From positions 1 to 64,000 of the forward strand of contig NZ_JAFVMH010000003.1 in the NCBI RefSeq assembly GCF_017377735.1: DNA of 64,000 nt, read 5' to 3'. Position 1 is the stretch's first letter, and every line of letters starts with the position of its first letter. Shown one piece after another: positions 1 to 64,000 of this stretch. Under the pieces are notes generated by a model, which ran no database searches, was not told the DNA's origin, and worked only from the letters and a program-made list of their open reading frames with translations. Origin of the DNA: Acetobacter garciniae (GTDB lineage: Bacteria; Pseudomonadota; Alphaproteobacteria; Acetobacterales; Acetobacteraceae). Position numbers and translations under genes: made by a program.

Positions 1-1
1 T

Positions 2-238
2 CGAGCGCTGGTGGCAAAAACCGACGAAGATCGGGAAACCTTCCTGCGTCGTCGTGGGTTCTCCAAACCGGAAACCACCAGGATCATCGAAACAGTGCTG
101 AACGAGGAGGGACGCAAGCCCGAGAGCGTGTTCGATTTCGTACAGGGAATTACGGCGTTGGCCCGTACGAAGACCAACCAGGACACACGACTGGATCTGG
201 AGGGCAGGGCACGCAAGCTGATGGAGAAGGTCGGATGA
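2..238 (+). CDS. C-terminal part of a DUF932-type plasmid/ICE protein (partial)
   Basis: The reading frame is open from the first bases of the window and stops at 236-238, so the 5' end lies outside. The visible tail contains RRGFSKPETTRI and a segment on the pattern SVFDFVQGITALARTKTN, which I recognise as the C-terminal end of DUF932 proteins. These are common on alphaproteobacterial plasmids and ICEs and have no established function. A GTG at 11 is in frame but is probably an internal codon. A strong hairpin terminator follows 38 bases downstream. The family call is by recognition only and moderately secure. Confidence 0.6.
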   Translation, partial: RALVAKTDEDRETFLRRRGFSKPETTRIIETVLNEEGRKPESVFDFVQGITALARTKTNQDTRLDLEGRARKLMEKVG

Positions 239-275
239 ACGCGCCCATCATCAGAAAGTGGCATGATGGGGAAGG

Positions 276-302
276 GGCGGCGGACGAGGTCCGCCGCCTT
301 TT
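276..302 (+). terminator. Rho-independent terminator after the DUF932 gene
   Basis: A perfect 10-bp stem (276-285 with 289-298, loop GAG) is followed directly by TTTT. It lies between the DUF932 gene on the plus strand and the 3' end of the HU gene on the minus strand. Confidence 0.75.
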
Positions 303-315
303 GCCTGTCGGCAGG

Positions 316-591
316 TCAGTCGTTCAGGTTGTCCTTGAGCGCCTTGGCGGGCGTGAAGGCCAGCTTGCGCGAGGCCGCGATCTGGATGGTCGCTCCCGTG
401 GCCGGGTTGCGGCCTTCGCGGGCGGCGACTTCCCTGACCTTGAACTTGCCGAAGTTTGGCAGGGTGATTTCATCACCGGCCTTGGCGGCAGTGGTCATCG
501 CCTCGATCAGGGCGTCCAGCACCTTGCGGGTATCGGTCTTGCTCGTGTCGGTGGTGGTGGCGATATGATCGACCAGATCGGCAATCTTCAT
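316..591 (-). CDS. HU-family DNA-binding protein
   Basis: A 91-residue histone-like protein of usual HU length. It has the family's N-terminal helix (MKIADLVDHI), the LPNFGKFKV segment and the DNA-binding arm with GRNPATGATI around residues 60-70. HU bends DNA and assists replication, recombination and partitioning. I chose the ATG at 591 because AAAGGA lies a few bases upstream, whereas an upstream in-frame ATG at 609 has no such site and adds six non-conserved residues. The gene is transcribed toward the DUF932 gene. Element-borne HU copies are common on large plasmids and ICEs. Confidence 0.9.
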   Translation of the reverse strand: MKIADLVDHIATTTDTSKTDTRKVLDALIEAMTTAAKAGDEITLPNFGKFKVREVAAREGRNPATGATIQIAASRKLAFTPAKALKDNLND

Positions 592-680
592 GAAACTATC
601 CTTTTGCATTCGGGCCTGTGCCCGTTGCCTCTGCCGTTACGGGGGAATCATGGCGGCATCAAGCCTGCAGGGAGGGTGAG

Positions 681-1760
681 ATGACAGATACGCAATCATG
701 GGGTGCTGGCGATCTGGCCCGCAGGCTGGCCGAGAACGCCGAGGCGGTCTGTCGCCATTACCTCTCGGCCGGGCGACGGCACGGCAATTACTGGCTGGTC
801 GGGGATGTTCATAACACCCCGGGGCGGTCGCTCTATGTCCGCCTGCATGGTGGACCGGACGGGCGTGGTCGCGCGGGGAAATGGACGGATGGCGCGACGG
901 GACAGCATGGCGATCTGCTCGACATCATCCGTGAAAGCCTCGGGCTGCTGGATTTTCGTGATGTCGCCGACGAGGCCCGGCGCTTTCTCTGTCTGCCGCA
1001 GTCCGAGCCACGATCGGCCCCTGATCGCGGCCGTTCCCATGCGTTCAGCCACGATACTTCGGGGCAGGCATCTGGCACCGCAGACGCCGCACGTCGGCTC
1101 TGGTCCATGTCCCGCCCGATTGCGGGCACACGGGCGGAAACCTGGCTGCGGCATCGTGACCTGACCCGCCTGACGGACCTGTCGTCCCTGCGTTTCCACT
1201 CGGATTGCTACTATCGCGTCGATGCCGATAGTCCGACTGAGACATGGCCCGCGCTGATCGCCGCTGTCACCGATCTGAATGGCCGCGTCACCGGTATTCA
1301 TCGTACCTGGCTGGCGCGGGACGGAAAAGGCAAGGCCCCCGTCGCCATGCCCCGTCGGGCGATGGGTGACCTGCTCGGCCACGCCGTACGCTTTGGCATG
1401 GTGTCCGACGTTCTGGCCGCGGGCGAGGGGATCGAGACGGCGCTGTCGCTCCATGAGATCATGCCCGCTCTGCCACTGGCCGCCTGCCTGTCCTCGGCGC
1501 ATCTCGCCGCCCTGATGTTTCCGTTCACGTTGCGCCGCCTCTACGTGCTGCGCGATGATGATCCGGCCGGGGATCATGCGGTGATGACCCTGCAGGCCCG
1601 GACGCAGGAGGCCGGGATCGAATGCCTTGTGCTGTCACCGCGTCTGGCAGATTTCAACGATGATCTCCGCTATCTCGGGCGTGGGGCGATGCGGGCGATC
1701 CTGCATCCCCAGCTTGCCCCGCAGGACGTGGTGCGGTTCCTGCATCCGGTCACGCACTGA
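681..1760 (+). CDS. Toprim-domain (primase/helicase-like) protein
   Basis: A 359-residue protein. The N-terminal third (GNYWLVGDVHNTPGRSLYVRL and DGATGQHGDLLDII) resembles the DNA-binding region of DUF7146/primase-like plasmid proteins. The C-terminal half is a Toprim fold, with the acidic GEGIETALS motif near residue 250 and a DDDPAG motif further on (RRLYVLRDDDPAGDHA), the expected metal-binding carboxylates. It may prime or help process element DNA during replication or transfer. The start at 681 follows a strong GGAGGG, and an upstream in-frame ATG at 618 has no site. No helicase motif is visible. Confidence 0.8.
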   Translation: MTDTQSWGAGDLARRLAENAEAVCRHYLSAGRRHGNYWLVGDVHNTPGRSLYVRLHGGPDGRGRAGKWTDGATGQHGDLLDIIRESLGLLDFRDVADEARRFLCLPQSEPRSAPDRGRSHAFSHDTSGQASGTADAARRLWSMSRPIAGTRAETWLRHRDLTRLTDLSSLRFHSDCYYRVDADSPTETWPALIAAVTDLNGRVTGIHRTWLARDGKGKAPVAMPRRAMGDLLGHAVRFGMVSDVLAAGEGIETALSLHEIMPALPLAACLSSAHLAALMFPFTLRRLYVLRDDDPAGDHAVMTLQARTQEAGIECLVLSPRLADFNDDLRYLGRGAMRAILHPQLAPQDVVRFLHPVTH

Positions 1761-2072
1761 GGCGGGCCGGGAAAGGGAGGAGGGTCATCGTCGTTTCCTG
1801 CCGTGCGGGGGCTGTCCCATTTCCTGATGGGGCGCGCCCGCGGCCTTTCAGGAAGGGGAGCGGGCGTCAGCCAGACCGGGCCTGCAATGGCGGAGACGGC
1901 TATTTTCCGCCGCGCGTGCCGCGCTTTGCATCGCGAAGCAAAATAGCCGTCTCCCTGCCATCCTCCACTGCGTTCCGGCCGCGCGTTGCGCGGTTCCGGC
2001 CCGGCCCTCGTCTGCCGCTATCCGCCCCCGGAAAGGCCGCGAGGGGCGCGGCCAGAACCGGAGGACAGACCC
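1761..2072 (+). other. Intergenic stretch with structured repeat element A
   Basis: This 312-base stretch has no convincing gene. It carries the long-armed inverted repeat described separately (1892-1972) and the ribosome-binding site GGAGG (2060-2064) of the next gene. Confidence 0.6.
1892..1972 (+). repeat. Structured element A: 15-bp inverted repeat plus conserved 19-mer
   Basis: Perfect 15-bp arms (1892-1906 and 1940-1954) flank a 33-base loop. The 19-mer CCTGCCATCCTCCACTGCG (1954-1972) follows directly. A sister element at 3604-3681 has unrelated arm sequences, a similar loop length and a 17/19 match to the 19-mer. Each element ends about 100 bases before a gene start, DUF2493 here and DUF736 there. 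The arms differ in sequence but keep pairing, which suggests an RNA structure or a mobile palindromic repeat. Confidence 0.6.
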
Positions 2073-3008
2073 ATGACCCGCACACAGGACGATTTCGAAC
2101 CCGCCCACGCTACCTCTTCCACCGCCCATGTGCTGACGGAACTTCAGCTTTACGGCCACCGTCCGTTTGAGGACGAGCCGGACGCGAGGCCGCTGCCCGA
2201 CGCCAGCCAGATCGAGGGCGCGGTTGCCGATATCTTCGACGCCCTGTCAGCCACTCTGACGGACACGCGGCTGGAACCCGATCTCGAACCGTTGCTCTGG
2301 TCCACGGTCAACGTCTTTCACCGCATGGTCGGGCAGGTAGAGCGTGATCTTGACCGCAACGAGGTGGCGCAGAAACGCAGCCAGCAGGAGCAGGATGGCA
2401 GCGAGATCCGCTCGGTGGAACTGGAGCGCCTCATCGCCGAGGGCCTGACCCTGCTGGAGCGACGCAATGCTTACGAGATCTTCCGCGACCTGGCCTGCGA
2501 CCAGTTCGAACGCCTGACGATGTCGCCCTGGCGGCCACGTTCCGGTTCGCTGGTCAGCCGCAGCACCCTGACGGCGTCGATGATCGACAGCCGCGATTTC
2601 CTCAACGCCCGCCGCAAGGCCGAAACCGAATTGCTCGTGCCCCCCGGACCGAAGGTCGCGGTCACCGGCGGGCTCGACTACGAGGACCATCACCTGATCT
2701 GGAACCGTCTCGACAAGGTGCGGGAGAAGCACCCCGATATGGTGTTGCTGCATGGTGGCTCGCCCAAGGGAGCGGAATTCATCGCTTCCCGCTGGGCCGA
2801 TCATCGTGATGTCGCGCAGATTGCCTTCAAACCTGACTGGAACCGGCACGGCAAGGCCGCCCCGTTCCGGCGCAACGACGCCCTGCTGAAAGTCCTGCCC
2901 ATCGGGGTCATGGTGTTTCCGGGTTCCGGTATTCAGGATAATCTGGCCGACAAGGCGAAACAGATAGGCATCCCGGTCTGGAGGTTTCGCAAGGATAGTG
3001 GCGCGTAA
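2073..3008 (+). CDS. DUF2493 (SLOG-fold) domain protein
   Basis: A 311-residue protein. Residues 1-200 are mostly helical and charged. The C-terminal third is a Rossmann-like DUF2493/SLOG domain, with KVAVTGGLDYEDHHLIWNRL and later LLHGGSPKGAEFIASRWA, the GGSPKGA loop expected to bind a nucleotide-like ligand. Function is not established; SLOG proteins are thought to sense or process nucleotide derivatives. It is a standard accessory gene of alphaproteobacterial plasmids and ICEs, together with DUF736 and toprim neighbours. The start at 2073 follows GGAGGACAGACCC. Confidence 0.85.
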   Translation: MTRTQDDFEPAHATSSTAHVLTELQLYGHRPFEDEPDARPLPDASQIEGAVADIFDALSATLTDTRLEPDLEPLLWSTVNVFHRMVGQVERDLDRNEVAQKRSQQEQDGSEIRSVELERLIAEGLTLLERRNAYEIFRDLACDQFERLTMSPWRPRSGSLVSRSTLTASMIDSRDFLNARRKAETELLVPPGPKVAVTGGLDYEDHHLIWNRLDKVREKHPDMVLLHGGSPKGAEFIASRWADHRDVAQIAFKPDWNRHGKAAPFRRNDALLKVLPIGVMVFPGSGIQDNLADKAKQIGIPVWRFRKDSGA

Positions 3009-3779
3009 GCGCCATTGTCTCTTTCGACTACATCCCGAAAACGATGATCGCTGCTTACGATTTTTCGCTGAGCGTCGATCGATCAGAAGTATCCGTCGGG
3101 CTCCCCGTTGCCCGCGCTTCCGGTTGAAGCAAACGGGACTGCCCGCGCGCCGGGAGGCCCCACCCGGAGAGAACGGGTGCGGGGCGTGACCTTTCGCCCC
3201 ATTCCAACTGCGGGGACGATGGATGAGGGAGGCGGTGGCCCCCTTCCTCGGCGGTGAACAGGTCGAAACAGCAGCGGCGAAGGAGGGATCGTCCAGCGGG
3301 CAACCGGCTGGCAGGCCTTCGTTGGAACGACGGGTCCGTAGGATGCGGCCCGAACCGTTCGCAGCAGGGACGTGGCAGTCGGGGGCGGGTGTCAGGCCGC
3401 AGCCCGTGTCACCAGCATGGAAGACGGTCGCACCGGGCGAGCGCGATATTCTTCTGTGTCGCACGTTCCCCACCTGTCGGACCGGTCATGCCGGCATCGT
3501 CTCTCCTGGGGGGCTGTCGGGTCCGCACACCATGGCCTCTGTTGGATGGCTGATCTAGCCGAAGACCGGCTGCGCCTCGATCGGCTGGCCGCAACGGCGT
3601 TCCGGAACTTTCTTCCCCTGACGGCTGCGCCGTCATTCCTCGCGAGACAAGAAAGTTCCGGCCCTGCCGTCCTCCGCTGCGCTGCGGCCCTGAAGGGTGC
3701 TCTGCCGCTCGCCTCCGGCTGGTCGATCGCCATCGAGGCCACGGTGGTCGCGGCCCGATAACAGCATGGAGACACGACA
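3009..3779. other. 771-base intergenic stretch without a supportable gene
   Basis: Short open frames exist on both strands, but none has a recognisable domain, a good ribosome-binding site or overlap with neighbours. The only clear structure is the inverted-repeat element B near the right end. The rest could be decayed coding sequence or a long leader. Confidence 0.5.
3604..3681 (+). repeat. Structured element B: 12-bp inverted repeat with internal hairpin plus conserved 19-mer
   Basis: Perfect arms 3604-3615 and 3650-3661 flank a 34-base loop that contains its own hairpin (GACGGC 3621-3626 with GCCGTC 3630-3635). The 19-mer CCTGCCGTCCTCCGCTGCG follows at 3663-3681. The design and the distance to the next start match element A. 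Confidence 0.6.
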
Positions 3780-4103
3780 ATGGCTAACATCGGTTCCTTC
3801 AAGAAGGTGGGCGAAGGCTTCGAAGGCGAAATCGTCACCCTGGCCCTGCAGGCCCGCAACGTCCGGCTGGTGGCCGAAACCAACCGTCCCAACGACAACG
3901 CCCCCAACTACCGCGTCTATCTGGGCAGGATTGAACTCGGTGCGGCCTGGACCCGCCGCTCCAGCGAAGGGCGCACCTATCTGAGCCTGAAGCTGGATGA
4001 TCCCTCTTTCGCCGCCCCGATCTTCGCAAACCTGTTCACCGACGAGGACGGCGAGGGCTACTCCCTGATCTGGACCCGGCCCCGCAGCCGGAACGGGGAC
4101 TGA
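3780..4103 (+). CDS. DUF736 family protein (copy 1)
   Basis: A 107-residue protein beginning MANIGSFKK, with the family's NAPNYRVYLG and WTRRSSEGRTYLSLKLDDPSF segments. DUF736 proteins are small, probably cytoplasmic proteins found almost only on alphaproteobacterial plasmids and ICEs, and their function is unknown. A diverged second copy (8984-9322) sits in the transfer region. A GC-rich hairpin lies immediately downstream. The gene is preceded by element B. Confidence 0.9.
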   Translation: MANIGSFKKVGEGFEGEIVTLALQARNVRLVAETNRPNDNAPNYRVYLGRIELGAAWTRRSSEGRTYLSLKLDDPSFAAPIFANLFTDEDGEGYSLIWTRPRSRNGD

Positions 4104-4118
4104 CCCTCCCACACCCAA

Positions 4119-4161
4119 CCCCGCCCGGTCTCCCCGGGCGGGGCCTTCCGGGTCTTTTTTT
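4119..4161 (+). terminator. Hairpin and T-tract after DUF736 copy 1
   Basis: A perfect 10-bp GC stem (4119-4128 with 4134-4143) has seven T residues at 4155-4161. The T-tract starts about 11 bases after the stem, so it is not a textbook terminator. Confidence 0.5.
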
Positions 4162-4446
4162 CCACGTGCTTTTCCGGGGTGTGGGTGGCAATCCTGGTCG
4201 CCCCACGTGGGACGCAGGAGGAACACGAGGCTTTCCCTTAGCCTTCCCATTGTACCATGCGCGAGGGCGAACCGCGTCAAGGACGCGTGGTCCCCCCAAT
4301 TTTGCCCGACGCACCCGTGCCGGGCACGCCGAACAAAATCGGCTCCCCCACGCGCCGGCGAGCCGGTCGCCTGCGGCGATCCTTGACCCGGTCCGCCCCG
4401 GCATGAGCCGTGCGTCCTGTCTTCGAGAAACGAAAGGAGCAGGACG
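4162..4446. repeat. Non-coding stretch with nested inverted repeats (4276-4387)
   Basis: Three nested symmetries surround the same centre. The inner one is CGTGCC-G-GGCACG (4316-4328). The middle one is ATTTTG/CAAAAT (4299-4304, 4334-4339). The outer one is GTCAAGGA/TCCTTGAC (4276-4283, 4380-4387). No gene is convincing on either strand. The symmetry would fit a protein-binding site, an oriT-like region or a structured RNA; I cannot decide between them. Confidence 0.5.
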
Positions 4447-4584
4447 ATGACCACGCTATACGACCACATCCAGATGCTGTGCGCCGAACTGACCAGCTTT
4501 CACCTCAGCCGGCGCGAGCGCCGGCAGATCGAGCGCGAACTCAAAGAAGCGCTTGCCCGACGCGATGCCGAGCCCCCCGCCTGA
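4447..4584 (+). CDS. Small conserved-looking protein, 45 residues
   Basis: ATG at 4447 is preceded by GGAGCAGGACG and opens a 45-codon frame (MTTLYDHIQMLCAELTSF...) ending TGA at 4582-4584. The protein is charged and helical, with an RRERRQIERELKEAL stretch typical of a short amphipathic helix. The stop codon lies inside a terminator hairpin, which supports a genuine small transcription unit. I do not recognise a function. Confidence 0.6.
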   Translation: MTTLYDHIQMLCAELTSFHLSRRERRQIERELKEALARRDAEPPA

Positions 4585-4597
4585 CGGGGGCTTTTTT
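4571..4597 (+). terminator. Rho-independent terminator overlapping the small gene's stop
   Basis: AGCCCCC (4571-4577) pairs with GGGGGCT (4586-4592), followed by TTTTT to 4597. Confidence 0.75.
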
Positions 4598-4692
4598 CTG
4601 GTCAGCCCGACGGTCTTGTCCGACAGGACTGGAGCCGCCTGAATGGTGCGTGGACGCCGATTCCTTTTTCCTATCGTCCGGAAAGAACGACG

Positions 4693-4723
4693 TTGAATAT
4701 TCACAATGCGACTATTATAGTCG
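4693..4723 (+). promoter_or_regulatory. Promoter with overlapping palindromic operator for the XRE gene
   Basis: TTGAAT (4693-4698), a 17-base spacer and TATAGT (4716-4721) form a plausible sigma-70 promoter. The perfect palindrome CGACTAT-T-ATAGTCG (4709-4723) covers the -10 box. Autorepression by the XRE protein encoded 43 bases downstream is the simplest reading. Confidence 0.55.
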
Positions 4724-4765
4724 TATTTCTGGTGTGCAGGCCTTGCGTGTCGGATGTGATCGCGG

Positions 4766-5035
4766 ATGATCACTGGCCGACAGGTAAGGGCGGCACGGGC
4801 ACTTCTGAACTGGACACAGGAAAGGCTCGCTGAAAAGGCCCTCGTAGCATTGACCGCGCTCAAGCGCCTTGAATCCGAACGCGGTCTGGGCGTTCATGAG
4901 GGCACAATCGATCAGGTCCGTCGCGCGCTGGAAGCGGCGGGCATTCTGTTCATCGAGTCCGGACAGGGACGCGGCGTCATGTTTCTAAACGAGACTTCCG
5001 ATATCCAGACGCGGCAGGGTCGGGGACGTGGCTGA
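4766..5035 (+). CDS. XRE-family helix-turn-helix regulator
   Basis: An 89-residue protein made almost entirely of one HTH domain: ITGRQVRAARALLNWTQERLAEKA, then TALKRLES as the recognition-helix region, then a short C-terminal strand. It probably binds the palindrome upstream of its own gene. It precedes the QseM-like and FseA-like genes, the position expected for an element-encoded switch like QseC of ICEMlSym, but homology to QseC is not established here. A GAGCGGAT/ATCCGCTC hairpin (5034-5057) starts at its stop codon. Confidence 0.8.
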   Translation: MITGRQVRAARALLNWTQERLAEKALVALTALKRLESERGLGVHEGTIDQVRRALEAAGILFIESGQGRGVMFLNETSDIQTRQGRGRG

Positions 5036-5057
5036 GCGGATTTCTCCTGATCCGCTC
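5034..5057 (+). terminator. Weak hairpin after the XRE gene
   Basis: Eight-bp arms GAGCGGAT and ATCCGCTC with an 8-base loop. No clean T-tract follows, only a pyrimidine-rich run, so termination may be partial. Confidence 0.35.
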
Positions 5058-5180
5058 CGTTCATGTCGTTCTTTTCCCCTTGCGTGCGCTGATTTCTGGC
5101 GGGGCGTGCGAGCCAGGCCGGTCAGCAATCCCGATCTTTGTTATCGAACCGATCTGGCAGCGGTATCATGAGGAGCCGCC

Positions 5181-5444
5181 ATGACCGACCCGTCTTTCCT
5201 CGACCATCCCCCTCTCACCGTACGGGTGAACGCCTACGACGAAGCGCATCTCGGGCTCTACCTGCGCCTTCTGGTTGCGGAAGAAGAAGGGGCGGACTGG
5301 CGCGAAGTCGTTGCCGTGCTGTTCGAAATTGATCCGGTTCGTGAACCGGTGCGTGCGAAGGCTGTTCATGACAGGCATCTGGCACGGGCGCGCTGGATGA
5401 CCGAAGCCGGTTTCCAGCATCTGTTGCAACCGCGCCTGCAATAG
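5181..5444 (+). CDS. Single-domain DUF2285 protein, QseM-like antiactivator candidate
   Basis: An 87-residue protein that is one DUF2285 domain: YDEAHLGLYLRLLVAEEEGADWREVVAVLF, then AKAVHDRHLARARWMTEAGFQHLL. In ICEMlSym(R7A), a protein of this type (QseM) blocks transfer by binding the activator FseA and TraR. Here the gene lies just upstream of an FseA-like gene, which supports that role by context. The start at 5181 follows GAGGAG. A short AGCCGGG/CCCGGCT hairpin (5443-5462) overlaps the stop, and CCCTGAT/ATCAGGG (5487-5505) lies before the next gene. No TraR/LuxR homologue is visible in the window. Confidence 0.65.
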   Translation: MTDPSFLDHPPLTVRVNAYDEAHLGLYLRLLVAEEEGADWREVVAVLFEIDPVREPVRAKAVHDRHLARARWMTEAGFQHLLQPRLQ

Positions 5445-5486
5445 CCGGGCTTCGCCCCGGCTCGCGCATCGGCCCTGCGCTTCTCT

Positions 5487-5505
5487 CCCTGATAAGAAAT
5501 CAGGG
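5487..5505 (+). promoter_or_regulatory. Inverted repeat upstream of the FseA-like gene
   Basis: CCCTGAT and ATCAGGG are perfect 7-bp arms with a 5-base spacer, 77 bases before the ATG at 5583. It could be an operator or an RNA hairpin. Confidence 0.4.
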
Positions 5506-5582
5506 TCTATGCACTCCCGTTTCCGATCTGGCTGATGGAATCTCCCCCTTTTGCCGCATGGGGGACAGACAGGGAGGCCCGT

Positions 5583-6369
5583 ATGCCCACATCCTTCTGG
5601 CGTTCACCGGAACTGCGCGACCATATCAGCCGTCTGGACCGCTCCGGTTTCGCCGTCGAATTTCTCCGCCGTAACACCACCTATCGCCGCGATTATGCCC
5701 GTCTGCAACGGCGGCTTGGCCGCCGGGGCGTGGATTCCGCTGCCGAGTGCGCGGCGTTCGCCCAACGCTGGGGGCTCTGTTTTTGTCCATGCGCCCGATA
5801 AGCCCGCTCCTCAGGGGCGCATGGTCTGGCGGCCCGAGGTTTCACCGGCCACGCTGATCCTCACACCCGCGCCACCGGATTTCGCCATTGTGACCCCGAT
5901 CAATCCGGCGGTGCTCGGAACCATCCTGGCCCGTCATGATGCGGAAGACGACACGTGGCTGGTGATCGGCGATGCGACGGGCGATCTTTACCTCCGGCTT
6001 CTGAACCCGCTGGCCATCGGTCGCCCCGCTGTGCTTCTGCCGATGGATGACGCCGCCGAACTGCGTCTCGACGTGGCGCTGCGTTTCTTTCGCAGGCAGC
6101 GCGGTCAGCGCGTTGGCCTGCTTCCGCGCGCTCTTCAACTCACGCCGCTGCAGCGCGCGCGGCAGATGCAGCTCCTGCTCGCCTTCGATATTCACGAAGC
6201 GGGCGGCACCACCCGTGATATCGCCATCGCGGTCAATCGTTCATGGCAGGCCGCTTTACCGGCGGTCGAATGGCGCAACACGGCGGCGCGTCGCCATGCG
6301 GAGCGCCTGCTTCTTGACGCCCGGAACCGGGTCAGCGGCGGCTATCTGGATTTTTTACGCGGGCGATAA
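5583..6369 (+). CDS. fseA: FseA-like transfer activator (DUF6499 + DUF2285) expressed by a +1 frameshift
   Basis: Two frames make one protein of about 261 residues. Frame 1 (5583-5801) encodes the N-terminal domain (SFWRSPELRDHIS, FAVEFLRRNTTYRRDYARL, AQRWGL) and stops at 5799. The rest (HAPDKPAPQG... to GGYLDFLRG) is in the +1 frame and ends at 6369 with the DUF2285 domain. The join fits TGT TTT TGT CCA: reading TTT (5781-5783), skipping one T and continuing GTC CAT restores the family sequence. In ICEMlSym(R7A), FseA is known to be made by a programmed +1 frameshift joining two such frames and to activate the excisionase gene. An RdfS-like gene follows here. A start at 5583 follows GGGAGG. 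Confidence 0.75.
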
Positions 6370-6469
6370 CATAGCCGGTTTTCGCTCCTTCCCGCTGCTT
6401 TCCCCCATTTTCCTCACGCTGCTTCACGTCCGGCTCCGCCCGGCACCTCCTGCATACGCTCCGACGCGC

Positions 6470-6509
6470 GGGGGTGGACACTGACCTCGAAAAATCTTCG
6501 TCCACCCCC
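6470..6509 (+). promoter_or_regulatory. 10-bp inverted repeat upstream of the excisionase-like gene
   Basis: GGGGGTGGAC (6470-6479) and GTCCACCCCC (6500-6509) are perfect arms 20 bases apart, 80 bases before the RdfS-like start. It may be the binding site through which the FseA-like protein acts, or a terminator for the preceding gene. There is no T-tract, which favours a site. Confidence 0.45.
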
Positions 6510-6589
6510 AACGCCCGCTTTCTCCGCCACCGTCATCCCGATCCGCCGCACCATCCCCGCGGCGCTTCGAGACCAGATGGAGGTATACC

Positions 6590-6841
6590 ATGCTCGACAG
6601 ACACGCGCCGTCACCGGCGCGCTACCTGCGCACACATCAGGCCGCGCAGATTCTTGGCCTTTCTCCCCGCACGCTGGAGAAATACCGCTGCCATGGCAGT
6701 GGCCCGACCTTCCGCAAGCTTGGCGGTCGTGTCGTCTACCTGATCGACGACCTCGACGCCTGGGCTGCCGCCAGCGCCTGCCGGTCCACGTCTGATCCGA
6801 ATTATGACGAGGCCCGCTCCGCCGGCCTTGATCGCCGGTGA
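6590..6841 (+). CDS. rdfS: Excisionase / recombination directionality factor (RdfS/AlpA-like HTH)
   Basis: An 83-residue MerR/AlpA-type winged helix: YLRTHQAAQILGLSPRTLEKY, then GSGPTFRKLGGRVVYLIDDLDAW. Proteins of this type bend attachment-site DNA and steer the integrase toward excision; RdfS has this role in ICEMlSym. The start follows GGAGG (6580-6584). It lies directly after the FseA-like gene and just before the replication initiator gene, matching the logic activator, excisionase, replication and transfer. Which integrase it serves is unclear, because the window has one tyrosine and one serine recombinase. Confidence 0.7.
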   Translation: MLDRHAPSPARYLRTHQAAQILGLSPRTLEKYRCHGSGPTFRKLGGRVVYLIDDLDAWAAASACRSTSDPNYDEARSAGLDRR

Positions 6842-6854
6842 GGGGAGGATGGAC

Positions 6855-7934
6855 ATGCAGGCCCGTCATACCCTCACGGCCAGCGAGCGCAGCAGGCTCC
6901 TGCCGTTCGTTGTCGCCAGTGGCGAGATCAGCCCGCGCGACCAGCGCGATCTGATGGAGCGACCGTTTTTCTCGCTGTCCAAAACGAAGCGCACGACGCC
7001 AATCCTCTACGCGGCAGGGGACACGCGCGTCGAGGTGTTCGGGATGCCCGAGCACGGCATGGCGACGATCTGGGACGCTGACGTGCTGATCTGGGCTGCC
7101 AGCCAGATTGTCGAGGCGGAAAATCTCGGCCTTACAACGTCACGCTTCCTGCGCTTCACCCCCTACCAGTTGCTCACCGGTATTGGCCGACAGACCGGGG
7201 CGCGGGATTATGGGCTCCTCAGGGCGGCACTTGCCCGGCTCCAGTCCACCGTGGTCGCCACCACGATCCGCCACGGCCAGAACTGGCGACGGCAGCAGTT
7301 TTCCTGGATTACCGAGTGGGAAATCTGCGCCAGCCGCAACGGTCGCGCCGCTGGTGTCGAGATCGTCATTCCGGAATGGCTCTATCGTGGCGTGATCGAC
7401 CGGTCGCTGGTGCTGGCCATCGACCCGGCCTATTTCCGGCTGACGGGCGGCATCGAGCGCTGGCTTTACCGCGTGGCCCGCAAACACGCGGGTCGCCAAC
7501 CTACCGGCTGGACTTTCGAGATCGGGCATCTGCACCAGAAATCCGGCAGCCTGATGCGTCCCTCGGACTTTGCCATCCAGATCCGGCGTGCCGCCGCCAG
7601 CCAGCCCTTGCCAGGCTATCGCCTGAGCATTGAGCGTGCCGGCGTGCGCGAGTTGTTGCGCATCCTGCCAACCGACTTATCCACACATCCTGTGGATAAT
7701 TATGTGAATAGTATCAGGACATCACACGCATCCACTATCGGGACATCACACGCAGGACTATCGGGACTTCACACGCACAAACCCCAGCTAAGTCTTTGGC
7801 CTGAAACGGCGATTCCGGCCCTTAACTTATCTAACTTAGACTCTAACTCTTATGTTGATGGGAAGCGCCGTTCTGCGGATAACCCCTCTTGCCCGTCCAT
7901 TGCCCCCTTCACGGGGCCGGGAGACGGGCCATGA
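6855..7934 (+). CDS. Replication initiator protein A (RepA-like)
   Basis: A 359-residue member of the replication initiator A family found on alphaproteobacterial plasmids and ICEs. Recognisable parts are RDQRDLMERPFFSLSKTKRTTPI, IWDADVLIWAASQI, LLTGIGRQTGARDYGLLRAAL, and a second winged-helix portion WLYRVARKHAGRQ. It would bind iterons and load the host replisome. The start at 6855 (MQARHT) is preferred over 6849 because GGGGAGG abuts 6849 directly but is 6 bases from 6855. The last 75 codons overlap DnaA boxes and 19-bp repeats, so this segment is probably under DNA-level rather than protein-level selection. The stop overlaps the next start (ATGA). Confidence 0.85.
   Translation: MQARHTLTASERSRLLPFVVASGEISPRDQRDLMERPFFSLSKTKRTTPILYAAGDTRVEVFGMPEHGMATIWDADVLIWAASQIVEAENLGLTTSRFLRFTPYQLLTGIGRQTGARDYGLLRAALARLQSTVVATTIRHGQNWRRQQFSWITEWEICASRNGRAAGVEIVIPEWLYRGVIDRSLVLAIDPAYFRLTGGIERWLYRVARKHAGRQPTGWTFEIGHLHQKSGSLMRPSDFAIQIRRAAASQPLPGYRLSIERAGVRELLRILPTDLSTHPVDNYVNSIRTSHASTIGTSHAGLSGLHTHKPQLSLWPETAIPALNLSNLDSNSYVDGKRRSADNPSCPSIAPFTGPGDGP
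7677..7860 (+). other. Candidate replication origin inside the 3' end of repA
   Basis: Two perfect DnaA boxes in inverted orientation, TTATCCACA (7677-7685) and TGTGGATAA (7691-7699), are followed by three 19-bp direct repeats TATCRGGACWTCACACGCA (7712-7730, 7736-7754, 7759-7777) spaced 24 and 23 bases. An AT-rich stretch (7821-7860) follows. The third repeat is out of the reading frame of the first two yet keeps its sequence, so the constraint is on DNA. This layout is that of an iteron origin. Confidence 0.7.
7712..7777 (+). repeat. Three iteron-like 19-bp direct repeats
   Basis: The copies TATCAGGACATCACACGCA, TATCGGGACATCACACGCA and TATCGGGACTTCACACGCA differ at only two positions overall. 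The centre-to-centre distance is about two helical turns, as in plasmid iterons. Confidence 0.75.
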
Positions 7935-8428
7935 CCCGGCATCCTCCCATCTCCCATCGGCATCCGGCGGCACTGACGCATGTCGAACTGACCTGGATCG
8001 ACAGGCGCATCGAACACTGGCTGCGCTTCGGGCATTGCAGCGACGAGCAGATACTTGATGACCGCCGTCGCATTTCCAGTTTTGCGCCAGGAAGTGTTTT
8101 CGCCTTTGTGCGCTGGGCGTCCAATGACCTCGGTATCACCGTCTCCCGGCTGGATATCGTGCGCGCGGTCAGGGCTGGCGAAGTGTTCCAGACTTTGCCG
8201 TTCGTGCGTCCCGGCGGCGAAATCCTCCTGCGTGTCGATAGCTGGCCACGGGTCGAACATGTGCTTCGGGTGGTCGACGCCATTGAGGCGCTGGGTCTCG
8301 ATCCGGCGGATGCGGCGCCCGAATACTGGCGGCATCTGCACCATCGCATCACGGCCGGACATGAGCCGCGTGCCTATACGCGCGAGCAGCATTCAGCATG
8401 GCTCAAGCGGCGGCAGGTGATGTCATGA
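7931..8428 (+). CDS. DUF2840 family protein
   Basis: A 165-residue protein of the DUF2840 family: LTHVELTWIDRRIEHWLRFG, then FVRWASNDLGITVSRLDIVRA, and a GGEILLRVDSWPRVE strand. The family occurs next to traF and rlxS in this class of ICEs. Function is unknown, though it is presumably cytoplasmic, with no signal or membrane segment. Both ends overlap neighbours by ATGA (repA before, traF after), so it is translationally coupled. Confidence 0.85.
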   Translation: MTRHPPISHRHPAALTHVELTWIDRRIEHWLRFGHCSDEQILDDRRRISSFAPGSVFAFVRWASNDLGITVSRLDIVRAVRAGEVFQTLPFVRPGGEILLRVDSWPRVEHVLRVVDAIEALGLDPADAAPEYWRHLHHRITAGHEPRAYTREQHSAWLKRRQVMS

Positions 8429-8982
8429 CCCGGCGTGGCTGGTTCTTTGCGACCTATTTCGCCGTGCTCGGTGTTGGCGCGTCGATGGTCGTTCATCCTG
8501 CGCCACGCCTGATCTGGAACGAGACGGCGAGCGTGCCCGTCGGGCTCTACCGATTGCACCCGGTTCCCGCGCCGCATGTCGGTGATCTGGTCGCTGTCCG
8601 CCTGCCCGAGCGCGAGGCGAGGCTGCTTGCAACGCGCGGTTACCTTCCTCTCGCTGTTCCCCTGCTCAAGCCCGTAGCGGCTGTCGCGGGGCAGTCCGTG
8701 TGCCGTACCGGGCAGCGCGTCACCATCGACGGAAAATTCGCAGGCGATGCGCAATCCCTCGATCACCGGGGCCGTCCATTGCCCGTCTGGCAGGGGTGCC
8801 AGCACCTCGCTCCAGACCAGCTCTTCGTCATGAACCCGGCCGAGCCACGCAGTCTCGACGGTCGGTATTTTGGCCTGTTGCCCCTGTCCACCGTCATCGG
8901 TCGCGCCACCCCGGTCTGGCTTCTGTCCGGGAGCAGGCAGCCTGTCACCGTGACCTTCAATCCGTCCCCGAAAGGGCAATGA
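8425..8982 (+). CDS. traF: TraF, S26-family peptidase of the conjugation system
   Basis: A 185-residue protein with one N-terminal membrane helix (GWFFATYFAVLGVGASMVV), then NETASVPVGLYRL, the S26 substrate-binding segment with its nucleophile serine. The LLKPVAAVAGQSVCRTG stretch should contain the general-base lysine. TraF of RP4 cyclises the TrbC pilin; a trbC gene is present 9 kb downstream. The start is the ATGA overlap with DUF2840. DUF736 copy 2 starts one base after its stop. Confidence 0.88.
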   Translation: MTRRGWFFATYFAVLGVGASMVVHPAPRLIWNETASVPVGLYRLHPVPAPHVGDLVAVRLPEREARLLATRGYLPLAVPLLKPVAAVAGQSVCRTGQRVTIDGKFAGDAQSLDHRGRPLPVWQGCQHLAPDQLFVMNPAEPRSLDGRYFGLLPLSTVIGRATPVWLLSGSRQPVTVTFNPSPKGQ

Positions 8983-8983
8983 A

Positions 8984-9322
8984 ATGGCACAGATCGGTCT
9001 TTTCACGCGCACGAAAACCGGTTTTGCCGGGCGCATCCGCACCCTCACCGTGGCGCAGGATATCCTTCTCGTTCCGGCCGAGTTTTCCGACGCCGAACAT
9101 GCCCCGGATTACCGCATCCATCTCACCGATGCCGATGGCCCGGAGGTTGGTGCTGGCTGGAAACGCACCGGCGAGAGGGCTGGTGAATACATCGCCGTAG
9201 CCCTCGACGACCCCGCCTTTGCACAGCCGATCCGTGCCAATCTCTTCCGTGCCGGTGGGGAGCGTGCGGTCTGGGTGCTGAACTGGACGCGTCCGTCACG
9301 GCGTGTCGAACGCGGGGAATGA
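8984..9322 (+). CDS. DUF736 family protein (copy 2)
   Basis: A 112-residue DUF736 protein (MAQIGLFTRTKTGFAGRI, APDYRIHLTDADGPEVGAGW, LDDPAFAQPIRANLF). It is clearly related to but diverged from the copy at 3780-4103, so the two are probably not recent duplicates. It sits in the traF-transglycosylase-relaxase operon, which suggests a role tied to transfer. Function is unknown. Confidence 0.88.
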   Translation: MAQIGLFTRTKTGFAGRIRTLTVAQDILLVPAEFSDAEHAPDYRIHLTDADGPEVGAGWKRTGERAGEYIAVALDDPAFAQPIRANLFRAGGERAVWVLNWTRPSRRVERGE

Positions 9323-9326
9323 GACC

Positions 9327-10043
9327 ATGCGACGCACGGTTTTCCTCGCTGTTGGTGTCATTGCAATCGGTGTATCGGGCGTCATCGATCCGTCACGGGC
9401 AGCATCGGTTCCAGCGCCCGCTGACACCGATCCTTATGCTGCCGTGATCGCTGAAGCCGTGCAGCGCTTCAACATTCCCGCCACATGGATACGGGCCGTC
9501 ATGAGCGCTGAGAGCGGTGGTGATATTGGCGCGATTTCATCGAAAGGCGCGCTCGGCCTCATGCAGATCATGCCCGCGACCTGGAGCGACCTTCGTACCC
9601 GTTACGGGCTGGGAAGCGATCCGTTCGATGTGCATGACAACATCCTCGCGGGCGCTGCGTTCCTGCGCGAGATGCACGATCGTTACGGCTTGCCGGGTTT
9701 CCTGGCAGCCTATAACGCCGGGCCGGGGCGCTATGAGGACTACCGTGATCGGCAACGTCCGCTGCCACCCGAAACGCGCGCCTATGTCGCCGGATTGCTG
9801 TCCCTGATCGGTCAGGGCGGTGCTGAATCGTTGCTGCCGGTTTCGCATCCTGATCCGCTGTTCTGGACCCGTGCACCGATTTTCGTCATGCAATCGGACG
9901 ACGCGAGGAAAGGCGTTCCGGTTGCAATGAAGCTGCCGTCGAAGGATGTTCGAAGTGACATCATCGCGCATGGTCTTGCACCTGTCAGGCCGCTTTCCGA
10001 TGGGCTTTTTGTCGCTTCTTCCGCATCGGTGGCAACGCCATGA
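9327..10043 (+). CDS. Lytic transglycosylase (SLT domain), conjugation-associated
   Basis: A 238-residue secreted protein. After a signal peptide (VFLAVGVIAIGVSGVID) comes the SLT domain, with catalytic glutamate in AVMSAESGG, the GALGLMQIMPATW motif and FLAAYNAGPGRYEDY. It would open peptidoglycan locally for the mating channel. ATG at 9327 gives the signal peptide a proper positively charged start (MRRTV). It lies in the same run as traF and the relaxase, a usual place for VirB1-like enzymes. Confidence 0.88.
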   Translation: MRRTVFLAVGVIAIGVSGVIDPSRAASVPAPADTDPYAAVIAEAVQRFNIPATWIRAVMSAESGGDIGAISSKGALGLMQIMPATWSDLRTRYGLGSDPFDVHDNILAGAAFLREMHDRYGLPGFLAAYNAGPGRYEDYRDRQRPLPPETRAYVAGLLSLIGQGGAESLLPVSHPDPLFWTRAPIFVMQSDDARKGVPVAMKLPSKDVRSDIIAHGLAPVRPLSDGLFVASSASVATP

Positions 10044-10325
10044 ATACGCGTTCACGCATCCTTTCCCTTGCCGGTTTGCAGTGGTTCGCGCACGGCCATT
10101 GGAGCAGGCACCAGCATCGCGGATTGGGTGCTGGTAGGGTGGAACAGGCACTTTGGGGCATGGGGAATGAGAGGCGAGATAAAAGGGCGCACATTGCGCC
10201 TCGGTTGGGGTGTTGGTTTTCCTGCATTTTTTCGTTCTCCCAGCAATGTTTCCTCTTCTTCGGCAATGTTTGCCGACCCTGTTTTGCCCTGTTGCTCCGG
10301 GCTTTTTCGCACATTGGAGGGTCCG
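10044..10325 (+). other. Intergenic region before the relaxase, candidate oriT
   Basis: The 282 bases between transglycosylase and relaxase contain GGCGCA-CAT-TGCGCC (10186-10200), a direct repeat GCAATGTTT (10243-10251 and 10263-10271) and the hairpin CGGCAA-TGT-TTGCCG (10261-10275). Clustered inverted and direct repeats next to a relaxase gene are typical of oriT. I see no nic consensus I can name. Confidence 0.4.
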
Positions 10326-12065
10326 ATGGCGCGCGAGAATGACTTCCAGCCCCGTCTGGGTCGTATCCGCTCGCCGCGCGCCCAGCGGCTCAAGCCCTTC
10401 GTCGCCCAGGCCCTCGCTTCGGCCCAGCGCGCCGGAGGTGGCGGGTTCCGATCGGGCCGCAGCGGCGGCGGTTCCCGTTCGTCCTTCGGGCGTGGCCGTG
10501 TCGCGGCAGCCAGGGCCAACCGCCTACTGACCAGCCGTGCCCGTCGCGTGACCGTTAAGGCCCGTGTCGTACGCCACAGTGGGCGCAAGGCGCCACTCGC
10601 CGCCCATCTTCGCTACCTGCGCCGGGACGGGGTGACGAAGGATGGCGAGAAGGCGCGGCTCTTCGGCCCCGGCATCGACGATGCCGACCCGAAGGCGTTC
10701 GCCGAACGCTGCGAGGACGACCGTCACCATTTCCGTTTCATCGTCTCGCCTGAAGATGCCCCCGATATGGCTGACCTCAAGGGTTACGCCCGCGAACTGG
10801 TCGGGCAGATGGAAAAAGACCTCGGCACGAAGCTGGACTGGGTGGGGGTGGACCACTGGAACACCCAGCACCCCCATGTCCACATTCTTGTGCGTGGCGT
10901 GGCCGAGGATGGTAGCGATCTCGTAATCTCCCGCGACTATATCAAGGAGGGCCTGCGTGCTCGCGCCCAGGATCTGGTGACGCAGGAACTCGGGCTGCGC
11001 AATGATGTTGAAATTCATCGTGCGCTGGAACGTCAGGTCGATGCCGAATACTGGACCCAGCTTGACCGGCAACTGACCCGTGATGCGGGCCGCAACGGCA
11101 TCATCGACATGGCGCCAGCGCCGGATCGGCAGCCTGATCCGTTCGGGGCATTGAAGGTCGGACGTCTGCGTCGGCTGGAAGGGCTTGGTCTCGCCCATCA
11201 GGTCGGGCAGGGGCAATGGATGCTGGATGAGTCCGCCGAGGCGACGTTGCGCGAACTGGGCGAACGCGGCGACATCATCAAGCGCATCCACCGATCGCTG
11301 ACCGAGCGCGGGATCGAGCGGAGCACGTCGAGTTATGTGCTGGCGGGCGAAAGCCTGGATGTTCCCGTCATCGGCAGGCTGGTTGATCGTGGTCTGGACG
11401 ATGAACTGAAAGGCACGGCCTATGCGGTCATCGACGGCGTGGACGGGCGTACGCATCATATCCGCTTTCCCGATCTCGATGCGACGGGGGACAGTGTAAT
11501 GGGTTCGGTGGTGGAACTGCGCGCCTTCGATGACAGGAAGGGGCAGCGTCGTGTTGCGCTGGCTGTTCGTTCTGACCTGTCGATCGAGGATCAGGTGATG
11601 GCGCGCGGGGCTACCTGGCTCGACCGGCAGGCAGTGGCGCGCGATCCTGTTGCATTGGGGCAGGCGGGCTTCGGTGCCGAAGTGCGCGAGGCGATGGAGC
11701 GGCGCACGGAGCAGTTGATCGAGCAGGGGCTTGCCGAGCGCCGCGCACAGGGATTGGTGTTGGCGCGCAACCTGATCGGGAAATTGCGGGATCGCGAGGT
11801 TCAGGAAGTCGGAGAGCGGCTGGCCACCGAGACGGGCCGGACGTTCAGCCAGTCGGCATCGGGAGATTACGTCACGGGTACCTATCGTCAGCGCATGGTG
11901 CTGGCCTCGGGTCGCTATGCGATGATCGATGACGGGCTTCAGTTCCAGCTCGTGCCGTGGACGCCATCGCTGGAGAAGCAGCGAGGCCAGCATGTGTCCG
12001 GGGTTACGCGCGGTGATGGCGGGATTGACTGGAGCTTTACCCGTAATCGGGGGCTTGGTTTATGA
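10326..12065 (+). CDS. rlxS: Relaxase with DUF3363 (RlxS-like)
   Basis: A 579-residue protein. A basic, glycine/arginine-rich N-terminus (residues 20-75) is followed by the relaxase domain with the three-histidine metal motif in HPHVHILVRG (about residues 182-191) and by RHHFRFIVSPEDAPDM upstream. The rest is DUF3363, typical of ICE relaxases of Rhizobiales and Acetobacteraceae. It nicks oriT and stays bound to the transferred strand. ATG at 10326 follows TTGGAGGG. It lies between the transglycosylase and the traG block, which are separated by a defence/TA insert. Confidence 0.9.
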   Translation: MARENDFQPRLGRIRSPRAQRLKPFVAQALASAQRAGGGGFRSGRSGGGSRSSFGRGRVAAARANRLLTSRARRVTVKARVVRHSGRKAPLAAHLRYLRRDGVTKDGEKARLFGPGIDDADPKAFAERCEDDRHHFRFIVSPEDAPDMADLKGYARELVGQMEKDLGTKLDWVGVDHWNTQHPHVHILVRGVAEDGSDLVISRDYIKEGLRARAQDLVTQELGLRNDVEIHRALERQVDAEYWTQLDRQLTRDAGRNGIIDMAPAPDRQPDPFGALKVGRLRRLEGLGLAHQVGQGQWMLDESAEATLRELGERGDIIKRIHRSLTERGIERSTSSYVLAGESLDVPVIGRLVDRGLDDELKGTAYAVIDGVDGRTHHIRFPDLDATGDSVMGSVVELRAFDDRKGQRRVALAVRSDLSIEDQVMARGATWLDRQAVARDPVALGQAGFGAEVREAMERRTEQLIEQGLAERRAQGLVLARNLIGKLRDREVQEVGERLATETGRTFSQSASGDYVTGTYRQRMVLASGRYAMIDDGLQFQLVPWTPSLEKQRGQHVSGVTRGDGGIDWSFTRNRGLGL

Positions 12066-12077
12066 GTGGCGCGCAAG

Positions 12078-12509
12078 TTAGTCCGGTTGAGGTTCCCACG
12101 GATTGAGCAGGGGGACGCCGCATGGCAGGAAATCCACGATGTTGCGGGTCACGACCGTCTTGCCATGCACCAGCGCGGTCGCGGCGATGAGCGCATCACG
12201 CTCTGAGCGGGGGTTAGGCACATGCAATCGGGCGCAGCGCAGGGCCACCGATGCATCGACGGGTAAAATCCGCCCCTCGAACGCCGGAAGGACATACCGA
12301 TCCAGCCACGTCCGCAGGATCATACCCGTCGTTTCGTCCCGCCGCTCCATACGCAGGATTCCGGTCTCCAGTTCCATGACGGTTATGGCGGAGAGGTACA
12401 GACTTTCCGCGTCGACACTATCGGCCCATTTCGCGACGTTCGGATCGGACTTTCCGGCGCGGACCTTTCTCAATTCTGAAACGACGTTCGTGTCCAGCAG
12501 GAACATCAA
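12078..12509 (-). CDS. vapC: VapC/FitB-like PIN-domain toxin
   Basis: A 143-residue PIN nuclease. The acidic residues are in FLLDTNVVSE (N-terminal D), AITVMELETGI (E), SERDALIAATALVHG (D) and TRNIVDF (D). VapC toxins cut tRNA or rRNA and are held by their antitoxin. Its start overlaps the antitoxin stop by ATGA. It converges on the relaxase gene. Such modules stabilise mobile elements. Confidence 0.88.
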   Translation of the reverse strand: MMFLLDTNVVSELRKVRAGKSDPNVAKWADSVDAESLYLSAITVMELETGILRMERRDETTGMILRTWLDRYVLPAFEGRILPVDASVALRCARLHVPNPRSERDALIAATALVHGKTVVTRNIVDFLPCGVPLLNPWEPQPD

Positions 12510-12760
12510 GAAAAATCGGCCGATCGAAGCGTGATATTCGCGCGGGGTGGGTCGAACTCGATATCTGCCAGTCCCGGCATCGCCAGCGCGTCCGCGATTT
12601 TTCGTGGGTGGTTCGTCAATCGCCGGTATTCCTCAATGCTGAGGAGGACGTGGGCAGTCCTGCCCCTGTCGGTGATGAACACCGGTCCATCGGCTGCCGC
12701 CTTTTTGGCTCGGCTGGTATCCTGGTTAAACTCGCGGCTTGAAAGTGTGGTGATGCTCAT
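12506..12760 (-). CDS. Phd/YefM-family antitoxin
   Basis: An 84-residue antitoxin with the Phd DNA-binding N-terminus (SSREFNQDTSRAKKAA, GPVFITDRGRTAHVLLSIEEYRRL) and a variable acidic C-terminus for toxin binding. It is encoded directly upstream of the PIN toxin. An 8-bp palindromic operator lies 20 bases upstream, so autoregulation is likely. Confidence 0.88.
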   Translation of the reverse strand: MSITTLSSREFNQDTSRAKKAAADGPVFITDRGRTAHVLLSIEEYRRLTNHPRKIADALAMPGLADIEFDPPRANITLRSADFS

Positions 12761-12779
12761 GTCATCGCCTCCCTGTCAT

Positions 12780-12801
12780 AATGTAGTCACGTTACTACAT
12801 T
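12780..12801 (-). promoter_or_regulatory. Palindromic operator of the phd-vapC pair
   Basis: AATGTAGT (12780-12787) and ACTACATT (12794-12801) are perfect arms with a 6-base spacer, placed just upstream of the antitoxin start. This is the usual site for Phd autorepression. Confidence 0.6.
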
Positions 12802-12972
12802 TGGGGCGGGGAGGCCAGTAAATTCAATGCTCGTCCGTTTGGGCCATGCATAGGTATCCTGCCATGCGGGCCGCCAGCCCGGCGCAGATGCTGGCAGAAA
12901 AGGGAAATATAGGTTAAATTTGTGGTCGCATTTTCTCTCGATTAAAAACAAAACGGAAAAGTAATTAACACT

Positions 12973-13800
12973 GTGAATGTGATGGAAAAAATACCTACCA
13001 GCATTATTGGGTTGTTAAGTCAGATTTTCCCTGATCGTTATACTCAGGCTGAAATAGATGCGTTGTTTCTATTCTCGGGTGCTCCAGAGCCAATCCCAGA
13101 CGGAAGCAAGGCGACGAAAGTTCAGGCATGGCTGAGACAGATTAATTCAAGGTGCAATGAACCGCTGAAAATTCTCGGCTCCATATTAGATGATTTTTTG
13201 GAAAAACAGTCACCTGGGAATACGTTCTGGCTGAATTCCACTGATGACCATGTTGCGAAGCTGGCGGCAGAAAAAGATCGTATCCGCGAGACCCTGACAC
13301 GCGAAGGGCTGACATATGTTCGGGGTGGCAATATCGTTAAAGGAGGTGCCGTATCGACCCTATCGCTTGATGAGAGCGTCAAGAAATATGGACTCAAATC
13401 TGTTGATATCGAGATTCAGAGGGCACTTTCGCAGATCGAACAAGATCCGCATGCTGCAGCCCAATATGCCGGGAATGTTCTTGAGGCTGTGCTTAAGGCG
13501 TATCTTGATCACAAACGAAAGGCCTATAATACAACTGATACGCTTGCAGAACTCTGGAAATCGGCAGCAGACGTGATCGGGCTGAGGCCAGCCGATTGGG
13601 ATAATAAAGACCTCAAGAGGATTGCATCAGGTTTGTACGGTATCGTTGATGGCATTGCACATCTGCGTAATGCCAAAAGCAGTGCGCATGGGAGATCGGA
13701 AGAACAGTTTCAGAACATTACAATCAAGCCGCGTCATGCAAGGCTTGCAATACATTCGGCACATACGGTGTGCGCATACGTCTTGGAGCTTTTTGAGTAA
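12973..13800 (+). CDS. Abortive-infection family protein (Abi C-terminal domain)
   Basis: A 275-residue protein. The C-terminal 130 residues match the Abi-C pattern: ALSQIEQDPHAAAQYAGNVLEAVLKAYL, then LKRIASGLYGIVDGIAHLRNAKSSAHGRS. The N-terminal half has no domain I recognise. Abi-C proteins are linked to phage exclusion, and the mechanism is unknown. It stands alone between the TA pair and traG. Base composition is lower in GC than the flanking transfer genes, which suggests separate acquisition. ATG at 12973 lacks a strong ribosome-binding site; ATG at 12982 is an alternative. Confidence 0.75.
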   Translation: MNVMEKIPTSIIGLLSQIFPDRYTQAEIDALFLFSGAPEPIPDGSKATKVQAWLRQINSRCNEPLKILGSILDDFLEKQSPGNTFWLNSTDDHVAKLAAEKDRIRETLTREGLTYVRGGNIVKGGAVSTLSLDESVKKYGLKSVDIEIQRALSQIEQDPHAAAQYAGNVLEAVLKAYLDHKRKAYNTTDTLAELWKSAADVIGLRPADWDNKDLKRIASGLYGIVDGIAHLRNAKSSAHGRSEEQFQNITIKPRHARLAIHSAHTVCAYVLELFE

Positions 13801-13894
13801 TCCCAAGGATCACACGAATTTTGTGTCGAGTAAGGAAAAACGGTCTTCCTGTATATGCTATGTGGTCGGAATAATAGCGAAACACGGTGACGGG

Positions 13895-14068
13895 TTAAAG
13901 GTTGAAGAACTTGTTGCTCAGAAAGCCCAGTTGTTCATGCAATTCTTTCATTGCGTCGATCACGCCGTCAAGTATCTGCTGATCTTCTTCGACGTTTCCG
14001 CTAGTAACTGCCGTCTTGGCATCCTGTTGTGCATGAGACGCTGGGGTATGAATAACTTGCCTTGCCAA
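13895..14068 (-). CDS. Possible small gene with TTG start, 57 residues
   Basis: On the minus strand AAGGAG lies 7 bases before TTG at 14068, opening a 57-codon frame that ends at 13895. The product has a polar N-terminus (ARQVIHTPASHAQQ) and an amphipathic helix (EEDQQILDGVIDAMKELHEQLGFL). I know no homologue. The frame continues further upstream as an antisense shadow of traG, so only the part with the ribosome-binding site is proposed. Confidence 0.4.
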   Translation of the reverse strand: MARQVIHTPASHAQQDAKTAVTSGNVEEDQQILDGVIDAMKELHEQLGFLSNKFFNL

Positions 14069-14242
14069 GTCTCGACTCCTTAATGCAGATCGTGCGCGTA
14101 TTCTGAGAGAATTCGAGAGCCTGCCGCACCCTGCAAGTATTTTTTCGCTCCTGAACGACCGGGCACGATCGGGGCAACAAGCTGCTTGCTTCCGATAAAA
14201 TGACGGCTGTCCGCTGTTTCTCCTATGGATCGGAGAGCGCAG

Positions 14243-16243
14243 ATGGAACAGCCCGGAACACGTATTCAATGGGGACAGGTCGCGGTGGTCCTGTCCATGA
14301 TCGTCCTGTCCTGGTGGACTGCAACCGAATGGACAGCATGGGAACTGGCCTTTCAACCTGAACTCGGGCGGCCCTGGTTCGTGCTGTTTCACCGTTGGCC
14401 GGTCTATGCCCCACCGCTGTTCTTCTGGTGGTGGTATGTCTTCGATGCCTATGCCCCGGCTGTGTTCGCACGCGGCGCCTGGATCGCTGGATCTGGCGGC
14501 GTGCTGGCCTTTGCCGCTGCCGTCGCATTGTCTGTCCATCGCGCCCGCGAGGCAAAGAAGATCGAGACCTACGGATCGGCGCGCTGGGCAGGGTCGGATG
14601 AAATCGCCCAGGCCGGGCTGCTTGACCCGGATGGGGTGGTGCTTGGCCGGTACGGCAAGGCCTACCTGCGGCATGACGGGCCGGAGCATGTCCTGACCTT
14701 CGCACCGACCCGCAGCGGCAAGGGTGTCGGCATGGTCATTCCTACGCTTCTGACCTGGCCGGGTTCCGCCATCGTCCACGACATCAAGGGCGAGAACTGG
14801 GAACTGACGGCGGGATTCCGTGCCCGTTTCGGTCGCGTCGTGCTGTTCGACCCCACCAATGCGGCCTCCGCTGCCTACAACCCGTTACTGGAAATCCGGC
14901 GTGGGGAGCGGGAAGTCCGCGATGCCCAGAACGTCGCCGATATCCTCGTGGACCCGGAAGGCAGTCTGGAGAAGCGCAACCACTGGGAGAAGACTTCGCA
15001 CTCCCTGCTGGTCGGCGCCATCCTGCATGTGCTCTACGCCGAGCCCGACAAGACGCTGGCCGGTGTCGCCAGTTTTCTGTCGGACCCGAAACGCCCGATC
15101 GCCACAACGCTGTCAGCGATGATGCGGACAAACCATCTCGGGAAGAAAGGACCGCACCCCGTCGTTGCCTCGGCTGCGCGCGAATTGCTGAACAAGTCTC
15201 CCAACGAGCGGTCAGGCGTGCTGTCCACCGCCATGTCCTTTCTCGGCCTCTATCGCGATCCCGTGGTTGCGGAGGTGACGCGGCGCTGCGAATGGCGGAT
15301 ATCCGACATAGTTGATGGTGATCGCCCGGTGACGCTCTATCTGACCGTGCCGCCATCGGACATCAGCCGCACCAAGCCACTGATCCGTCTGGTGCTGAAC
15401 CAGATCGGCCGGCGCCTGACGGAAGACCTTGATGCCGCGGCGCGGCGGCGACGTGTGCTGCTGATGCTCGACGAATTCCCGGCCCTCGGGCGGCTGGATT
15501 TCTTTGAATCGGCGCTGGCCTTCATGGCGGGCTACCGGATCAAGAGCTTCCTGATCGCCCAGTCCCTCAACCAGATCGAGCGGGCCTACGGGCCGAACAA
15601 TTCGATCCTCGACAACTGTCATGTCCGGGTGAGCTTCGCCACCAACGACGAACGGACGGCAAAACGTGTCTCCGACGCGCTCGGGACCGCCACCGAGATG
15701 AAGGCGATGAAGAACTACGCGGGCCACCGTCTTTCGCCCTGGCTGGGCCATCTGATGGTTTCGCGCTCGGAGACGGCACGCCCGCTGCTGACGGCGGGAG
15801 AAGTCATGCAGCTCCCGCCAGCGGATGAGATCGTCATGGCCTCCGGCCTCTATCCGATCCGTGCGAAGAAGGCCCGTTACTTCGAGGATGCGCGCTTCCA
15901 GGAACGCATTCTGCCGCCGCCAAAGCCTACGCCCCCGAAGGATGGGTGCCCGGACGACTGGAGTAGCCGTCCCCTGCCGCCCAGGCCGCCGGCACCCGAT
16001 GCGGCGGCCGAAACGCGGACAGGGGACGATGAGGAAGAAGACCCGAAGCAGTCCGCCCGACGCCATCAGCCCGAACTGGACGAAGGCACTGTCGAGAAAA
16101 AGGAGCCGTTGGAGAACGAGTTCACGCCCGATCCGGTCGATGAGTTCGACGACATCGCGCCCCGCAACAACCGGATGAACGATCTCAGGCGCGGCATCGC
16201 CCGGCAGGCGTCGCTCGACCGTGGCGATGAGCTTGGACTGTGA
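14243..16243 (+). CDS. traG: TraG/VirD4 type IV coupling protein
   Basis: A 666-residue inner-membrane ATPase. Membrane helices lie at about residues 12-26 and 55-98, Walker A (TRSGKGVG) at 156-163 and Walker B (LLMLDEFPALG) near 415. The C-terminus is acidic and proline-rich. It passes the relaxase-DNA complex to the Trb channel. ATG at 14243 is chosen for its GGAGAG site; an in-frame ATG at 14225 is possible. It starts the traG-copG-trb block. Confidence 0.93.
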   Translation: MEQPGTRIQWGQVAVVLSMIVLSWWTATEWTAWELAFQPELGRPWFVLFHRWPVYAPPLFFWWWYVFDAYAPAVFARGAWIAGSGGVLAFAAAVALSVHRAREAKKIETYGSARWAGSDEIAQAGLLDPDGVVLGRYGKAYLRHDGPEHVLTFAPTRSGKGVGMVIPTLLTWPGSAIVHDIKGENWELTAGFRARFGRVVLFDPTNAASAAYNPLLEIRRGEREVRDAQNVADILVDPEGSLEKRNHWEKTSHSLLVGAILHVLYAEPDKTLAGVASFLSDPKRPIATTLSAMMRTNHLGKKGPHPVVASAARELLNKSPNERSGVLSTAMSFLGLYRDPVVAEVTRRCEWRISDIVDGDRPVTLYLTVPPSDISRTKPLIRLVLNQIGRRLTEDLDAAARRRRVLLMLDEFPALGRLDFFESALAFMAGYRIKSFLIAQSLNQIERAYGPNNSILDNCHVRVSFATNDERTAKRVSDALGTATEMKAMKNYAGHRLSPWLGHLMVSRSETARPLLTAGEVMQLPPADEIVMASGLYPIRAKKARYFEDARFQERILPPPKPTPPKDGCPDDWSSRPLPPRPPAPDAAAETRTGDDEEEDPKQSARRHQPELDEGTVEKKEPLENEFTPDPVDEFDDIAPRNNRMNDLRRGIARQASLDRGDELGL

Positions 16244-16250
16244 GGCAGAC

Positions 16251-16697
16251 ATGGCGATACCGAAAAAGAAGGCCCAGATCTCCGTCTATCTCGATCCCGA
16301 TGTGATGAAGACCCTGTCTGCCTATGCCGCGCGACGCGCGCAGCCGATGTCGCTGATCGTCGAGGCCGCCGTTGCTTCCTTCCTCTCGCCCGACGGGGAA
16401 GAGCGCCGCGAGGCTGCTACATCGAAGCGCCTCGACCGGCAGGACCGACGTCTCGCGCGGCTGGAGCGCGATATCGGCATCACGGTGGAGACACTAGCGC
16501 TGTTCATCCGTTTCTGGCTGACCACGACCCCGCCGCTGCCCGAACCGGCCGCGAAGGCGGCGCGCGCGCAGGCCGGGGTGCGCTACGATAATTTTGTCGC
16601 CGCCCTCGGCCGTAGGCTGGCCCAGGGGCCAAGACTCCAGCAGGAAATCCCGGAGGATGTTTTGGACCCCGGCGCACGGGATGAACCGGAGGCGTAA
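16251..16697 (+). CDS. CopG/ribbon-helix-helix protein of the trb block
   Basis: A 148-residue protein with an N-terminal ribbon-helix-helix (KKAQISVYLDPDVMKTLSAYAARRAQPMSLIVEAAVASFL) followed by a basic helix and a hydrophobic segment ETLALFIRFWLTTT. This family is always found between traG and trbB in this ICE class. It probably regulates the operon or helps the coupling protein. It starts 7 bases after the traG stop. The chosen start (MAIPKK) follows GAGGCAGAC. Confidence 0.82.
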   Translation: MAIPKKKAQISVYLDPDVMKTLSAYAARRAQPMSLIVEAAVASFLSPDGEERREAATSKRLDRQDRRLARLERDIGITVETLALFIRFWLTTTPPLPEPAAKAARAQAGVRYDNFVAALGRRLAQGPRLQQEIPEDVLDPGARDEPEA

Positions 16698-16843
16698 AAT
16701 CCGCACCCCGCAAGTATTTTTGCCCTGTGTTTCGCCGCCGTTCTACGACCTCTGAATTCTTGTTGAAACGCGCTGTTTCCAGCCTTTCTTAATGATCCCC
16801 GTCGCTGTTCGTCCGTCGCGTGCGGCCCATACGGGGGAAGGTC

Positions 16844-17848
16844 ATGTCGGTTTCCGTCATCCATGAAGGGGCCAGAGTGCGCGGCGTGTCCATGCTGCGC
16901 ACAGCGATGGGGCCGGCGATTGCCCGGCACCTTGCCGATCCCTCTGTGGTCGAGGTCATGCTTAATCCCGATGGGCGGCTGTGGATCGATCGGCTGTCAG
17001 AGGGCATGGCCAACACGGGCGAAACCATCACACCTGCCGACGCCGAGCGCATCGTGCGTCTGGTTGCACACCACGTCGGGGCTGAGGTGCATGAGGGTGC
17101 GCCCCGTGTCTCGGCCGAGTTGCCAACCGGCGAACGGTTCGAGGGATTGCTGCCGCCCGTGGTGACGGCCCCCAGTTTCGCGATCCGCAAGCCCGCCGTC
17201 GCGGTGTTCACCCTCGATGACTATGTCGCCGCCGGGATCATGACAGAAGGGCTGGCGGTGTCTCTGCGCCGCGCTGTTTCGGAACGGAAGAACATCCTGG
17301 TCGCAGGCGGCACATCCACGGGCAAGACCACGCTGGTCAACGCCCTGCTGGCCGAGGTCGCGAAAACCGGCGATCGCGTCGTCCTGATCGAGGACACGCG
17401 CGAGTTGCAATGCATGGCGCCCAATCTCATCGCCCTGCGGACCCGTGAAGGCGTGATTACCCTTTCGGACCTTGTCCGGTCCGGTCTACGTCTGCGTCCT
17501 GACCGTATTCCCATCGGTGAGGTGCGCGGGGCCGAAGCCCTCGATCTGGTCAAGGCATGGGGCACCGGCCATCCGGGTGGCATCGGCACCCTGCACGCCG
17601 GATCGGTGCTGGCTGCTCTGTATCGGCTGGAACAACTCATCCAGGAGGCGGTGGTCACGGTGCCGCGCGCCATGATCGCCGAAACCATCGATGTGATCGC
17701 GGTCCTGTCCGGGCGCGGCAATTCCCGCCGCCTGTCCGAACTGGCGGAAATTGACGGTCTCGATCCCACGACCGGAACCTATCGCATCCGTCCGGTCAGC
17801 CTCTCTTCTCCCGAAACACCATTCTCTGCCAATGGAGAATCATCATGA
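16844..17848 (+). CDS. trbB: TrbB, VirB11-type secretion ATPase
   Basis: A 334-residue hexameric ATPase. Walker A is GGTSTGKTT (residues 155-163), then LIEDTREL (Asp box), and the His box [10 protein letters not shown] near 250. It powers pilus assembly and substrate transfer from the cytoplasmic side. ATG at 16844 follows GGGGGAAGG. Its last codons overlap trbC. A 146-base gap separates it from the CopG gene and may hold a promoter. Confidence 0.93.
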
Positions 17849-18213
17849 TGCCGCCTTCACGTCTGCGCGCCGTGGTGCGCGCTGTCGCACGTCCTGACCG
17901 GCATGTGCCGGATCTGCGTGTGTTTGGAACCTCCATGCTGCTGTCGCTTGCTTTCGCGTCATCGGCATGGGCGTCAGGATCCAGCATGCCGTGGGAAACG
18001 CCCCTGAACGAGATTCTGGAATCCGTGCAGGGACCGGTGGCGAAAATCATCTCGGTGATCATCATCACGGTCACGGGTCTGACCCTGGCCTTCGGGGAAA
18101 CATCCGGCGGGTTCCGCCGCCTGATCCAGATTGTCTTTGGACTAAGCATCGCTTTTGCAGCGTCCAGCTTCTTCCTGTCGTTCTTCTCCTTCTCGGGCGG
18201 AGCGCTAATCTGA
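17845..18213 (+). CDS. trbC: TrbC/VirB2 major pilin
   Basis: A 122-residue prepilin with a long N-terminal signal region ending near SSAWASGSSMPWE, then two hydrophobic helices (IISVIIITVTGLTLAF and IVFGLSIAFAASSFFLSFFSF), the VirB2 pattern. It is expected to be trimmed, and possibly cyclised by TraF. Start and stop overlap trbB and trbD. Confidence 0.9.
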   Translation: MMPPSRLRAVVRAVARPDRHVPDLRVFGTSMLLSLAFASSAWASGSSMPWETPLNEILESVQGPVAKIISVIIITVTGLTLAFGETSGGFRRLIQIVFGLSIAFAASSFFLSFFSFSGGALI

Positions 18214-18488
18214 TGGCGGGATATGACGATGACGCGGTGCCGGGCTTCCATGTCCCGGTGCATCGCTCGCTGACCGACCCGATCCTGCTGGGTGGCGCGC
18301 CCCGTGCTGTCGCCATCGCTAATGGCACGCTGGCGGCTGCGATCGCCCTTGGCCTGCGGCTGTGGCTGATCGGGGCCGCATTCTGGATCGTGGGTCATGG
18401 GCTCGCGGTCTGGGGTGCCAGGCGCGATCCTTTCTTCATCGAGGTGGGGCGGCGGCATCTGCGCTATCCCGCCTGGTTGCGGGTCTAA
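18213..18488 (+). CDS. trbD: TrbD/VirB3 channel protein
   Basis: A 91-residue membrane protein: FHVPVHRSLTDPILLGG at the N-terminus, then two hydrophobic segments (VAIANGTLAAAIALGL, LWLIGAAFWIVGHGLAVWGA) and RRDPFFIEVGRRHL, typical of VirB3/TrbD. It supports the TrbE ATPase at the inner membrane. TGATG overlap with trbC. Confidence 0.9.
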   Translation: MAGYDDDAVPGFHVPVHRSLTDPILLGGAPRAVAIANGTLAAAIALGLRLWLIGAAFWIVGHGLAVWGARRDPFFIEVGRRHLRYPAWLRV

Positions 18489-18501
18489 GGAGGGCAGGGC
18501 G

Positions 18502-20943
18502 ATGATGTCGCTTGGCGAATATCGCAGTCGTGCCGCCCTCCTGTCTGATTTCCTGCCCTGGGCCGCGCTCGTTGAGAAAGGTGTAGTGCTGAACAAGGAC
18601 GGCAGTTTCCAGCGCACGGCAAAAATTCGTGGCCCTGATCTGGACAGTGCGACACCAGCGGAACTGGTCGGTGTGACCGGTAGGTTGAACAATGCCCTGC
18701 GTCGCCTTGGCTCCGGCTGGGCGGTGTTCGTGGAGGCGCAGCGCGTTCCCGCCACGCTTTATCCCGACAGCGATTTTCCCGATGCGGCTAGTCAGATGGT
18801 CGATCTGGAGCGCCGGGAGCAGTTCGAGGACGACGGCGCGCATTTCGAGAGCCGGTATTTCCTGACCCTGGTCTGGCTGCCACCGGCGGAATCATCGGGC
18901 CGAGCCGAGCATTTTCTCTATGAAGGCAGGGAACGGGACGGCCCCGATCCGCACGGCATATTGAATTCCTTCATTGATCGTAGTGATCGTCTTCTCGCTT
19001 TACTCGATGGTTTCATGCCCGAAGCAACGTGGCTGGATGACGGCGAAACCCTGACCTATTTGCATTCGACCATTTCAACCCGGAACCAGCGCGTCAGAGT
19101 GTCGGAAATTCCGATGCATCTTGATGCGCTCCTGGTGGACCAGCCGCTGGCGGGTGGTCTGGAGCCGAAACTCGGCGATGCTTTCCTCAAGACGCTGACG
19201 ATCACCGGTTTCCCCAGCCGCACCTTTCCCGGAATTCTGGACGATCTGAACCGGCTGGCGATGCCGTATCGCTGGTCTACCCGTGCCATCCTGCTCGACA
19301 AGACCGACGCCACCAAGGTTCTGACGAAGATCCGGCGGCAATGGTTTGCAAAGCGCAAGAGCCTTGCAGCCATCGTCCGGGAGGTGATGACCAATGAGGC
19401 TTCGGTCCTCGTGGACAACGACGCCGCCAACAAGGCGGCCGACGCCGATCTGGCTTTGCAGTCCCTTGGTGCTGACGATGTCGGGCAGGCCTATATCACC
19501 GCGACCGTCACGGTCTGGGATGGGTCAGCCTCCATCGCGGACGAAAAGCTTCGTCTGGTCGAAAAGATCATTCAGGGCCGCGACTTCACCTGCATGGTGG
19601 AAAGCCTGAACGCGGTGGAAGCGTGGCTGGGGAGTCTGCCCGGCCATGTCTACGCCAATGTGCGTCAGCCCCCGGTCTCGACCCTGAATCTGGCGCATAT
19701 GATTCCGCTCTCTGCCGTGTGGGCCGGGCCGGAGCAGGACGGGCATTTCAGGGCAGCCCCTCTGTTCTACGGCAGGACGGCGGGTGCCACACCGTTCCGG
19801 TTCAGCCTTCACGTCGGCGATGTGGGGCATATGCTGATCGCGGGACCGACAGGCGCGGGCAAATCTGTCCTGCTGGCGTTGATGGCGTTGCAGTTCCGTC
19901 GCTATGCGGGATCGCAGATTTTCGCCTTCGATTTTGGCGGGTCGATGCGGGCGGCAACGCTGGCGATGGGCGGTGACTGGCACGATCTCGGCGGTGGGCT
20001 GACAGACGCTGATCTGTCGGGAGAACAGGGTGGCAGTGTCTCGCTCCAGCCTCTGGCGCGAATTGATGATCCCGACGAACGGAAATGGGCCAGCGAATGG
20101 CTCGGCCAGATCCTTGTCGGTGAAGGGGTAACGCTGACCCCGGAGGTGAAGTCTCACCTTTGGTCGGCCCTGAATTCCCTAGCGTCTTCGCCCGATTATG
20201 AACGCACGATCTCAGGTCTGGTCGCACTCCTCCAGTCCAACGCTCTGAAGCAGGCCCTGACGCCATACTGCCTGGGTGGCCCTTATGGTCGCCTGCTCGA
20301 CGCGGATGTCGAGCGTCTGGGCGATGCCGATGTGGTGGTGTTCGAGACGGAGGGGCTGATCGGTTCTGGCGCAGCCTCTTCCGTGCTGTCCTATCTGTTC
20401 CATCGCATTGAGGGCCATCTGGATGGCCGGCCGACCCTGCTGGTGATCGACGAGGGCTGGCTGGTGCTGGATGACGGCGATTTTGCCGGCCAGCTCCGGG
20501 AATGGCTGAAAACGCTGCGCAAGAAGAACGCCAGCGTCATCTTCGCCACGCAGTCCCTGTCGGATATTGCCAATTCCCGCATTGCCCCGGCGGTGGTGGA
20601 AAGCTGTCCGACGCGCATTTTCCTGCCCAATGAGCGGGCGATCGAGCCGCAGATCATGGCGCTTTATCGGGACTTCGGCCTGAACGACCGGCAGATTGCC
20701 ATCATCGCCCGTGCGGCCTCGAAGCGGGAGTATTACTGCCAGACGCAACGGGGCAACCGGTTGTTTGAACTTGGGCTTGGTCCTGTTGCCCTGGCGCTGT
20801 GCGCGGCCTCCGGCAAGGACGATCACCGGCAGATCGACAGTGTGCTGGCGGAACACGGACGTGGTGGCTTTCTGTCTGCCTGGTTCGACGTGCGTGGCGT
20901 GTCATGGGCTGCGGACCTTCTGCGGGAAGGGGACGTGTCATGA
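18502..20943 (+). CDS. trbE: TrbE/VirB4 secretion ATPase
   Basis: An 813-residue ATPase. The N-terminal CagE/TrbE domain (MMSLGEYRSRAALLSDFLPW) is followed by Walker A AGPTGAGKSV near residue 450 and Walker B LLVIDEGWLVLDDG near 646, then IFATQSLSDIANS. This is full length for the family. It energises pilus assembly. AAGGAGGG precedes the first of two adjacent ATG codons. The stop overlaps trbJ (ATGA). Confidence 0.94.
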   Translation: MMSLGEYRSRAALLSDFLPWAALVEKGVVLNKDGSFQRTAKIRGPDLDSATPAELVGVTGRLNNALRRLGSGWAVFVEAQRVPATLYPDSDFPDAASQMVDLERREQFEDDGAHFESRYFLTLVWLPPAESSGRAEHFLYEGRERDGPDPHGILNSFIDRSDRLLALLDGFMPEATWLDDGETLTYLHSTISTRNQRVRVSEIPMHLDALLVDQPLAGGLEPKLGDAFLKTLTITGFPSRTFPGILDDLNRLAMPYRWSTRAILLDKTDATKVLTKIRRQWFAKRKSLAAIVREVMTNEASVLVDNDAANKAADADLALQSLGADDVGQAYITATVTVWDGSASIADEKLRLVEKIIQGRDFTCMVESLNAVEAWLGSLPGHVYANVRQPPVSTLNLAHMIPLSAVWAGPEQDGHFRAAPLFYGRTAGATPFRFSLHVGDVGHMLIAGPTGAGKSVLLALMALQFRRYAGSQIFAFDFGGSMRAATLAMGGDWHDLGGGLTDADLSGEQGGSVSLQPLARIDDPDERKWASEWLGQILVGEGVTLTPEVKSHLWSALNSLASSPDYERTISGLVALLQSNALKQALTPYCLGGPYGRLLDADVERLGDADVVVFETEGLIGSGAASSVLSYLFHRIEGHLDGRPTLLVIDEGWLVLDDGDFAGQLREWLKTLRKKNASVIFATQSLSDIANSRIAPAVVESCPTRIFLPNERAIEPQIMALYRDFGLNDRQIAIIARAASKREYYCQTQRGNRLFELGLGPVALALCAASGKDDHRQIDSVLAEHGRGGFLSAWFDVRGVSWAADLLREGDVS

Positions 20944-21674
20944 GGCAGGTGATCTTTTTCTGCGGTGCAGCGGCCCTGTTGTCGATTGGCGTGCCGGAGG
21001 CCCGGGCACAATGGGCTGTGTATGATGGAGCCAACCATGTCCAGAATGTTCTCATCGCGGCACGGACCCTCCAGCAGATCGATAATCAGATCACCTCGCT
21101 GGCCAACCAGGCACAGATGCTGGTCAATCAGGGACGTAATCTGGCGAGCCTGCCGCTTTCGACATTGTCATCGTTGCAATCAACGATTTCCCAGACCACG
21201 GCACTGCTCGCGCAGGCGCAGAACATTGCCTACAGCGTCCAGTCCGTCGAGCAGCAATATCAGCAGTCCTATACGTCGGTCTCATCGGGCATGTCCGACA
21301 GCGCCCTGTTCAGCCAGGCGCAGACAAGGTGGCAGAATTCCGTAGGCGGCTTTGAAGATGCTCTGAAACTGCAGGCGCGTGTTGTGGGGAATATTCCTTC
21401 CGACAGCAGTGCCATGACCCAACTTGTTTCGGCCAGCCAGGATTCCACAGGTGCCCTGCAGGCGGCGCAGGCCGGCAATCAGCTTCTAGCACTTCAGTCG
21501 CGCCAGTTGTCCGACATCCTGGCCGAACTCGCCGCCAACGGGCGTGCCACGGCGCTGGAGCGGGCGCGAAATGCTGCCACCGAAGCCGAGAGCGAAGCTC
21601 AGTATCAGCATTTTTCCCAATATAATGCCTATAGCCCGACTTCGGTCTCCATGTTCGGCAGCAGCGGGAACTGA
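20940..21674 (+). CDS. trbJ: TrbJ/VirB5 mating-pair protein
   Basis: A 244-residue secreted protein with a signal peptide (VIFFCGAAALLSIGVPEARA) and a long alpha-helical, glutamine-rich body (QQIDNQITSLANQAQMLVNQ, SVEQQYQQSYTSV), the VirB5/TrbJ hallmark. It is probably a minor pilus component at the tip. Translationally coupled to trbE. No trbK (entry-exclusion lipoprotein) follows, although many trb loci carry it here. Confidence 0.88.
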   Translation: MRQVIFFCGAAALLSIGVPEARAQWAVYDGANHVQNVLIAARTLQQIDNQITSLANQAQMLVNQGRNLASLPLSTLSSLQSTISQTTALLAQAQNIAYSVQSVEQQYQQSYTSVSSGMSDSALFSQAQTRWQNSVGGFEDALKLQARVVGNIPSDSSAMTQLVSASQDSTGALQAAQAGNQLLALQSRQLSDILAELAANGRATALERARNAATEAESEAQYQHFSQYNAYSPTSVSMFGSSGN

Positions 21675-21679
21675 CCGCC

Positions 21680-23092
21680 ATGGCGATGGGCAATGTGGGC
21701 GTTATCGACACCTTCCTGAATACCTTCACCACCACCATCGACAGCGGCTTCGGTCTGGTGAAGGGGAATGTGATTTCGCTGGCAGGTACGCTGTCGGTGC
21801 TGGATATGGTACTGGCTGGCCTGTTCTGGGCCTGGGCTGCGGATGAGGACATCATCCAGCGGCTGGTGAAGAAGACGCTGTATATCGGCTTCTTTTCCTT
21901 TCTGATCAGCAATTTTTCCAGTCTGTCGAAGACCGTCTTTGACAGTTTTGCGGCCCTCGGCCTGAAGGTCGGAGGTGGGAGTCTGGCACTCGGAGACTTC
22001 CTGCGGCCCGGCCGACTGGCATCCACGGGCTTCGATGCGGCGCAGCCGCTCCTGGACTCTGTCCACAATCTGCTTGGTCCTGTCGCCTTCTTTACGAACT
22101 TCATCCAGATCTTCGTGCTCTGCCTGTCCTGGCTGATCGTGCTGGCGGCGTTCTTCATTCTGGCCGTGCAGCTTTTCGTGGCGCTGATCGAGTTCAAGCT
22201 GACCACGCTGGCGGGTTTCATTCTGATCCCGTTCGCCCTGTTCAATCGCACGGCTTTCCTTGCCGAGAAGGTGCTGGGCAATGTCGTCTCCTCGGGCGTG
22301 AAGATCATGGTGCTGGCGGTCATTTCCGCCATTGCGTCCGTTCTGTTCGCCCAGTTCACGACGTCCTATGGCAGTGACGTTCCCACGATCGGGCAGTCCG
22401 TCTCGGTGGTGCTGGCCTCGCTTGCAATTGTCGGCCTGTCCATTTTTGGCGGCAGCATCGCCAATGGCCTGATCTCCGGTGCGCCCCAGCTTGGGGCTGG
22501 CGCGGCCGTCGGCACGGGCATGGCGGTGGGTGCCATGGGCGCTGCTGCTGCGGCCGGTGTCGGGGCTGTCGCATCCGGTGGTGCCGCAGCCCTCGGCGCC
22601 ACGGCTGCCGCCGCGCGGGGCGGGGCCGCGATCGCCGGGGCCGCCACCTCCGCCTATTCGGCTGGTGCTGCTGGCGCATCAGGTGGTGCGGGCAGCATGG
22701 CCGCCGGGATCGGAGGTATGGGCCGGGCCGTCGGCGGGAACGTCGCGAATGCCGTCAAAGGGGCGGCCTCACGTGCCGGTTCATCGCTCAAGGAAAGCTA
22801 TGCCGCCGGTGGACGCTGGGCCGCGCGCGGGATGGGGGAGGGAGGCGAAGGCGGCGAAGGCGGAGCCGGGGATAGTGGACCGGCACCTTCTGGAGGCGGT
22901 GGCCCGGCTGGAGGAGGTGATGGCGGTGGAAACGGCGGTCCTTCTGGTGGCGGTTCCGGCGAACCGCCCCGCTGGGCGCAAAAGATGAAGCGCCGCAATG
23001 CCGCAGCCCATGCCGCCGAGGCGGCGCATGTCATCCGCTCCGCCGATGGCGGGGGCGGAAGTTCCAGCATTGATCTTTCGGAAAAGGAATGA
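21680..23092 (+). CDS. trbL: TrbL/VirB6 polytopic channel protein
   Basis: A 470-residue inner-membrane protein with at least five hydrophobic segments between residues 30 and 270 (for example LIVLAAFFILAVQLFVALIEF). A long alanine/glycine-rich low-complexity tail follows from about residue 270, then a charged end (WAQKMKRRNAAAHAAEAAHV). This layout is normal for TrbL of alphaproteobacterial ICEs. Confidence 0.92.
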   Translation: MAMGNVGVIDTFLNTFTTTIDSGFGLVKGNVISLAGTLSVLDMVLAGLFWAWAADEDIIQRLVKKTLYIGFFSFLISNFSSLSKTVFDSFAALGLKVGGGSLALGDFLRPGRLASTGFDAAQPLLDSVHNLLGPVAFFTNFIQIFVLCLSWLIVLAAFFILAVQLFVALIEFKLTTLAGFILIPFALFNRTAFLAEKVLGNVVSSGVKIMVLAVISAIASVLFAQFTTSYGSDVPTIGQSVSVVLASLAIVGLSIFGGSIANGLISGAPQLGAGAAVGTGMAVGAMGAAAAAGVGAVASGGAAALGATAAAARGGAAIAGAATSAYSAGAAGASGGAGSMAAGIGGMGRAVGGNVANAVKGAASRAGSSLKESYAAGGRWAARGMGEGGEGGEGGAGDSGPAPSGGGGPAGGGDGGGNGGPSGGGSGEPPRWAQKMKRRNAAAHAAEAAHVIRSADGGGGSSSIDLSEKE

Positions 23093-23097
23093 GGACG

Positions 23098-23781
23098 ATG
23101 TTCCGTCGCTCCACCACACGCTACGGGACCACACCCGAGCCTGTCACCCCGTACCAGAAAGCCGCGCAGGCGTGGGATGAACGGATCGGTTCCGCCCGCA
23201 TCCAGGCCCGTAACTGGCGGCTGATGGCGTTCGGCTCCCTGTTTCAGTCCGCGGGCCTTGGCGTAGGGCTGGTCTGGCAATCCGCGCGCGGCACCATCAC
23301 GCCGTGGGTCGTGCAGGTGGACCGGCTGGGGCAGGCGCAGGTCGTGGCCCCCGCAACAGCGGGCTATATGCCCGCTGATCCGCAGATCGCCTGGTATCTG
23401 GCGCAGTTCGTTCACGACGTGCGCGCCCTGTCGTCGGACCCCGTTGTGGTCCGGCAGAACTGGCTGCGGTCCTATGATTTCACCACCACGTCAGGCGCGC
23501 AGACGCTCAACGATTATGCCCGTCTGAATGATCCGTTCTCGCGCATCGGGCATGAGCAGATCGAGGTGGACATCGCCTCGGTGATCCGGGCCTCGCCCGG
23601 CAGCTTCCGGGTCGCCTGGACCGAGCGTCATTACCGCGACGGCGCTTTCACCGGCACCGAGCGCTGGACCGCCATTGTGTCGGTCGTTCTGCGTACACCC
23701 CGCGACGCGGATCACCTTCGGAAAAACCCTCTGGGCATCTACGTCTCTGCCATCAACTGGTCGAAGGAGCTGAGCCAATGA
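23098..23781 (+). CDS. trbF: TrbF/VirB8 assembly factor
   Basis: A 227-residue bitopic protein. N-terminal cytoplasmic segment FRRSTTRYGTTPEPVTPYQKA, one membrane helix near residues 40-58 (LMAFGSLFQSAGLGVGLVW), then the periplasmic VirB8 domain. I prefer ATG at 23098 over 23089, because AAAAGGA is 9 bases from it but abuts the earlier ATG. The stop overlaps trbG. Confidence 0.92.
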   Translation: MFRRSTTRYGTTPEPVTPYQKAAQAWDERIGSARIQARNWRLMAFGSLFQSAGLGVGLVWQSARGTITPWVVQVDRLGQAQVVAPATAGYMPADPQIAWYLAQFVHDVRALSSDPVVVRQNWLRSYDFTTTSGAQTLNDYARLNDPFSRIGHEQIEVDIASVIRASPGSFRVAWTERHYRDGAFTGTERWTAIVSVVLRTPRDADHLRKNPLGIYVSAINWSKELSQ

Positions 23782-24779
23782 TCCGTCGTGCTCTTCGTGT
23801 CCTGCCGCTGCTGATCCTGCCCCTGGCCGGCTGCGCGCAGCATTACCATCCGCCGGTCATCCGCTATGATGACGCTGTTCAGGCGACACGTCTGCCGGAT
23901 CCGCCGAAACCGGTACAGGTCGTCGAAGTCCCGCAGCCACTTCCCCTGCCGGGGCAGCTCAAGCCGCTGCCGTCGCGACGCACGGCCCATCCGGCCCCCG
24001 AGGCTGCCGACCCGACAGCGCGTGTGACACAGGCCAATCTGGCAGCGCGCATCCAGCCCACGCGAGCCGGGTTCATCAACGCGGTGCAGGTCTATTCTTA
24101 TTCTCCGGGTGCCCTCTATCAGGTCTATGCATCGCCCGGCGAAATCACCGACATCATGCTCCAGCCAGGCGAGAAGCTGGTCGGCACCGGACCCGTGGCG
24201 GCAGGTGACACCGTACGTTGGATCATCGGTGATACCGAAAGCGGGGCAGGGGCGACGAAGCGTATCCATATCCTGGTCAAGCCGACCCGGCCGGACCTGA
24301 CCACCAACCTGATCGTTAACACCGACCGGCGGACCTATCTGGCGGAACTGCGTGCCACCCCCGCCACCTATATGGCGTCGGTGTCGTGGGATTACCCCGA
24401 GGACGACCTGATCGCCTTGCACCGGCAGGACAGCGCCGCCGATGATGCCAGCCCACTGGATACAGGGCTGGACCTGAACGCGCTGAATTTCCGCTATGCC
24501 ATCCAGCCGGTGAAAGGCGGGACGCCGCCCTGGCTGCCTGGCCGGGCGTTCGATGACGGTCATAAGGTCTATATAGCCTTTCCATCAGGGATCGGGCAGG
24601 GGGAACTGCCCCCTCTGTTCGTGCTGGGGGCGGATGGCGGGCCGGAACTGGTGAATTACCGGGTGCGGCAGAACTGGATGATCGTGGACCGGCTGTTCGC
24701 TGCCGCCGAACTGCGGCTGGGCGACAAGCATTCCGAGCAACGGGTGCGCATTGTTCGAACCGATGGACGGAAGTCATGA
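23778..24779 (+). CDS. trbG: TrbG/VirB9 outer-membrane complex protein
   Basis: A 333-residue protein with a lipoprotein-like signal (LLILPLAGCAQHYHPP; Cys at about residue 16). A proline-rich linker (DPPKPVQVVEVPQPLPLPGQ) and a VirB9/CagX domain with VQVYSYSPGALYQVYASPGEITDI follow. It forms part of the periplasmic core with TrbI. Both ends overlap neighbours. Confidence 0.92.
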   Translation: MIRRALRVLPLLILPLAGCAQHYHPPVIRYDDAVQATRLPDPPKPVQVVEVPQPLPLPGQLKPLPSRRTAHPAPEAADPTARVTQANLAARIQPTRAGFINAVQVYSYSPGALYQVYASPGEITDIMLQPGEKLVGTGPVAAGDTVRWIIGDTESGAGATKRIHILVKPTRPDLTTNLIVNTDRRTYLAELRATPATYMASVSWDYPEDDLIALHRQDSAADDASPLDTGLDLNALNFRYAIQPVKGGTPPWLPGRAFDDGHKVYIAFPSGIGQGELPPLFVLGADGGPELVNYRVRQNWMIVDRLFAAAELRLGDKHSEQRVRIVRTDGRKS

Positions 24780-25954
24780 CCGGGCAATCACCGGCAGAGG
24801 GCGGGACGTCCTCGCCCCCACATCCATCACCACCGCCCGATCTGCGCCTGCGGGCGGAACGGCCGCGCGTCGTGCGGCTGTCGCGCACTGTGGTCTGGGC
24901 GCTCGGTGGGGGAGGGATGCTCGCCATTGGTCTGGCACTTGGCTACGCGCTGGAGAACAGCAGCCACAAAGCGCCACTGGCCGCCAGCCAGGACACGGAT
25001 GTGCGTCCGTCCGCCGATGGGCTGGCGGGGCTGCCCTCAGACTATGTCGGCAGTGGCGTCCCGAAGCTCGGTCCCGCGCTGCCCGGCGATCTCGGGCACA
25101 CTATCCTGAAAGCAGAGGAGCAGGGAAAAGTCGCATCCGGTGGGGAGGATCGCCGGGCAGCGCAGGAGGTGGAGGCGGCAATCGCCAGCAAATTGTTCGT
25201 GCAGACAGGGGAGCGTGACCGTGTCGGCACACAGGCGGCGGCGCCTGTATCGGGTGCCTCAACTTCTCCGGGACCAGCAGCCCCTGCGACCGACGCACAG
25301 TCTGGCAATCGCGCTTTTCTGGCGGGTCAGCCTGACCGCGCGACGCTCAGCCCCGATCGGATCGCGCCTCCTGCTTCGCCTTATATCCTTCAGGCAGGCA
25401 CCGTGATCGCGGGTGCGCTAAACACGAAAATCAGTTCCGACCTACCGGGCCAGATTACCGGCCATGTGACTCAGAACGTCTATGACAGCCCGACCGGCCA
25501 CTATCTCCTGATCCCGCAGGGAAGCCTGCTGTTCGGGGCCTATAACAGCGGGATTGCCTTCGGGCAGCAGCGCACCCAGATCATCTGGACCCGGCTGATC
25601 TTTCCCGATGGCGAAAGCCTGGTGTTGGAAAAACTGCCGGGCGGCGGCGCTATCGGCCAGTCTGGCCTGTCCGACGAGGTGAACAATCACTGGGGTCAGC
25701 TTTTCAAGGCGGCTCTGGTCACGACCCTGCTCAGCGTGGGTTCGGAGGCGGGCACGTCGTGGAATGAAAACAATCTCATGCAGGCAATCCGCTCCGGCGC
25801 CAGCAACGGCTTCTCCATGGTCGGCAACCGCCTGATCGACCGCAGCCTCAACGTCCAGCCCACCCTGACCGACCGGCCGGGGCTGCCGTTCACCCTCATT
25901 CTGAATCGCGACCTGATCCTGAAACCTTGGCACGTAAAGGCACTGCCTCGATGA
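24776..25954 (+). CDS. trbI: TrbI/VirB10 channel scaffold
   Basis: A 392-residue protein. Proline-rich cytoplasmic N-terminus, one membrane helix (VVWALGGGGMLAIGLALGYAL) at about residues 40-60, then a variable periplasmic region. The C-terminal VirB10 domain runs from about residue 205 (ILQAGTVIAGALNTKISSDL, YLLIPQGSLLFGAYNS). Overlaps trbG and the DUF2274 gene. Confidence 0.93.
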   Translation: MTGQSPAEGGTSSPPHPSPPPDLRLRAERPRVVRLSRTVVWALGGGGMLAIGLALGYALENSSHKAPLAASQDTDVRPSADGLAGLPSDYVGSGVPKLGPALPGDLGHTILKAEEQGKVASGGEDRRAAQEVEAAIASKLFVQTGERDRVGTQAAAPVSGASTSPGPAAPATDAQSGNRAFLAGQPDRATLSPDRIAPPASPYILQAGTVIAGALNTKISSDLPGQITGHVTQNVYDSPTGHYLLIPQGSLLFGAYNSGIAFGQQRTQIIWTRLIFPDGESLVLEKLPGGGAIGQSGLSDEVNNHWGQLFKAALVTTLLSVGSEAGTSWNENNLMQAIRSGASNGFSMVGNRLIDRSLNVQPTLTDRPGLPFTLILNRDLILKPWHVKALPR

Positions 25955-26190
25955 CGAAGTTGCGTATCACCGAAATACCTGATGAAAAGCCGGTTCGTGT
26001 CACTGTGGACCTCCCGGCGGATCTCCATCGCGATCTCGTCGCCTACGCGGCGCTGGTCAGCCAGAACGGCCAGCCCGTCGATCCGACCCGTCTCGTACCG
26101 CACATGATCCGTGGATTCATTGCATCTGATCGAGCTTTCGCGAAGCTTAGGCGTGCGCGAGTTAAGCAGATACTAAGCAGAGAAAGTTAG
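25951..26190 (+). CDS. DUF2274 protein, last gene of the trb block
   Basis: A 79-residue protein (MTKLRITEIPDEKPVRVTVDLPADLH, VAYAALVSQNGQPVDPTRLVPHMI) of the DUF2274 family, regularly found after trbI. It resembles ribbon-helix-helix proteins. Function is unknown. ATGA overlap with trbI. The transfer backbone ends here; sequence to the right becomes AT-richer. Confidence 0.85.
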   Translation: MTKLRITEIPDEKPVRVTVDLPADLHRDLVAYAALVSQNGQPVDPTRLVPHMIRGFIASDRAFAKLRRARVKQILSRES

Positions 26191-26191
26191 T

Positions 26192-27112
26192 CTATTCAAT
26201 ATTCTTCTTTCTCAAGAAAGAAAGTATTTTATGTACGACGGTCGACGAATTTCTATCACGCCATCCAATGCCGTAATCAAGATGTGAAAAACCGTCGCCG
26301 TCGCGCACTTCCAGCACAGTTACCTGCTCAAGGATCGTATCTGGAAAAAACGCGAGCCAGCCAGTCGGCATAAGCGTAATACCATGCCCGTTTATAACGA
26401 GAGCGATCGTCCGCAGACTTCTGATTTCTTCCCTACGCACTGTTGGCAGAAAGCCAGCAATGCTCGCTTTGCGTTTTAACAGTGTATGCATGTCCTCTCC
26501 TGTATCATCATTGCCGAAGACAAAAGTTGCTTCCTGTAAATCGCTCCAACACGTTGTTACAGATGAGGCAAGAGGATGGTGTGTCGGTGTCACAGCGACA
26601 ATTCGATCGCTCCACAGTGGTAAGGTAGCTGCGCCAGGTTCGTTCAGTGGAAGGGTTATAATTACTAAATCAACGATACCGTCGAAAAGCGCCGAAATTA
26701 CATCTCTGTGGGATGCGTCACGATATATAAAAGAGATACCGGGGTGAAGAATTCTATAAGGTTCGATGAAGTCCGATACTCGTCCTGGCGGTATATTGCT
26801 TTGTATTCCTATTGATACGATAACGCTTTCGCCAAAGGCGCATCTCCGAGTATATTCATAAAGAGTATTTGTGTCGTGCAGCAGAGCCTCAGCCTGTCGG
26901 AGGAATGCTTCGCCGACTGGCGTAGGCGTTGTGCCAGATGATGTCCTGCGGAAAAGCTGAATTCCGACGCGCTCCTCAAGTAGTCGAAGTGAACGACTGA
27001 CTGCGGACTGTTTGGAATTTAGAGCGCGCGCCGCGCCATGGATACTTCCTTGAAGAGCAATTGCGCACACGCATTGCAGTTCCCGTAGATCAAGAGGAGG
27101 GTGTCTTACCAT
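26192..27112 (-). CDS. LysR-family transcriptional regulator
   Basis: A 306-residue regulator. N-terminal HTH (LRELQCVCAIALQGSIHGAA, SKQSAVSRSLRLLEERVGIQLF) and a substrate-binding domain from about residue 95. It ends one base from the trb block and is convergent with it. Its 3'-side position after copD, on the same strand, and the 179-base AT-rich gap before it leave its target unclear. A role in controlling the copper locus is conjecture. Confidence 0.85.
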   Translation of the reverse strand: MVRHPPLDLRELQCVCAIALQGSIHGAARALNSKQSAVSRSLRLLEERVGIQLFRRTSSGTTPTPVGEAFLRQAEALLHDTNTLYEYTRRCAFGESVIVSIGIQSNIPPGRVSDFIEPYRILHPGISFIYRDASHRDVISALFDGIVDLVIITLPLNEPGAATLPLWSDRIVAVTPTHHPLASSVTTCWSDLQEATFVFGNDDTGEDMHTLLKRKASIAGFLPTVRREEIRSLRTIALVINGHGITLMPTGWLAFFPDTILEQVTVLEVRDGDGFSHLDYGIGWRDRNSSTVVHKILSFLRKKNIE

Positions 27113-27291
27113 TTTATTTCTGCCCTCACATACAAATTAAAATTAGATATTTTGTAGTGTGAGTGTTGTAGAATGCGAGAATATGATTCATTGATACCTA
27201 AAAAATATAAGGAAATATTGGAATAAATATGATACTCCATAATTAAGCTCCCATTCGATTCATTTGCATATATAGCTATGTCGACATGGCT

Positions 27292-28182
27292 CTAGTTTGT
27301 AGGTAGAGATAAGGTTGTCGGGTCCATTCGCCCAGCAACGGCAACAATTGCAATAATAGCAGCAGAAAATGCAATTTCGGCTATTGTTCCGCGTTGAAGA
27401 TATTTAAGGCTTGCCGTAATGTTTCTCTTCTGTCGTAGATTTCTTACGTAAACATATCGGTTGACGCAGGCGATACAGACCATACCGCTCGTTAATCCCA
27501 GCTTGAGAATGAGTAGTGTAGAATAGACAGTGAAATGCTTCGGCCATCCGCCCAGGATGTTCAGGCCCAGTCCAGAACCGGTAAGTAGGACCAAAGGCAC
27601 CGCGATATGTCCCGCAGCCGAATACCGTGCTAACGCCATTTGCATGGAGAGATCCCACTTCTTTTTTCGTGTATCACTGACAAGCATGGCAACGGGGATG
27701 AGGCCCCCGCACCAGAAACCACCTGCAAGCAAATGCACGGCCTGGAAGAACATCGCGCCCATACCGATCATGCGCACGTGACCTGTCAGAGCTGTCGCCG
27801 TCAGAAGCAAGCATGCGGGTATGACCGACAGGAGCGCGCCGCATTTACGCCAAGTTAGAAGTAGAAGACAGACACCAGCTACGGCCTGAATGATCCACGC
27901 CTGTCCAATGGTGGTGTCAACAAGCACGGCTTTGCTTAAAGTCGGCGAGAAGGCATCCTGCCACCCATCTCCGACCTCGGAGACTTCGGCTGGCAGTGTT
28001 GCAATGACTATTACTGTCGTAAAAACGCTCCCCCATGCCCAAAACTTTCTCAGGCGGGCAGAGAGTGCGATTCCGAGGTCGCGCGGAGCCAGCCACCCTG
28101 CAAAAAGCAGGCTACCTGTAAGAAAGAGCGCCAGGCTGTCTCGTGCGGCGCGACATAGGATCAGGAAAGCATCCGGTGTCAT
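27292..28182 (-). CDS. copD: CopD-family copper transport membrane protein
   Basis: A 296-residue polytopic protein with about eight hydrophobic segments (SLALFLTGSLLFAGW, ILKLGLTSGMVCIACVNRYV) and the family residues in TGHVRMIGMGAMFFQAVHLLAGGFWCGGL, which includes histidines and methionines expected to bind copper. CopD is thought to import copper handed over by CopC. The start overlaps the copC stop (ATGA). It is the last gene of the methanobactin-locus transcription unit. Confidence 0.88.
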   Translation of the reverse strand: MTPDAFLILCRAARDSLALFLTGSLLFAGWLAPRDLGIALSARLRKFWAWGSVFTTVIVIATLPAEVSEVGDGWQDAFSPTLSKAVLVDTTIGQAWIIQAVAGVCLLLLTWRKCGALLSVIPACLLLTATALTGHVRMIGMGAMFFQAVHLLAGGFWCGGLIPVAMLVSDTRKKKWDLSMQMALARYSAAGHIAVPLVLLTGSGLGLNILGGWPKHFTVYSTLLILKLGLTSGMVCIACVNRYVYVRNLRQKRNITASLKYLQRGTIAEIAFSAAIIAIVAVAGRMDPTTLSLPTN

Positions 28183-28556
28183 CGGTTAGTAACTGTGAAC
28201 CCATAGACGCCATGAGTCTTGTGTCCATCGACGGCAAGGGCGTGCCAGGTTACGGAATACCGTCCAGGCACGAGCTCAATTTTGAGCGGGACCGTCAGAG
28301 TCTTGCCGTCATCCGACAGGGCAACGTTTCCTGTTTCTATAACATTACCCTTGGGGCCAGTGACAACGACGCCGGTGAGCTTGACAACTACTGCTTCAGT
28401 AAAGCCTAGCGTCAGGCTCTGCGGTGCCGTTCCCGTGCTATCCGCAGCGGGTATTTCGGCGTTCAGGTGGGCATGTGCATAGGCAGGGTCCCCCATCTGC
28501 AGAACGAAGTTCCCTGCGAGACACATAGAGGCAACGATTTTACGGATAGAAGTCAT
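28179..28556 (-). CDS. copC: CopC periplasmic copper-binding protein
   Basis: A 125-residue secreted protein. The signal peptide ends at PAYAHAHLNAEIPAADS, placing a histidine at or near the mature N-terminus. DGHKTHGVYGFTV at the C-terminus supplies the conserved Asp/His of the Cu(II) site. I chose ATG at 28556 because AAGGAAAG lies upstream; an earlier in-frame ATG at 28598 would spoil the signal peptide. It is separated from the aminotransferase by about 100 bases. Confidence 0.88.
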   Translation of the reverse strand: MTSIRKIVASMCLAGNFVLQMGDPAYAHAHLNAEIPAADSTGTAPQSLTLGFTEAVVVKLTGVVVTGPKGNVIETGNVALSDDGKTLTVPLKIELVPGRYSVTWHALAVDGHKTHGVYGFTVTNR

Positions 28557-28655
28557 GTTTACTTTCCTTGCTTGGTGTGAATTACAGCAGAAAGACAAAT
28601 ATTTTCAGAGAAAAAAGTCTCTTATTGACCAACGAAAGGGATACCTTCGACGCAG

Positions 28656-29996
28656 CTATGCTGTTGAAAACAGAATAGTATTGAAAGCTTTCGTCATGCG
28701 TTGCTCAAGCTCATCAATGTCTTTTTTAGAAATAATGAGAGGAGGTGCTAAAATTATGCTGTCGTATGAGATTCTTATCAGCACGCCGTGTTCCATACAC
28801 GCTTTCACAACTGACCGTTTTATGTCTGTCTTCTCATCATTTCGGAAATCAAGCTCCCTGTAGCTACAAAATCCGACTTCAATCGCGCTTAATAATCCGA
28901 TTGTCCGTGTGGATCGGACCAGCTCGTGTGCCGCAAGTTTCGAAATCATCTTTATCCAATGTTCCGAAATATCCTGCACATGATCTACTATTCTTTCATC
29001 CTCGTAGATTTTTAGCGTTTCAAGGGCGACGGCAGCGGCAACAGGATGTGCGTGATATGTGCCGCCATGATGAAACCCATGGTGCATAATCGAGCAGTCC
29101 ACCAATGCGGAGTGAAAATCATCATTCATGACGACCGCCGAAATCGGTTGATAGGCCGCTGAAAGCCCCTTCGATGCGACGAGGCAGTCGGGCGTCTGGT
29201 TGACGGTCTGGCTTCCCCACATCTTTCCGGTTCGACCGAAGCCCGTCACGATTTCATCGAAATAAAGAGGAATATCGCGCATCGACAAGACATTGCGTAT
29301 TGCTTCAAAATATCCTTTCGGCGCTGGGTACATGCCGCCAGCAATCGAGACTGGCTCGCAGAGGAAGGCCGCGATATTTTCGGCACCCGTGTGATCTATC
29401 AGTTCTGCCAGTTCCCGCGCCAGGCGATGTGCATAATCTTCTTCTGTTTCTCCAGCCAACGCGTCGCGTGGCCAGCGCGGTTGCGCAGCATACAGAATAT
29501 CGTCACCCGTCAGATCGAATGAATTGATAATGCTTTCGATCCCGCCAAGTCTCGTGGCAAATATCGTCGATCCATGATAGCTCCCCCGACGCGTGATTAT
29601 TTTATGCCGTTTTGGATTTCGTTGTTTATTGATGTACCACGTTGTTTTAATGAGAGTTTCGATTGCTTCCGATCCGGTTGTGGCGAAAAGAACGTGAGCG
29701 TCCGGTATCGGCGCTGCCGCGCTGAGCGCGTCCGAAAGCGCGTGGACGACAGGGACCGTCCGGTTTAGCGCGGTGGGATAGACTGGCAGCTCTCGCATCT
29801 GGCGTGTGGCGGCTTCGATCAGGCGTTCATTATGAAAGCCGAGCGTGGCACAAAACAGTGCCGACACCGCGTCGATATAGTCTTTACCCGAAGAATCGAA
29901 GACGAAGACACCAGATCCAGATACCATATCGACGCCTGATGACATGGCGGAGTTGCTAAGATGCGATAAGCCGTACACTAGTCGCGAAGTCATCAT
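28656..29996 (-). CDS. Class-III PLP aminotransferase in the methanobactin operon
   Basis: A 446-residue fold-type I aminotransferase of the omega-amino-acid/DAPA type. FATTGSEAIETLIKTTWY is the cofactor-phosphate region, LYFDEIVTGFGRTG holds the PLP-contacting Asp, and CLVASKGLSAAYQP holds the Schiff-base lysine. The start overlaps the mbnH stop (ATGA), so it belongs to the operon. Known methanobactin operons can encode an aminotransferase (MbnN) that deaminates the N-terminal residue of the processed peptide. Whether this class-III enzyme does that, or makes a precursor, cannot be told. Confidence 0.85.
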   Translation of the reverse strand: MMTSRLVYGLSHLSNSAMSSGVDMVSGSGVFVFDSSGKDYIDAVSALFCATLGFHNERLIEAATRQMRELPVYPTALNRTVPVVHALSDALSAAAPIPDAHVLFATTGSEAIETLIKTTWYINKQRNPKRHKIITRRGSYHGSTIFATRLGGIESIINSFDLTGDDILYAAQPRWPRDALAGETEEDYAHRLARELAELIDHTGAENIAAFLCEPVSIAGGMYPAPKGYFEAIRNVLSMRDIPLYFDEIVTGFGRTGKMWGSQTVNQTPDCLVASKGLSAAYQPISAVVMNDDFHSALVDCSIMHHGFHHGGTYHAHPVAAAVALETLKIYEDERIVDHVQDISEHWIKMISKLAAHELVRSTRTIGLLSAIEVGFCSYRELDFRNDEKTDIKRSVVKACMEHGVLIRISYDSIILAPPLIISKKDIDELEQRMTKAFNTILFSTA

Positions 29997-31168
29997 TGTG
30001 CGCCTTTACCAGAGGGAGAGGCTGAGGGCAGAGCCAAAGGGCAGGTCTTTCCCGGATCTGAGAACGCCGGGTTAGTGAGGAAGCTCTGATCCGTTAGGGA
30101 GTTCAGGAAGGCGATCACGTCCGCGATCTCCGCCTCGCTGATTTCGAACGGCTCGATGAACTGGTCGCGTAACGGGTTCTCTCCGTGTGGCCCTGTCGCC
30201 GACCGACCTCCCTTCGAGTAATGTGCTGCCAGCACGTCGTGCAGCGTGGCGATGGAGCCATCATGCATATAGGGACCCGTCAGGGCGACGTTACGCAGGC
30301 TTTCCGTGCGGAATTTCCCCTCATCGTCGGCATTGCCCGTCACAGTCCGCAATCCGTGATCACTGGCAGGATAGGCCCCCTTGCTGTCCTCGTTATACAA
30401 GCCGGTATTGTGAAAACCTGTTTCCGGGAAAGGCATGTTCGCGGAGCGGATATTGTCGGTCAGGTTCAGGCCGTTATGGCAATGTGAACATTCCAGCTTC
30501 TCGCCGAAGAACAGCGCCTCGCCCCGTTGCGCGGCCGGGGACAGCGCCGTCTTGTCGCCATGCAGCGAGTGGTCGTAGGGGCTGTCGAAGGACAGCAGTG
30601 TGCGCTCGAAGGATGCAATCGCCTTCGTGACTGTGGAAAGTGTGATCGCGCCCTTCGCCTCGGGAAAGGCGATGCGAAACAGGTGCGTATAGCAGGGATC
30701 ACCCGAGAGCCTAGCGAACAGAGCTTTTTCCTGGCCGCCCATGCCCAGCTCGACCGGTTGGTCGCCGAACATCGGGATCAGCATCTGTTTCTCCAGCGTG
30801 GTGAGTTGTGGATTGGCCCAGGTATAGCTCGGCAGATAGGCTACGTTCGCTAGCGGCATCGGTGTGCGTAGTCCTGGCTCGCCATGCGCGCCTACATGCG
30901 TCGGGACACCAGAGGCGAAGCCCAGATTCTGGAGATGGCACGACGCGCAGGCAAGCGTCCCGTTCTCCGATAGCCGCTTGTCGTAAAACAGCCGCCGCCC
31001 CAGTGCGACCTTCTCCGCCGTCATCGGATTGTCGGACGGGACGACTGGCGCAGGCGCCCAGGAAGGGATATCCCAATGCCACGTCGCGGGCTGGGCTGCG
31101 GCCGATAGAAGCAGCGCGCCCCCACCCATAAGGGCCATCTGGAGAACTTTGCGAATAAACGTGCGCAT
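29993..31168 (-). CDS. mbnH: MbnH, MauG-like di-heme enzyme
   Basis: A 391-residue periplasmic di-heme c protein. Signal sequence MRTFIRKVLQMALMGGGALLL, first heme motif CASCH near residues 74-78, second CSHCH near 225, and TGPYMHDGSIATLHDV, the region of the distal ligand. MbnH forms a pair with MbnP and, in methanotrophs, oxidises a tryptophan of MbnP to kynurenine. I chose ATG at 31168, one base after the mbnP stop; an upstream in-frame extension has no signal peptide. Confidence 0.88.
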   Translation of the reverse strand: MRTFIRKVLQMALMGGGALLLSAAAQPATWHWDIPSWAPAPVVPSDNPMTAEKVALGRRLFYDKRLSENGTLACASCHLQNLGFASGVPTHVGAHGEPGLRTPMPLANVAYLPSYTWANPQLTTLEKQMLIPMFGDQPVELGMGGQEKALFARLSGDPCYTHLFRIAFPEAKGAITLSTVTKAIASFERTLLSFDSPYDHSLHGDKTALSPAAQRGEALFFGEKLECSHCHNGLNLTDNIRSANMPFPETGFHNTGLYNEDSKGAYPASDHGLRTVTGNADDEGKFRTESLRNVALTGPYMHDGSIATLHDVLAAHYSKGGRSATGPHGENPLRDQFIEPFEISEAEIADVIAFLNSLTDQSFLTNPAFSDPGKTCPLALPSASPSGKGAQ

Positions 31169-31169
31169 C

Positions 31170-32039
31170 CTATCGACCCCGAAATACCGACTGAGCGGGT
31201 GGGGAGGTCTCTGATCCGAATGGCAGGCCGAACTCACGGAATACACCTGCGCAATCCTTGTCGTCCGGTCCAGACATGCAACCTGGCGCACTATTAATCT
31301 GGTTGGTGCTGACATTACTCAGAGCGAGCAGTCGACTTATGTCGAGCTTCACGGTCTGATGCGCCGGATTGAACTCCGGCAGCGTGACCGTGACGAGGTT
31401 CGGGGCCGTGCACGCGCCCTTCGGCGCCTCGACCGGACTGGCGGACTCACAGCCGGTGCTACCGATGTGGACAGGGAAGCCATGGGGTCGCGCTTTGTCG
31501 CCAGGCTTCGGAATCATCATGATATCAAGTGTAAAAAAACGATATCCTGACTGCCAGGTCCAAAACATGCTCGTCATGTTCAGCGGTGGCTGTGCAATCG
31601 TAGGATCGCCGTGATTGGCGGCCATAGGTAGCCCAACGGTGAAGCGCAGGCCGGCGAAATGGCCTTGCGGCCAGACAAAACTGATAGTCGAGTTCGGCGA
31701 CGGAGCCGTATCGCTGCATGGAATATTGCGATCAATCAGGTCGATCAGCGCGATCCCGTCACGCTGCCAGAGGCCTGACGGCCCTGGCTTGACCGGCACC
31801 GCACGACCGTCCTTTGTGAGTAGCGCCACATCGTGGATGTAAAAGCGTAGATCGTTGACCCGGACCGTGTCGCCCTGCGTGCCGACCGGCGAAAGCGTGC
31901 GGGTGCAGCTTATCGGCTGATCGCCGAATACAGCTTGGAACGTCAGGTGCCCGAGTTTTGGCGCCGCATAGGTGTTTGACGACACCCCCGTTATCAAAGC
32001 GCTAGCGAACAACGCTCTAAACATCATCAACGATTTCAT
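31170..32039 (-). CDS. mbnP: MbnP, four-Cys metal-binding partner of MbnH
   Basis: A 289-residue secreted protein. The signal peptide MKSLMMFRALFASALITG is followed by a domain with conserved strands (DLRFYIHDVALLTKDG), a tryptophan-rich MFWTWQSGYRFF and paired cysteines (GCESAS...GACTAP, GCMSGPDDKDC). This is the MbnP/metallo-mystery-pair family, which binds copper close to a modified tryptophan. GGGAG lies 6 bases before the ATG at 32039. MbnH follows after one base. Confidence 0.85.
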   Translation of the reverse strand: MKSLMMFRALFASALITGVSSNTYAAPKLGHLTFQAVFGDQPISCTRTLSPVGTQGDTVRVNDLRFYIHDVALLTKDGRAVPVKPGPSGLWQRDGIALIDLIDRNIPCSDTAPSPNSTISFVWPQGHFAGLRFTVGLPMAANHGDPTIAQPPLNMTSMFWTWQSGYRFFTLDIMMIPKPGDKARPHGFPVHIGSTGCESASPVEAPKGACTAPNLVTVTLPEFNPAHQTVKLDISRLLALSNVSTNQINSAPGCMSGPDDKDCAGVFREFGLPFGSETSPPAQSVFRGR

Positions 32040-32080
32040 TACCATCTCCCGATAACGGTCCAAAACGCGACTTATACGTC

Positions 32081-32668
32081 TCAATTCTGCGATGCGGCGT
32101 TATTCAGCAACGTCCACCCTGGAAATGTTTCCAAATCCCATGACGGAATTAGAAAGTATCCGAATCCGTTCTCTGGTGGGGACGGTGGCGAGCCGATATT
32201 TATTTCTTCGATGCTCCTTACTAGGTGGACGTTCCGTGCCTTGAATGCGACAGTCCATGTCGGATCGGAGCTATGTGCTATCGCAATCCCCAGAAAGGAC
32301 GAGCGGTCGAGGGCCGCCCATTGGGCAGCAGCAACAGCACGCACTTCACGGCAGACCTGTTTTGTTAATTTCCCGGCCAATGGAGATTGAGCAAGCCAGT
32401 CATAGACTGACAAGTGAAGGGTCCAATCCAAGGGATCGCGGTGCTCATAGGCCCATTCCATAAACGGCCTGAATATGACGCCGTTATTTTCGTCATCTAT
32501 TTCCTGTAAAGAAGGGCAGGGATCGAATATCGCGTGCCACGTTCCTCGTAACGCTATATTTATCCTTACCTGTTGGCGGTGAGAAAGATTGAAATCTCTT
32601 TCTCGTGAAGGGCGCGTCATGCTGCTGATAACATCGCAATCACGCTCTAAATTATGGTCAGAAGTCAT
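32081..32668 (-). CDS. mbnC: MbnC, partner of the MbnB oxidase
   Basis: A 195-residue protein with no ordinary domain but the MbnC pattern: FRPFMEWAYEHRDPLDWTLHLSVYDWL, FLGIAIAHSSDPTWTVAFKARNVHL and FLIPSWDLETFPGW. MbnC binds the precursor peptide and works with MbnB to turn Xxx-Cys pairs into oxazolone/thioamide groups. The ATG at 32668 overlaps the mbnB stop, though a start 16 codons later (MTRPSRE) is possible. No signal peptide, so cytoplasmic. Confidence 0.85.
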   Translation of the reverse strand: MTSDHNLERDCDVISSMTRPSRERDFNLSHRQQVRINIALRGTWHAIFDPCPSLQEIDDENNGVIFRPFMEWAYEHRDPLDWTLHLSVYDWLAQSPLAGKLTKQVCREVRAVAAAQWAALDRSSFLGIAIAHSSDPTWTVAFKARNVHLVRSIEEINIGSPPSPPENGFGYFLIPSWDLETFPGWTLLNNAASQN

Positions 32669-33471
32669 TTAACAGCGTTCTTCTGCAATGTAAGTTGTTG
32701 TCGTATTCTTGTGATATCTTGAACAATACTGTCATATTCAACATTACGATCTCGTTCGTACGTGATAGTCGTTTCTGAATGGCAAAGCCTTGATCTCAGG
32801 TCGGAGAGAAAACTCAGTGTTTCCACAGAAATCTCGGTGCCGTGTGTGTCGATCATTACATTCGGATCACTTACCGACGGCTCGTAACTTCCTACATGAA
32901 AATGCCGTGTTTCGTTTGCTTCGCTGATCCAGCTTTCCGTGGAGGCGCCACAATTTATCTCGGAACAGACAGCGTTCGATATATCAAACAATAGCCCTGT
33001 CCCGACTTCCCTTCGCAGATCAGAAAAGAATTCGGGCGCTTCAAATCCACCATCTAATATAGACGGAAAATTTTCTAGAAATAATTTCTCACCAATTTGC
33101 TCCTGCCACCACGATGCTTTCTCAATTAAAACTTTTCTGTTCCTGTAGTCTATCTCGGAAAGGAATGAGAGATTTTGGCCATTGCACGAAAAAGACGCAA
33201 GGTGGTCAGAAATGTATATAGGCTTTAGAATATGTGCATGATAGCGAATTTGTTCAGCCATCTGGCTCAGAGATTCTCTATCATTTTCTAAAAATCTGGA
33301 GCGCATAATGTGGAAAGAAACTGGACATTTGACAGTTGCCAGTAGCTCGTGCGGATCTAGATGAAGAAAGTTATCTATAAGAATTTCGTAGTAATCTATA
33401 TGACCATCATTTAGTAATTTGTTTGCAATTGGCAGAACTTCGCTTCTGGTAAAATTAAAACCGATGCGCAT
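32665..33471 (-). CDS. mbnB: MbnB, DUF692-family iron oxidase of methanobactin synthesis
   Basis: A 268-residue TIM-barrel enzyme of the DUF692 family. Likely metal ligands are in CPVSFHIM, IYISDHLASF, LFLENFPSI, LLFDISNAV and ETRHFHVGSYE. MbnB uses a multi-iron centre and oxygen to oxidise cysteines of MbnA. GGGAG precedes the ATG at 33471. It follows mbnA across a strong hairpin and is coupled to mbnC. Confidence 0.9.
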   Translation of the reverse strand: MRIGFNFTRSEVLPIANKLLNDGHIDYYEILIDNFLHLDPHELLATVKCPVSFHIMRSRFLENDRESLSQMAEQIRYHAHILKPIYISDHLASFSCNGQNLSFLSEIDYRNRKVLIEKASWWQEQIGEKLFLENFPSILDGGFEAPEFFSDLRREVGTGLLFDISNAVCSEINCGASTESWISEANETRHFHVGSYEPSVSDPNVMIDTHGTEISVETLSFLSDLRSRLCHSETTITYERDRNVEYDSIVQDITRIRQQLTLQKNAVK

Positions 33472-33499
33472 GATGGTCTCCCTTAATTAGAATAGGAAA

Positions 33500-33522
33500 G
33501 GGTGCGCGCATGGCGCGCACCC
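33500..33522 (-). terminator. Attenuator-like hairpin between mbnA and mbnB
   Basis: GGGTGCGCGC (33500-33509) pairs perfectly with GCGCGCACCC (33513-33522) around a 3-base loop. On the minus strand it is followed by CTTTCCTATTCT, not a clean T-run. It would let the precursor peptide be made in excess over the enzymes, as in many peptide operons, or protect the mbnA mRNA 3' end. Confidence 0.65.
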
Positions 33523-33530
33523 CCTATGGT

Positions 33531-33626
33531 TCAGTTATAACCACCACAGACCGTACCCGGACCGCAGATCGAACCGGCCATTGTTGAGACCTTGATCTCG
33601 CGACGAGAAAGAATGGTGATTTTCAT
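33531..33626 (-). CDS. mbnA: MbnA, methanobactin precursor peptide, 31 residues
   Basis: ATG at 33626 follows AAGGAG by 7 bases and opens a 31-codon frame ending TGA at 33531. The leader begins MKITILSRRE, like the basic leaders of other MbnA peptides. The C-terminal core is SICGPGTVCGGYN. It has two cysteines, each after a branched aliphatic residue and before glycine, so Ile-Cys and Val-Cys are the predicted oxazolone/thioamide sites giving one N2S2 copper site. The peptide lies directly upstream of mbnB-mbnC and downstream of the TonB receptor gene. Modification and copper binding are inferred. Confidence 0.85.
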   Translation of the reverse strand: MKITILSRREIKVSTMAGSICGPGTVCGGYN

Positions 33627-33649
33627 TGATAGACTCCTTGTCTTTGAAA

Positions 33650-33679
33650 TTGCCGATCATCACATCGATGTATCGGCAA
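33650..33679 (-). promoter_or_regulatory. Inverted repeat in the mbnA leader
   Basis: TTGCCGAT (33650-33657) and ATCGGCAA (33672-33679) flank a 14-base loop containing CATCGATG. It lies between the predicted promoter and the mbnA ribosome-binding site and could be an operator or RNA stem. Confidence 0.45.
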
Positions 33680-33682
33680 AGT

Positions 33683-33711
33683 ATAATAACATATATTGTT
33701 CAAGTAAACAA
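33683..33711 (-). promoter_or_regulatory. Predicted promoter of mbnA
   Basis: On the minus strand TTGTTT (33711-33706), a 17-base spacer and TATTAT (33688-33683), about 57 bases before the mbnA ATG. The gap to the upstream receptor gene is only 100 bases, so mbnA may also be read from the receptor's transcript. Confidence 0.45.
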
Positions 33712-33726
33712 AGTAAAAACGCAAAT

Positions 33727-35943
33727 TTAAAACTTATATGAAATATTGAACCTGAAGCTTCGTCCAATTTCAGGTACGTCATTATTGCTGGCGATAGATT
33801 TGTACATATAATATGTCTTATTGGTCAGATTGGTGACGGCAAAATTTACGCGCCACGGCTTGCCTGGCATTTGCCAGTCAAAAAGAATGTCATGCAACAT
33901 ATAGCCTGGTCTTCTGCGTGCTATCGTAGAGTCATAGTCTTGGGCTTCTACAGCGGTGAGGTTATACGTGGCGGTCAACCCAATTTTTGGAAAAGTGTAA
34001 CTCGCATCTGCTGCTACTTTATCTGGTTGAGCCAGAAGGTTGGCTCCGGTGTTTGCATCTCTCACACGGAGGTGGCTGTAACTTACGCCAAGATTGATGT
34101 TCTCTATATTGTAGGTTGCGCGAAGTTCAATTCCATAGCGGGTGGCGTGTTGAATGTTCGTATATTGATAGTTTATCTCGTTTGTTTTGTAGAGTGGGCT
34201 CCAGTGATGTCCGACCACAGATAGCTGAATAAGGTTCGTAGCATCTTCGTAGAAGCCTGTAGCACGCACCAATGCATGATCCTTGCGTGAGAACAATCCA
34301 CTTTTATTATAACTAAATCCACCTTCGTATGTACGAGCGCTTTCTGGTCTTAAGTTATTATTTGGAAGAAAATAATAACTATTTGGCGTTATGGCATAGT
34401 TCATATTTGTTTCTTGAATTGTTGGGGCGCGGTAATTTTTTCCCCAACTAAGATAGACCATCCAATTTCGATTTGGATGCCATGCTAAGGTAATTTTGGG
34501 TAGAATTGCACCGCTAGTGCTGGTGGACGAGCCAGACCCAAAGGTATTGTAGCGATCGTAACGAAGGCTTGGCGTTAGTACGATGCCGTACGGAAGTTTA
34601 ATCTCATCTGATCCGTAGAATCCGTAAACTTGCTGTTGCCCGTCGGGGATAGTTCCTCCTCCTTGCCCGTTTTTTTGAAGAGTATGATTGATGTCTCGAT
34701 AGTAATTTGCTCCAACTACAAACATATGTGAACCAAGATAGCCAAAATTTTCCCTGAATATTTTTTGAATATCAGCCCCATAAGTTTCCAGTGTTTGCGT
34801 CTCGCCCACTATTGATGTCTTAATAAAAGGACCGTACCATGACGTCATTTTTGATCTATAGAGCGTCAGTCTTCCATCTTCTTTTCCGTCAGAGTCCTTA
34901 GTGGTTAGGTGAATATTTGAGTCGTCTTGCCTGGTTCCGGTTTGTCGATAATAAGGAATATATGTCTTTGTTGACGAATTATAAACGGTAAATTTTTGTG
35001 CTTGTGCGTTGGCTGGACGATAATTTTCAATATAATAAAAACTCTGCCCGAAATCGACTCTGATCCGGTCTGTAATGTCGTAGCCCAGTTTTAAGAGTGC
35101 GCTATTGCTCGTACCGTTGTTCGGAGATAATTTTTGTCCTCCGCCTAGAGAAATCGGCCCGAATGACTGTCCTGCATACGCCAGCAGTCCGTCGAACTTT
35201 CCCCATTTTCCATACACTTTGGCAGCACCTTTGGCATTTTCATTTGCACTCTGATAACCGCCGTCTAACTCTGCACCCCATTTTCGGCCAGGCGCGAGGA
35301 GATCTTTGGCTTCGAGCGTCTTGATTGACATGACGCCTCCCATGGAGCCGCTGCCGTAAAGAGTTGATGCGGCCCCCATTACGACTTCGACAGACTGCAC
35401 GAATGCTGGATCGATATAGAGCGGTGTCTGGAAGCCGGCAAAACCATTGTCCGCATTGCGGCGTGCGCCATCGACCAAGAGGATAATGTCTCTTCCGTTG
35501 AAGCCTCGAATTTCAGGGATCTGGCCTTCGGTCCGTGCTCCGCCTGCCATATCAGCGTCAGGTAAACGATTGATGACATCAGCGAGCGTTGAAGACATAC
35601 GTCTTTCAATATCCTGACGGGTTATCAGGCTGACCGAGGCGGGAACATCCTGGATCCGCTGTGGCGTTCGCGTAGCTGTGACAACGAGCCGCTCAGCTGC
35701 GTTACTGGATATGGGGATGGCGGCTCCTGTTCTTACATGAGCACCAAGTTGTTTTGACGTGTTTCGCGATGACTGTTCCGGAGTTTTTTTAATCGCCGCC
35801 TGCCTGGTTGATGCGGCATTCTCACGCTCTTTTCCGGGCAGTTCATTGGCATGCGCCGCGAAGGACGGGATAAGAAAAATTGCGGCGGCAGAAAGTAAGT
35901 GCGCGCGGTGGAACGTGTGTGCGCAAACATGTGTCGAAGACAT
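33727..35943 (-). CDS. mbnT: TonB-dependent receptor, candidate copper-methanobactin importer (MbnT)
   Basis: A 738-residue outer-membrane receptor. Signal peptide (LLSAAAIFLIPSFAAHA), TonB box ERLVVTATRT near residue 85, plug domain (VPASVSLITRQDIERR, EIRGFNGRDIILLVDGARR, GSGSMGGVMSI) and a 22-strand-type barrel ending ...RFNISYKF with a C-terminal aromatic. The plug resembles the heme/hemoglobin-receptor branch. No STN signalling domain is present, so no FecIR-type control is expected. Position directly upstream of mbnA, on the same strand, supports an MbnT role. Confidence 0.78.
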   Translation of the reverse strand: MSSTHVCAHTFHRAHLLSAAAIFLIPSFAAHANELPGKERENAASTRQAAIKKTPEQSSRNTSKQLGAHVRTGAAIPISSNAAERLVVTATRTPQRIQDVPASVSLITRQDIERRMSSTLADVINRLPDADMAGGARTEGQIPEIRGFNGRDIILLVDGARRNADNGFAGFQTPLYIDPAFVQSVEVVMGAASTLYGSGSMGGVMSIKTLEAKDLLAPGRKWGAELDGGYQSANENAKGAAKVYGKWGKFDGLLAYAGQSFGPISLGGGQKLSPNNGTSNSALLKLGYDITDRIRVDFGQSFYYIENYRPANAQAQKFTVYNSSTKTYIPYYRQTGTRQDDSNIHLTTKDSDGKEDGRLTLYRSKMTSWYGPFIKTSIVGETQTLETYGADIQKIFRENFGYLGSHMFVVGANYYRDINHTLQKNGQGGGTIPDGQQQVYGFYGSDEIKLPYGIVLTPSLRYDRYNTFGSGSSTSTSGAILPKITLAWHPNRNWMVYLSWGKNYRAPTIQETNMNYAITPNSYYFLPNNNLRPESARTYEGGFSYNKSGLFSRKDHALVRATGFYEDATNLIQLSVVGHHWSPLYKTNEINYQYTNIQHATRYGIELRATYNIENINLGVSYSHLRVRDANTGANLLAQPDKVAADASYTFPKIGLTATYNLTAVEAQDYDSTIARRRPGYMLHDILFDWQMPGKPWRVNFAVTNLTNKTYYMYKSIASNNDVPEIGRSFRFNISYKF

Positions 35944-36088
35944 GGAAGCTGATCCTGAGCTGAGAATATCGTTCAGCCAGCAGGACGGTCATTGTCTTTT
36001 TCGTCATTAGTTTATGACGTCAGCGACGCACTATGCGTTAAGTGAACGCGTACGGTCGATGAATGACAGCTTAAACGGCCTGCGGGCG

Positions 36089-36580
36089 CTAGAAGACCGC
36101 AGACACAGGGGGGCCACAGGAGAAAGGAACACCAAGTGTGATGACAGGTGGAGCACGGGGGTTAACGATGTTGACGTGGCGTTGCCAACGAATAAACGCC
36201 AGTGCCAGCAAGATAACGAGAGCTGTGAACAGGAATACTGGCAGGTGCAGGAGAGGGCATAACGGACAGCTTCCATCGTGATGAGAAGGATGCCCGGACA
36301 TGTGGTCGTGGTCGCCCTCATTGTCGGCTGACACAGCCTGCGTCACATTGTCCATTGTCATGCCAGGCATATCCGCACAGACGGAGTGCTTATCTGGCGT
36401 GTGATAAACATGTGGAGCGATATCAATGCCTGTCAGGCGCAGGATGGTAGCACGAGGCATTTCTCCCGGCATTGCCTGACTCTGGATCAGGAGTTGCCCC
36501 AGAAAGCCCATGAGCGTGAACGCGACCAGAAACCAACGGCTCAATGAAGAGCGGGGCGCAGGATGTATGGCATGGGCCAT
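36089..36580 (-). CDS. DUF2946 histidine-rich membrane protein
   Basis: A 163-residue protein with an N-terminal hydrophobic segment (RWFLVAFTLMGFLGQLLI), a His/Met-rich loop (CADMPGMTMD, HDHMSGHPSHHDGSCPLCPLL) and a C-terminal membrane helix (VFLFTALVILLALAFI). The HDG-CPLC pattern marks DUF2946, often found beside copper-linked TonB receptors. The loop looks able to bind copper. It is probably the first gene of the receptor-mbn transcription unit, 145 bases upstream of the receptor. Confidence 0.75.
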   Translation of the reverse strand: MAHAIHPAPRSSLSRWFLVAFTLMGFLGQLLIQSQAMPGEMPRATILRLTGIDIAPHVYHTPDKHSVCADMPGMTMDNVTQAVSADNEGDHDHMSGHPSHHDGSCPLCPLLHLPVFLFTALVILLALAFIRWQRHVNIVNPRAPPVITLGVPFSCGPPVSAVF

Positions 36581-36750
36581 CTTTTGAAAACATATGCTCC
36601 TGTCACGGTAGACTTTTTATAAAATCCATTGTGGTTGCGAGCCTGTCAACCCGATATTGCACACACATGGCAGGCATTCCTACCAGGATGCTTGAAGAGC
36701 CCATTTTGGCTTGGCGGCAGTCGATTTTATAATCTCTGCCTGAGGAATGT

Positions 36751-38038
36751 GGAGGGATCGAAGAACCCTTGATTGATACGCTTGGCTGTTGATTTCAGGT
36801 TTTTGGCGATTTGATTGACTACTTTTGGGTTGGTTTTCGATCTGCGTTTTAAGCAGATCGAGTGCTGCCCCCGCTGGATTGCTATGCATTCGCGCTGATC
36901 CGCTCCAGGAAGAGGAAGCGGCGCATATTATAGACGATATTGGCCAGGCCGATCCTCATGGTGGCCCGGGTGATACCGACAGTTCGGACGAACAGACCCA
37001 TTTGCGATTTCTGGTCAGCAAAGACATGCTCGACGCGTGATCGGATCACGGACTTTCCGGCGTTGGATTTCTGGAGATGCCTGGGCATAGGCTTGAGATG
37101 CGGCTTTTTCCTGTGAACTTTCGAGACAAAGCCCTGCTCCTCCATGAAGTCCTCATTCGCTTTTGAGCGATAGGCCGTGTCAGCCCAGACCGTTGAGGCC
37201 GTATTGGTTTTATCCAGCAGCCCCTCTCTCAATCGCGCGCCATCACTGGCGGCGGCATGCGTTGTTTTCCATTTCCGGATGAACCGGTATTTCCGATCGA
37301 TGGAAACATGCGATTTATAGCCAAAGAACGGGATGGCGAGATCGCTGGAGGGCATGGCTCCATCATCCTGCCGCTTCGCCTTCGTGAACTTCAGTGTCCA
37401 GCGCGCATGACGATCCTTGTGCGACAGCTTTGCGGGTTTGTCCTGCCAGTCTTCAGGAATACGTCCTTCCCGAAGATCGGCTTTCTCTGCATTGGTGTTC
37501 CGCTGCTTCGGAGCCGCTACCAGCGTGGCATCCAGGATCTGGCCTGACATCGGTAAATACCCGGCGTTACGCAGGGTCGCATCAAAGCGGTTGAACAGCC
37601 CATCGATCGCACCCGCCTGGGTCAGACGCTTTTGATACAGCCAGACCGTTTTGGCATCCGGCACCCGATCTGAAAGTCCCAGACCAAGGAAACGCATAAA
37701 GGAGAGGCGATCGTTGATCAGATATTCCGTCCGCTCATCAGACAAATTGTTGAGCGTCTGGATCACCAGGATCTTGAACATCAGCACCGGATCAAATGGC
37801 GGTCGTCCGCCTTTGCTTCCGTCAGAATACGCCAGAGCCTTCTCCAGGTCAGGGCGGAAGACTTCAAAATCCACAGTCCGGGAAAATGCTTCGAGCTGAT
37901 CACCAAGCCCGCTCAACCGAGCAAGCCGCTCTTCAACGTCAAAAAATCCCGCCTGCTTCATGATCCATACTCCAATCAACTAAGGGGAAATGGAATCACA
38001 GAGCAGACCTCAATACCAGGGGGTTTTTCGAACCCTCC
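36751..38038 (-). mobile_element. IS5-family insertion sequence
   Basis: Terminal inverted repeats GGAGGGATCGAAGAACCC (36751-36768) and, reversed, GGAGGGTTCGAAAAACCC (38021-38038) match at 16 of 18 positions and enclose one transposase gene. I see no clear target duplication. The right end lies 7 bases from the integrase stop codon. The insertion separates the copper locus from the integrase. Confidence 0.75.
36882..37961 (-). CDS. IS5-family DDE transposase
   Basis: A 359-residue transposase: N-terminal DUF772 region (GGRPPFDPVLMFKILVIQTLNNLSDERTEYL) and the DDE domain with GQILDATLVAAPKQR (first D), TVWADTAYRSKAN (second D) and RSRVEHVFADQKS (E, with the Y/R signature region). The frame is intact, so the element may be active. 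Start chosen at 37961 (MKQAGFF). Confidence 0.9.
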   Translation of the reverse strand: MKQAGFFDVEERLARLSGLGDQLEAFSRTVDFEVFRPDLEKALAYSDGSKGGRPPFDPVLMFKILVIQTLNNLSDERTEYLINDRLSFMRFLGLGLSDRVPDAKTVWLYQKRLTQAGAIDGLFNRFDATLRNAGYLPMSGQILDATLVAAPKQRNTNAEKADLREGRIPEDWQDKPAKLSHKDRHARWTLKFTKAKRQDDGAMPSSDLAIPFFGYKSHVSIDRKYRFIRKWKTTHAAASDGARLREGLLDKTNTASTVWADTAYRSKANEDFMEEQGFVSKVHRKKPHLKPMPRHLQKSNAGKSVIRSRVEHVFADQKSQMGLFVRTVGITRATMRIGLANIVYNMRRFLFLERISANA

Positions 38039-38044
38039 ACGTGT

Positions 38045-39214
38045 TCAGACGTTGCTCTTGCTGTCTCCTGAAACAAGTGCCGTAAAAATTTTCAGATCGA
38101 TCTCTTTGACTGCACGCTGGATTGGTTCTTTCTTGAGGTGAGCATAACGTGCAGTCGATTTGAGATCGCGATGGCCCAGCAGTTTCCCGATCATGATCAG
38201 ATCTTCGCCGAGTTCAAGCGCATCGGATGCGAAGGAATGACGAAGATCGTGAATGCGGACGTCCACTAGCCCGGCTTCCTTTCGGATGCGTCGCCACGGC
38301 TTCTCCAGATCGGTCAGATGACCACCGTCCTTCCGTCCAGTGATGACATACGGATTGCCCGCGATCATGGGAATGCTCTTCAGCAGGCCTACTGCACTCT
38401 CGCCCAACTGAACGGTTCGAGCGCCATTTTTGCTGTCGGGTAGTCTGATTACCCCTTCGTCCAGAAAAACATATTCCCATTTCAGACGTTGAATTTCCCG
38501 AAGGCGGCAACCTGTTAAAAGCAGGAGTTGAAACGCATTGACGGCTTCCGGCATCGCGGAACGGGCGTCGTCGAGTGCTTTGCCGAGACGCTGATGTTCT
38601 TCTGTTGTGAGGTAGCGCTCGCGCTTCTGCTCCTTATAGCGTTTCACGCCCCTGCATGGATTGACGTTGTCTGTCCGCACACCCCATAGGATTGCCAGAG
38701 AGAACATTTTCGACAGTACCCCCAGCGTTCGGTTCGCCTGATATGGGATATGCCGGTAGGTATGGTGAAATGTAACGATATCAGAATGAGTGACAGAGGC
38801 TAGCTTCCGGCTGCCAATTTTTTTCGTAATGAACAGGTCAATCGCGCGTTGATATTCGCCTTGTGTGGTTTGTTTCAGATGCGTCTTCACATGCCGTTCA
38901 ATGAAAATCTTACAGAACTGGCTGACGGTGGGAGAAGCCCGCTCTTCGTCGCGTTCTGTGTTTGGATCGTTGCCGTCTTTCACGCGGGCGAGGATTTTGA
39001 TCGCTTCGTCGCGTGCTTTGTCTGCCGTCCAGGGACCATGATGGCCAATCGTATAACGTCGGAACCGGCCATTGGCTCGATAATGGACCACGTAGCTCAT
39101 TCGGCCTGAAGGCCAGACCCGCAAGGCGAAGCCGGCGACTTGATCGTCCCAGACGATGTAGTCCTTCTCAGCAGGCTGGAGGGTGGCGATTATGCGCTTT
39201 GATATCCGGGGCAT
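38045..39214 (-). CDS. int: P4-type tyrosine integrase
   Basis: A 389-residue integrase. N-terminal DUF4102-like domain (DQVAGFALRVWPSGRMSYVVHYR), core-binding domain near 90-180, and catalytic residues R in LLTGCRLREI, HDLRHSFAS and GHRDLKSTARYAHL (tyrosine nucleophile). ATG at 39214 follows GGAGG closely; the frame runs further upstream without a site. The tRNA-fMet remnant lies 174 bases beyond its start, so it most likely recombines there. Confidence 0.92.
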   Translation of the reverse strand: MPRISKRIIATLQPAEKDYIVWDDQVAGFALRVWPSGRMSYVVHYRANGRFRRYTIGHHGPWTADKARDEAIKILARVKDGNDPNTERDEERASPTVSQFCKIFIERHVKTHLKQTTQGEYQRAIDLFITKKIGSRKLASVTHSDIVTFHHTYRHIPYQANRTLGVLSKMFSLAILWGVRTDNVNPCRGVKRYKEQKRERYLTTEEHQRLGKALDDARSAMPEAVNAFQLLLLTGCRLREIQRLKWEYVFLDEGVIRLPDSKNGARTVQLGESAVGLLKSIPMIAGNPYVITGRKDGGHLTDLEKPWRRIRKEAGLVDVRIHDLRHSFASDALELGEDLIMIGKLLGHRDLKSTARYAHLKKEPIQRAVKEIDLKIFTALVSGDSKSNV

Positions 39215-39387
39215 GGCTGCCTCCACAGGATGCGTATAGGATGCAAATGGGACTGAAACGTCAGTGTGAGTAAGCGTAGACAGAAGAACCAAAATGAACA
39301 ACTTATTCAATTAAAATAATGGGATAGTAGTGGTTCTTCGGGATGCATCGGGGAGTTTCGTGGCAGGGCGTAGCTCTTGCCTACAAA

Positions 39388-39432
39388 CTCATAACCTGAA
39401 GGCCGCAGGTTCAAATCCTGCCCCCGCAACCA
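39388..39432 (+). other. Attachment-site remnant: 3' part of tRNA-fMet
   Basis: CTCATAACCTGAAGG, GGTTCAAATCCTG and CCCCCGCAACCA match initiator tRNA from the anticodon loop (CAT) to the 3' CCA. The 5' half is missing: bases before the loop do not pair with the 3' anticodon strand. This is what integration at the 3' end of a tRNA gene leaves at one end of an element. The intact tRNA-fMet should lie at the other end, outside the window. Confidence 0.8.
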
Positions 39433-39468
39433 CTTCCATCATAAATCCCTCATCATAGACGTGTAGAA

Positions 39469-39506
39469 CCCGCTGCCGTTAGCCCTATCGGGCCTATGGC
39501 AGCGGG
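39469..39506 (+). terminator. Hairpin downstream of the tRNA remnant
   Basis: CCCGCTGCC (39469-39477) pairs with GGCAGCGGG (39498-39506). It is plausibly the original terminator of the host tRNA-fMet gene, which would place the flanking host sequence from 39433 on. The 39433-39648 stretch holds no gene. Confidence 0.5.
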
Positions 39507-39648
39507 CCATGCCTTTATGAGAGTGAACACGTTGGCTTGGGGCGATCCCATTCCCAGTTGCGAATCAAACTTTCCTATGTCATTCAACTGAGAAGGACTC
39601 TCAAGTTAATTTTGGCGAGGGTAGGGGAGCTTCTGGAGGTATTTCGCC

Positions 39649-40155
39649 TTGAAGGCGCAGCGCACGTCTTGGCAGCTATACGAAGCTCATCGTGAGAACC
39701 TGTTATCCTACGCAAACCGACTTTGCGGGGATAAGACACTCGCAGAAGATATCGTTCAGGATGCCTGGTTGCTTTTTAGCCGCCAGCAAGTCGAACGCAT
39801 CGCTTCGCCCTTACATTACCTTCGTACGATTGTTCGCAATCTACTTTTGACCCGAGGCCGCCGTGTTTCAAAGGCGGGACTTGTCGAGACGGATTTTGAT
39901 ATCGTCACCCTTAACGTGGAAGATCAAACCGCTTCTCCAGAGGCCTCCGTTGCTGCTCGGGAGGTTATGCGGCGCGTTTTTGACGCAATAAACCTCATGC
40001 CAGAGCGGCAGCGGGATGCTCTCATGATGTATCATTTCAAGGGAATGAAGCTGCGGGAGATTGCTGCTCATCTGGGCGTTTCCCATGCGCTGGTTCATCG
40101 GTTGATTGCCGATGGTGTTGCGATCTGTGATCGCATTCGCGAGGAAGGGCTGTAG
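39649..40155 (+). CDS. fecI: FecI-like ECF sigma factor
   Basis: A 168-residue sigma-70 family protein: region 2 (YANRLCGDKTLAEDIVQDAWLLF) and region 4 (LMPERQRDALMMYHFKGMKLREIAAHLGVS). With the FecR gene next to it, it should drive the TonB receptor downstream in response to an iron-chelate. The frame begins with TTG at 39649, with GGAGG about 10 bases before it; no ATG gives a complete region 2. Confidence 0.88.
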   Translation: MKAQRTSWQLYEAHRENLLSYANRLCGDKTLAEDIVQDAWLLFSRQQVERIASPLHYLRTIVRNLLLTRGRRVSKAGLVETDFDIVTLNVEDQTASPEASVAAREVMRRVFDAINLMPERQRDALMMYHFKGMKLREIAAHLGVSHALVHRLIADGVAICDRIREEGL

Positions 40156-40289
40156 ATTCCTCGTGCCTCTTCAAATAGTGCTGAAAAACGCTACTCTCCG
40201 TACATCTCTAATGTATGGACCTTTCGTTCCGTGCCGTATTCGCCGGAACGTATGTTCGACCATATTGTTCGCGGGGAGGGCTGCGTTCG

Positions 40290-41258
40290 ATGACTGAGCA
40301 GCGGACGCCCCGGCAAGCTGCGGTCGATTGGCTTCTCTTCCTGAGAGATGACCCAGACGACGAAGAGTTAAATGCCAGATTTCGCGAATGGCTTGCCGAA
40401 GACCCTGCTCATGAGCAGGCATGGGCAAATATCAATAAGACAAGCGTCATGCTTACTGACGCGCCGCAGACGATGTGGGAGGCAACTCCTGTTAAGAAGA
40501 TCAGGTTCGGGCGTCAGATAGAGGGCGGTTGGTTACATCGTCTTCTGTGGCCCGTGGCGGGTGCGAGTGTTGCCCTGGCGTGTGGTGTTGCTCTTCTGGC
40601 GACGCCTGATCTACTGCTTCGCCTCAGAGCGGACCAGTATACGCCGGTCGGAATGACGAAAGATGTTCTCCTGACCGATGGGAGCCATATCACGCTGGCT
40701 CCACGTTCAGCCATCAAGATCGAAATGGCTGGAACGGAGCGTCATGTCCGTTTGTTGCAGGGAGAAGCCCTGTTCGAAGTTCGACATGATGAAAGTCGAC
40801 CGTTTCGTGTTTTTGCCGATGATTTTATCGCTACTGACATTGGTACGGTGTTTGACGTGCGGACAGACGCAACGACGACAGTCGTTGCCGTGCGACAAGG
40901 GGCGGTGCATGTCGCTTCGCTGCGCGTTCCTGCGGTAGATCGTGATTTACATGCGGGAGAATGGGTCAGGGTTTCGAATGGCCAGCCTGTTGCGGGTATG
41001 TCCGCGATAGAGGCAATCGGGGCTTGGCGTGGTGGGACATTAATCACCGACGATGAAGCCGTGAGTGATGTTATCGCCGCATTACGTCCATGGACAACGG
41101 CAAAAATTGTCGTCACCGGGCAAAAGCTGGCTGACCAGCGGGTGACTGGTACTTATGACCTGCGGCAGCCTGAGGCTTCTCTCAGGTTGCTCGTTACAAC
41201 ATACGGGGGGAAAGTTCGGTTCTTCACTCCTTGGCTGGGGCTGGTGACAGACCACTGA
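40290..41258 (+). CDS. fecR: FecR-like anti-sigma/signal-transfer protein
   Basis: A 322-residue protein. N-terminal DUF4880 (AVDWLLFLRDDPDDEELNARFREWL), one membrane helix near residues 97-115 (ASVALACGVALLATPDLLL) and a periplasmic FecR domain (TKDVLLTDGSHITLAPRSAI, VRLLQGEALFEVRHDESRPF). It carries the signal from the receptor's STN domain to FecI. ATG at 40290 follows GGGGAGGG. Confidence 0.9.
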   Translation: MTEQRTPRQAAVDWLLFLRDDPDDEELNARFREWLAEDPAHEQAWANINKTSVMLTDAPQTMWEATPVKKIRFGRQIEGGWLHRLLWPVAGASVALACGVALLATPDLLLRLRADQYTPVGMTKDVLLTDGSHITLAPRSAIKIEMAGTERHVRLLQGEALFEVRHDESRPFRVFADDFIATDIGTVFDVRTDATTTVVAVRQGAVHVASLRVPAVDRDLHAGEWVRVSNGQPVAGMSAIEAIGAWRGGTLITDDEAVSDVIAALRPWTTAKIVVTGQKLADQRVTGTYDLRQPEASLRLLVTTYGGKVRFFTPWLGLVTDH

Positions 41259-41437
41259 GCTAGATCGCTCGGCATGAAAAAATATCAAAAAATAAAGCCA
41301 ATTTTATCAAAGAGATAAGGGTTTTCTGTCGCATCTTGTCGTAAAAAAATCGCTAAGCGAGTTACCAAACCGGGCTGTCGTGCATCTTCATAATTAGAAG
41401 ATTGGAATGCGAATGAATTGCACTCCATGCAAACTAT

Positions 41438-44029
41438 ATGATGGAAAGCGTAGTGCCGATGGAACCTTCCCCCAGCCTCAGAAGGCCTTTTACCGCCTCT
41501 ATGTTTCTCTTGGGGGCCACAACGGCTTTAACAGCCGTTATGATGGCAAAGGCGAATGCCCAGACAAGTGTTTCCGCGCCAGCCACATCAGCCGCCGTAT
41601 CGGCTCAGGCCGTTAATTTTGATATTCCAGCGGGTAAGTTATCGAGTGCTCTCGTAGCATTTAGCACACAGGCGCATGTCCCTTTGAGTTCTCAGACGCC
41701 TGTTCTTGCAGGTAAAATGTCGTCGGAGTTGCGTGGGCAATTTACGCCTTCCGCGGCGCTTTCTCACATTTTGTCAGGTAGCGGGCTCAGCTACCGGGTA
41801 GTTGGGGGGAGCGGTTTTCAAATTGTTCCCGCTTCCAGCGCAGCCACTATAACCCTCGGTCCTGTGCGCGTAGGTGGGACGGTCGCGCATCAAGACCCTA
41901 CCGGGCCTGGTGTAGGGTACGTTGCCACGACAACGATGTCGGGTACTAAAACAGACACTCCGATCACCGAAATACCTAATTCTATATATGTGATTACAAA
42001 ACAGTTGATGAGTGACCAACAGCCCCAGAATGTGGCTGAAGCATTACGTTACACGCCGGGTGTCTATTCGGAAAGTTTAGGCAATTACAGTAATGGCAGC
42101 GGCATTTTAGGGGGCGCTGATGGCATCATGCAACGAGGGTTTAGCACAACATCGTTTGTAGATGGTTTGGCGCTTAACAGTGCCAGTGCAGGAGAAACTG
42201 CCTTTATTGAGCGGATTGAAGCCGTAAATGGACCCGCGTCTGTGATGTATGGCCAGACTAACCCTGGTGGTATGATAGGTATTAGCCTTAAAAAACCTAC
42301 GGAGACGCCTCTTCATCAGGTGTCTGTGGGTTTTGGTAGTTGGGGGCGTTACGAAGCGACGGCTGACGTAAGTGATAAAATCACAAAAAGCGGTAATCTG
42401 CGTTATCGTATCGCTGCCATTGGAGTAACATCAGGGACACAGGTCGATCAGATTGGATACCATCGTGTCGGCGTTCTACCTTCTCTTACATGGGATATTG
42501 ATCCGAAGACATCTCTTACGTTACTTGGGATGTATATGTACACACCCGGAAATGGGACAAATTACATGCAATATCCGACGTGTGGAACTTTAATCCAGAG
42601 TAGTGAGTGCCCACGTATTCCAAAAAATACGTTTACAGGTTATAAAAGCTGGAATCAAAATGGCTCCAGAGAAGCGATGTTTGAATATTTATTCAAGCAT
42701 GAATTTAGTAAATATATCTCCTTTTCGCAGACATTCAGGTATGAAAATTCGGAAAGTAATAAAAAAGACACTTATACAAGTGAGTTTATAAATTCAAATG
42801 AAGTAGCAATTGTGCCGTGGTCTATTCAGGGGCGTGCAGAAACAATAGGCTTGGATTCCCGTATTTATGGAAATTTTTCCACGGGTCCAGTCAATCATAC
42901 GTGGGTTGTGGGATCCGATTTTAGGAAAGTCTCATACCTACAAAATGCGTTGTATGACCGAACTGCAACATACACCCAGAGTATTTATAATCCATCAACG
43001 GATGCTATACCTTGCTTAGATCTTTATTCGACTGCTTGTAAGGTTCGAGGAAGTATGGGGCCTTACTCGTATTTTCAAGAAGGTGTCTATTTTCAGGATC
43101 AAATTAAATGGAAGGGATTCTCGGTTCTTCTGGGTGGGCGAGAAGATTGGGTTAACTATAAAAGTGATAGATATTCAGTCAGCACGAACAATTCAAGCAA
43201 TACACTAATAAAGTCAGACGCTTCAGATGTGCCAGAGCCTCAGCATGCCTTCACGTGGAGAGCTGGTTTGACATATAATACAAAATTCGGACTGGCGCCT
43301 TATTTTAGTTATTCAACATCCTTTGTTCCGCAAGCAGGATCAACAAATTATTTAGGACAGCCATTTTCTCCATTGACGGGAAACCAGCTTGAGGCCGGAT
43401 TAAAATATAAAATCCCTAACAGAGATGTTCTTTTAACGGCAGCCGCATTTCATATTAACGAAAATCATTATCTTATTAGCGATCTTGAACATTCAGGGTT
43501 TAGCACTGACGTTGGTAAAGTAAGATCTCAAGGTTTTGAGGTTGCGGCAAATGCAAATATTACGCGAGATTTTAGGGTCGTTGCATCGTACACGTATACG
43601 GACATGCGTTTCGCTAATACTAATGTGACAGCAAAACGTACCGATCCATTGACCGGATCCACGTATGGCAATGCTGTTTCTGAAGAAGGCAAGGTAGTTC
43701 CTCAAATGCCACGGAATATGTTTTCTATATTTGCTGATTATACCATTCCTTCAGGATTAGCCAAAGGTCTCGGGATTAATTGGGGTTTGAGGTATATAGG
43801 ATATTCGTACGCAACGAACGTCGAATCATTTAAGGTCCCGTCATATATTTTATTTGACATCGGAACTCATTACGATCTTGGTCAGGTGTTTCCTGCTTTG
43901 AAAGGTTTGAAGGCGCAGCTAGCAGTATCAAATCTTACGAACAAGTATTACGTAACAAGCTGTGGAACATTGTTTTGTTATGTCGGGCAGGGTCGGCGAT
44001 TTTATGGGAATCTGACCTACAACTGGTGA
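41438..44029 (+). CDS. TonB-dependent siderophore receptor with STN domain
   Basis: An 863-residue receptor. After a signal region come an STN (secretin/TonB N-terminal) domain (VNFDIPAGKLSSALVAFSTQAH) at about residues 65-135, a plug domain (ITEIPNSIYVITKQLM, MQRGFSTTSFVDGL) and a barrel ending in YGNLTYNW. It belongs to the ferric-siderophore (FhuA/FpvA-like) branch. The STN domain fits control by the FecIR pair just upstream. The start is uncertain: two ATG codons (41438, 41441) lack a good site. AT-rich like the rest of the cargo. Confidence 0.88.
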   Translation: MMESVVPMEPSPSLRRPFTASMFLLGATTALTAVMMAKANAQTSVSAPATSAAVSAQAVNFDIPAGKLSSALVAFSTQAHVPLSSQTPVLAGKMSSELRGQFTPSAALSHILSGSGLSYRVVGGSGFQIVPASSAATITLGPVRVGGTVAHQDPTGPGVGYVATTTMSGTKTDTPITEIPNSIYVITKQLMSDQQPQNVAEALRYTPGVYSESLGNYSNGSGILGGADGIMQRGFSTTSFVDGLALNSASAGETAFIERIEAVNGPASVMYGQTNPGGMIGISLKKPTETPLHQVSVGFGSWGRYEATADVSDKITKSGNLRYRIAAIGVTSGTQVDQIGYHRVGVLPSLTWDIDPKTSLTLLGMYMYTPGNGTNYMQYPTCGTLIQSSECPRIPKNTFTGYKSWNQNGSREAMFEYLFKHEFSKYISFSQTFRYENSESNKKDTYTSEFINSNEVAIVPWSIQGRAETIGLDSRIYGNFSTGPVNHTWVVGSDFRKVSYLQNALYDRTATYTQSIYNPSTDAIPCLDLYSTACKVRGSMGPYSYFQEGVYFQDQIKWKGFSVLLGGREDWVNYKSDRYSVSTNNSSNTLIKSDASDVPEPQHAFTWRAGLTYNTKFGLAPYFSYSTSFVPQAGSTNYLGQPFSPLTGNQLEAGLKYKIPNRDVLLTAAAFHINENHYLISDLEHSGFSTDVGKVRSQGFEVAANANITRDFRVVASYTYTDMRFANTNVTAKRTDPLTGSTYGNAVSEEGKVVPQMPRNMFSIFADYTIPSGLAKGLGINWGLRYIGYSYATNVESFKVPSYILFDIGTHYDLGQVFPALKGLKAQLAVSNLTNKYYVTSCGTLFCYVGQGRRFYGNLTYNW

Positions 44030-44223
44030 AATTTTCTTCCCCCAACTCACGCGATTTCTAGCTGAAATTCCAATACTTTGTAACGGACGCCCCTGCCAGA
44101 CCCGTGAGGTCACACTTTCAACGTGAGAACCCAATTTAGACAGTAACGCGGGGCCACCTGAAAGGCGCGGCATGTCTTGTCGCGCCCGGTCGGTGGCTCC
44201 CCAGCCGATAAGGGACGTCTCCC

Positions 44224-45004
44224 ATGCCACTGGACATCTGGCATTCCGAGGCCGATCTGGCCATCCTCAGAACCCTGTCAGCCTCCGCCCTTGCGGGGGC
44301 CTTCATGCGCCGCTGGTCCCGCTATGGCGATGACTACCGCGATACCGGCCTGCGGGCAGGGGCGAGCGACAATCCCTCTCTCCTGTGGGCGGCTTTCCGT
44401 GACCGTTGGAGGTTGCAGTTTTGTCCACGATCCTGACATCCCCATCACCCGCAAGCCTGTTATCTGGCGCAGGGAAGACACAACCCGCATAATCAGCCTG
44501 ACAGAGGCCCCGCGCGGCTTTTCCGACTTCCTGTCGCTGAATTTCGAAGCCCTGGGGCGTGTTCTGCTGGATCATGAAGATGATGCCGGTCGCGGCGTGA
44601 CCGTGGCTGGTCCCTTCGGGACGTTCTCCTTCCTGATGGATAATCCTGACGTCATGAAACGTCCGGCGGTGGCTATCCCGCTCGATCCCCTGTTCAGGAG
44701 CCGTTATTACGAGGCGGGACGCTTCATGTTTCGGTATCTCGGGTTCAGTATTCCTCACCGTATTCCGCCGGTCATCACGCCGTTCCGGTCCCTGCATCTG
44801 ATCCGCTGTCTGCATGCGTTCGATATGGACAGGGCAGGTTTTGGTAAGCGCCAGATCGCGGCCCGTTTGATCAACTCACAGGCGCTGACACTTTCCAATC
44901 ATGAATGGATCGATCATGGCTGGCGACGGTCCGCCAGAGACTGGACGGCGGAAGGGCTGCGTCTGGTCGAAGGGGGTTATGTTGCTCTCCGTATGGAAGG
45001 ATGA
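44224..45004 (+). CDS. Second FseA-like protein, also joined by a +1 frameshift
   Basis: The N-terminal frame from ATG 44224 (WHSEADLAILRTLSASALAGAFMRRW, FRDRWRLQF) stops at 44434-44436. The DUF2285-containing remainder (HDPDIPITRKPVIWRRE... EGGYVALRMEG) lies in the +1 frame, ending at 45004. The join is CAG TTT TGT CCA: TTT (44419-44421), skip one T, then GTC CAC GAT. The nine bases TTTTGTCCA and the shift direction are identical to the copy at 5583-6369, while the proteins are strongly diverged. The joined product would have about 259 residues. The gene is likely functional or recently so, and may belong to a second element. Confidence 0.7.
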
Positions 45005-46170
45005 TCAGGGAAAGACGTTTTGTGCTAAAAATAGCCTCTGTGCGGATCAGAGAAGCAGAAAACTGCGCCAGAACCGAAAACCCTGCACACGACCGACCCG
45101 ACCTGCACACAGAAAGACAAGGCGCGACCGCGCCTCGTCGCCCGACGTGGCAGGTCGTTTTATCTTGCCTTCCTCTTTCTCTGCTTCGTTCTGTCTGCCG
45201 AATGCCAGAAACCATCCCGAAAAGATTGCGCCAGGATAGCATGATCCTGCGACCGGGAGCGCTGGAATATGCTCTTTCACGCTCTGGGCGGAAATCGACC
45301 GGATCGCGGGCCGAAAAACTGCGCATCGGGCTGCTTTTGGGATGCAAAAGACCACGTCATTTTGTGCTTGTTTTTGTGTTTGTCGAATGCGGGAAAACTG
45401 ACTCCCGAACAGCGTTCCGTGTGATGGTCGGCGCGCAAAATCCATGTAGGAAGGGTGTTGTTTTTTCACTCCCGAATGTGCGCTTATTATCTGTCTGTTC
45501 TGTCTGTCAATCTGCACGGGTTTCGCTTTCCTGGTGCATGAACATTCGTGTCTTTGCACGTTCAATATGTGACGATTACCGCTTGGTCGGCATGCTTCCG
45601 ATGTGCGAGGTTGGGCACATGGAAACGATGGTTCTGCGGTCCACTCCCTGCGCCGTGAGCCATATGAAGGTGCCCGGTTCCGGTGTCTTATCTGGCTCCG
45701 GGCGAGCGCAGCGCGGGAGCGCCGTAGGCCGTCTATAAGACGCCGGAGTAGGGGTTAAAGAGCCACGGAACAAGACAGACAAACAGCAGCGACGGCGTAG
45801 CCGACGCCTTCTATTCGCGATGCGGAGTATCGCGTTGGCCCGGCAAAAAATGGATCGGGTGGAAGGTGGATTGTCCAGCTTGCGAAGGGTATCGAATCTG
45901 GAAAGCCTAGGCCGAGAAGAGGAAGAATGAGGAGGGCAAGATAAAGGCATCCGGCACTCCTGACGTCGCGGGCCGGATTTTTCTCTGTCTGCACATGGGG
46001 TTGGGAGCTTTTCGAGTGGCACCGTGGAAAAGAGGCCCGCGTGCCGCTCTCTTCCAGAGAAGGCGGAAAAGTGCGCCCTCCGTTGGCACCATGCGTCCTG
46101 ATGCAATGGTTTTTCTGGCGAGGGGGATATGACCGTGCTAATATGACCACTGTAGTCACAGGAGGCTTCA
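45005..46170. other. 1.17-kb stretch without a supportable gene
   Basis: Several open frames occur on both strands, but none shows a domain, a good start or protein-like composition. An imperfect direct repeat of about 30 bases is visible: TGCCGAATGC... (45196-45221) and TGTCGAATGC... (45381-45410), both ending TCCCGAA. TTTTGTGCT also recurs (near 45019 and 45362). The segment looks like decayed mobile-element sequence or a regulatory region. Confidence 0.45.
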
Positions 46171-46407
46171 ATGCAGGAAATCCAGATCAGGGACGCCAAG
46201 GCCAATCTGTCGGCGGTGATCGATCACGCCACGCAGGGAGAACCGTCGATCATTACGCGCCACGGCAAGCCCACAGCGGTCGTGCTGTCCTATGAGGAAT
46301 ATCGCCGGTTGAGCGCCGTGCCCTCGTTCGGGCGGCTGCTGATGTCCCTTCCCGATGAGATCGAGACAGAGCGGGGCGGCGAGGGGCTACGGGACGTGGC
46401 GTTCTGA
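46171..46407 (+). CDS. Phd/YefM-family antitoxin (second pair)
   Basis: A 78-residue antitoxin: MQEIQIRDAKANLSAVIDHA, EPSIITRHGKPTAVVLSYEEY, and an acidic tail. ACAGGAGG precedes the ATG closely. A TGAC...GTCA dyad just upstream could be its operator. The toxin gene starts two bases after its stop. Confidence 0.88.
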   Translation: MQEIQIRDAKANLSAVIDHATQGEPSIITRHGKPTAVVLSYEEYRRLSAVPSFGRLLMSLPDEIETERGGEGLRDVAF

Positions 46408-46408
46408 C

Positions 46409-46858
46409 GTGTATCTGCTCGATACGAACGTCATTTCAGAGTCCGCCCCGTCGAAAAAGGCCGCCAGCCCTGAACTGCGCCACTGGATGGATGCGAACAG
46501 CGATCGTCTCTTCCTTAGCGTGATTACCGTCGCGGAGATCGTTGCCGGGATCGAGAAGGTAAAACGCGCAGGGCACGAGGCGAAAGCCGGACGACTGGGG
46601 GAATGGCTGGCGACGCTTGTGCATCTCTACGCACGGCGGATATTGCCGGTCGATCTGCCTGTGTCGCAGGCGCTGGGAATACTGACCGATCAGGTTCGGG
46701 CGCGTGGACATGATCCACAAATGGGCGACCTGACAATCGCCGCGACGGCCCGTGTTCATGGCCTGACCGTCCTGACCCGGAATGTGCGGCACTTCCAGTT
46801 GCCTGGACTCGTGGTGGTCAATCCCTTTGAAGAACTGCCGGGCGACCCTCTCCCGTAA
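46409..46858 (+). CDS. vapC: VapC/FitB-like PIN toxin (second pair)
   Basis: A 149-residue PIN nuclease with YLLDTNVISE, LSVITVAEIVAGIEK, DLTIAATARVHGL and LTRNVRHFQ carrying the acidic site. I chose GTG at 46409 because it places the first Asp at the normal position and begins 2 bases after the antitoxin stop. It is not a close copy of the toxin at 12078-12509. Confidence 0.87.
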   Translation: MYLLDTNVISESAPSKKAASPELRHWMDANSDRLFLSVITVAEIVAGIEKVKRAGHEAKAGRLGEWLATLVHLYARRILPVDLPVSQALGILTDQVRARGHDPQMGDLTIAATARVHGLTVLTRNVRHFQLPGLVVVNPFEELPGDPLP

Positions 46859-47025
46859 ACGTGATCGGACCGTCTTTTCTTCGTTTGTTTTCTTTTTGAA
46901 CGTCACGAATACGCTGCGTATACTTCTAATACCACACACGGTTTTTCTGTATGTTGCAGGAGTTCTTGCGTTAAAGTGGCCGTGGCGTTGAGGTTTGTCC
47001 TTTCCAGCGAGGAAAGGGCGCAACC

Positions 47026-47256
47026 ATGACGCAGACGGAACCTGGCGGCATCGTCCCAGTCAACGATAACGGGCCGATCGATCCTGCCGCGAAAGCGCGG
47101 TGCGATGGACTGGTGTTCGCCTTGGCGAGCGCGCTGGGCCGCCAGATCGCCCGCGAAGAGTTTGCCCGCCGGAAACACGGACGGGCCGTCAACGACAATC
47201 TTCCTCTTCCCGGCCATCGCCCGGACGGGAAGGACAGGCCGGAAAGGGGAGAGTGA
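47026..47256 (+). CDS. Small protein coupled to the serine recombinase
   Basis: A 76-residue protein with VPVNDNGPIDPAAKARCDGL and ALGRQIAREEFARRKHG, ending one base before the recombinase start. Small proteins with the LGRQIAREEF pattern commonly precede large serine recombinases in alphaproteobacterial elements. It may be the recombination directionality factor or an accessory protein; this is inference. The ATG lacks a strong site. Confidence 0.65.
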   Translation: MTQTEPGGIVPVNDNGPIDPAAKARCDGLVFALASALGRQIAREEFARRKHGRAVNDNLPLPGHRPDGKDRPERGE

Positions 47257-48963
47257 ATGACCCGCGTAGCTCTTTATGCCCGCTATTCGTCTGACAACCA
47301 GAGCGCGGCCTCTATCGAGGACCAGTTGCGCCTGTGCGATGAAATGGCCCGGCGCGAGGGCTGGCCCGTCGTGCAGACCTATCGGGATGCCGCGATTTCC
47401 GGGGCCAGCATGATCCTGCGCCCCGGTATTCAGGCGGTGCTTGAGGATGCCCGCGCTGGTATCTTCAACGTGCTGATGGCCGAGGCACTGGACCGTATTT
47501 CGCGCGATCAGGCGGACGTGGCGACGCTGTTCAAGCATCTGCGTTTCGCGGGGGTGAAGATCGTCACTCTGGCCGAGGGCGAAATCTCCGAATTGCATGT
47601 CGGCCTCAAGGGCACGATGAACGCCCTGTTCCTCAAAGATCTCGCCATGAAAACGCATCGCGGGCTTCGGGGCCGGGTAGAGAAAGGGCGGTCTGGTGGT
47701 GGCCTCTGCTACGGTTATCGCGTGGTCAAAAAGCTGGACGCCAACGGCGAGCCGATCCGGGGTGATCGTGAGATCATCCCCGAGGAGGCCGAGATCATCC
47801 GTCGTATTTTTCGGGAGTTCGCGGCGGGCAAAGGGCCGAAAAGCATCGCCCGCGACCTGAACGCGGATGGCATCACGGGACCACTGGGCCGGTCATGGGG
47901 TGGCACCACCATAAGGGGCCACGCCTCACGCGGGACAGGGATCATCAATAACGAGCTTTACGCGGGTGTGCTGGTCTGGAACCGGCTGCGCTACGTCAAA
48001 GACCCCAGCACCGGCAAGCGGGTGTCGCGCGTCAATCCCGAGGACCAATGGATCCGGACGGAAGTGCCGCACCTGCGGATTGTCCCTGATGATCTGTGGC
48101 AGGGCGTAAAAATCCAACAGGACAGGATTGCCCGGCTGATGGCGGTGCGTGAGACCGCCAACGATGACGGCAAGGCGCACGCGCGCCGTATCCATGCCGG
48201 GAAACGGCCTGTGTCGCTGCTGTCCGGGCTGATGACCTGCGGCATTTGCGGCGGGAAGGTCGGGATCATCGTCAACAGCCGGTTCGGCTGCCTGAACCAT
48301 CATCGCGGGATGCTCTGCGCCAATAACCGCACCATCAAACGGGACGTGATTGAGGCGCGGGTGCTGGCGGGGCTGACTGAGCGCATGGCGTCGCCCGATG
48401 CGGTAGCAAAGGCGGTCAAAGCCTACCATGAGGAAAACAACCGGCTGAACCAGGCGCGCCGCGCGCAGGAACAGGCGGACCGGAAGGCGCTGGACAGGAT
48501 CGAGCGGTCAATACGGGGCATCATTACCGCCATTGAGGACGGGATGTATCAGCCCGCCATGAAAGCCCGGATGCAGGAGCTTGAGCGCCAGAAGGCGGAG
48601 ATAGCCGCTCGCATGGCTGACGTCCCGGTGGACCTGCCCGATGTGCATCCCAACGTCTCGAAACTCTACCGGGCCAAGGCCGCGCGTCTTGTCGAAGCAG
48701 TCAATGACCCGGAAGGGGGCAGGGAGGTGGCGGAAGCGATCCGCGCCCTGATCGGGGGCGTTGTGCTGACGCCCGGCCCGAACCGGGGTGAGGTTCATGC
48801 CAGCCTACGCGGCGAACTGATGGCGATCCTCGATCTGGCGAACGGGAGCGCGGCCCGTCGTGCCCGAGGCGGGAATGGCGCAAAGGCGGAAGGTTCTGCC
48901 CTTATGACAAAGGCCATTGCCAGCCCCCGCAACCAAAATCCACAAACAAAATCAATACCTTAA
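47257..48963 (+). CDS. Large serine recombinase (site-specific integrase)
   Basis: A 568-residue recombinase. Resolvase domain with nucleophile serine in ALYARYSSDNQSAASIEDQ (Ser at 11 or 12) and EALDRISRDQAD, a recombinase domain (LCYGYRVVKK, GPKSIARDLNADGITGPLG), a zinc ribbon (LMTCGICGGKVG, LNHHRGMLCANN) and a C-terminal coiled coil near 395-450. Full length for the group. Its last codons contain CCCCCGCAACCA, the same 12 bases as the 3' end of the tRNA-fMet remnant, so its 3' end may overlap an attachment site. Confidence 0.92.
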   Translation: MTRVALYARYSSDNQSAASIEDQLRLCDEMARREGWPVVQTYRDAAISGASMILRPGIQAVLEDARAGIFNVLMAEALDRISRDQADVATLFKHLRFAGVKIVTLAEGEISELHVGLKGTMNALFLKDLAMKTHRGLRGRVEKGRSGGGLCYGYRVVKKLDANGEPIRGDREIIPEEAEIIRRIFREFAAGKGPKSIARDLNADGITGPLGRSWGGTTIRGHASRGTGIINNELYAGVLVWNRLRYVKDPSTGKRVSRVNPEDQWIRTEVPHLRIVPDDLWQGVKIQQDRIARLMAVRETANDDGKAHARRIHAGKRPVSLLSGLMTCGICGGKVGIIVNSRFGCLNHHRGMLCANNRTIKRDVIEARVLAGLTERMASPDAVAKAVKAYHEENNRLNQARRAQEQADRKALDRIERSIRGIITAIEDGMYQPAMKARMQELERQKAEIAARMADVPVDLPDVHPNVSKLYRAKAARLVEAVNDPEGGREVAEAIRALIGGVVLTPGPNRGEVHASLRGELMAILDLANGSAARRARGGNGAKAEGSALMTKAIASPRNQNPQTKSIP

Positions 48964-48985
48964 AAGGCCGCGCAAGCGGCCTTTT
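48962..48985 (+). terminator. Rho-independent terminator after the serine recombinase
   Basis: AAAAGGCCGC and GCGGCCTTTT form a perfect 10-bp stem around GCAA, beginning inside the stop codon. It could work in both directions. A second small hairpin TTTGGCG/CGCCAAA lies at 49090-49108. Confidence 0.75.
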
Positions 48986-49175
48986 GGCGTTTAGGAACAC
49001 ACAACTGGAATCATATGGGAAGCAGTCGGCGCGCGCGCTGCGTTCCAGCAGCCCAAAAACTCACTCCCCTCATGAGTTGGATCTTTGTGTTTGGCGTTTT
49101 TCGCCAAATCCCTCCAGAATGTAAATGGAAATAAGCGGGGGCTCATCCTCTCTCATACCCTACGATATCATAGTA

Positions 49176-49946
49176 CTAATTTAGGAAGATCGTGACAGTC
49201 TCGGTTGCGATCTGGGTCTGTTCTTCAAAGAGCAGGTGTCCTGTGCGGGGCAGGCGCACGAGCGTGGCGTCGCGCAGCAGGTTTTGCCAGGCATTTGCTT
49301 GCCCGACGGGACGGATACGATCTTGCTCCCCCCACAGGAGCAAGGTTGGGCAGGTGATCCGGTGACACCAATAATCGAGCTGCGGGTTGCCCTGAACACA
49401 GTCAGATGTCAGCCTGAGATAGGCGGACACTTCCCGCTCCAGCCTTGTCGTGAAAACAGGGTCAGGGGTCGATGGGAAAAAGCTGCCGGCTACTGCGGGA
49501 TTGAAGGTGAGGTAGGCGGGTAGATCCGGTGGTGGAATGGATGTCAGTGCCGGTGCTGGACAATCTGACACGACTAGTCCGGCCGGTGCGGCCAGAACCA
49601 GCCGACGCAAACGTGCTGGCTGGCGTATTGCGATTTCCGCCGCCAGCCATCCGCCCAGGGACAACCCGGCCAGGTCACAGTGCTGGACGCCAAGATGATC
49701 GAGGTAATCGAGATAGAACAGCACATAATCGTTTATGGTGGCGATCCGCTTCTGCGACCCCGAATCACCGAAATTGGGATGATATGGGATGATGAGCGTG
49801 CGATTCCGCGCCAAAGGTAGCAGGGCGTTAAAGCCGGGAAACGTGCCCACCCCGTGAAGGAAAATCAGCGGCGGGCCGGAGCCCGCAGTAAGCCAGACGG
49901 TTCTGACTCCGCAGATATCCGCCTCGTGACGTGTAAAATGCTCCAT
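49176..49946 (-). CDS. Alpha/beta hydrolase
   Basis: A 256-residue hydrolase: PLIFLHGVGTFPGF (oxyanion region), nucleophile elbow LAGLSLGGW with Ser near residue 95, CPTLLLWGEQDRI with the acid, and RTGHLLFEE with the catalytic His. No signal peptide. It is the terminal gene of the minus-strand unit with the oxygenase upstream, 28 bases apart. It probably cleaves an ester, amide or C-C bond of a ring-opened aromatic; the substrate is not readable from sequence. Confidence 0.8.
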   Translation of the reverse strand: MEHFTRHEADICGVRTVWLTAGSGPPLIFLHGVGTFPGFNALLPLARNRTLIIPYHPNFGDSGSQKRIATINDYVLFYLDYLDHLGVQHCDLAGLSLGGWLAAEIAIRQPARLRRLVLAAPAGLVVSDCPAPALTSIPPPDLPAYLTFNPAVAGSFFPSTPDPVFTTRLEREVSAYLRLTSDCVQGNPQLDYWCHRITCPTLLLWGEQDRIRPVGQANAWQNLLRDATLVRLPRTGHLLFEEQTQIATETVTIFLN

Positions 49947-49973
49947 GGTCCAGTCCTGTCTTGCGGGGGGGGG

Positions 49974-51194
49974 TTATCCGTCTATGCCAAAGACGGCCCA
50001 GCGGGCATTTGGTGCTGTCAGCCCCAGCAGGTCGCGACCACATTCCTCGATAACCTGATCGGCCATGAGAATATGCTGCGTGCCGGAATGGATATCGCGA
50101 TACACGCGTTGCAGCAGGGTCTTGTGCAGGCCCGCCCCGCGTGAAATCCGGTAGCAGAAGGTGCCGACATCGGAAATCATGTCATGAACGTGCCGCAGGG
50201 CCAGTTTGGTCTGCGTCACATGCTGGCAGGTGGGGGGCAGGTCCCGGTCACATTGCGTCTGCACATCCTGCCAGACGCTGTAGGCATAGGCGCGGGCCGC
50301 ACGGTAGGCGGTTTCGGCCTGCGCGTAGCGGTATCGCAGGGTGGCACTGTCGGATGCCTGGCCGAACAGGTCCCGGCGGGCCAGAATGACGGCGCGGGTT
50401 TCATCAAGAATGCGCCGCCCCACGCCCAGCGCCCAGCCGGTATGGGCCCACGCGGTATAGCCGGCCAGACCAAGATAGCCCTGTTTGCCGCCGCGCAGCG
50501 GGTCGCTGATGTTGAATTCGTAGCAGCGTTCCGCGGGAACGAAGATCTCCTGATTGTTCACGGCGTGGTAGTCGAAACTGCCGGTCGCCCGCAGGCCCAG
50601 CACGTCCCAGTTGCCTTGTAGGGTTATGGTGTTTCTGGGGTGATGCGCGATGATAATGCGGGGTTTGCCCTCCGCATCCGTTTCGATCTGGCCGTCTTTT
50701 CGGACGAAACAGCCCGAATGGATCCAGTCGGCATGGTAAATGGCGCTGCCATAGGCCCAGTCACCGATGATCATGAAGCCGCCTTCCACTTCCCGCGCAT
50801 AGCCGCGTGGCACGCCGCTGCCCGCAATGGTGACATGGGGCCCTTGTGCAAAAATGTCGCGCAGTCCGCTTTGGGCAATATAAAGCGCCATGGTGACGCC
50901 TTCGGCATTGTTGACGGATGCGCACCACCCGGCGGAGGCATGCGCGTGCGACAGCCGTTCCAGATAATAGAGTCCACGCACGGCGGGAATTTCCGCCCCC
51001 CCGACCTCACGCGGGAAAATCATGGAATAGTAGCCGGCGTCCCGCATGGCGGCCACGGCGGTATCTGTCAGATGGCCAAGGTTTTCACCTTCCTGGGCCT
51101 GTTCCTCCAGCACGGGCAGTACGGTATGCAGGCTGGCGTCCAGACGGGCGATTGCCTCTCTCGTCGCTGCATCCGGTAGTGATTGAACAGTCAT
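49974..51194 (-). CDS. Acyl-CoA-dehydrogenase-like flavin monooxygenase
   Basis: A 406-residue protein of the acyl-CoA dehydrogenase fold, in the hydroxylase branch (HsaA/indole-oxygenase type) that uses reduced flavin from a partner. Visible parts are AAMRDAGYYSMIFPREVGG, SHAHASAGWCASVNNAEG, NWDVLGLRATGSFDYHAV and the C-terminal TFCYRISRGAGLHKT. No flavin reductase gene is in the window. ATG at 51194 follows GGGAGAAAA. Divergent from the cupin gene, sharing a 170-base control region. Confidence 0.78.
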   Translation of the reverse strand: MTVQSLPDAATREAIARLDASLHTVLPVLEEQAQEGENLGHLTDTAVAAMRDAGYYSMIFPREVGGAEIPAVRGLYYLERLSHAHASAGWCASVNNAEGVTMALYIAQSGLRDIFAQGPHVTIAGSGVPRGYAREVEGGFMIIGDWAYGSAIYHADWIHSGCFVRKDGQIETDAEGKPRIIIAHHPRNTITLQGNWDVLGLRATGSFDYHAVNNQEIFVPAERCYEFNISDPLRGGKQGYLGLAGYTAWAHTGWALGVGRRILDETRAVILARRDLFGQASDSATLRYRYAQAETAYRAARAYAYSVWQDVQTQCDRDLPPTCQHVTQTKLALRHVHDMISDVGTFCYRISRGAGLHKTLLQRVYRDIHSGTQHILMADQVIEECGRDLLGLTAPNARWAVFGIDG

Positions 51195-51364
51195 AAGGTT
51201 TTCTCCCACGGGTCCAGTGTATGGACATCTCCTTGTGCATGCGGTGATGTTCCGAAGTTTTCCAATGGGGAGGCAACCCCTCCTGATGGAGGGATTGCGG
51301 TCCATGTTCCGATATCGTTACGATAGAGGCATGGTATGAAACTTGGGAAAGAGGCAGATAAGCC

Positions 51365-51799
51365 ATGCAAACCGGAATCGTTCACGAAAAGACAGGGCTG
51401 AATAATGTGGTGTGGGACGTGCTGGGCCAGACATACTGGCCCGCGGCGTTCTGCGATTCCACCTTCGCTTTCGATACGCTGTTCCCGCATGGCACCTTTG
51501 TACCGCCCCATATCCACCCCGATCAGGACGAATTTATCCGTATCCTGGAAGGCGAATTTGAATTCGTGGTCGATGGCGTCATCATGCCGGGCAAGGCGGG
51601 CGATCTTATCAGCCTGCCGCGCGGCACCAAGCATGGCATCTTCAACAAGAGCGGTCGCGATACGCGGGCGCTGTTCTGGGTTTCTCCATCCCAGAAGCTG
51701 TACGATCTGTTTGCGCAACTCGATGGCCTGAAGGACCCGAAGGAAGTCGTGCGCGTTTCCGCCGAGCATAATATCTTCTTCGATCCACTCACGGACTGA
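51365..51799 (+). CDS. Cupin-domain protein
   Basis: A 144-residue single-domain cupin. Motif 1 is FVPPHIHPDQDEFIRILEGEF (two His, one Glu for metal) and motif 2 is DLISLPRGTKHGIFN. It could be a small dioxygenase, isomerase or sensor within the aromatic pathway. It starts the plus-strand unit cupin-monooxygenase-formamidase. Confidence 0.85.
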   Translation: MQTGIVHEKTGLNNVVWDVLGQTYWPAAFCDSTFAFDTLFPHGTFVPPHIHPDQDEFIRILEGEFEFVVDGVIMPGKAGDLISLPRGTKHGIFNKSGRDTRALFWVSPSQKLYDLFAQLDGLKDPKEVVRVSAEHNIFFDPLTD

Positions 51800-51881
51800 G
51801 GTTTTTCATTTTCGCAATCGCCATTTTTGCATGCTCCGGCGCCCCGACGGGGGCAGCTGGACTGCAACGGGGAAAGGTATC

Positions 51882-53108
51882 ATGACAGTCATTATCGCGG
51901 GCGCGGGAATTGGCGGGCTGACATTGGCGCTTATGCTGCACCAGCGCGGAATAGCCTCGGCTGTCTATGAAGCCGCGCCGGAGGTCAAACCGCTTGGGGT
52001 GGGTATCAACGCGTTGCCTCACGCCATTCGGGAGCTGGAGGGCCTGGGCCTTTTGCCGCAACTGGATGAAATCGCCATCAGGACGCGTAGCCTGACCTAC
52101 ATGACCCACAAAGGCCAGATGATATGGAGCGAGCCCCGGGGACAATATGCGGGACATGACGTGCCGCAATTCTCCATTCATCGCGGATATCTCCAGTCCC
52201 TGCTCTGGAACACGGCCATGGAGCGCCTGCCCCCGGGCACACTCAGCCCTGGCCACCGGGTGGTTGATTTTGCGCAGGATGCTGACGGTGTCGATGTTCG
52301 CATCGGGACCGAGGCAGATACACAGCACATCCGGGGGGCCTGCCTGGTAGGGGCGGATGGCATTCATTCGACCCTGCGCGCCATCATGCATCCTGATGCA
52401 CCGGGCATACGCTGGACCGGAATACAGATGTGGCGCGGTGCGCGGGAGTGGGAAAAATTCGACGGCGGAGATGCTATGGTGATCGCGGGCAACGAACGCA
52501 CGAAAATCGTTCTCTATCCTATCGCCCCGGGCAGTACACCTTCGACCGTACTGATGAACTGGGTCGTCTATTCCCGTGTGGCGGTTCCCGATAGCCTGCT
52601 CCCCGAACGTGAAAGTTGGTCCCGCCGGGGCCGTTACGAGGACATAGCACCCCTTATTGCCGATTTTGCGCTCGACTTCATCGATATTCACGCGCTTATC
52701 CGGGAAACGTCGGATATTTTCCTCTACCCCATGTGCGACCGCGATCCCTTGCCCTGGTGGTCGCGCGGGCGTGTGACCCTGCTGGGTGACGCCGCACACC
52801 CGATGTATCCGGTCGGCTCGAACGGGGCATCGCAGGCTATTGTGGATGGTCGGTGCCTGACCGACCAGCTTGCATCCCAGGATGTGGCGCAGGCTTTTAC
52901 GTTGTACGAACACGAACGCCTGCCGGTTACGGCCGGTGTTGTCATGTCCAACCGCAAGGGGGGGCCTGAACGGATGGTGGATCTGGTGGCGCAGCGCGCG
53001 CCTGATGGGTTCGACCGGTTGGAGGATGTTGTTTCGGTCGAGGAATTGCAGGATATATCAGGTAGTTATTCCAAGCTCGCCGGTTTTCATGTCGGGGCGC
53101 CGTCATGA
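51882..53108 (+). CDS. FAD-dependent aromatic monooxygenase
   Basis: A 408-residue class-A flavin hydroxylase: GxGxxG in IIAGAGIGGLTLALML, ribose/DG motif in CLVGADGIHSTLR and GD motif in VTLLGDAAHPMYPVGSNGASQAI. It resembles the salicylate/phenazine hydroxylase group. It would hydroxylate an aromatic or heteroaromatic ring with NAD(P)H and oxygen. The start at 51882 directly gives the FAD fold; the stop overlaps the next gene (ATGA). Confidence 0.87.
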   Translation: MTVIIAGAGIGGLTLALMLHQRGIASAVYEAAPEVKPLGVGINALPHAIRELEGLGLLPQLDEIAIRTRSLTYMTHKGQMIWSEPRGQYAGHDVPQFSIHRGYLQSLLWNTAMERLPPGTLSPGHRVVDFAQDADGVDVRIGTEADTQHIRGACLVGADGIHSTLRAIMHPDAPGIRWTGIQMWRGAREWEKFDGGDAMVIAGNERTKIVLYPIAPGSTPSTVLMNWVVYSRVAVPDSLLPERESWSRRGRYEDIAPLIADFALDFIDIHALIRETSDIFLYPMCDRDPLPWWSRGRVTLLGDAAHPMYPVGSNGASQAIVDGRCLTDQLASQDVAQAFTLYEHERLPVTAGVVMSNRKGGPERMVDLVAQRAPDGFDRLEDVVSVEELQDISGSYSKLAGFHVGAPS

Positions 53109-54004
53109 ACGACGTGGATGGTCCGGTCTATCAGTATATGACGGGGCAGGCCCAGCCCAGCTATGCGGAACTGCTGCCCGGTTTCGAAGCTCGCAGTGCT
53201 GCGGTGCGGGAGGCGGGGCTGGCGAATGGTACGGCTTTTGTGGATATTGCCTACGCATCCGCCCCGCGCTGCCAGTTCGATCTGTTTATAGCCCACACTC
53301 CGGCATCTGCCGTACCGTCGGGGGCCGTATTGTATCTGCATGCGGGGTACTGGCAGTCGCGCGATAAAAGCCAGTTCTCCTTTCTTGCGCCGGCTTTCAA
53401 CGCCATGGGGCAGGATGTGGCAATTGCCAATTATCCGCTTTGCCCCGATGTGACGGTGGCCAATATTTCAGTCGTCTTGCGTCGGGCGGTTGTGGCGGTG
53501 CTTTCCCGCCTCGCCCGGATGGGGCGGGGCCAGGACAGGCTGACAATTATCGGACATTCGGCCGGCGCGCATCTGGCGGTGGAACTCGCCCTTGCTGATT
53601 GGGACAGGCCACTTCTCGCGGGCGACAGCACGCTACAGGCTGATACGACCTTGCGTGGTCCGGCCTGTCCCGTTCGCGCGATTGTGGGGCTGAGCGGTGT
53701 TTACGACCTGCGGCCCCTGCTCCAGACTCCCCTGAACGACAAATTATGTCTCAATGCCGAAACCGCGCGTGTGGCGTCCCCTGTCCTGCGTGTTCATCCG
53801 GTTGGAGTGCCCGCGCTGTTTGCCGTGGGGACAAAGGAAACTCAGGCTTTCCATGCGCAGACGGACATCATGGCCCATGCCTGGCGCCAGGCGGGCATGG
53901 GGGCGGATACGCTGCATGTAAGCGGCGCGGATCATTTCAGCCTGCTTGATGACATTGCCGGGCAGGGCGCGCTTTTTACCGCTATTCGGCAGGTGGTTGC
54001 GTAG
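53105..54004 (+). CDS. Alpha/beta hydrolase, kynurenine-formamidase type (copy 1)
   Basis: A 299-residue hydrolase with the family oxyanion motif LYLHAGYWQSRDKSQF (normally HGGYW), nucleophile IIGHSAGAHLAVELA and terminal GADHFSLLDDI with the His. Such enzymes deformylate N-formylkynurenine or related N-acyl anilines. With an anthranilate-CoA pathway beside it, an N-formyl- or N-acyl-anthranilate-like substrate is plausible. Its 3' end overlaps the convergent thioesterase gene by 23 bases. Confidence 0.8.
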   Translation: MNDVDGPVYQYMTGQAQPSYAELLPGFEARSAAVREAGLANGTAFVDIAYASAPRCQFDLFIAHTPASAVPSGAVLYLHAGYWQSRDKSQFSFLAPAFNAMGQDVAIANYPLCPDVTVANISVVLRRAVVAVLSRLARMGRGQDRLTIIGHSAGAHLAVELALADWDRPLLAGDSTLQADTTLRGPACPVRAIVGLSGVYDLRPLLQTPLNDKLCLNAETARVASPVLRVHPVGVPALFAVGTKETQAFHAQTDIMAHAWRQAGMGADTLHVSGADHFSLLDDIAGQGALFTAIRQVVA

Positions 54005-54386
54005 CATCGCGCGCGGGCAAGACCTTCGGCTTTCCTTGCGCATCCAAGGCGACCATGGTGAAAATTGCGCTGGCAATACGCTCATGCCTGTCGGGGTTCG
54101 CACTGCTGGCCTGCATGACCAGGTCCAGCGTAACCGATGTCCTGCCCCAGCGCAGCAGGCTTGCATAGACAGATATGACCTGCCCCGCCCGGCCAGGTTT
54201 GTGGAACACCATTTCCCTAACGGCAACAGTCGTCACCAGCCCCTCTGTCAGGCTTGCGGCGTAAATTCCCGCCGCAATGTCCATCTGCGCCATGATCCAC
54301 CCCCCGAACACGGTGCCAAGGGCATTCGTGTCGCCATTCAGCGGCATGGTCCGTACTGCCAGAAAGCCTGTCGTCTGCTCAGGCAT
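53982..54386 (-). CDS. Acyl-CoA thioesterase, hotdog fold
   Basis: A 134-residue hotdog protein: GDTNALGTVFGGWIMAQMDIAAGIYA, the YciA/BFIT-type active-site helix with Asp, and VTTVAVREMVFHKPGRAGQVI. It would hydrolyse a CoA thioester of the pathway. Start at 54386 is chosen to give the usual N-terminus and overlaps the RidA gene by 8 bases, so it is coupled. Confidence 0.85.
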   Translation of the reverse strand: MPEQTTGFLAVRTMPLNGDTNALGTVFGGWIMAQMDIAAGIYAASLTEGLVTTVAVREMVFHKPGRAGQVISVYASLLRWGRTSVTLDLVMQASSANPDRHERIASAIFTMVALDAQGKPKVLPARDATQPPAE

Positions 54387-54789
54387 CGTGCTGCCCCGGG
54401 CCGATAACGGCAACGGCCTGGATTTCAATCTGGGCACGGTCTTCCATCAGCCCTTTGACCTCGACAGCCGCCATGGATGGAAAATGGTACCCCATGATCC
54501 TGCGATACACAAAGCCGATTTCGCGGCTGTTCTGAAGATAGGCGCGCTTGTCCACCATATACCATGTCATGGAGGTGATATGTTCGGGCAGCCCGCCAGC
54601 TTCGGCCAGGACCGCCACCACGTTCTTGAGCGCCTGTTCGCATTGCATGACAAAATCGTCTGTTTCCAGAATAGAATGTTCATTCCAGCCGATCTGGCCG
54701 CTGATGAAAACCATTTCACCCGTGGCTTTCACGCCGTTCGCATAACCCAGGGGCTTGGCCCAGCCTGGGGGTTGCAGGATTTCATGCAT
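54379..54789 (-). CDS. RidA-family imine/enamine deaminase
   Basis: A 136-residue RidA/YjgF protein (GYANGVKATGEMVFISGQIGWN, CEQALKNVVAVLAEAGG, MVDKRAYLQNSREIG, SMAAVEVKGLMEDRAQIEIQ). RidA proteins hydrolyse imines to ketones and free ammonia. Here this suits deamination after dearomatisation of 2-aminobenzoyl-CoA. Start at 54789; overlaps both flanking thioesterase genes. Confidence 0.88.
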   Translation of the reverse strand: MHEILQPPGWAKPLGYANGVKATGEMVFISGQIGWNEHSILETDDFVMQCEQALKNVVAVLAEAGGLPEHITSMTWYMVDKRAYLQNSREIGFVYRRIMGYHFPSMAAVEVKGLMEDRAQIEIQAVAVIGPGQHDA

Positions 54790-55201
54790 TGGTGTCGTTC
54801 TCCAGGTAAAGCGAAAGACTGGCACGGGCGTTTTTCGGCCAGGTGCAGGATTTTCCAGTCGCGCGGGACATGGCCACAAGCCGGTGTCGCGCCTGCCACA
54901 GGGGCGTGCCCCCGGTGCTGATGTCATGCTCAAGGTCAAGCGAACTGCGGCCCAGTTTGCGTACCCGCAGGTTGAAATCGAGCATCGCGCCATAATAGCC
55001 CGGATGCATGAAGGTCAGGTCCAGCCGCACTGTGGGTGTGACGATATCGTATTCATCGAGCAGCATTTTCCACGATACGCCCGCATCGATGAAAAAATCC
55101 TCCGTCACACCGATCAGGATGTCGAGATAGGAGGGAAAATAGGCAAACCCCGTCGGGTCGCAATCGCCAAAACGCAGCCGCCGTGATGTCTGGTATGCCA
55201 A
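54782..55201 (-). CDS. 4-hydroxybenzoyl-CoA-thioesterase-like protein, TTG start
   Basis: A 139-residue hotdog thioesterase: RLRFGDCDPTGFAYFPSYLDIL (Asp of the 4HBT motif), RLDLTFMHPGYYGAMLDFNLRVRKLGRSS. The only start that fits is TTG at 55201, with AAAGGAG 7 bases upstream; no ATG precedes the domain. It would release an aromatic or ring-reduced acid from CoA. Confidence 0.82.
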   Translation of the reverse strand: MAYQTSRRLRFGDCDPTGFAYFPSYLDILIGVTEDFFIDAGVSWKMLLDEYDIVTPTVRLDLTFMHPGYYGAMLDFNLRVRKLGRSSLDLEHDISTGGTPLWQARHRLVAMSRATGKSCTWPKNARASLSLYLENDTNA

Positions 55202-55224
55202 GGTCGTTTCTCCTTTATGCCTGG

Positions 55225-56031
55225 CTAACCGGCCATGATTTCGCCACCGGCCACCACGATGCACTGCCCCGTCACGGCGGCGGAGGCAGGCTGGGCCAGC
55301 CAGAGCACGGTGCTGGCGATTTCGTGCGGTGTCACCAGGCGTTTCTGCGGGCTTGTGGCTTCGAACTGCTGGCGGACGGATGTGATCGTACGTCCGCCGC
55401 GCTGGGCGATATCGCGCATGGCCTGTTCCAGCATAGGGGTTTCGGCATAGCCGGGGCAGACGGCGTTCACCGTAAGGCCCGTCGTTGCGTATTCGAGTGC
55501 CAGGGCGCGTGTCATGCCCACAACGCCATGCTTGGCGGCGCAATAAGCCGCCACGTAGCGGTAGCCCGCGACACCCGCGGTAGAGGCGATGTTGATAAGC
55601 CGCGCGCCGTCTCCGTGTGCCAGAAGATCGGGCAGTATCGCCTGCGTGACCGTGAAGGTACCGCCCAGATTCAAGGCTATGGTCTCGCCCCATGTTGTGG
55701 CGTCCAGGCTGAGAAAAGGCTGGCTGGTTGCATGCCCCGCATTGTTGACCAGGATATCGACCGCACCCAGCACCGCACGGGCGCGCGCAACACCGTCTGC
55801 CACGGCGGGCGCACAGGTGATGTCGAACCCGCCTATCACCGCGTGGGGACCGCGCATGCGGCTGGCGGTGGCCTCCAGCCCTGGCAGGGAGCGGCCCGCC
55901 AGGCTGACATGCGCTCCGGCCTCGCTCAGGGCAATGGCGATGGCCGCACCAATGCCGCTGCCCGCGCCGGTTACGAACGCATGTCGTCCCCCCAGGGGCA
56001 TGGTTGGTTTTGCGCAGGAAGGATCAGACAT
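55225..56031 (-). CDS. Short-chain dehydrogenase/reductase
   Basis: A 268-residue SDR: TGAGSGIG cofactor motif near residue 21, NNAGHA, catalytic Ser in IASTAG and YxxxK in YCAAKHG, then CPGYAETPM. Likely an NAD(P)-dependent dehydrogenase of a hydroxyacyl or ring-reduced CoA intermediate. Overlaps the upstream monooxygenase/reductase gene by 8 bases. Confidence 0.9.
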   Translation of the reverse strand: MSDPSCAKPTMPLGGRHAFVTGAGSGIGAAIAIALSEAGAHVSLAGRSLPGLEATASRMRGPHAVIGGFDITCAPAVADGVARARAVLGAVDILVNNAGHATSQPFLSLDATTWGETIALNLGGTFTVTQAILPDLLAHGDGARLINIASTAGVAGYRYVAAYCAAKHGVVGMTRALALEYATTGLTVNAVCPGYAETPMLEQAMRDIAQRGGRTITSVRQQFEATSPQKRLVTPHEIASTVLWLAQPASAAVTGQCIVVAGGEIMAG

Positions 56032-58396
56032 TACGCGTTGGTCTTTCGGGTTTGGGCAGCACGGCCTGCGCGCGCCGGATCAGGGATTCGTACTGGTGCC
56101 TGCCTGCGTCGTACTGGCGCGGCCAGCCGGGACGCCGGTAGCCGATCTTTGCCGCTTCGTGCAGAACCCAGAATGGATCGGCCAGAAAAGGGCGGCCCAG
56201 CGCGCACAAATCTGCCCGGCCGGCCGCCAGGATGGAATTGGCGTGGTCGGCTTCGGTAATGGCCCCCACGGCAATGGTGGGGATACCGACTTCGTTGCGG
56301 ATCTTGTCTGCAAAAGGGGTCTGGTACATGCGGCCGTAAACGGGTTTCTGCCACGGTACGACCTGCCCGGATGAACAATCTATCATATCCGCGCCAGCAT
56401 CGCGGAACAGGGCGGCGAACACGGTTGCATCCTCCTCCGTATTCCCGCCGGGGGCCCAGTCGTGGCAGGAAAGGCGCACAGACATGGGCAGGCCCGAAGG
56501 CCAGACAGCCCGCATGGCGCGGAACACCGCCAGGGGAAAACGCGCGCGATTGACATGGCTGCCGCCATACGCATCGTCACGCTGGTTTGTCAGGGGCGAC
56601 AGGAAGCTTGAGAGCAGATAGCCATGCGCGCAGTGCAGTTCCAGCCAGTCGGCGCCGGTTCGTGCGGCCAGTTCGGTCGCGTGGACAAAATCGGCCGTGA
56701 CACGGGCCATATCCTGCTCGGTCATGGCGCGTGGCACCTGGCTGTTTCCAAGATAGGGCAGGGCCGAAGCGGAAATCAGTTCCCATGCGCCTTCTTCAAG
56801 CGGCTGGTCTATTCCATCCCAGCCCAGTTGGGTGGCACCTTTGCGTCCGGCATGGCCAATCTGGATGCCAAAGCGCGCATGACCTGCGTTCCGGACAGCG
56901 CCCACCAGGTCTTTCCACGCGGCAAGCTGGCTTTCGTTCCATAGCCCCAGGCAGCCCGGCGTAATGCGTGCATCGGGTGAAACCGCAGTCATTTCAGCGA
57001 AAACCAGCCCGGCGGCCCCAAGGGAGCGAGCCGCGAAATGCGTGTGGTGGAACGCGTTGGGCAGGCCGTCCTGGGCGGAATAAACCGCCATGGGGGACAT
57101 GACAATGCGGTTGGGCACACAAATGGAGCGTATATGCCATGGTGTAAACATGGGGGGCGTAGCGGGGGCGGTATCCGCCTTTTCCGGGCTGATGGGCATG
57201 GTACGTGCCCCGTCACCGGCCTGCTGCGCGAACCAGCGTTCGTAGGCTTCCAGCCAGGTTGCATCGCGCAGGCGCAGGTCCTCGTGACTGATACGTTGCG
57301 AACGGGTCAGCAGGGAATACATGAACTGTTCGGGCGGCAGGCGGTCGGCGTAACGGCTGCCCACGTTTTCGAACCATTCCATCGCATTGCGCGCGGCATT
57401 CTGGATACGCAGGACATCCACCCGGCGGATCGTCTCGTAATCCGCCAGAATGGCATCTAGCCGGGTGCTGTCATGATCATGGAGGTCGTACTGCCGGGCC
57501 AGTTCGATGGCGTCGTCAATAGCAAGCTTGGTGCCCGAACCGATGGCGAAATGCGCCGTATGGGCGGCATCGCCCATCAGGACCATATGCCCGCCACGGG
57601 CAAGTGGGATGCTCCAGTGCGCGCAGGTCAGGTGGTTGAAGTTCAGCCACGCCGAACCGCGCTGATGCCGCGCATTGGTCAGCAGGGGGGAGCCATCGAG
57701 AATATCGGCGAAAAGCCCTTCGCAGAAGGCGATCGCTTCTTCCTGCGACATGCGGTCCAGGCCGTGGGCGAGATAGGTCTGCTCTGTCGTCTCAACGATA
57801 AAAGTCGACGTTTCCGAGTCGAAACGATAGATATGCGCCTGGAACCAGCCATGGGGCGTTTTCCTGAAATCGAATGTAAAGACATCGAACGGTTTTTTCG
57901 TGCCCAGCCAGATATAGCGATTGGGGCGGGTCACGACATGCGGTTCGAAGCGGTCCGCATGCCGCTGGCGCAGGATGGAGTTGACCCCGTCTGAGGCCAC
58001 GATCAGGTCCGCGCCCGCGAACTCGTCCTCACTGCGGACATCGCGTTCGAAAATCAGGTTCACACCCAGCGCGCGGCAGCGGTCTTGCAGGATGTTGAGC
58101 AGGTGCCGCCGCCCGATGCCGACAAAACCGTGCCCCGTCGTGACCTGCGATCTGCCGTTGATGCGGACTTCGATATCGTCCCAGTGGTTGAAAGCCCCCT
58201 GGATTTCTGCAGCACTTTCAGGGTCGCATTCCAGCATGGACACCATGGTTGCGTCCGAAAATACCACCCCCCAGCCGAACGTGTCATACGGGCGGTTGCG
58301 TTCGATAACCGAAACCCGATGGACCGGATGCCGCTTCTTGACCAAAAGGGCGAAATACAGGCCGGCGGGGCCGCCTCCAACGCAGACAATATGCAT
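56024..58396 (-). CDS. 2-Aminobenzoyl-CoA monooxygenase/reductase (salicylyl-CoA 5-hydroxylase family)
   Basis: A 790-residue two-domain flavoenzyme. Residues 1-400 form a class-A FAD monooxygenase (CVGGGPAGLYFALLVKK, VVFSDATMVSML, VLMGDAAHTAHFAIGSGTKLA). From about 415 an Old-Yellow-Enzyme barrel follows (NRIVMSPMAVYSAQDGLP, IQIGHAGRKG, LELHCAHGYLLSSFLSPLTNQR, FADKIRNEVGIPTIAVG). This fusion is known from aerobic anthranilate degradation in Azoarcus, where it hydroxylates and reduces 2-aminobenzoyl-CoA. ATG at 58396 follows a G-rich site. It heads the minus-strand unit. Confidence 0.9.
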   Translation of the reverse strand: MHIVCVGGGPAGLYFALLVKKRHPVHRVSVIERNRPYDTFGWGVVFSDATMVSMLECDPESAAEIQGAFNHWDDIEVRINGRSQVTTGHGFVGIGRRHLLNILQDRCRALGVNLIFERDVRSEDEFAGADLIVASDGVNSILRQRHADRFEPHVVTRPNRYIWLGTKKPFDVFTFDFRKTPHGWFQAHIYRFDSETSTFIVETTEQTYLAHGLDRMSQEEAIAFCEGLFADILDGSPLLTNARHQRGSAWLNFNHLTCAHWSIPLARGGHMVLMGDAAHTAHFAIGSGTKLAIDDAIELARQYDLHDHDSTRLDAILADYETIRRVDVLRIQNAARNAMEWFENVGSRYADRLPPEQFMYSLLTRSQRISHEDLRLRDATWLEAYERWFAQQAGDGARTMPISPEKADTAPATPPMFTPWHIRSICVPNRIVMSPMAVYSAQDGLPNAFHHTHFAARSLGAAGLVFAEMTAVSPDARITPGCLGLWNESQLAAWKDLVGAVRNAGHARFGIQIGHAGRKGATQLGWDGIDQPLEEGAWELISASALPYLGNSQVPRAMTEQDMARVTADFVHATELAARTGADWLELHCAHGYLLSSFLSPLTNQRDDAYGGSHVNRARFPLAVFRAMRAVWPSGLPMSVRLSCHDWAPGGNTEEDATVFAALFRDAGADMIDCSSGQVVPWQKPVYGRMYQTPFADKIRNEVGIPTIAVGAITEADHANSILAAGRADLCALGRPFLADPFWVLHEAAKIGYRRPGWPRQYDAGRHQYESLIRRAQAVLPKPERPTRNV

Positions 58397-58736
58397 TCTG
58401 TTCCCCCCCCTGGTTGCGTCGCGTGGGTGGCACGCGTTGCGAATCCAATATATTTTATCTATGAAATATCCTCTATAACACCGTATGTGGCTGTGCAACC
58501 CTTCTTTTTTCCGGGCAAATTATTTCATAACGCCATTATATATAAACAATATTATTGAAATATATTCAATCGAGAAGGTGGGCGGCGGGCTATGTGGTAT
58601 CCGGTAGGGAAAATAAATTTCGTACTTGATTCAAAATTTATTTTGGAACTAAAATTATACGAAATCGATATGATATAGGCGTGCGGCCGGTTGGTCACTG
58701 GCTAAGTCCGGGCAGGCATCGGCAAGGAGCAGAGGC
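58397..58736. promoter_or_regulatory. AT-rich divergent control region of the anthraniloyl-CoA genes
   Basis: 340 bases between the divergent monooxygenase/reductase and CoA-ligase genes. It holds the palindrome ATTGAA-ATATA-TTCAAT (58554-58570), a second dyad CAAAAT-TT-ATTTTG (58632-58645) and TTTCGTA/TACGAAA arms around the latter. No gene is present. A shared regulator acting on both units is the simplest idea. Confidence 0.5.
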
Positions 58737-60380
58737 ATGAGAAGCGAAAGAACGGCGGTGCTCGGGCCTTCGACGCATCAGGACAGTTTCACGCGTGATG
58801 GCCTGCCGCCGCTGGCGGAATGGCCCGAGCTTTTACTGGATGACTATCAGTATCCGGACTATCTCAACGCCGCTGTCGAACTGACCGATCGCCAGGTCGA
58901 GCGGGGTTTCGGTGACAAGATCGCCCTTGTGGGGCAGGGGCGGTCGCGCACCTACAAGGAACTTTCGGACTGGTCGAATCGCATCGCCCATGCGCTGGTG
59001 CGGGATTGTGGCCTGCGTACGGGCGAGCGGGTGCTGATACGCTCGGCCAATACGCCGGCCATGGTGGCGTGCTGGCTGGCGGTCACCAAAGCGGGCGGGG
59101 TGGCGGTCAATACAATGCCCATGCTGCGGGCGGGGGAGCTGGGGCAGATCGTCGACAAGGCGCAAATTCATCTGGCCTTGTGCGATGAACGCCTGATGGA
59201 CGAACTGACCCGATGCCAGGCTACCCACCCGGTGCTGAAGCAGGTGGTGGCGTTCGATGGAACCATGAGCCATAACGCGGCCCTGGACCGCATGGCGCTG
59301 AACAAGCCGGTCATTTTCGACGCCGCCATGACCGGCCGGGACGACGTGGCCCTGCTGGCTTTTACGTCCGGCACTACGGGTGAGCCCAAGGCCACCATGC
59401 ATTTTCACCGTGATCTGTTGATTATAGCCGATTCCTACGCGCGTGACGTGCTGGACGTGCGCTCTGACGATGTGTTTGTGGGCTCTCCGCCGTTGGCGTT
59501 TACCTTCGGCCTGGGTGGGCTGGCCATTTTCCCGCTCCGTTACGGCGCGACGGCCGTTCTGCTCGAACATGCCTCACCGCGCAACATGACGGAAATTATT
59601 GCCCGGCACCGCGCCACGATCTGTTTTACCGCCCCCACAGCCTATCGCGCCATGCTGGGTGAAAACGCGGGAAGCAAGTCCCTGGACTCGCTACGGCTGG
59701 CCGTGTCGGCGGGGGAAACCCTGCCAGCCCCGATCATGGAGGAATGGCTGCGCCAGACGGGCACGCCCATTCTTGACGGCATTGGGGCGACCGAAATGCT
59801 GCATGTTTTCATTTCCAATCGTCCTGACGATTTCGTGCCGGGAACGACTGGCCGACCCGTTCGGGGATATCGCGCCATGATTGTGGATGACGACATGCAG
59901 CCTCTGCCCCGTGGCGAGGTCGGGCGGCTGGCGGTGCAGGGCCCCACGGGCTGCCGTTATCTGCGTGACGCGCGCCAGCATGTGTATGTGCGCGACGGCT
60001 GGAACCTGACGGGGGACGCGTTCTTGCAGGACACGGATGGGCGTTTCCGGTTTGTGGCCCGGGCCGACGACATGATTGTGTCTTCGGGCTACAATATTTC
60101 CGGCCCGGAAGTCGAGGCCGCGCTGCTGACCCATGAAGCGGTGCTGGAATGTGCCGTGGTAGGCGTGCCCGATGAGGCGCGCGGGAATATCGTGGCCGCG
60201 CATGTTGTCCTGCGTGACAGTTTCGAAGGGGGGGAGGCCATGCGCAAGGCCCTGCAGGACCACGCCAAGCAGGTTATCGCCCCCTACAAATATCCCCGCG
60301 CGATCCATTTTGTTCCCTCTCTTCCCAAAACGGAAAGTGGTAAGATCCAGAGGTTCGTTTTACGAAAAACGTCGGGGTAA
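58737..60380 (+). CDS. 2-Aminobenzoate (benzoate-type) CoA ligase
   Basis: A 547-residue AMP-forming ligase. P-loop-like LLAFTSGTTGEPKATMHFHRD near residues 210-230, GIGATEMLHVF, GWNLTGDAFLQD and the C-terminal KTESGKIQRF lysine motif. The N-terminus (LPPLAEWPELLLD) is that of benzoate/2-aminobenzoate CoA ligases. It would feed the divergent monooxygenase/reductase. AAGGAG lies upstream of the ATG. Confidence 0.9.
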   Translation: MRSERTAVLGPSTHQDSFTRDGLPPLAEWPELLLDDYQYPDYLNAAVELTDRQVERGFGDKIALVGQGRSRTYKELSDWSNRIAHALVRDCGLRTGERVLIRSANTPAMVACWLAVTKAGGVAVNTMPMLRAGELGQIVDKAQIHLALCDERLMDELTRCQATHPVLKQVVAFDGTMSHNAALDRMALNKPVIFDAAMTGRDDVALLAFTSGTTGEPKATMHFHRDLLIIADSYARDVLDVRSDDVFVGSPPLAFTFGLGGLAIFPLRYGATAVLLEHASPRNMTEIIARHRATICFTAPTAYRAMLGENAGSKSLDSLRLAVSAGETLPAPIMEEWLRQTGTPILDGIGATEMLHVFISNRPDDFVPGTTGRPVRGYRAMIVDDDMQPLPRGEVGRLAVQGPTGCRYLRDARQHVYVRDGWNLTGDAFLQDTDGRFRFVARADDMIVSSGYNISGPEVEAALLTHEAVLECAVVGVPDEARGNIVAAHVVLRDSFEGGEAMRKALQDHAKQVIAPYKYPRAIHFVPSLPKTESGKIQRFVLRKTSG

Positions 60381-60613
60381 TAACGCGCACGCTTATTCTG
60401 CGCGGTTTCGCCTTACGATATTCCAGAGTTCAACGCACAGGCTGTTTCTTGTTCATGGTTGCCGTCCCAGTCCGCGTCCCACGTGGTCGCCGGGTTCACG
60501 CAACGCTTTGGTGAACATTTCGTTTTGTTATCGAAATATTGTCCAGCAACACGGTGACAGGCATTGCCCGCATGCCCGAACCCAGCTTGGGGGCCTTCCC
60601 CGGAGAAACGAAA

Positions 60614-63025
60614 ATGGTCTATTGGCACACCTCCTTGCGCTACCGCATTGTCGGCCTGTCGGCGGCCCTGCTGTCGGGGTCCATTATCGGCGGCCTGTCC
60701 CCCGCCAGCCCGGCGCGGGCCGCCACGACCCAGCCCGCCGCGCAGGTGCCCACGGTCACAAAAAAGAAAATCCCTGCCACCAAGGGCAAGGAAAATGCTG
60801 CACCCCCCAAGGAGAAAGTGGTGCAGCAAGCCACGGCAAAGCCGCGTCCGGGGGCGGCCGACCCCATGCTTGCACAGGGGGAAACCATCATGGTGTCGGC
60901 ACGCAAGCGTGTCGAACGCCTTGAAAGAACGCCTATTTCCATTACGGCATTTACCGGTCGCCAGTTGGACGAGCGCGGGATTACCTCTCTCGCGCGGTTG
61001 CAGGATTTTACCCCGAACATGACGTTCCGCAATATTCCGTCTAATTCCGGCATTGCCAATAACGCGTCCGTCTATATTCGCGGCATCGGGCAGAATGACT
61101 TTTCGTTCGGGGTCGATCCGGGTGTGGGAATTTATATCGACGGTGTTTATATCGGCAGCCCTGTCGGCTCAGTTTTCGATCTGATCGATCTGCAGCAGGT
61201 TGAAGTGCTCAAGGGGCCGCAGGGCACCCTGTTCGGCCGTAACTCCATCGGTGGTGCGATCAACATCCACACGGTTCAGCCCAGCGAGAAATATTCCGCC
61301 AAGGCGGATGTGAAATACGGCACCGCCAATCGTGTCAACGGGCGGGCCATGGTCAATATTCCGTTGAGTAAAACTCTTTTTCTCAAGCTGGCGGCGGGCA
61401 CGTTCGAGCAGGACGGCTACGTCAACGCGCCCTATCAGAAAAACCAGCGCAAGCTTGGCAACCAGGATACCCGCATGTTTCGCGCCGCCCTGCGCTGGCA
61501 CCCGGTCGATGCCTTCAATGTGACCATTGCCGGCGATTACATGCGCGACCGCAGCAACGGCGCCCCCATGGTCACGACAGGTATCGACCTTAATGCTCCG
61601 GGCAGCATGGTTGCATTGAACAACGCCCTGGCCGGTGGCAGCCTGGCCAACTGCCAGGCGGCGGGGTGCGTGAATTCACGCTATTTCAGCAAGAACACCT
61701 ATTATGGAACAAGTCCTACTTTTTCCAATAACCAGGCATGGTCGATCAGCGCCACCATGACCTATGATCTGACATCCGCCCTGCAGTTGAAGTCCATTAC
61801 CGCCTACCGCGCCGTTTCGGGCAAGTTCGGGATCGATACGGACGGAACGCCGCTGAACATCAACCAGGTGTACGACAATTACAAACAGCGCCAGTTTTCG
61901 GAGGAGTTTCAGGTTTCAGGTCATGCATTCAATCACCGCCTGGAATATGCAGCCGGCCTTTACTACTATCGCAACCACGGGCAGGACGTAAATCCCATCG
62001 ACTTTCTGGTCCTGTCGGGGCTGAGTGGGGGGTATTTCAACGAAAACAGCTACGCCGCCTATACGCAGGGCACGTACCATGTCACCAGTAAATTCAGTAT
62101 CACCGCCGGTGCGCGCTTTACCGAGGATGACAAGTCCTTCGTGCCCAACCAGTATATTACCTCGACCATTGGCGAACCGTTCTATTATGAGCCGCCGGGC
62201 ACGCCGTTTGTTCCCAAGCAGACCTACCGCAACAACAGCAACAAATGGACGCCCATGGTCAATCTGGCCTATCAGTTCAACCGACAGCTTATGGCGTATG
62301 CAACGTTCTCGCAGGGGTTCAAGGGCGGCGGGTTCACGCAGCGTATTGCCGACCCCGCACCCTATCCACCAAGCTTCAAGCCCGAGACCGTGACATCCTA
62401 CGAAGGGGGGCTGAAATATCTTGGCCTGCATAACCGGTTGAGACTGACTGCCGCCGGTTTCTATACGTTTTACAACAACATGCAGCTTGAGGTGGCGGAT
62501 TCCCAGCATATTGGGCCGTACTATACCAATGCAGGCCGGGCGCGCATCCCCGGCATGGAACTGGAAGGCGATTATTACATAGGCGATGGCTGGCGTGTGA
62601 ATGCCGCAGTCGGTCTGACGGATGCCCATTACTCCAAGCTCGATGGCAGCGTGCAGGGGTTGACCCTGGCGTCCAAGCTGGTGCTTGTATCCAAATGGAC
62701 CGTAACGGGGGGCGTGGAAAAACGTTTCGATCTGCGTGAGAACGGCAATATTTCACCCCGTGTCGACGTGTCGTACCGTTCCGGGTATTTCACGAACTTC
62801 AACGGTATCAACTACCCTGAGCTCTATCAGCCCGGCTATGTCACGGTCGATTTCGCCCTGCGTTGGCATAGCGCCAATGGCCATTATTCCGCCATCGCAG
62901 GGGCGAGTAACCTGTCAAACTACAAGTTCCGCACATCGGGCGAACTCAATCCCAGCTTCGGCTATATTCGCCAGGCTTTCGATCGTGGTCGGCAGTGGTA
63001 TGTCCAGGGGGGTGTGACGTTCTGA
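60614..63025 (+). CDS. TonB-dependent receptor of the catabolic cluster
   Basis: An 803-residue receptor. Signal peptide (IVGLSAALLSGSIIGGLS), a lysine/proline-rich linker, TonB box ETIMVSARKR near residue 95, plug (TPISITAFTGRQLDERG, VYIRGIGQNDFSFGVDPGVG, GRNSIGGAINIHT) and a barrel ending WYVQGGVTF. It is the type often tied to uptake of organic compounds in sphingomonads and acetic acid bacteria. ATG at 60614 with GGAGA upstream gives the signal peptide. Confidence 0.88.
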   Translation: MVYWHTSLRYRIVGLSAALLSGSIIGGLSPASPARAATTQPAAQVPTVTKKKIPATKGKENAAPPKEKVVQQATAKPRPGAADPMLAQGETIMVSARKRVERLERTPISITAFTGRQLDERGITSLARLQDFTPNMTFRNIPSNSGIANNASVYIRGIGQNDFSFGVDPGVGIYIDGVYIGSPVGSVFDLIDLQQVEVLKGPQGTLFGRNSIGGAINIHTVQPSEKYSAKADVKYGTANRVNGRAMVNIPLSKTLFLKLAAGTFEQDGYVNAPYQKNQRKLGNQDTRMFRAALRWHPVDAFNVTIAGDYMRDRSNGAPMVTTGIDLNAPGSMVALNNALAGGSLANCQAAGCVNSRYFSKNTYYGTSPTFSNNQAWSISATMTYDLTSALQLKSITAYRAVSGKFGIDTDGTPLNINQVYDNYKQRQFSEEFQVSGHAFNHRLEYAAGLYYYRNHGQDVNPIDFLVLSGLSGGYFNENSYAAYTQGTYHVTSKFSITAGARFTEDDKSFVPNQYITSTIGEPFYYEPPGTPFVPKQTYRNNSNKWTPMVNLAYQFNRQLMAYATFSQGFKGGGFTQRIADPAPYPPSFKPETVTSYEGGLKYLGLHNRLRLTAAGFYTFYNNMQLEVADSQHIGPYYTNAGRARIPGMELEGDYYIGDGWRVNAAVGLTDAHYSKLDGSVQGLTLASKLVLVSKWTVTGGVEKRFDLRENGNISPRVDVSYRSGYFTNFNGINYPELYQPGYVTVDFALRWHSANGHYSAIAGASNLSNYKFRTSGELNPSFGYIRQAFDRGRQWYVQGGVTF

Positions 63026-63125
63026 TGGCGCGCACCGACCCGCAGCGGGCATGCAGGTTGCAGCAGCACGGAAAGGGAGCAAAGGCGGCCACAATGGGCA
63101 TTCCCGCGCATGAAGGCAAGGGGGC

Positions 63126-63935
63126 ATGATGATCGATCCGGTTCTGGAAAGCGAATATGACAACCGGCGTAAAGTGCCCCAAAGTGGCGAAATCATTGCC
63201 CGCTGGGCCAGCGATGCCGCGGCATTCCGCCAGCATTGGGCGTGGCAGGAGCCAGATCAGGCCTACGGCGCCACCGCGCGCGAAATGATGGATATCTTCC
63301 TGCCGGGTCCCGATCGGGATGTGCCGATGGTCCTGTTTTTCCATGGAGGTTATTGGCGGGCCCTTGATCGCAGGATCAATAGCCATTTCGCAAGGGGCTT
63401 GCTGGCGCACGGGGTTGGAGTGGCCATGGCCTCATACGATCTGTGCCCTTCGGTGTCGCTTGCCACCCTTGTCGCCCAGGCACAAGGTGCTGCAGGCTGG
63501 CTCGCCCGGCGTCAGGGGCGGCGCATTCTCGCCAGTGGCCATTCGGCCGGGGGGCATCTGGCCGCCATGACCGCCCTCCATGATGGCAGCAGGGTGCATC
63601 CTGTCGCGGCGTGCGTGGCGTTCAGCGGACTGTTTGACCTGGTGCCCCTTGTATCGACCAGCATCAACGCAGATCTGGGGCTGGATAGGGCGACGGCCAT
63701 GCAGCTTTCCCCCATGCGGCTGCCCGCGCCGGACCTACCTTTTCTGGGGGTGTTTGGTGCGGAGGAAGGGCGCGAATATGCAAGGCAGAGCAACGACATG
63801 GCGCGGGTCTGGGGCGGGCGCAGCCTGGCTGTCGCGCAGGCCAATCATTTCACGGTTCTCGACGGGCTGACCGATCCAACGTCCGGGCCGACCCAGGCCA
63901 TGGCCGCCATGGCTTGTGAACTTTCCCGGGCTTGA
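63126..63935 (+). CDS. Alpha/beta hydrolase, kynurenine-formamidase type (copy 2)
   Basis: A 269-residue hydrolase with the exact HGGYW oxyanion motif (LFFHGGYWRALDRRI), nucleophile ASGHSAGGHLAAM and terminal ANHFTVLDGL. Related to but diverged from the copy at 53105-54004, so the cluster has two candidate N-acyl-aniline hydrolases. ATG at 63126 is followed immediately by a second ATG; GGGGGC precedes them. Confidence 0.82.
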   Translation: MMIDPVLESEYDNRRKVPQSGEIIARWASDAAAFRQHWAWQEPDQAYGATAREMMDIFLPGPDRDVPMVLFFHGGYWRALDRRINSHFARGLLAHGVGVAMASYDLCPSVSLATLVAQAQGAAGWLARRQGRRILASGHSAGGHLAAMTALHDGSRVHPVAACVAFSGLFDLVPLVSTSINADLGLDRATAMQLSPMRLPAPDLPFLGVFGAEEGREYARQSNDMARVWGGRSLAVAQANHFTVLDGLTDPTSGPTQAMAAMACELSRA

Positions 63936-63951
63936 GCGGCAAAAAACGCCG

Positions 63952-64000
63952 TCAGTCCGTATGTTCCAGCGCCAAGGCCGATGCCTTGAGCCGCCCCAGC
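63952..64000 (-). CDS. C-terminal end of an unidentified gene (partial)
   Basis: On the minus strand an open frame enters from the right edge and ends with TGA at 63952; the last residues are LGRLKASALALEHTD. Too short to identify. Convergent with the hydrolase gene. Confidence 0.35.
   Translation of the reverse strand, partial: LGRLKASALALEHTD

Follow-up and report, generated by a model that had tools for sequence, protein, structure and literature searches.

Methanobactin genes are already known from acetic acid bacteria. Group IV methanobactin operons were described in Gluconacetobacter sp. SXCC-1 and G. oboediens (Kenney and Rosenzweig 2013, PMC3621798), and the passages of that survey that deal with the group give it a leader potentially two residues longer, state that C(G/A/S)(S/T) is found in all cores, report a class III aminotransferase, called MbnN in SXCC-1, and note integrases and conjugation-related genes near methanobactin operons. 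The relevant section of a 2021 survey predicts methanobactin clusters in Komagataeibacter nataicola (LMG 1536 included), K. rhaeticus, K. xylinus and Acetobacter oryzoeni, with identical MbnB proteins in A. oryzoeni, K. rhaeticus and K. xylinus LMG 1515 (PMC8776678); that section contains neither a peptide sequence nor allele exchange. Methanobactin genes also figure, in part of a kombucha study, in plasmid metagenomes (PMC7027524). On the biochemical side, a 2022 structure paper reports that RrMbnBC acted on precursors from each of Groups I-V, among them the one from Gluconacetobacter sp. SXCC-1, and that in the precursor of Methylosinus trichosporium OB3b only the modification of Cys21 was detected, unlike an earlier report for Cys27 (PMC8888699).

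Here, a stretch of 64,000 nucleotides from Acetobacter garciniae, referred to as the window, was analysed; the genomes of relatives carry comparison labels (G367, G779, G781, G800, G826 and others). The window very probably encodes a methanobactin precursor, MbnA. The genes for its peptide, for the modifying enzymes and for the part of the receptor that would bind the ligand make up an exchangeable block, set in a copper framework that is more stable and lies on an apparent integrative conjugative element. What this adds to the published work is that the peptide, the enzymes and most of the receptor are exchanged as one block on an apparent mobile element. The coordinates of the features are collected in Table 1.

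Table 1. Features of the window, in order of position.
Feature	Positions	Strand	Evidence
Conjugation/replication backbone: RepA, relaxase, TraG, trb-type genes	6804..25954	+	Pfam
LysR-type regulator, candidate cluster regulator	26192..27112	-	PF00126, PF03466
copD-like copper membrane protein	27292..28182	-	PF05425 58.6 bits, cut-off 32.1
copC-like copper protein	28179..28598	-	PF04234
Class III aminotransferase	28656..29996	-	PF00202
mbnH, di-heme enzyme	29993..31315	-	TIGR04039 440.5 bits, cut-off 362.85; CxxCH at residues 123, 276
mbnP, copper-binding partner protein, WxW motif	31170..32084	-	TIGR04052 270.7 bits, cut-off 140; WTW at residue 175
Exchanged block: most of mbnT, mbnA, mbnB, mbnC, mbnP signal peptide	31967..35547		250-base bins
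mbnC, leader-binding partner of MbnB	32081..32668	-	TIGR04160 231.3 bits, cut-off 185; matches 7fc0 MbnC
mbnB, multinuclear iron oxidase (MNIO/DUF692)	32665..33471	-	TIGR04159 398.9 bits, cut-off 325; ten active-site positions
Hairpin in the mbnA/mbnB gap, 10-bp GC-rich stem, CAT loop	33500..33522	-	gap fold -26.9 kcal/mol, z -3.4
mbnA, methanobactin precursor, Cys21 and Cys27	33531..33626	-	31 aa; TIGR04071 46.6 bits (cut-off 24), translation
TonB-dependent receptor, proposed MbnT	33727..35943	-	PF00593, PF07715
DUF2946 protein upstream of receptor	36089..36580	-	PF11162 24.3 bits, cut-off 23.7; 98.8% identical between types
IS5-family transposase	36882..37979	-	NF033581
Tyrosine integrase of carrying element	38045..39310	-	PF00589, PF13356
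Element end with 45 bp of tRNA-Met 3' end	39388..39432	+	similarity to relatives stops

The initial annotation, made from the letters of the DNA, had placed a 31-codon mbnA at 33531..33626 without giving a strand; the frame proved exact, with 31 codons and a stop on the minus strand encoding MKITILSRREIKVSTMAGSICGPGTVCGGYN. Its assignment as a precursor is borne out by NCBIfam TIGR04071 (E 2e-12), to which mbnA is also the sole match in the six frames of its own genome (E 8.7e-11; 20 of 82 first-look candidates scored), while a six-frame search of 14 control genomes gave no match. The peptide sequence is present once in the genome. A weak match to the same model in G673 (23.2 bits, below the cut-off) was dropped; tblastn of 11 cluster proteins around it found none. 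The ribosome-binding site that had been claimed is AAGGAG, ending 7 bases before the ATG, and mbnA does sit directly before mbnB and mbnC, which both exceed the cut-offs of their curated models; 59 bases separate the stop of mbnA from the start of mbnB, and the reading frames of mbnB and mbnC overlap by 4 bases. The two cysteines of the core are likewise both in Cys-Gly pairs and both preceded by branched residues, Ile20 and Val26. The division into leader and core is supported by the curated models and by conservation, but the alignment with other precursors and with the published OB3b core makes a core start at Ile20 (ICGPGTVCGGYN) more likely than one at Ser19 (SICGPGTVCGGYN), with an uncertainty of one residue. 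The remark that the gene is too short for ordinary gene callers was right in part only, as the gene does carry a RefSeq annotation in both Methylocystis parvus and Methylosinus sp. C49. By the tests applied, all made on sequence, mbnA is a genuine gene for a methanobactin precursor.

The window has in common with the Group IV operons, as the 2013 survey describes them, a two-cysteine precursor ahead of mbnB and mbnC, and its aminotransferase is of the same class as MbnN. In contrast to that description, the leader in the window is not extended and the core, in which the alignment shows CGP and CGG only, lacks C(G/A/S)(S/T), whereas a second type of precursor, described below, has both features. 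The motif summarises the precursors collected in 2013 and is not an experimental requirement; it was not treated as defining. The window peptide is therefore probably absent from the precursors of that survey and, since the second type fits both of its statements and the window type neither, we infer, from the descriptions rather than from sequences, that the second type corresponds to Group IV of the 2013 survey. The OB3b precursor also has cysteines at positions 21 and 27, although its core contains four cysteines (PMC8888699) and that of the window two. Ile- and Val-derived rings would be the expected products in the window if both cysteines are modified. By analogy this is likely, though not assured; Cys27 may stay unmodified, because Cys21 alone was detected as modified in the OB3b precursor with its cysteines at the same positions (PMC8888699). 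The activity of RrMbnBC backs this chemistry in a related system and not in the window peptide itself. In relatives, modification is reported to lower the mass by 4 Da per cysteine and to give an absorbance near 335 nm (PMC8888699). The monoisotopic mass calculated for the core ICGPGTVCGGYN with two modifications is 1131.41, or 1130.38 if the N-terminus bears a keto group; for SICGPGTVCGGYN the values are 1218.44 and 1217.41. A copper(I) complex would add about 61.92 to each, and modification of a single cysteine 4.03. A text search of open-licence papers, where sequences often sit in figures, gave none with the core strings, a weak negative.

Following mbnA on the same strand are mbnB, mbnC, mbnP, mbnH, the aminotransferase, the CopC-like and CopD-like proteins and the LysR regulator, while upstream of mbnA lie the TonB-dependent receptor and then the DUF2946 protein. 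The MbnB active site is described as eight iron-coordinating residues, a catalytic aspartate and His211, on which the third iron is also said to depend critically (PMC8888699); all ten of these published positions are kept in the window and are conserved in each of the 16 rows compared, the window included. The closest solved structures by sequence are 7tcr and 7fc0 for MbnB and 7fc0 and 7tcr for MbnC. The CopD-like protein is below the NCBIfam CopD cut-off (179.3 versus 195). No MATE exporter is present among the cluster proteins scanned by profiles.

The gap between mbnA and mbnB can fold into a strong hairpin, which stands right behind mbnA. Eight gaps were folded and scored, giving z-scores of -3.4 for the window, -5.1 for K. 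xylinus K2G30, -4.2 for G367 and -4.5 for G800, and, in other operons, of -2.5 for G446, -3.5 for G428, -3.3 for Methylosinus C49 and -1.4, the weakest, for Methylocystis parvus, so that long stems are seen in both cassette types and in four operons of unlike sequence. A hairpin between precursor and enzyme genes is a device known in other peptide operons, and by analogy this one is likely to raise the ratio of precursor to enzyme. It is not put forward as a canonical terminator, a consensus scan having called none after mbnA.

In the mechanism proposed, MbnC would bind the leader of MbnA and MbnB would oxidise Cys21, and probably Cys27 too, to ring-thioamide (oxazolone-type) groups; the leader would then be removed, with the class III aminotransferase perhaps altering the new N-terminus. 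The peptide would leave through a transporter outside the cluster as seen and, once it had bound copper, would re-enter through the TonB receptor, with MbnP, MbnH, CopC and CopD handling the copper after uptake. A peptide that is modified by MbnBC might instead be a copper buffer, a signal or an inhibitor of neighbours rather than a chalkophore for copper uptake, as a cluster with no visible exporter and a receptor resembling heme receptors would allow, but this seems unlikely given that the receptor is exchanged jointly with the peptide and its enzymes and that MbnP, MbnH, CopC and CopD surround the peptide gene.

The receptor itself exceeds the cut-off of the heme/hemoglobin model TIGR01785 (399.7 bits versus 316.85) and its best solved match is ShuA, so that its best named models and solved relatives are heme receptors. 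Its distribution speaks against its being simply a heme importer and an unrelated neighbour of the methanobactin genes. Matches to TIGR04159 at E up to 0.001 occur in 45 of 397 genomes of the family, only five of which, the own genome among them, are over the cut-off (of 14 control genomes one matched and none was over it), and the same 5/397 genomes that have mbnB over cut-off also gave the matches to the receptor (at E up to 1e-100) and to the aminotransferase (at E up to 1e-150). None of the 397 genomes has the receptor only, a weak negative with up to two first-look candidates per genome scored among the matches listed, against up to four in the aminotransferase search. Receptors of the same family also precede mbnP/mbnH in four mbn loci outside Acetobacteraceae, and most of the receptor is exchanged along with mbnABC. 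A heme importer is thus unlikely, and a receptor for the copper-loaded peptide is preferred.

The mbnH gene of the cluster is carried by 11 of 94 genomes from three genera (3/49 in the own genus, 6/19 in that of G367 and 2/26 in that of Gluconobacter sp. Gdi), a count made with MbnH as probe, which every copy matched at roughly 95% identity or above (one copy is partial), and which mbnABC beside a distant MbnH would escape. The mbnABC region lies on the contig in nine of the eleven but not in G809 and G780, and the whole genome of G780 gave no match to MbnB. In this genome without an MbnB match the aminotransferase gene (L098 907-3489) is split by about 1.2 kb, and the cluster is perhaps decaying. 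Named loci with the cluster are those of K. nataicola LMG 1536, which is 99.99% identical to the window across 15.1 kb, Gluconobacter sp. Gdi and K. xylinus K2G30. The MbnB of Gluconobacter sp. Gdi (L042 4265-5068) is apparently 7 residues shorter at its end than that of the window. Plasmid records contain no near match to the cluster; a protein search of them gave 17 matches to MbnB, all below 60% identity.

Conservation within Acetobacteraceae had been proposed as a check on the gene, and the frame and cysteines are kept in all nine loci in which the cassette is visible, Komagataeibacter and Gluconobacter being among the named relatives. Four of the nine are of the window type, K. nataicola LMG 1536 and Gluconobacter sp. 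Gdi having the identical peptide and K. xylinus K2G30 the leader change I5V. The other five (G367, G779, G781, G800 and G826) have the second-type precursor M(A/I/T)ITITILKTKQISVPVRAGLQCGSGVCGYNA, which, though divergent, retains the frame and the two cysteines, each in its Cys-Gly pair. Both types are found in each of the three genera. When the window is compared with the second type in bins of 250 bases, those inside the block are 51-70% identical and those outside mostly 92-99%, the exceptions in the framework being two integrase bins at 85-86% and the bin across the 3' end of copD and the lysR spacer at 81-82%. The change at the edges is abrupt: identity falls from about 96% to 51-70% past 35547 and returns to 84% and then 94% past 31967. 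The junctions obtained with blastn agree within 6 bases across all five second-type loci.

The proteins tell the same story. The flanking set (integrase, DUF2946, MbnT residues 1-132, mature MbnP, MbnH, aminotransferase, CopC, CopD and LysR) is 91-99% identical between the window and G800, with dS 0.025-0.29, whereas inside the block identity is 61.5% for MbnT from residue 133, 55% for MbnA, 45% for MbnB and 42% for MbnC, with dS 1.9 for mbnA and saturated for the mbnT part, mbnB and mbnC. Counted as residues, 23/440 differ in MbnH, 149/266 in MbnB and 111/189 in MbnC. In the receptor, residues 1-132 are common to both types and the remainder is exchanged. With the flanks so little diverged and synonymous sites inside at or near saturation, the difference between the cassettes is, as read from these alignments, a block replacement and not drift, and a single exchange followed by the spread of both forms would suffice, since the junctions are shared. 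Fast evolution under diversifying selection with no block exchanged would fit the amino-acid change being greatest in MbnA, MbnB, MbnC and the receptor, as in a contested ligand-receptor pair, but is highly improbable because synonymous sites are affected inside and little changed outside, with edges near 31967 and 35547 common to the five second-type loci, a pattern that selection at the protein level does not produce.

In a tree of 101 MbnB rows the two types are separate clades with full support, the window type grouping with P0005 and P0006, the latter from Acetobacter tropicalis (97/96), with no supported order between the two types and the remaining groups; the five second-type MbnB proteins are identical to one another. 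A tree of 16 MbnC rows places the two types next to each other, with long branches (97/96). The MbnB proteins of P0005 and P0006, 58% and 56% identical to that of the window, suggest a third cassette type.

The locus of K. xylinus K2G30 is a mosaic. Its cassette is of the window type, with 17/268 residues of MbnB and 20/195 of MbnC differing from the window and an identical peptide core, yet its MbnH has 7/440 differences from the second-type G800 and 22/440 from the window (MbnH was compared by residue counts, as the branch lengths in the tree were too short for 22 differing residues). The copD-lysR side is closer to the window, at 98-99% nucleotide identity versus 86-97% for G800. Within the receptor, approximately residues 208 to 420 (window about 35318-34683) show 66-77% nucleotide identity, rising to 89-93% afterwards, and residues 1-213, on a separate contig, are 92% identical; the peptide core is thus unchanged despite a divergent receptor segment. 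Recombination has thus acted on this locus more than once, both around the cassette and inside the receptor, and on these comparisons the histories of cassette and framework differ.

It seems rather likely that recombination is how acetic acid bacteria change from one methanobactin type to another: the precursor, MbnB, MbnC and the greater part of the receptor would be replaced together, as a cassette, in a copper-uptake framework on a conjugative element, with junctions in the receptor plug and the MbnP signal peptide. Because one junction falls inside the plug, the end of the receptor that couples to TonB would be kept. Neither this exchange nor the mbnA-mbnB hairpin is reported in the titles and abstract openings of the open-licence papers listed by searches on these subjects. 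If true, type switching would make methanobactins private goods with exchangeable specificity, as is described for siderophore/receptor types in other bacteria. Two peptide types in one similar cluster in three genera provide a natural experiment on whether receptors recognise no peptide but their own, and on whether MbnP, MbnH and the aminotransferase serve any peptide. Research on methanobactins has so far been mostly in methanotrophs; Komagataeibacter and Gluconobacter are routinely grown and are not methanotrophs, so that copper uptake could be studied in them separately from methane oxidation.

Judged by the genes around it, the cluster looks to be carried in these acetic acid bacteria by an integrative conjugative element, and may be mobile today. 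Genes for an integrase, a relaxase, the coupling protein TraG and type IV secretion (trb) occur together and flank the cluster, and the backbone to its left includes an S26 peptidase and a lytic transglycosylase. RepA, relaxase, TraG, the trb genes and a tyrosine integrase are shared with trb-type integrative conjugative elements, for example the Tn4371 family, the element here being known from its genes and with one end located. At that end similarity to relatives ceases at 39432-39434 in all five loci extending so far, and the sequence beyond differs. The terminal 45 bp match without a difference the 3' end of a G800 tRNA-Met gene, 108.8 kb away and in the orientation expected for the other end of the element; this far end is a candidate only, and possibly a coincidence, since G800 contains the 45 bp several times. 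Another candidate, at 52.6 kb, is a partial repeat of 13 bp. No tRNA was called by ARAGORN in the window, seven relatives and four further stretches; it called one in one of the five loci of a second set. The IS5 transposase is missing at this place in four of the five second-type loci, the contig of the fifth ending before it. The cargo proteins of Gluconobacter sp. Gdi share 98.6-100% identity with those of the window, whereas dS is 0.59 for trbG and 0.29 for trbI, so that the cargo seems to pass from one related backbone to another.

The own genome contains the 45 bp, without a mismatch, at two more places (C39:47831-47875 and C7:9605-9649), near which ARAGORN called no whole tRNA; they are possibly the ends of other islands. 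Inside the conjugation region, 12973-13800 encodes a protein whose C-terminal domain is of the abortive-infection kind (Abi_C), and just beyond the end of the element, at 40215-44029, are a FecR-like regulator and a TonB receptor with an STN domain.
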